A stretch of 23,082 bases of DNA from Cafeteria roenbergensis. Its lineage: Eukaryota > Sar > Bigyra > Bicosoecida > Cafeteriaceae. Positions 1-23,082 of the stretch are shown in pieces. The stretch spans positions 65,001 to 88,082 of the forward strand of contig VLTN01000089.1 in NCBI GenBank assembly GCA_008330645.1, written 5' to 3'. Position numbers and translations under genes: made by a program. Under the pieces are notes generated by a model that saw nothing but the letters and a program-made list of their open reading frames with translations, made no database searches and was not told the DNA's origin. Position 1 is the stretch's first letter, and every line of letters begins with the position of its first letter.

Positions 1-2
1 AC

Positions 3-314
3 TGCCACCGCGGGAGCGACGGCTGGTTCGGGGACGCGGGAACAGGCTCGGCGCCGTCACGCAACGCCAGAGCGGCTGCAATCGTCGCCAGGATCCTGGC
101 CAGGGCTGTGTGGTGGAACACCCATCTGGGGGCGTTCGAGCACTGGGAGGCTGCTGATGGCCAGGTGGCGCACGCTCGCGCCCTGGTGCTGGAGCTGCGG
201 GTCGCTGAAGGGTACGGGGCACGCTGGGCGATCGGGCCCGAGGGCCGGCCTCGCTTTCGCGGGTTTCTCGAGCCGCATAGCGAGGATGGCCACGCGGCGG
301 GTTGGAAGCACTGA
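3..314 (+). CDS. C-terminal fragment of an unidentified protein (5' end outside window)
   Basis: An open frame runs from the window edge at base 3 to a TGA at 312-314, giving about 103 residues with no start codon in the window. The first 20 or so residues are low complexity. The rest looks like folded protein: an Ala/Ile/Arg helix, then VWWNTHLGAFEHWEAADGQ, an Ala/Leu/Glu-rich helix, GYGARW, RFRGFLEP and DGHAAGWKH at the very end. The many Trp, His, Phe and Tyr residues are unlike the Ala/Arg-rich shadow frames of this window, which is why I call it coding. I do not recognise the family with certainty. The FRGFLEP...DGH...W-K-H ending has the feel of a conserved C-terminal motif. The gene is convergent with the giant minus-strand gene that ends at 596. 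An exon could begin inside the window, because AG acceptor-like sites occur near 90-105. Confidence 0.5.
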   Translation, partial: CHRGSDGWFGDAGTGSAPSRNARAAAIVARILARAVWWNTHLGAFEHWEAADGQVAHARALVLELRVAEGYGARWAIGPEGRPRFRGFLEPHSEDGHAAGWKH

Positions 315-595
315 CGATTCCAGCAGCATCGCCCGACCACCGCACTCTCACTCGCACACGCACACACGCACGCGGGTGCTCGATGCGCACCTGGGGTAGG
401 GCTTGCGTGCGGCGAGGCGCCATTCGGAGGAGGGCGCCGAATTGCGTGAACCCGCGCGAGTGTGCGCTGCTCACGGGCGGCTGCACAGCGGGCGGCTCGG
501 CTGTCTCGCTCGTTCGACCGGTTCACGAAGGAGCCAGGCGCCTGCCCACGCAGCACTTGCCATGCGAGCAAGACTTCCGGCAGAGCCGCGCGCGG
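315..595. other. Tail-to-tail intergenic spacer with a CA-rich microsatellite
   Basis: This spacer lies between the stop of the left-edge gene and the stop of the giant minus-strand gene. It contains an imperfect CA/CG-rich simple repeat at about 345-375 (ACTCGCACACGCACACACGC). I see no convincing gene in it. The open frames through it are Arg/Ala-rich shadows. Confidence 0.5.
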
Positions 596-3500
596 TCAGC
601 AGTCCTCCTTGCTCTCCTCCTGCAGCTCGCCGGCGGCTGGCCCGGCGATGCTATGCACCGTCTCGCGCCGAGCTGGTGCGACCGCAGCGGCTCTGCCACT
701 GCCCCGTGCGTCCGCATCGTCAACGGCGCTGCTGGCGACACTGGGAACGGGCTCGACTCGGATGGGTCCGGAAGCGAGCTCCGCCGGGGAAAAGATTGCC
801 CGAGCCAGAGCGTGTGCAGCCGCCTCCGTGAAGGGCACGGCTGCCAGCCCTGCCAGCGACCCTCCGACCCGCCCCCTGCGAGACGCCGCCGTGGTGCGGG
901 CCGCAAACAGGCGGCTGTCAATGTCGTGTGTTGCGCCGGAGTGGCCGGCGGGGCCGGGGGAACGACTCGCCGGTGCTCCAAGGCCCGATCCGCGCGGCAT
1001 CACCGGCGGGTCAAACGCCAGTCCAGCAGCAGTCACGCTTCGGCGAAGCGAGTCGACCACCCCGGGCCCGTGAACTGCAACTGCGAGGCATCGCCCGCCG
1101 GCGCTGGTGGCGAGCGCCTCCTCCGACCCCGCCGCAACGCGCCCTCCGCTGGACCGGACGATGCCAAGCACCTGCCGCGACTGGGCGGGCGTGAGCGCCA
1201 GCAGCTTCATCGCAGCCACCTGCACCCTGTCCCGTCCCAGCGCCTCAAACACGCCCGGCAGAGCCGCGGACGCGGCTCCCCAGGCAGCGGCGTCTCGGGC
1301 GCTGGGGACGACGTCGCTCACGAAGGCGGGGGTCGGCAGAGCCGCGCCCACGCGAAGAGCAGTTGACCTGGTGGCCGCCCCGCCGGTATCGCTGGGCGAC
1401 AGCGCCGGCTCAACGGCGGACGGAGCGACCAGGAAAACTGTCGTCTGCGGCGTCTCCGACGCCAGGCAGCCGCTGCTGCCGCCGCTGCCGCTGCCGCTGC
1501 CGCTGCCGCTGCTGCCGCGCTGCGCTGCCGCTGCCGGCAGGGGCAGCGCCTGTGGACGCTGCGTCGCCGCCTGCCGGCCCGCTGGGTGCGGCCACAACTC
1601 GCTGGCGCGCCGCCCCAGTCCCCGCCAGCGCCCCCGGGTCGGCGGGACACTCACACGCTGTGGGCGCGGCAGAACCGCCATCCGCACCAGCAGCGCCCAG
1701 TGCATCGCCGGCGGTGCTTCCCACAACGCCCCATGCAGCCCTCGCCCGGAGCGAAGCCAGTCGCTCGGGGAAGAGCAGCGCCGCCTCGGCCAAGGCGTGG
1801 GCCGCCGTGGGAGACGCGTGCACGCCCTCCTCAACGCAGCCCTTGCCAAGCAGCGCGCGGAGGCCTAGCCTGCCCACCCCACGCCCGGACGACTGCGCGT
1901 CGTAGGCGCGCCTTGCGGCGGAAAGTATTGCCGAACTCCGCTCGCTGGCGAACTTGGCAGCGCTGGGAAGCCCATGACGCCCTGCCGGCAGAGCCGGAGG
2001 GGCAACCGCCCCCGGCGGGAGAGGAGGCGACGCCGCCGTGGCTGACGGGGCAGCAGCCCGATCCACACCGGCTCTGCCCGGCAGAGCTGACTGCAGAGCC
2101 GCCCACTCCACTTCGACAACGGACCGCGCGGCGGGGGGGGCGAGTGAGTCGGCCGATGCAAAGACCGTGGGTCCCGCCGCCGCCAGCGCCGCGGCCACGG
2201 CGTGCGGGCCGGATAGGAGGAGGGCGAGGGCTGGCCGGGGTCCCCGCAGCCCTGCCGCGCTGCGGCGCCGTAGGTCGTCTAGGGCGCGGGGGGGCGCTTC
2301 AAGGCCACACGCCGCCCGGAGCGACGCGTCGGCTGACCATGCGTGGGAGCCTGCGAGGAGGGCGACCTGGTCGTCGGTCAGCGGCGCGAACCGCAGCGCC
2401 TCCACCTGGAGGCCGGCGCGCGACCATGCCTTGATGGCCCGGGCAATGGCGAGGCTTCCCGGGTCGGCCACAGCCGCGGGACGGACCACGCAGACGACGA
2501 ACGCAGACGACGCAAGGGATGGTGGGGCGAGCAGCGGCAGCAGGCCCAGCGGCCAGTCGCCCAGCGCCGGCCGGAGGACGAGGCTGCTGCTCCAGCGAGC
2601 GCTGCGCACCGCGCCGGCACCAGCGCCCGCGCTTGCCGGCCGCGGCATGGCCCCCACGGCCGCTGGTGGCGCTGGCGCGGCCTGCACAGCCAATGCCGGG
2701 CACAGAGCGCGGACGCCCGCTGTCGCGTCCAGCGCTGCGGCGGAACCTGCCGCAAACACCGCAGCCGCAGCTCTGCCAACGGCAGTCGGCTCTGCAACCG
2801 AGAAGCCCGCGCTTCGCACCGGGTCGAGCGACGAAACCGCCCTGAAGGAGCACGCGTCAGCCTGCCGGGCGGCGGACCGACTTGCAGAGCCTGCCGGAGT
2901 GGATGACGTGGTCAGCAATCCGTGACGACCCCTCGCAGCGCCGGCCGTGCTGCCGGCGACGGATATGGCCGTGTGGCCCGCGCGAGCCAGCGCCTTACGG
3001 TGCGCTGAGGCGACCATAACCGCCGCGAAGGAGGACGGGCCGACTGCCGCTCGCACCGCCCGCGCGGCGCCCGGCCCGGCCACGAGCAGCACCAGCGCCG
3101 GGCGCGACGTCAGCTGGTGGAGTTCCAAACTCCGCACCCAGGCCTCCCGGTCCGCCTCCGAGGCGAGGGACTGCGGCGACGGATACGCCTGCCACTGGCC
3201 TTCCGACGGGCTCGGGACGTCGCCCCCGCCGCTGCCCGCCTCCCTGCCAGCCAGCACGGCCGAGGCTGCTGCAGCGGGCATGCCGAGCGGGAACGAGGCC
3301 GACCCGAGGAGGCAGAGCCCGGCAGAGCCCGTCTCAAGGGGAGACCACTCTTCGCCAGATGCGGCAGAGCTGAACAGCGCCTCGAAGAGCGCTGCCGCCG
3401 GGGCGGTCCGGCGTGGGCAGTGCGCTGCCGTCCACGCCGGGGCGCGCGAAACCGCCGGGTCAGCTGGGTCGACCCCGCTGATGGCGGCAGCAGCTGCCGC

Positions 3501-6500
3501 CGACCTCAGCGATGTCGTGGGTGCCTGGCCTGGCAGCGACTCGCTGCTGATGGCCTCGCCTTGCAAAACTGCAGCCGGAACGGCGTCGGCCAGCGACTCC
3601 CCGGCTGGAAGGAGTGCGTCAGCTGACAGCACGACAAGCGCCGCCTCCACGCAGTCGCGGTCCCCGCGCTCCCCGTCGCAGTCGCCCGCCACTCCCTGAA
3701 GCGACACCAGCGAGGCACCGGCCGAGGACTGTGCGGCTCGCGACGCCGCCGGGTCCGAGGCGTCAGCAGTCGCCTCGAAGCCAGCTCCCCAGGCAGAGCC
3801 GTTTGCGCCGCGAGAGGGCACCCCGGCCCCTGCCATCAGCGGCGCGTCCCACAACGCCCGAACGGCTCGGGGAAGCGAGACGGCGCGCCGGGGCGAGCCT
3901 CCAGCGCCTCCGCCTCCCGAAGGCTCAACAGCAGCGACTGCGGCTGCGGCAGCGGCTCCAGATTCGGCAGCGGATTCGGCAGCGGATTCGGCAGCGGATT
4001 CGGCAGCGGATCCGGCAGCGGATCCGGCAGCGGATTCGGCAGCGGATCCGGCAGCGGATTCGGCAGCGGATCCGGCCGTCTGTCCGGCGCGGCCGGCGGG
4101 CGCGGCCTCCAGGCCAAGCAGGCAGTGAAGGCTCTGCCGCTTGGAACCGGGCATCGCCTCAGAGCCGCCGTGAGGCCACACCGCCTCGACAGTCACGGCT
4201 CTGCCGCCGAGAGACGCCCGCGACATGGACGCCACCGCTGCTGCAGCCTTGGTGGCAGCAGCTTCGCCCATCACCAGCACATCAGCCGCAACGCGCGCCG
4301 CAGGCCCCGCACCCTCTCCGCCCGCGCCAGCGCTCGCGCCCTCAGCGGCAGGCCTGCCGCTCGCAGGGGCCGGACCGGCAGCAGCGCTGTCTCCGCTCGG
4401 CAGCCCCCTCACGCCAAGCACGGCCAGGCGCGCCTCCGCAACCGCTCTCACGACGGCGGCCATGGCCGCCTCGTCGGAGACAGGCGGGCCGACCTCGAAC
4501 GGCTCTCCGTCGCAGGCAGCACCGCCGTTGGCGGCGCCCGTTAGCACCCTCACCAGCGCGAGCGACGGCGATGGCAGAGCGACGGCCGGAAGCCTCTTCC
4601 CGCCCGAGGCGACCGAGCCCGCGGGCCCCACCCACGCAGAGTCACTACCGTCTTCCCCATCGGCCAAAGGTTCCCCCGGCGGGACAGCGGCCCCGTCAGG
4701 GCTGCCACGCTCGCGCCCGGCCGGGCAGAGGCGGCCGCCGAACCACCACGCGCTCTCCCGAGCCGCGGCCTCCGCGGACTCCGGTGCCTCCAGCACGCGC
4801 CTGCAGAGCCGCCCGCGGAGCGAGCCGGGAGCGCTGGCCGCCGCCGCCACCAGCCGAGCCGGGCCCACCGCTGCCGACCACGCAGCCGCTGCGCTGTGGC
4901 CCCTCATGAGCAGGGCAACCGCCGCGTCGCGGCCCCCAGCCCCGTCCCGAGGCGCCCAGTCTGCTGGGACGTCGAGGAGGCTTCCTTGAGCGCCCGAGCC
5001 CCACGCGAGGCGCGCCCCCACCACAGCCAGGCCCGCGCCCCGAGCAGCCTCCATTGCAGCGTGAATCCTGTCCACGGCTGCCAGGAACGAGCCACTGGGT
5101 CCCTCCGAGCCGCCGAAGAGCTCTGCCGGGAAAATGACGCCGACAGTGTGCTCTGCCGCCGCTGAACCGGCTGCAGCCAGTGCCCACGACGACGCAGTCA
5201 CAGCCGCGCACGCTGCGTCCACGCCCGCGCCGCTGCAAGACGGTGTCTCGGCCTGCTCTTCCGGGGAAGCCCCAACCGGCAGCCTTGCCACTTCGAAGGC
5301 GAAGGGTCCGTGCAGAGCCCTGGCAGAGCCGAAGGCGGCAGGGCCGGAGCAGGCCGCAACCACTGCCGCGCCGGCAGCCGCAGCCGCAGCCGCAGCGCCA
5401 GCACCAGCGCCAGCACCAGCAGCATCGGCTGCAGCGCTGCCCCCGCCCAACGCCGCGCCGCCGACGAGCCTTGCTTCAACCCACGTGCGTGCCACGCGCA
5501 GCGCGTCGGCTGGAATCGCACCGGTCGCCCGCAGCAACAGGAGCAGAGCTCTGCCGCCCGCCCCGGCGTCAGCACTGTCGCTGCCACCCGTGACGGCTTC
5601 CACCGCGGAGCGCAGCGTGGTGCACACCCCCCCCACCAGATGGATGCCTGTTCTTTGGCAGGTGGGACCGTCCGGGCAAAGGAGCGACGCGACGGCTCTG
5701 CTTCCTGCAGGTGTGAGTTCGCCGGCGGAGCACCAGGAGTTGACGGCCAGCGACACGGCGACGGCCACCAGCCCCCCAGCGCCAGCTGAGAGGCTCCCGC
5801 CGGCCGCAGACTCGCTGGCCGCACCGGCAAGCGCGGCAGCTGCGCCAGGGGCGAGTGACGGGTACCAGCCAGCCGTAGCGGTCGCGTGATTGAAGCTTGA
5901 CAGGTCGACTGGGCCCGACCCGTGCGATCTGGCAGCCTGCTCGCTGCGGCGCCGCCGCGCCAGGGCCCCATCGCGCGCGCGTCGCTCGGCGGCGGCGACG
6001 TCTGCAGCGGCGTCTCTGGCAGTGCCAGCGGCCGAATTCGGCGCCGCTGCCGCGTCTGCCGTCTTCGGCGCCGCTGCTGCTGCCGCTGCCGCCGTGTCAG
6101 GGGTAGCAGCTCCTGCGCCAGGCGCGTCGTCACCTGCCTCAGTCGCTGCTGCCGGGGCGGGAGCTGCCACAAGTGCGCTCGCTTCCGCCGCAGGGGCGGA
6201 TGGCGGTGCCCCCGCGCCCTCACCGCCGTCCGGTCTCGCGGCTTCACCGGCAGAGCTGCATGCCGCAGCAGCGGCACAGGCGGCAGCGCCCTCTGCCGGA
6301 GCTGCCGTTGCGTCCGTCGCGCTGGCGTCCGCCTGCCCCGGGTCATCCCGGCGCTGGCCGGTGAGAGCGTCGCCCCGCGCGCCTCCTGGGGATGCCTCGC
6401 CGCTCTCGGGCGCAGCCGTCGCCGCCTCTGCCGCCACTCGCGCGGCCGCAGCCTCGAGCCTCGCTTCCCACTCCGAGTCGCTCATTTCGGCGTCGCTCGA

Positions 6501-8729
6501 TTCACCATCGCTCTGCTCCTCCGCGCTACCCGCCGCGCCGTGCAGCGTCGCTCGGGCCGCGTCAGCTGACCGGGAAAGGCCCCCTCCAGCACTGGGGGGG
6601 GCTGGCGGCTCGGCAGATCCGAGCAAGGTCCCTCCTGCCCCCGCCTCGGACGTCGAGGCAGCGCCGCCGGCTGCAGGTCTTGCGCTGTGAGCAGACAAGC
6701 GGGAGCCCTCGAGTGCGGAGTCCGCCTCGGCTGCGCTGTGCGCGCCTCCGCCTCGTCCTCCCTGGCTCAGCAGGCGGAGCACTTCGCCGAGCGGGGTGAC
6801 TTCGCCTCTGCCGGCGTCCCCTGCCGGCTCTGCCGCGGCGTCGTGCGAGGCCAGGATGTCCAGGAGGGCGCCGTCCAGTCCAAGCACGACGCCAGCACCC
6901 GCGTCTGGCTCTGCACGAGCGGCAGTGCCTTCGTCAGCACCGGAAGACCAGGTCGATCCTGACTTTGAAGCCGCCTCTGCGGCCAGCAGAGCGCCCTGAC
7001 GTCGTCGACTGGCGGCGGCAGCGCGGCCCGCCGCTGCCGCTGCCTCTGCCGCCATGGCAATCTGCCAGCCCATCGTCGTCTGCTTCAGCTGCTCGCCGGC
7101 AGGGAGGCTGGCCAAGAACGAGTGCCCCGTCGCGCCCCCCGCCAGCACGCCGCCAGCGGGGTGTGGCATGCGCGTCTCCCCGGAGGCAGCGCCGCCCTCC
7201 GCAAAGTCGTACTCGTCGTCGAATGAGTCGCTGCCGTCGCTCTCCTCCGCTTCCGCTTCCGCATCCGCTTCCGCTCCGCCGCCGCTGCCGTGCCTGTCGT
7301 CGTCCGCGTCGCCGGGCCCTTGCCGGCCCCCCACAGGAGCAGAGGCTGCCTGCAGAGCCCCTCCCACTCCCAATGCCCGCCCCGGTGAGGCCGCAGCTGC
7401 ACTGGGACCCCTGGACGAGGCGGCGCCCGCGCCAGGGCCAGGCACAGTCGCGGTACGCAGAGCTCCCCCAGCAGCGGCTCTCGCAGCCTCCGCGCTGGCC
7501 GCCGCCCTCACGCGCGCACGCTCCGACGCCCAGTAGGTGGACCCTGACGGGTCCATCGACAGGGTTGTGCCTGCTGGGCCGGGGGTCCCGACAGTCTGCG
7601 CCGGAATCGGCTCTGCCGGCACGGCCCTGCCGCCGGCACCCGCTGCCGCCATAGCCGTCCCTGCTGCAGGCAAGCCAAGCTCTGCCGCGACGTCGTCACG
7701 GTCCGATGTTGCACTGCCGGGGAGAAGCGAGGCTGGTGCGTCTGAGGCGAGACTGCTTGCCACCCGTGAGAAGATGGCGTGCCGAGCGGCGGCGTGGCGG
7801 GCCGAGCGGGCAGCGGCGGCCGAGTCCAATGCGGCGTAGATGTCAGCGCCGGCGGCGTCAGCAGCGGCGGCCGAGTCCATGGCGGCGTAGATGTCAGCGC
7901 CGGCGGCGTCAGCAGCGGCGGCCGAGTCCATGGCGGCGTAGATGTCAGCGCCGGCGGCGTCAGCAGCGGCGGGGGCGAGCGAGGAGGAGGCCGCCGCTCC
8001 GCTGGCTTGGAAGCTGCTGGTGGTGGTGCTCCTCGCCTGGCCGAGGGCTGCGTCGAGCGATCGACGAAGCTCCTGCTCACCGCTGGCCAGAGCAGCGTCG
8101 GCGTCGAACGCCCAGTCCTCCGCCGCCGCCAGCGTGCGGCCAGCCAGCCGTGCGCCGGTGCCCGTGACGTTGAGCGCCGCTGGAACCGCGCCGGCGGGGG
8201 GGCTGGCTGCGTGCTGCCCGTCTCCCCCAACCCCAGGGGCCTCGTCGGCAACCACGTCCTCGTCCTCGTCTTCGTCCAGCAAGTCAAGAAGCGCGTCGTC
8301 GTCGTCGTGTTGAAGGGCGTCTTCCTCGTCACTACGCGGCCGCGTCAAAGCGCGGCTGCCGCTTGCGAGCCCGCAGCCGTCCGCGCTCGCCAGTGCCGCG
8401 TACCTCGCCCGGCACGACTGCGGGCTTGCCCCACGCACCCCTCTCTGGCTGCGATGGCTTGTCACACCGAACAGGATGGCGTGGTTGGGGGCACAGTTTC
8501 TGGAAGCCTGGCCACGCGCTCGGTATGTGCGTGGCCCGCAGCCAACCGCCTCGTTTAAACGGCGTGGGGACGGCGCTGCAGGCCCCGGCCGGCGAGGCCG
8601 CGCCGCGCCGTCCACCCCTTGGCCCTAGGCGACTTCTCACGCAAGATTCGAGGCCACGAGGTCCCAGTCGAGGCGCTCGGCCAGCGCTGCCGCCCGAAGC
8701 GCGTCGTCCATGTCGCTGCTCCACTCCAT
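596..8729 (-). CDS. Giant protein with about seven degenerate NDPK-fold modules (three exons)
   Basis: Inferred exons are 8729-8641, 8331-1655 and 1530-596, together 7,701 nt or 2,566 residues. The start ATG at 8729 has a strong Kozak context (GCAGCCATGG) and begins MEWSSDMDDAL. Residues about 31-60 are very acidic, and residues to about 830 are Ala/Gly/Ser-rich disordered sequence. From about 839 onward I see repeated NDPK-like units: a beta strand resembling AVKPDG, an alpha helix ending in a Leu-Val-Ala strand, a PAL/VVAM-like strand, then a segment resembling NIIHGSDSxESAxxEIxxWF. The clearest are module 2 (5155-4705; LEAPESAEAAARESAWWF, with Glu where His belongs), module 6 (2508-1770; VVRPAAV and EGVHASPTAAHALAEAALLFPE, His about 2201 retained) and module 7 (1447-790; VAMKLLALTP-like strand, no His). 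Modules 1, 3, 4 and 5 are weaker. Known multi-NDPK proteins such as NME7 and NME8 have two or three domains and are ciliary. The NDPK reading is motif inference; a divergent alpha/beta repeat is the alternative. Most modules should be catalytically dead. Confidence 0.6.
1472..1519. repeat. CTGCCG hexanucleotide repeat encoding a Ser-Gly linker
   Basis: CTGCCG and CTGCTGCCG units run through this stretch on the plus strand. They encode a Gly-Ser run on the minus strand immediately before the last NDPK-like module. The repeat also supplies several competing AG acceptors for intron 2. Confidence 0.7.
1531..1654 (-). other. Inferred intron 2 of the giant NDPK-like gene
   Basis: The sixth NDPK-like module and the seventh are in different frames. 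A donor GTGAGTGTCC at 1654 and an acceptor CCCCTGCCGGCAG ending at 1531 remove 124 nt. They join the two frames in phase 1, giving a Ser-Ala-Ala-Gln-Arg linker followed by a Gly-Ser repeat. The acceptor lies in a GGCAGC repeat, so the exact AG could differ by 6-nt steps. A true frameshift or an assembly error is the alternative. Confidence 0.5.
3958..4077. repeat. 12-bp tandem repeat encoding Ser-Ala-Ala-(Glu/Gly)
   Basis: About ten units of GATTCGGCAGCG or GATCCGGCAGCG lie in tandem. On the minus strand they encode alternating ESAA and GSAA tetrapeptides. They form a linker between the third and fourth NDPK-like modules of the giant protein. The only unit variation is T or C at one position, which swaps Glu for Gly. 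Confidence 0.85.
7825..7980. repeat. 51-bp x3 in-frame tandem repeat
   Basis: Three near-identical 51-bp units, phased by TAGATGTCAG at 7837, 7888 and 7939, encode repeats of DAAGADIYAAMDSAAAA (ALDS in the last encoded copy). They lie in the disordered N-terminal third of the giant protein, and their length in multiples of three keeps the frame. Confidence 0.9.
8332..8640 (-). other. Inferred intron 1 of the giant NDPK-like gene
   Basis: On the minus strand, exon 1 ends TTGC and the intron opens GTGAGAAGTC at 8640. It closes with GCGTAG at 8332. The phase is 2 on both sides (GC + T gives Ala), so the exon-1 frame joins exactly to the DEEDALQHDDDD frame. Without this intron the large open frame has no ATG near its beginning. 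The left breakpoint of the segmental duplication (8531) lies inside this intron. Confidence 0.65.
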
Positions 8730-9123
8730 GGCTGCTAGCCGGAGCTCAAAACGCAAAAAGCACAGCTAGATGGTGCACAAGCACTGCAGTTGCACCTCAG
8801 CCGCCTCCAAGCGCGCTCGTAGCCGGCCGGTCCACGGTGTGGTGAGCGCCGTTCCTGCCAGCGCGGCCAGCCGGCGACGAGGTATTTCCCCGACGCAAAA
8901 TACTGCCGCCCTCAGCGTGGCGGCCGGCACCACGCCAGCTCCCACGCACGGGGCAGACTGGCACCAGACTTGAGTGAATTCGACTTTGAAGCGTATGGAC
9001 GCGCAAAACGAGCCTTTTTACCTAACAACGGTTGTTTTGGTTGCTGGTCGACCCCAGCGGTGGGTTGCCACGACACCAATGTCGCAACGAGTTCCAAACT
9101 CTGGATGGCTCATCAGAGCCCCA

Positions 9124-9148
9124 GACTCTTCAAGCTGTCTGAAGAGTC
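9124..9148. repeat. Perfect 9-bp hairpin (GACTCTTCA / TGAAGAGTC)
   Basis: The arms at 9124-9132 and 9140-9148 are perfect inverted repeats around a 7-nt loop. The same hairpin is intact in unit 2 at 13109-13133. Confidence 0.85.
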
Positions 9149-9195
9149 CATGTGTGCGGTGCACAACCGTCCGTGTGGGACGGCGTCGACATACA

Positions 9196-9249
9196 CCCTC
9201 GACGATACACCTTGAGCCGGGTGGGCGACTCAAGATGTATCGTCGAGGG
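9196..9249. repeat. 21-bp hairpin with 12-nt loop
   Basis: The arms at 9196-9216 and 9229-9249 are inverted repeats with one mismatch, which would be a G-U wobble in a minus-strand transcript. The core is TCGACGATACACC paired with the TGTATCGTCGA side. In unit 2 (13181-13234) the stem has two mismatches. Confidence 0.9.
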
Positions 9250-9373
9250 ATGAAGTCGCAACAGGCTTTACGCCTGGCAAAGACTCGGGCATCGTATCAG
9301 TGATGGCCCGTGTGTCCAAGTGGACGAGCGGAATACCTTCGGCTCAATGGCCGGGTATCCCGAGATGTCAGAG

Positions 9374-9390
9374 GCTGCCAGCTTGGCAGC
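9374..9390. repeat. 6-bp hairpin at a deletion breakpoint
   Basis: GCTGCC and GGCAGC flank a 5-nt loop (AGCTT). Unit 2 diverges from unit 1 after base 9381, inside this loop, so the 372-bp length difference begins here. Confidence 0.8.
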
Positions 9391-9453
9391 TCTAGAGTGG
9401 CGGCCCACGGCAAGGCTTCCCGCGCCGCGAGTCTTGAGGAGCAGCATGGCCCT

Positions 9454-9477
9454 GCAATACACCACGGGGTGTATTGC
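9454..9477. repeat. Perfect 10-bp hairpin downstream of the minus-strand gene
   Basis: GCAATACACC and GGTGTATTGC flank the loop ACGG. It lies about 21 nt after the stop codon of the minus-strand gene, so it would sit in its 3' UTR. It is missing from unit 2 because it falls in the 372-bp segment. Confidence 0.9.
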
Positions 9478-9497
9478 TGTGAGGGACATGCCAGCTC

Positions 9498-9815
9498 TCA
9501 CAAGCTTGACGATGCGGAGGTGCCGTGGATGAGGCCGTGGTCCGGTTCAATGGGCATCGCAGGCGAAGGCGAGCTGTCCCGAGGCGGGGACTCCAGCGGG
9601 CCGGCGGAGCCTTCCTCAGGCAGAATGGGCGCGTGAAACAGGTCGGGAAGGTGGCTGCTGTTGGGCGTGCCGGACTCAGTTGCGGAGGGTCCCAGCCCTG
9701 ATGCGCCAGCGCCAGGCCACTGGGTCGGTGAGGACCAGTCGGGCATGGGGCTGTCCGGGCCTGGACTCGGCTCGGGGGTGGCCATGGTTTCAGGCATGTG
9801 CTCCAATTCAAGCCA

Positions 9816-9851
<36 letters not shown>

Positions 9852-11053
9852 TCCTGCACTCGGTGACTCCTGCGCTGAGCGCGCCTGAGTCGAGGCATCT
9901 GACAGAGCAGGGCTGTGACACTGGCGCTTGCTTGGCGCCTGTTCGGGGTGAGAGAAGGCTGGGAGGCGTGGCAGATCGGCGAAGTCGTCGTCGTCGTCGT
10001 CGTCGTCGTCGTCTCCTGCACTCGGTGACTCCTGCGCTGAGCGTGCCTGAGTCGAGGCATCTGACAGAGCAGGGCTGTGACACTGGCGCTTGCTTGGCGC
10101 CTGTTCGGGGTGAGAGAAGGCTGGGAGGCGTGCCCGATCGGCGTCGTCGTCGTCGTCGTCAACGTCGTCGCGGGTGCGCTTCGGTGCACGTTCGTGCGGG
10201 GCGTCGACCAAAAACTCGTTGGTCGCAGCGTTGAGCTGGTCCTGCTCGGGCAAGATGCAGGGCTTGGAGAACGCCAGTCTGACGACCGCCTCGGTGGAGT
10301 CTTTGTTGCGCACGAACTTCTCGGGGGATTCTTTTGAGTGGTCAAACTCCTGCTCCCCGACGACCAGCTTGACTCCTTCCTCCACCAAGCGTCGCATCTC
10401 CCCACCGTAGCCCCCCCAGCACTTGAGCAGCCGGAAGTACATCTCCAACCAGGTCTTTGGCTTGAAGGGGGTGCCAGCGTCTTCCGCAGGCCCCACGAAC
10501 GTGACACGGAGCAAGTCGCACTTCAGAGCAAACCGCTGGCCCCCGGACTTGGCGTGCTGCTTCCGGGCATAGTGCTCTTGGCATTCCCGCACGCGGACCT
10601 TGTCGTCAGCATGGATGCCAGGCTTGTACTCGAACTTGGACCAGCGACAAGCCTCCTCCGGGGTGCAGCCGCGGCGTCGGGCGAACTCCTGAATCTTCCG
10701 CACGACTTCACGCACGCACGAGGGCGAGAAGGCGCGCCTGGCGGTCTTCTTCTGAAGCCAAGCCAGATCGTAGCTGCGGGTGGTATCGGGCGACGAGCAG
10801 ATCCGCGTACAAGATACGGCCAAGACAAGTCACAGCTGGCCGCGGCTTCAGCGGCGCATCACGGGCATGCAAGCCTGGCTGCTGCCTTTGCCCATGCGCC
10901 ACCGCCAGCGCGGTCAGGGGCGCAGGAGAAGCACGTGCCGCAGCCTCGAGGCGCGCCGCCTCAGGAGCCGGACACCGCGCGCGAGCCCGGGCTCAGGCGG
11001 GCGATTGCTCACGGCTTCCACTCATCGCGCGATGAGGCGGTCCCAGCCGCCAT
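9498..11053 (-). CDS. Unknown protein with poly-Asp blocks, copy 1 (two exons)
   Basis: Inferred exons are 11053-11013 and 10773-9498, 438 residues. Exon 1 reads MAAGTASSRDEWKP and exon 2 continues YDLAWLQKKTARRAF. Residues about 14-210 look globular, with conserved-looking segments CVREVVRKIQEFARRRG, WSKFEYKPGIHADDKVRVREC, LLRVTFVGPAEDAG and WLEMYFRLLKCWGGYGGEMRR. The C-terminal half is low complexity: three poly-Asp blocks separated by two copies of a 54-residue unit (SHPEQAPSKRQCHSPALSD), then a Pro/Ser-rich tail. I recognise no family. The globular part has more Lys, Tyr, Phe and Asn and is visibly less GC-rich than the neighbours, which could mean horizontal or mobile-element origin. It is divergent from the kinase gene, with 124 bp between the ATGs. 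A donor-like GTGAGAGC overlaps the stop at 9498, so a further exon is possible. Confidence 0.6.
9817..10160. repeat. 162-bp x2 internal repeat with (TCG)n tracts
   Basis: TCG runs at about 9817-9851, 9985-10013 and 10144-10160 encode poly-Asp on the minus strand. They bracket two near-identical 162-bp units phased by TCTCCTGCAC at 9850 and 10012. Bases 9817-10136, close to two unit lengths, are absent from the second duplicated copy. This fits loss through slippage or recombination between TCG tracts. Confidence 0.9.
10774..11012 (-). other. Inferred intron of the poly-Asp protein gene, copy 1
   Basis: The donor GTGAGCAATC at 11012 and the acceptor CACCCGCAG ending at 10774 remove 239 nt. 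Both sides are phase 2 (CC + C gives Pro). Exon 2 alone has no ATG at its 5' end, only a TTG just after an in-frame TGA, so an upstream exon is needed. The equivalent sites in unit 2 are 14302 and 14064. Confidence 0.6.
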
Positions 11054-11177
11054 GCTGTGCTGCCTCGGCGGATTGCCTTTCCCGCGCAGCGAAAAGTGAC
11101 CTCGGGCGCCTGCGAACACCGGCAAAAATAATCCAGTTTTTGGCAGGGCAGCGGCTCTGCAACAACCGACTGTGCTG
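11054..11177. promoter_or_regulatory. Divergent promoter region (unit 1)
   Basis: These 124 bp lie between the inferred ATG of the minus-strand poly-Asp gene (11053) and the first ATG of the kinase gene (11178). They contain the most AT-rich stretch of the unit, CAAAAATAATCCAGTTTTTG at about 11123-11142, which could hold core promoter elements for either direction. The unit 2 copy at 14344-14467 is identical as far as I can see. No specific factor site is claimed. Confidence 0.45.
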
Positions 11178-12614
11178 ATGGGCGGATGTTCGACTGCAAC
11201 CAAAGAACGCGGCGCGTGTGAGCGCGCGGCCGGCATGCCGCGGTGGCACGACAGCATGCGTGGCCCGTTCTCTTTCACGGCGCTGACGGGGGGGGCGACA
11301 AACACGCTGTACCTGGCCCGAGGTGCTTGCGGCGCGCAAGCTGTGGTCCGCTGTCTGGCAGCCTTGCCGGCCAGCGTCGTGGACCGGCGCATGGAGGCGC
11401 GGCTCCAGGAGATGTGCGCCGCAGCGGGCCTTGGCCCCGCCATCTTGAGAGATCTGGAGGCGCTCAAGCCGCCCGGGAGCCCGATGAGCTGGAGAGCAGA
11501 AGCGTATGTTTCCGGCCGCTCGCTGGACAGGGAAAGCATGCGGCTGCCCCGGAACCTCAGGGCGCTGGGCGCTACTCTGCGGGCGATGCACGACTTGTCA
11601 CCGGCCGAGTCTCGCGGCGAGTCGGGCTCCACTCCGCGCATCTCGGCCTGGTCCAGAGCTGCAGCGCTGGGCGACGCCGCAGACGCACTGCTTGCGACGG
11701 ATCCCCGCTCGGCCGCAAGCTCGGAACGGGTCGCCCTTCCCACTCCTGGCGGGGTGGTCAAGGGTGCGGATAGCTGGCGCTCGGTTGCTGACTCGGTTGC
11801 GGCCAGCGTCAAGGCCAGCCTCCGCTCCCTGGGGCCAGAGGCAGGTCGAGAGCGCATCTGCCACTGCGACGCTAACCCAGGGAACGTCATTGTCCTCCGC
11901 CCCTCCGACGCAGCGCTGCCCAGCGCGGGTCCGGGTGCGCTGGGTGCCACCGCCGCCGCCCGGAAGCCCGGCTCTGCTGCCTCAAGCTCGGGCGCGGGGG
12001 TCTCGTCGCCCGCCGCAGCCGGCCCGTGCCTCCAGCTGATCGACTTCGAGTACGCCGCCTGGGCCCCAAGGGCCCTCGATTTGGCCAACGTCTTGGCTGA
12101 AGCGGAGTTTGAGAACTCCGCGTCAGCGCCCGAGGGCGAAGACTCAGGGCAGGGCTTTGCCCACAACCCGCGGTGGGCGCTGCCTCGCGCCAGTGTGGCG
12201 GAGCTGCTGGCAGGCTACGGCGGCTCTGCGCTGGCGCCGCAGCTTGCGAAGGAGGCGCGGGCTCTGCTGCCGCTGATTCACCTCTCGTGGGGGTTGTGGG
12301 GTGTGATGATGGCTGCGAGGTCCGGGCAGAGCGTCAACGAAGTGGGAGCCGCGGTCGATGCCGACGGCGGGCGGTCGGGGTGGTCCTACTGGCACTATGC
12401 GGCGGTCAGACTTGGGCAAGCGGCCGCAGCAGGCGCTGCGCGTGCGCCCGTGGCGGCCGCTGCCGGCTCGGCCGGCGACAGGCGACGCGTACCTGGTGGA
12501 CGCCGAGGGCAGTTGTGTGGCCCGCAGCCAACCGCCTCGTTTGAACGGCGTGGGGACGGCGCTGCAGGCTCCAGCCGGCGAGGCCGCGCCGCGCCGTCCA
12601 CCCCTTGGCCCTAG
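11178..12614 (+). CDS. Choline/ethanolamine kinase, copy 1 (C-terminus altered by the duplication)
   Basis: This ATP-dependent kinase would phosphorylate choline or ethanolamine in the first step of the CDP-choline/CDP-ethanolamine (Kennedy) pathway in the cytosol. The frame is open without introns for 478 codons. The family signatures appear in order. TALTGGATNTLYLA is the nucleotide-binding loop. ICHCDANPGNVIVL is Brenner's HxDxxxxN motif (His229, Asp231, Asn236). LQLIDFEYAAWAPRALDLAN is the DFEY magnesium-binding motif (Asp289). HLSWGLWGVMMAA and WSYWHYAAVRL are the usual C-terminal helices. An Ala/Ser/Pro-rich insert separates the HxDxxxxN and DFEY motifs. ATG 11178 is the first in frame; 11235 is an alternative. 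The native stop was lost at the duplication breakpoint, so codons after 12510 come from the filler and antisense intron sequence of unit 2. Choline versus ethanolamine preference cannot be told. Confidence 0.92.
   Translation: MGGCSTATKERGACERAAGMPRWHDSMRGPFSFTALTGGATNTLYLARGACGAQAVVRCLAALPASVVDRRMEARLQEMCAAAGLGPAILRDLEALKPPGSPMSWRAEAYVSGRSLDRESMRLPRNLRALGATLRAMHDLSPAESRGESGSTPRISAWSRAAALGDAADALLATDPRSAASSERVALPTPGGVVKGADSWRSVADSVAASVKASLRSLGPEAGRERICHCDANPGNVIVLRPSDAALPSAGPGALGATAAARKPGSAASSSGAGVSSPAAAGPCLQLIDFEYAAWAPRALDLANVLAEAEFENSASAPEGEDSGQGFAHNPRWALPRASVAELLAGYGGSALAPQLAKEARALLPLIHLSWGLWGVMMAARSGQSVNEVGAAVDADGGRSGWSYWHYAAVRLGQAAAAGAARAPVAAAAGSAGDRRRVPGGRRGQLCGPQPTASFERRGDGAAGSSRRGRAAPSTPWP
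12511..12516. other. 6-nt filler at the duplication junction
   Basis: AGTTGT separates the end of unit 1 (GAGGGC) from the start of unit 2 (GTGGCCCGC). It matches neither outer flank: CGGTATGTGC precedes unit 1 and CGTGACACTG follows unit 2. This looks like an end-joining scar, or a seam in the assembly. Confidence 0.75.
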
Positions 12615-12715
12615 GCGACTTCTCACGCAAGATTCGAGGCCACGAGGTCCCAGTCGAGGCGCTCGGCCAGCGCTGCCGCCCGAAGCGCGTCGTCCATGTC
12701 GCTGCTCCACTCCAT
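12615..12715 (-). pseudogene. Orphan first exon of the giant NDPK-like gene (unit 2)
   Basis: The 89-nt first exon (12715-12627) with its Kozak ATG and the donor GTGAGAAG at 12626 is an exact-looking copy of 8729-8641. Its intron remnant stops at the junction at 12517, beyond which lies the antisense of kinase copy 1. Exon 2 is over 4 kb away, past unit 1. A transcript from here could splice over unit 1 into exon 2 at 8331, or it could be dead. It is convergent with kinase copy 1, whose ORF stop (12614) lies in the intron remnant. Confidence 0.7.
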
Positions 12716-13420
12716 GGCTGCTAGCCGGAGCTCAAAACGCAAAAAGCACAGCTAGATGGTGCACAAGCACTGCAGTTGCACCTCGGCCGCCTCCAAGCGC
12801 GCTTGTAGCCGGCCGGTCCACGGTGTGGTGAGCGCCGTTCCTGCCAGCGCGGCCAGCCGGCGACGAGGTATTTCCCCGACGCAAAATACTGCCGCCCTCA
12901 GCGTGGCGGCCGGCACCACGCCAGCTCCCACGCACGGGGCAGACTGGCACCAGACTTGAGTGAATTCGACTTTGAAGCGTATGGACGCGCAAGACGAGCC
13001 TTTTTACCTAACAACGGTTGTTTTGGTTGCTGGTCGACCCAGCAGTGGGTTGCCACGACACCAATGTCGCAACGAGTTCCAAACTCTGGATGGCTCATCA
13101 GAGCCCCAGACTCTTCAAGCTGTCTGAAGAGTCCATGTGTGCGGTGCACAACCGTCCGTGTGGGACGGCGTCGACATACACCCTCGACGATACACCGTGA
13201 GCCGGGTGGGCGACTCAAGATGTATCGTCGAGGGATGAAGTCGCAACAGGCTTTACGCCTGGCAAAGTCTCGGGCATCGTATCAGTGATGGCCCGTGTGT
13301 CCAAGTGGACGAGCGGAATACCTTCGGCTCAATGGCCGGGTATCCCGAGATGTCAGAGGCTGCCAGTCCGGGCCTGGACTCGGCTCGGGGGTGGCCATGG
13401 TTTCAGGCATGTGCTCCAAT
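12716..13420. other. Non-coding spacer, unit 2 copy
   Basis: This is the copy of the promoter and hairpin-rich spacer described for unit 1. It keeps the 9-bp and 21-bp hairpins (13109-13133 and 13181-13234) but lacks the 10-bp hairpin. A 1-nt deletion near 13038 breaks the plus-strand open frame present in unit 1, which supports a non-coding reading. Confidence 0.6.
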
Positions 13421-14343
13421 TCAAGCCAGATCGGCGTCGTCGTCGTCGTCAACGTCGTCGCGGATGCGCTTCGGTGCACGTTCGTGCGGGGCGTCGACCA
13501 AAAACTCGTTGATCGCAGCGTTGAGCTGGTCCTGCTCGGGCAAGATGCAGGGCTTGGAGAACGCCAGTCTGACGACCGCCTCGGTGGAGTCTTTGTTGCG
13601 CACGAACTTCTCGGGGGATTCTTTTGAGCCGTCAAACTCCTGCTCCCCGACGACCAGCTTGACTCCTTCCTCCACCAAGCGTCGCATCTCCCCACCGTAG
13701 CCCCCCCAGCACTTGAGCAGCCGGAAGTACATCTCCAACCAGGTCTTTGGCTTGCTGGGGGCGCCAGCGTCTTCCGCAGGCCCCACGAACGTGACACGGA
13801 GCAAGTCGCACTTCAGAGCAAACCGCTGGCCCCCGGACTTGGCGTGCTGCTTCCGGGCATAGTGCTCTTGGCATTCCCGCACGCGGACCTTGTCGTCAGC
13901 ATGGATGCCAGGCTTGCGCTCGAACTTGGACCAGCGCCAAGCCTCCTCCGGGGTGAAGCCGCGGCGTCGGGCGAACTCCTGAATCTTCCGCACGACTTCA
14001 CGCACGCACGAGGGCGAGAAGGCGGGCCTGGCGGTCTTCTTCTGAAGCCAAGCCAGATCGTAGCTGCGGGTGGTATCGGGCGACGAGCAGATCCGCGTAC
14101 AAGATACGGCCAAGACAAGTCACAGCTGGCCGCGGCTTCAGCGGCGCATCACGGGCATGCAAGCCTGGCTGCTGCCTTTGCCCATGCGCCACCGCCAGCG
14201 CGGTCAGGGGCGCAGGAGAAGCACGTGCCGCAGCCTCGAGGCGCGCGGCCTCAGGAGCCGGACACCGCGCGCGAGCCCGGGCTCAGGCGGGCGATTGCTC
14301 ACGGCTTCCACTCATCGCGCGATGAGGCGGTCCCAGCCGCCAT
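13421..14343 (-). pseudogene. Unknown poly-Asp protein gene, copy 2 (truncated)
   Basis: Inferred exons are 14343-14303 and 14063-13421, about 227 residues. The globular N-terminal part of copy 1 is kept. The 320-bp deletion removes two poly-Asp/linker units and shifts the frame to a TGA at 13421-13423. The 372-bp deletion removes most of the former C-terminal tail and the old stop. Across the shared exon-2 part I count 12 base differences from copy 1 in nine codons, every one changing the amino acid (for example Arg-Pro, Cys-Phe, Cys-Trp, Tyr-Arg, His-Gly). It could still make a short protein. Confidence 0.6.
14064..14302 (-). other. Inferred intron of the poly-Asp protein gene, copy 2
   Basis: The donor GTGAGCAATC and acceptor CACCCGCAG are conserved from copy 1. 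The intron is 239 nt in both copies, with one visible base difference at about 14247. Confidence 0.55.
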
Positions 14344-14467
14344 GCTGTGCTGCCTCGGCGGATTGCCTTTCCCGCGCAGCGAAAAGTGACCTCGGGCGCC
14401 TGCGAACACCGGCAAAAATAATCCAGTTTTTGGCAGGGCAGCGGCTCTGCAACAACCGACTGTGCTG
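14344..14467. promoter_or_regulatory. Divergent promoter region (unit 2)
   Basis: This is the copy of the 124-bp region between the divergent ATGs in unit 1, including the AT-rich core at about 14413-14432. I see no base difference from unit 1. Confidence 0.45.
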
Positions 14468-15807
14468 ATGGGCGGATGTTCGACTGCAACCAAAGAACGC
14501 GGCGCGTGTGAGCGCGCGGCCGGCATGCCGCGGTGGCACGACAGCATGCGTGGCCCGTTCTCTTTCACGGCGCTGACGGGGGGGGCGACAAACACGCTGT
14601 ACCTGGCCCGAGGTGCTTGCGGCGCGCAAGCTGTGGTCCGCTGTCTGGCAGCCTTGCCGGCCAGCGTCGTGGACCGGCGCATGGAGGCGCGGCTCCAGGA
14701 GATGTGCGCCGCAGCGGGCCTTGGCCCCGCCATCTTGAGAGATCTGGAGGCGCTCAAGCCGCCCGGGAGCCCGATGAGCTGGAGAGCAGAAGCGTATGTT
14801 TCCGGCCGCTCGCTGGACAGGGAAAGCATGCGGCTGCCCCGGAACCTCAGGGCGCTGGGCGCTACTCTGCGGGCGATGCACGACTTGTCACCGGCCGAGT
14901 CTCGCGGCGAGTCGGGCTCCACTCCGCGCATCTCGGCCTGGTCCAGAGCTGCAGCGCTGGGCGCGACGCCGCAGACGCACTGCTTGCGACGGATCCCCGC
15001 TCGGCCGCAAGCTCGGAACGGGTCGCCCTTCCCACTCCTGGCGGGGTGGTCAAGGGTGCGGATAGCTGGCGCTCGGTTGCTGACTCGGTTGCGGCCAGCG
15101 TCAAGGCCAGCCTCCGCTCCCTGGGGCCAGAGGCAGGTCGAGAGCGCATCTGCCACTGCGACGCTAACCCAGGGAACGTCATTGTCCTCCGCCCCTCCGA
15201 CGCAGCGCTGCCCAGCGCGGGTCCGGGTGCGCTGGGTGCCACCGCCGCCGCCCGGAAGCCCGGCTCTGCTGCCTCAAGCTCGGGCGCGGGGGTCTCGTCG
15301 CCCGCCGCAGCCGGCCCGTGCCTCCAGCTGATCGACTTCGAGTACGCCGCCTGGGCCCCAAGGGCCCTCGATTTGGCCAACGTCTTGGCTGAAGCGGAGT
15401 TCGAGAACTCCGCGTCCGCGCCCGAGGGCGAAGACTCAGGGCAGGGCTTTGCCCACAACCCGCGGTGGGCGCTGCCTCGGGCCAGTGTGGCGGAGCTGCT
15501 GGCAGGCTACGGCGGCTCTGCGCTGGCGCCGCAGCTTGCGAAGGAGGCGCGGGCTCTGCTGCCGCTGATTCACCTCTCGTGGGGGTTGTGGGGTGTGATG
15601 ATGGCTGCGAGGTCAGGGCAGAGCGTCAACGAAGTGGGAGTCGCGGTCGATGCCGACGGCGGGCGGTCGGGGTGGTCCTACTGGCACTATGCGGCGGTCA
15701 GACTTGGGCAAGCGGCCGCAGCAGGCGCTGCGCGCGCGCCCGTGGCGGCCGCTGCCGGTTCGCCCGGCGACAGGCGACGCCTACTTGGTGGACGCCGAGG
15801 GCCGTGA
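14468..15807 (+). pseudogene. Choline/ethanolamine kinase, copy 2 (frameshifted)
   Basis: It matches copy 1 from ATG 14468 to the duplication end, but two extra bases in GCGCGACGCC at 14961-14964 shift the frame after about codon 164. The shifted reading runs to a stop at 15331. The HxDxxxxN, DFEY and C-terminal helix motifs are all intact in the other frame, which ends at TGA 15805-15807. That stop lies just past the unit boundary (15802) and is probably the ancestral kinase stop. Downstream of the insertion, most base differences from copy 1 are synonymous (for example TTT-TTC, TCA-TCC, CGC-CGG), so the sequence was under constraint until recently. A sequencing error in the GC run would restore an intact gene. 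Confidence 0.8.
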
Positions 15808-16351
15808 CACTGGCGTCGCTGCAGGCGCCGTCGCAGTGTCCGTTGCTCGCGTCGCGCGACCACGGCGCGCGTCCCACCCACGGGGGCGGGTGCCAGTGGC
15901 TGAGGGCACGCCGTCGCGTGGGTCGATTGTCTCGCCGTTGGGGGCGCCACTGGGGCAGGCACGCGGCTCAAGCGGACATGGCGCGCGGGCCGGCGCGGCC
16001 ACTTCGCAGCCGCCCTGTACGGGTGGCTGCGTCGCTCGCGCGGGGCCACGGCGCTGGCAGTTGCCGAGTGCGTGGAACCCGGCCCGCGCTGGCGGGTCGG
16101 GCAGGGAGCGCGGTCCGCGACAGCGACTGGTGGAGTGCGATTTGGCGGGCACCCGCACGCCCGATCACGCAATGCCCGCAGGCCGCGCGATTGATCCCGC
16201 TTCAGCCTGCAGCACTCGCCTCGGCTCGCCCGGTCGCCTTGCTTGCCTCTCTCGCCGTGGGCCTGCGCAGCGGCCTTGCCGCCCCCCCCCCCACCCCCCC
16301 GCCCGACCCATCGCCGGCTCAGCGGTTCGAACCGGCCCCGGCCTGCGCGGT
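15808..16351. other. Tail-to-tail spacer between kinase copy 2 and the TTLL gene
   Basis: This is unique, very GC-rich sequence with a poly-C tract broken by a single A near 16277-16302. The open frames are Arg/Ala/Pro-rich shadows with no recognisable domain. The left arm of a long hairpin falls at its right end. Confidence 0.5.
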
Positions 16352-16375
16352 TCAACGCAGGCGGGGGCCGGTTCG
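16328..16375. repeat. 19-bp hairpin around the TTLL stop codon
   Basis: The arms at 16328-16346 and 16357-16375 are inverted repeats with one mismatch, built around CGAACCGGCCCC and GGGGCCGGTTCG. The 10-nt loop contains the TGA (16352-16354, minus strand) that ends the TTLL open frame. It could act in 3'-end formation, or it could mark a small inverted duplication. Confidence 0.85.
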
Positions 16376-19300
16376 GCGTCTGTCCAGATGTCGGTCGGAG
16401 ACGCTGGCCGCTACGCGCACGGATGTTGCTGCAGGCACGGGGCCCGGACGGGGGGGCCTGTTCGGGGCCTCCCTGGCCCGAAACGCGGGGGGCGCGGCCT
16501 GCTCCGGCTCCGACTGGCGCCCGCCGCCCCGCCCTCCCCTGGCCAGGTGCGCCAGCTTGAGGCGCAGGACCTTGCGATAGGCGTCACTGCCCGGGCAGAT
16601 CATCGAAAACCCGCCCGAGTCCTGGGGAGCCACGCCGTAGCGGCGCGGCTCGTGCTCGCCAAACACCCTTCCCAGGTCCCGGTTCAGGGCGTCGCGCTCC
16701 GGGCCGGACTGCACGGCGCCGGAGGGAGCGGCCATTCCTAGCCCGGCGGCGTGATGCTGCGGCCTGGACGCCGCCTTGGCCGTGGCAGCTCGGCGCGACG
16801 TCACTGTGCGCACCAGCTCTGCAGGGCTGAAGGCAAGGGGGTCGACAACCTTGGCGATGTCCCGCACCAGGCTCAGCTTGACGCGCGTGTCCAGGTCCGA
16901 GTCCACGCCGAGCGAGGGGCTGGAGTTCACCTCGATCAGGTGCGCCTTGCCGGTGTCGTCCAGCAGCACGTCGTAGCCGAAGAGCTCGAAGCAGTTGGGC
17001 TGGTTGGGGATGACGTCATCCACGCACACCAAGCTCTTCACGAGCACCTCCTTCACGCGGCGCCAACAGCGCGCCGAGTCCACGCCGGACGCGGCCAGGC
17101 GGCGCCACAGGTAGCCCAGGCTCACCTTGGTCCCGCCTCCCTCGCCCTCCCGCGCCGCTGCGGCCACCGCTGCCCCCTTGTCGTGAGCGTGCTTTTGCAG
17201 CGAGCTGTTGGTCAAATGCATCGCCTTGTCGTATGTGGAGGCGGCCTCCCGCGAGTACGGCACGGAGCTCACCCGCGCGAACCCTTCCTCGTACACGAAG
17301 GCCTCAAGCGGCGAGAAGGAGGTCACCAGCACGTAGACTCGCAGGTCGAACTTGTACCCGTCCAGAAGCATTGAGTTTCCCACGTACTTTTGCAGCACGC
17401 ACGCCGAGCCGTACGTCACATCCGTGATCTCGCGCACCAGCGAAATGCCCCGCCCGCGCGACAGCCCCACCGGCTTCAAGATCCAAATGTTCTCGTTGGC
17501 GGCCGACGGCGTGGAGGACCGGTCGCCGCCTGCAGCACCCCGGTCGGAGGACCGGCCGGCCGGCCCCAGCATCATGGCGGCGCGTGCAGCCAGCGTGGCC
17601 GACGAGCCGGCAACCCCCATCCCGGTGCCTGCCCCCACCAGCCCGTACGCGGCGCCTGTGCCAGAGGGCTCTGCGTCGCCTCGGAACGCGGCTCTGCCAA
17701 AGGCCTCAGCGAAGGCGAGGTACTCTTTGGGGAGCACGAACGTGGGCGGCAGAACGCCGAACGCGCGGGCCATACGACCCCCAAGGCACTGGTACCGCGC
17801 CAGGTTCGTCTTGAGCAGGTCCTTCCTCGTCAGCTCGCGGGCGTGCCGAAAGTGGTTGAACCGCTGGCAAGTCAAAAGGTTCGCCCGGACCACCTGCGGC
17901 TTCCCCCAGCTCCAGTACAAGTGCCAGCACGCCGCGTCGCCAACCGCGGCTGGGGCCTCCACCCAGCCTCCCCCGGACGCCTGCTCCAGCGCGAGCCGCA
18001 CCAGGTGGTACACCTCGGCTCTGCCAGCCGGCAGCACGCGAAAGACCCGCAGCGGCGGGTCCGGCAGGCCCAGGGCGGCCCGACGAGCAACCTCCTCCTC
18101 CCCCAGCTTGGCAGCGTGGGCCCGGAGTAGAGCCATCTTGCCGCCCCTGAAGGGAACTCGGAACTCGCCCTCGAAGGCCTCGCCGCCCGCGGGGGCGTCG
18201 TCAGCACCTGCATGGTCATCGTTGTCCTCCCCGATGACGTCATCGAGGGTATCGTCCGGGTCGACGTCTGGGCCGCGGCCAGCTGCATAGTCCTCCCGTG
18301 CCCAGTCGCTGCGCCGCATAGGCAGGGTCTCGGGCAGGGGTTCCCCGGTCAGGAGCCGGGGGGCCTCAGGAGACAGCGCCACCAGCGCCTGCATGGCTCT
18401 GCTGACTCTGCTTGCCGCTGCCTCGGCCTCAGCAGAGCGGTCTCGTGCGCGACGGCTGCCGGACGCGCCCTGTCGCTTGGCCGTCGCGAACCCCCCGCGC
18501 ACCACGTTGGAGTTGGGGTTCTCGCCAACGCACGCGGCAAATAGCGCCGCGAAGTCGGGGAACCACGGCGTGTAGTCCACCCGCGGAGGGGATGCTGGCG
18601 GCGAAGGCACGGGCGTGAGCAGGGCAGACGACGGTTCGAGGTCCTGTCGCCGCCGCGGTGTGGCGCAGGCAGCAGCGGGTGCCACCGGGGGCTGAGAGGC
18701 GCCGCCGTCGTTCGAAGTCGCGTCTCTGCTCTGAGCGGAGTCTGTACGGGCGGAGGATGGGGAGGGGTCGTCGGCCGCCATGCGCTCTGCGATGGCCAAC
18801 GCTCGTTGCATGCGAGCGGAGGCAGCGTCGCTTGGAGCGGCAGCAGCCAGTGGTGCCGCCTCTTCAGCAGCCGAGGCCCGTGAGAGATCCAGGCTGAACT
18901 TCGAACGCCAGCCGGCGACACTGGAACCAGCGGCTGCCTCGCCAGCTGCCGCCTCGGATCGCTCACCCCGCGCCGGATGCGGCGCCTCTGAAGCTGCCGC
19001 CTCGGATCGCTCACTCCGCGCCGGATGCGGCGCCTCGGCAGCTGCCGCCTCGGATCGCCCACTCCGCGCCGGATGCGGCGCCCCTGCAGCTGCCGCCTCG
19101 GATCGCTCACCCCGCGCCGGATGCGGCGCCTCGGCAGCTGCCGCCTCGGATCGCCCACTCCGCGCCGGATGCGGCGCCCCTGCAGCTGCCGCCTCGGATC
19201 GCTCACTCCGCGCCGGATGCGGCGCCCCTGCAGCTGCCGCCTCGGATCGCTCACTCCGCGCCGGATGCGGCGCCTCGGCAGCTGCCGCCTCGGATCGCTC

Positions 19301-21944
19301 ACCCCGCGCCGCAGCCGGCGCCTCGGCAGCTGCCGCCTCGGATCGCTCACTCCGCGCCGGATGCGGCGCCTCGGCAGCTGCCGCCTCCGATCGCTCACTC
19401 CGCGCCGCAGCCGGCGCCTCGGCAGCTGCCGCCTCGGATCGCTCACTCCGCGCCGGATGCGGCGCCCCTGCAGCTGCCGCCTCGGATCGCTCACTCCGCG
19501 CCGGATGCGGCGCCTCGGCAGCTGCCGCCTCGGATCGCTCACTCCGCGCCGGATGCGGCGCCTCGGCAGCTGCCGCCTCCGATCGCTCACTCCGCGCCGG
19601 ATACAACGCCTCGGCAGCTGCCGCCTCGGATCGCTCACTCCGCGCCGGATACGACGCCCCTGCAGCTGCCGCCTCGGATCGCTCACCCCGCGCCGGATGC
19701 GGCCCTGTTGCTGCTCCGCGTTCTTCTGAAACAGCCGGACTAGGCTGCGCTGCCGCCGCGCTGATCTGTCCAGGGACGAGAGAACGACCCGAGGCAGTCA
19801 CAGTCCCAGCTGCGGGCGCACTGGCCCGCTGGGCCTGCTCAGGAGCGTCCGGCCGTTTCTTGGGCGGGGCGCCAGCCCTGGTCGTCGGCCCGCCGTCGAC
19901 AGAGGCGGCGTTGCCCCGTGCCGCCAGCACAGCGTCAGCGGCATGCAGTTGACTCTCTGCGCCCTCGTCCGCCGTCCGTGCCGCCAGCACAGCGTCAGCG
20001 GCATGCAGTTGACTCTCTGCGCCCTCGTCCGCCGTCCGTGCCGCCAGCACAGCGTCAGCGGCATGCAGTTGACTCTCTGCGCCCTCGTCCGCCGTCCGTG
20101 CCGCCAGCACAGCGTCAGCGGCATGCAGTTGACTCTCTGCGCCCTCGTCCGCCGTCCGTGCCGCCAGCACAGCGTCAGCGGCATGCAGTTGACTCTCTGC
20201 GCCCTCGTCCGCCGTCCGTGCCGCCAGCACAGCGTCAGCGGCATGCAGTTGACTCTCTGCGCCCTCGTCCGCCGTCCGTGCCCCCGACTGCCTTGCACCC
20301 GCACCTGCCCCAGTTCCAGCGCGCGCGGACTTGCTTGAGCCACCAGGACCGGCAGCCGAAGACTCAGCGGCCACCTCCGTCCGCGGCAGCGACGGCGCCT
20401 CCGGGCCCGCTGCGGCATGCGCGCAGCTCCCGCTGTCCGCGCCGGCGGACGTTCCTTTCGGGGCCGGGCTGCCTGCCGCCTTGCTGGGGGTGCCGGCCCT
20501 TGCAGAGGCGCCTTGCGCTCGGGGCGACTGCCCGCGCGGCTGTCTGCCGCGTCTGGCGTCGGCTTCGGACTTGACTGACCGGAGCTTCCGTGCGGCCGCC
20601 TGGGCCCGCGCCGCCTGTCGCTGCCTCAGCTCCTCCAGCCTAGCTCCGTTGTCGCGTTGCTTTGGCCCGGCCGCCTTGGCCGCAGAGGGCGCCCCGCTCC
20701 TGCTCCCGGCGGCTGCGGTCGTCTGCTTGGCCGCGCTGCCCGCCTTCCCCTGCTTCGGCTTGCTCGTCTCCCACGCTCGCCGCTTCCGTCGCGTGTTGCC
20801 GCCGCTGACCACAACATGACCGAACGTGTCCTGCAACGCTCGCTTGCGCTCCCGCGCCGCCCGCCTCAGCGCCTCGCCGATCACAGACGTGGCCCTGGGG
20901 CCCTCGGGCGAAGGCGGGGTCGGCGGGCGGGGCGGCGCGCGCGTCGAGGGAGCGTCACTGCCCCTGGCAGGCAGCTCGCTGTGCGGCCCTGACGTCCCCG
21001 GCTCGGAGCCTGCGGCCGCCGCCGCCGACGCAGCCGGTGGTGCCGATGCCGAGGGCAGAATGGCCGAGGAAGGGCCAGAGCTGGCCCGGGCAACGTGGGC
21101 GGGAGCGCTGCCCGGCTTAGGTCCTCCCACGCTGGCTGGGCGGAGGCCGGGGTTGCCTTGACGGGGAGGCCCCCCACTCCGCATCGCCTTCAGCGTCGGG
21201 CCCGCCGGACAGCCACGAGGGCCTCGCCGGGGCCGGAGCGCGGGTCGCCGGTCCGGCGCTGCCCGTGCGCCTGCGCTGCGCAGCGGGCGCGCTGGCCAGC
21301 GGTGTGGAGGCAGCGCTCTTCGAGCCGGACCCCGCGGCCCCGCGGCCGGGGAGCGGGCAGCCCGGCGTTGGCTTCGGGCTGACGTGGCGTCGGAGCGGAT
21401 CGGGAGCCGGTACCCAGCCCGTCGGCTTCGTCGTCGCTGTCGGCCAGCCACGGCGCAGACGGCTGGGCTGGCGGCTGCTCATGAGTCGGAAGAGGGACCG
21501 TGCCCTCGATCATCGCGAGCACCCGGTCTGCGGGAGTCATTTGCCTGCGGCGCGCCAGCTCGGCGGCAACTGCGCGGTGCTGGTCGCGGGCGAACTCGAG
21601 CAGCGACTGGAGCCCGGCCGCGCCGTCCTCGTCCTCATCCGAGTCCGAAAAGTCGGTAGGCTGCGCGCACACGCTCAGTGGGCCACGCGACGGGTCCAGC
21701 GAGGGCGTGAGCGCAGCGCCTCAGCGGCATTCGGAGCTCGATGCATTGCTCAGTGCTTGCAGCGCGATGCCCCGCGGCTCACCCCTGCCAGCGAATCGAT
21801 GAGAGGCAGAATTTGCATCTGGGCCCGCTCGAGCCAGTGGTCCGGGAGGCTTGGTATCCTGTCGGGCCGCAGCAACGGGAACGCCTGCATGTCCGGCTCC
21901 GACGAAGCCCGGTCCTCTTGCGCGGGCCTTGGCGCCGCAGCCAT
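16352..21944 (-). CDS. Tubulin-tyrosine-ligase-like protein, probable polyglutamylase (three inferred exons)
   Basis: It would ligate glutamate side chains to tubulin, typically on ciliary or cytoplasmic microtubules. Inferred exons are 21944-21783, 21660-21414 and 21135-16352, 1,730 residues. The start ATG has a perfect Kozak context (GCTGCCATGG). The N-terminal part contains an acidic DSDEDED segment and then long disordered Ala/Ser/Arg sequence with two repeat arrays (residues about 422-541 and 612-867). The TTL domain is at about 1199-1575. It shows ELTRKDLLKTNLARY, WILKPVGLSRGRGISLV (ATP-binding Lys about 1357), KFDLRVYVLVTSFSPLEAFVY, HLTNSSLQKHA and CFELFGYDVLLDD...HLIEVNSSPSL (Glu about 1538, Asn about 1540). 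The RKD-x-L-x-x-N-L segment and the HLTNSS and EVNSSPS forms resemble TTLL1/2/9-type glutamylases more than the short tubulin tyrosine ligase. Subfamily and chain-initiating versus elongating activity are not decided by sequence alone. Confidence 0.93.
18944..19711. repeat. 48-bp x16 in-frame minisatellite in the TTLL gene
   Basis: About sixteen tandem 48-bp units encode variants of SERSEAAAAEAPHPAR on the minus strand. Variation is limited to a few positions: Ser/Gly at the start, Glu/Gly in the middle, and PHP/PAA/LYP/SYP near the end. Variants recur in non-adjacent units, as expected from unequal exchange. The array is open in several frames on both strands simply because the unit is a multiple of three. 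Confidence 0.95.
19921..20280. repeat. 60-bp x6 perfect tandem repeat in the TTLL gene
   Basis: Six consecutive 60-bp units are identical at every base over 360 bp. On the minus strand each encodes 20 residues, ARTADEGAESQLHAADAVLA. Only a 7-nt partial match (CCCCGTG/GTCCGTG-like) extends beyond the left edge, and the right edge ends abruptly at CCCCCGACTG. Confidence 0.98.
21136..21413 (-). other. Inferred intron 2 of the TTLL gene
   Basis: The acidic exon (frame through DSDDEADGLG) and the main TTLL frame differ by one base. The donor GTACCGGCTC at 21413 and the acceptor CCTCCGCCCAG ending at 21136 remove 278 nt and restore frame, with GCC (Ala) at the joint. The donor is non-optimal, and other sites with a length of 2 modulo 3 would also serve. 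Confidence 0.35.
21661..21782 (-). other. Inferred intron 1 of the TTLL gene
   Basis: The donor GTGAGCCGCG at 21782 follows GCAGGG, and the acceptor GTGTGCGCGCAG ends at 21661 with a branch-like CACTGAG about 13 nt before it. The 122-nt removal is phase 0 on both sides. It joins the IDSLAG exon to the PTDFSDSDEDED exon. The downstream frame has no ATG of its own. Confidence 0.65.
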
Positions 21945-22615
21945 GGCAGCCGCAACCAGCCGACTCCCAACTGGCGCTCTGCCCCCCCCTCCCAAGGTGC
22001 AGCACTCTCTCGAGCTGTCGCCGCCGCTCCGCCTGCAGCCGAGCTCGCGACTGCCAGAATATTAGCCCCGCCGTCAAGATCGTGGCAGGCCTTGAGTTTG
22101 ACATGGCTGCGCGCACGAGTGCGGCTCGCATCGCCGACACACCTCGGGCTCAATGCCGTAGCGTGGTGTTTCCGACGACGTGCCCCCCCCCGGGGGGGCA
22201 GCGGCTCTTCCCGACATGCTGGCCGCTCGCTGACCGGTCCGCACCTGCCGAGCATTTGTGTGCAAGTCGCTGCGCAGAGCATGATACCTGCGCCACAGCC
22301 GCCCCTTTCGCATGCCTGGGCCGACAATCCCCATTATGCACCAAGCTCACACCGACCAACTGCAAAACGTCGAAGCCGCTCTCCAGGGGGCCAACATTGT
22401 CCCTGGAGTGGGGCAGGCCGCTGCAACGTGGCGAAAATTTTATCGTAGCGGCCGTGGGCCGCGCAACGCACGCTGGCCCAGTGGCAGCAGACACTGGCCC
22501 GACCGCCTCGCTCCCGCCCATAGCCGTTCTCGTGTGGCGTGTGGTTGGCGTGCAGAGAGCAAACGCGGATTCGCGGCTTGAAACTCGCAAGCCGCCGGAC
22601 CCGAGTGCGACCAGT
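21945..22615. promoter_or_regulatory. 5' flank of the TTLL gene, with hairpins and a possible leader intron
   Basis: This region is upstream of the TTLL ATG at 21944. On the minus strand, GGCTAATATTCTGGCAG (ending at 22051) looks like a branch point plus acceptor, so a 5'-leader intron is possible. An alternative ATG in a Kozak context at 22104 opens a short frame with a hydrophobic stretch (TILTAGLIFW) but lies in another frame. Other structures are a 9-bp C/G hairpin at 22181-22200, an 8-bp hairpin at 22381-22408 (CTCCAGGG/CCCTGGAG) and GCGGCC/GGCCGC at 22448-22462. No gene is called. Confidence 0.35.
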
Positions 22616-23082
22616 TCAGCGTGAGGGTTCCGCGAGGCGCTTCGCGTCGACGCGCCAGGGTCGTGCGAGGAAGGAGGGGCCCGGAGCCACTCTGTGCCGG
22701 AGTTTCCGCTGGCCTCCCTCCTCGAAGACGCGCGGCGCCAGTCGCGTCGTGCGCGGCCTGGACATCAGCTCTTCGTCCAAGGACAGCGACGAGGCCTGTG
22801 CTTGCATGCGCCGTGCTGCAGTCGCCGTCCATGCGCACGGATCGGGGTCGTGACGCACTCGGTTGCCATGGAGGAGAGCCGTACATTGCGGGCTTCCTGG
22901 CATTCCCCGCGAAAGTTCTCCGATTCTGTCGGCGCTGGTGCGGGCCCTGGCAGACTTGGCCGCGTTCGACGCGAGACGGACTGCACACACGGGGCCGGTA
23001 CCGGACGGCCCACAATTCTCGCCGGCCTGGGCGCATTGAGATCAAAGCTTCTCCCGGGGTGGGAGGCCCTTGCGCCGCCGCC
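22616..23082 (-). other. Unassigned right edge with a possible minus-strand exon
   Basis: A minus-strand frame from about 22990 to a stop at 22616 reads through MQAQASSLSLDEELMSRP and RVFEEGGQRKLRH, which has a more balanced composition than the shadow frames. It has no convincing start. A GTGTGCAG acceptor-like site precedes it, so it could be the last exon of a gene outside the window. I do not recognise it. Confidence 0.2.

Follow-up and report, generated by a model that had tools for sequence, protein, structure and literature searches.

The gene and its surroundings

The window analyzed here is a stretch of 23,082 nucleotides of the Cafeteria roenbergensis genome, lying on contig C89 and having a GC content of 70.9%. 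The source genome comprises 36.3 Mb in 167 contigs. Table 3 of PMC6972860 gives 36,327,047 bp in 170 contigs for the CrBVI assembly, with N50 = 460,467 and GC = 70.1%, and the same source gives 1.67-1.89 introns per gene. C. roenbergensis is a bacterivorous marine flagellate.

An open frame on the minus strand at 1410-8615 corresponds to 2,401 amino acids, including intron bases at both ends. By our own estimate its length is far above the expectation by chance from base composition. A second open frame on the same strand, 596-1849, lies in a different reading frame and contains module 7, the last of the modules discussed below. We infer that splicing of three exons generates a product of 2,605 amino acids, with 0 internal stops. 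Exon 1 (8641-8729, minus strand) begins with the ATG at 8729, includes MEWSSDMDDALRAAALAERLDWDLVASNL and the first half of a Myb/SANT-like domain, and is followed by the donor GTGAGA. The putative intron 1 (8449-8640, minus strand) runs from GTGAGA to ATCGCAG. Exon 2 (1655-8448, minus strand) provides residues 30 to 2295 with split codons at both ends, and comprises the remainder of the Myb-like domain, a long Ala-rich acidic stretch and modules 1 to 6. The putative intron 2 (1531-1654, minus strand, 124 nt) has a GTGAGT donor at 1654 and the acceptor GCCGGCAG, and would join the frames of modules 6 and 7; frame composition was also used in placing it. Exon 3 (596-1530, minus strand) is open, and provides residues 2295-2605 and the stop codon. 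Both introns are predicted from the sequence. In other genes of the same genome we identified by eye two introns with GTGAGC donors and the acceptors TTCGCAG and CTCGCAG. A reading of the window made from the sequence alone had proposed a long minus-strand gene here, and the continuation of the 2,401-amino acid frame in a second frame across a plausible 124-nt intron agrees with this.

The N-terminus of the spliced sequence, where exon 1 is joined to the beginning of exon 2, matches two Pfam Myb families. Myb_DNA-bind_4 (PF13837) aligns with residues 3-49 (16.5 bits, E = 0.011, cut-off 27) and Myb_DNA-bind_6 (PF13921) with residues 3-47 (11.3 bits, E = 0.42, cut-off 22.9), so that neither reaches its curated cut-off. 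Judged by eye, W3, W22 and CRARY presumably occupy the expected anchor positions of a Myb domain. In the PDB the N-terminal stretch has a single match at E up to 10, to splicing factor CEF1 (E = 1.3), which we take to be a Myb protein. These two weak Pfam matches hint at a Myb/SANT-like head, which the sequence-only reading had overlooked. We treat it as a lead only, because the match hangs on the splice sites chosen. The head is followed by an Ala-rich acidic stretch of ∼840-850 residues that is probably disordered. Residues 61-900 contain 31% Ala, 14% D+E and 6% K+R, so the earlier description of this region as acidic holds. Within the low-complexity N-terminal region there are about three 51-nt repeats (7810-7972, minus strand; 3.2 copies, 98% matches), each corresponding to 17 residues, ADAAGADIYAAMDSAAA.

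The window also contains a tandem duplication, with units 8528-12513 and 12514-15805 (∼4.0 and 3.3 kb) that are 98.7% identical over two long pieces. It includes exon 1 and its 5′ flank, the second copy of which (12715-12627) is identical over the 110 nt compared. It also carries a choline/ethanolamine kinase-like gene, with plus-strand copies at 11172-12614 and 14533-15807 (PF01633, E = 1.1e-17 and 5.3e-10 respectively), the latter matching only the later part of the model. A repeat of a 162-nt unit (2.2 copies, with GTC runs) at 9822-10170 encodes poly-Asp in a minus-strand frame, and is mostly absent from the second duplication unit. The duplication could be true, or could be two haplotypes joined during assembly. 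A gene of the tubulin-tyrosine-ligase family lies at 16352-21451 (PF03133, E = 1.1e-59). Its long N-terminal region is encoded by a 48-nt unit repeated 16.1 times (92% matches) and a 60-nt unit repeated 6.1 times (100% matches). Rfam and tRNA scans found nothing in the window.

NDPK likeness of the protein and its modules

With a cut-off of 27, the Pfam NDK model (PF00334) falls short on the open reading frame at 20.2 bits (E = 5.6e-4). For the modules taken alone it gives 17.3 bits with module 2 (E = 0.0044) and 13.5 bits with module 6, and modules 1, 3, 4, 5 and 7 have no match at E up to 10. The best result with NCBIfam is E = 0.24 for module 2, the other three queries being without a match.

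We therefore turn to profiles of our own. The main NDPK profile was built from 34 domains: 15 bacterial or archaeal, six from the same genome and 13 PDB chains. It scores 35.3 bits on the whole protein, a value that leans on the same-genome domains. None of 4,000 shuffled sequences reaches this score (maximum 5.9 bits), where shuffling was local and kept the composition, residues being exchanged inside blocks of 20 or 60. The best of 1,187 other open reading frames of the same genome (100 amino acids or more, from 20 other stretches) scores 9.4 bits. The reversed protein falls below listing. The score is made up of six pieces, at residues 1205-1266, 1807-1836, 2015-2063, 2102-2138, 2226-2257 and 2388-2460. 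Only the piece 1205-1266 is strong alone (19.1 bits), the other five contributing 0.2 to 3.2 bits each. The three pieces of module 6 occur in the order of the domain, around an insert.

Three further profiles were compared with the same controls. Leaving out the own-genome domains (28 sequences) gave 16.4 bits (shuffle maximum 5.6), ten PDB group II domains gave 19.6 bits (maximum 6.1), and group II domains from the PDB plus the same genome also gave 19.6 bits (maximum 7.0). None of the 4,000 shuffles or 1,187 open reading frames did as well with any of the three. The NDPK likeness is above chance, as had been claimed, and this holds with profiles free of own-genome domains. A group I profile (19 sequences) gave 2.9 bits with the whole protein, equalled by four of 4,000 shuffles and one of 1,187 open reading frames, i.e. 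no signal.

The modules were examined individually in two tests. In one, each was compared with 3,000 shuffles using two profiles. In the other, 2,000 shuffles were used with profiles that exclude the own genome: the PDB group II profile and then the 28-sequence profile. Results are given as pairs of values in these orders. Module 2 (4734-5153, minus strand; residues 1129-1268) scores 25.8 and 23.3 bits, equalled by 0 and 0 of 3,000 shuffles, and by 0 and 0 of 2,000 with the own-free profiles. Module 6 (1764-2504, minus strand; residues 2012-2258) scores 19.6 and 20.9 bits, again with 0 and 0 of 3,000 and 0 and 0 of 2,000 shuffles as good. Module 5 (2733-3365, minus strand; about residues 1725-1935), a degenerate module with a core PALVLLVAGPGAARAVRAAVGP near 1815-1836, scores 6.7 and 9.5 bits, with 3 and 1 of 3,000 and 2 and 8 of 2,000 shuffles as good. 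Module 7 (773-1447, minus strand; about residues 2323-2547) has an insert of ∼46 residues after β1. It scores 8.7 and 9.8 bits, with 1 and 0 of 3,000 and 24 and 8 of 2,000 shuffles as good. The marginal module 1 (5283-5387, minus strand; residues 1051-1085) is a β4-αC stretch with AAVVAACSGPAAFGSARALHGPFAFEVAR that scores 0.9 and 3.5 bits; 67 and 9 of 3,000 and 10 and 125 of 2,000 shuffles are as good. For module 3, 729 and 1,466 of 3,000 shuffles are as good; the own-free profiles give no score and 502 of 2,000. For module 4 the values are 749 and 435 of 3,000, and 727 and 962 of 2,000.

Modules 2 and 6 are clearly above the composition controls, 5 and 7 well above them and 1 marginally so; 3 and 4 are not. 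At the level of sequence we therefore regard two modules as solid (2 and 6), two as good (5 and 7) and one as marginal (1), with two unsupported. The seven or so modules of the sequence-only reading are rejected: modules 3 and 4 do no better than shuffles, and the alignment of module 3 with NDPKs is poor. An alignment of the modules with each other was discarded as too loose.

The modules resemble group II more than group I domains. A group II profile of PDB NME7 domains gives 16.3, 14.6, 5.8 and 1.2 bits with modules 2, 6, 5 and 7 respectively, compared with 7.5, −0.6, 2.2 and −0.9 bits for the group I profile, although this preference may partly reflect breadth because the group I profile is the narrower. 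With the group I profile the numbers of shuffles as good, of 2,000, are 0 for module 2, 13 for module 5, 26 for module 6, 167 for module 7 and 295 for module 1.

Two other searches bear on the assignment. A profile built from the β4-αC stretches of five repeats of the window, containing no NDPK, had six PDB matches at E up to 10, of which five are NDPKs. All five match in the β4-αC stretch with E = 0.68 to 2, and three are variants of the Mycobacterium tuberculosis protein. This is a consistency check only, because the stretches were picked with the NDPK profile. When modules 1-2 were compared with the own genome in six frames (E up to 10), the matches listed were the gene itself and one NDPK domain (E = 0.6), the third module of a triple-NDPK/adenylate kinase protein on contig C3. 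Modules 6 and 7 had no match in the genome beyond their own gene.

Active sites and modeled folds

Catalytic residues are numbered after human NME1, in which Lys12, Tyr52, Arg88, Thr94, Arg105, Asn115, His118 and Glu129 have catalytic roles. The reference row of our active-site alignment carries all ten sites. The full set of eight residues is absent from every module of the Cafeteria protein. In module 2 Glu1250 aligns with the catalytic His118, just as the sequence-only reading had it, with Phe at Lys12, Ser at Arg88 and Ala at Thr94; Arg105 and Glu129 are retained. For modules 1 and 5 the alignment placed only two sites: Arg88 is kept in both, and Thr94 is replaced by Phe and Ser respectively.

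Module 6 has four of the eight residues checked (Thr94, Arg105, His118 and Glu129), together with Ser120. His2240 (codon 1818-1820) aligns with the catalytic His118 and there is Arg at Lys12, both as previously noted. Tyr52 is replaced by Ala, Arg88 by Leu and Asn115 by Glu, and an insert of ∼85 residues separates the positions of Thr94 and Arg105. The earlier suggestion that this is the one possible active unit is upheld as regards the histidine, but activity is doubtful given the loss of Lys12, Tyr52, Arg88 and Asn115.

Module 7 has Ala at Lys12, leaving β1 without a lysine, and retains Arg88. Our alignment placed the sequence HDIDS (residues 2496-2500) at the catalytic histidine. That placement was rejected; in the AF2 model its pLDDT is ∼30, compared with ∼80 for the tail helix. 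The catalytic histidine of module 7 has most likely been lost, because the confident C-terminal helix of the model is the one without HDIDS. This is in keeping with the earlier view that module 7 has neither Lys nor His.

The AF2 models of modules 6 and 7 have mean pLDDT values of 61.8 and 60.6. Using VIA, 50 of 50 among the matches listed for each have NDPK titles. With Foldseek neither has a match at E = 0.001 or better; the RP2-Arl3 entry 3bh6_B is among the matches of module 7. The models of both modules match the NDPK fold, a result that is not independent of the sequence comparison because the AF2 alignments included bacterial and archaeal NDPKs. The central claim of the sequence-only reading, that the large protein is built of NDPK-like modules most of which are inactive, is supported by the profile statistics, by the window-repeat profile and by the NDPK structures that the models of modules 6 and 7 match.

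Relation to NME proteins and a possible flagellar role

NME7 (FAP67) is located at the ciliary doublet, and has two NDPK modules behind a DM10 domain. Like the Cafeteria protein it has group II modules, and the profile of NME7 PDB chains is well above the controls on modules 2 and 6. The PDB chains of NME7 are only 372-395 amino acids in length, however, and in the Cafeteria open reading frame DM10 has no match (E up to 1). By eye, L005, L006 and L008 seem to be NME7-like genes in the same genome. RSP23 is an NDPK of the radial spoke, and HDYBP (the name is uncertain) is a dynein heavy-chain-binding factor of Chlamydomonas, on which the open-licence PMC literature yielded no paper.

NME5, 7, 8 and 9 are found in cilia and flagella and, NME6 excepted, the members of group II are generally regarded as devoid of NDPK activity (PMC13256974). 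The available text of this 2026 review ascribes an early origin to the group II genes, and calls the group poorly understood. NME8 has three tandem NDPK modules, which in zebrafish lack key residues (PMC2777172), and its sea urchin orthologue IC1 is an outer-arm dynein chain (PMC8754002). The Cafeteria protein resembles NME8 (TXNDC3, IC1) in its tandem modules and lost residues (PMC2777172, PMC8754002), and with at least four supported it has the three tandem modules of NME8 and more. But where NME8 has a thioredoxin start and then its three modules, the Cafeteria protein has a start of Myb/SANT-like type, then a long stretch of low complexity, and four to five modules with large inserts. Thioredoxin has no match in the open reading frame (E up to 1) or the spliced N-terminus (E up to 10). 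RP2 (NME10) contains a partial NDPK domain without the catalytic His (PMC2777172). It is alike in being His-less, and in the match of the RP2-Arl3 entry to the fold of module 7, but has a single partial module beside a TBCC domain. That known NDPK proteins have at most three modules, as the sequence-only reading stated, agrees with the available text of PMC13256974 and PMC2777172. As far as our searches reach, four or more modules, the lack of thioredoxin, a Myb-like head and a length of 2,605 residues set this protein apart from the described NME proteins.

We consider that the protein is a scaffold of diverged group II-type NDPK-like modules that serves the flagellar apparatus without catalysis, with a probability of about 0.5. 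A short Myb/SANT-like helical domain would be followed by the Ala-rich acidic stretch and then an array of at least four, and probably five, modules. These would transfer no phosphate, and would act as binding or docking units for partners in the flagellar apparatus, in line with the role ascribed to group II NME proteins in axonemes. Docking is the simplest reading because the active sites are broken. The most likely location would be in a dynein- or doublet-associated complex, or during its assembly; the neighboring tubulin-tyrosine-ligase-family gene is a weak hint in the same direction. Module 6, the sole module with His, Thr94, Arg105 and Glu129, might still bind and sense nucleotide. More tentatively, the head, a disordered tether and five or six pseudo-NDPK modules might form a multivalent docking platform for flagellar motors or doublets, with one module as a nucleotide sensor. 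If so, it would be the longest NDPK array known to us.

Other explanations have been considered. The protein might belong to an already described, wider eukaryotic family of large multi-NDPK proteins, possibly involved in dynein assembly. This would fit the resemblance of the modules to group II and the early emergence of group II genes given in PMC13256974. Our search of the open-licence PMC literature found no multi-NDPK array of this kind, which argues weakly against it, and we regard such a family as unlikely. The protein might instead be a nuclear regulator, attached to DNA or histones through its Myb/SANT-like domain and using the array to bind partners or nucleotides in the nucleus. This would explain the two Myb-family matches and CEF1 as the sole PDB match. 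Yet both matches are well under their cut-offs, the modules resemble ciliary NME domains, and SANT-type domains can bind proteins too. We think this role unlikely.

An array in which module 6 still functions as an NDPK or relays phosphohistidine, with the other modules as its regulators, is distinctly improbable. The equivalents of His118, Ser120, Glu129, Thr94 and Arg105 in module 6 would be in keeping with this, but its four substitutions and the insert between the positions of Thr94 and Arg105 argue against it. We give very little credence to the idea that the NDPK signal is a false one arising from Ala/Gly-rich sequence in a largely disordered protein. It is true that only modules 2 and 6 lie far above noise with all four group II-containing profiles, that modules 3 and 4 give nothing, and that neither the Pfam NDK cut-off nor significance with the group I profile is reached. 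Against this, with these four profiles, including two built without own-genome domains, no shuffle or control reading frame reaches the score of the protein, the reversed protein fails, and the pieces of module 6 are correctly ordered.

An array of four or more modules in a flagellate, apparently none of them with a complete active site, would mean that the NDPK fold can be used as a repeated building block, like WD or TPR. It would also provide a natural series in which to ask what group II NME modules do after catalysis has been lost. It would show, too, that proteins of this kind in GC-rich protists can escape a standard domain search, Pfam NDK being below its cut-off on this reading frame.

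The contig C3 protein (L010:1034-6226, minus strand; an open frame of 1,731 amino acids) offers a comparison within the same genome. A search of viral contigs with its NDPK found no relative. It too has several modules in one polypeptide, two strong and one degenerate, the latter being the middle one. Five adenylate kinase domains distinguish it, as does a Dpy-30 motif that is below cut-off. Its modules 1 and 3 retain all ten of the active-site residues checked, and loss of the active site is therefore not general in C. roenbergensis.
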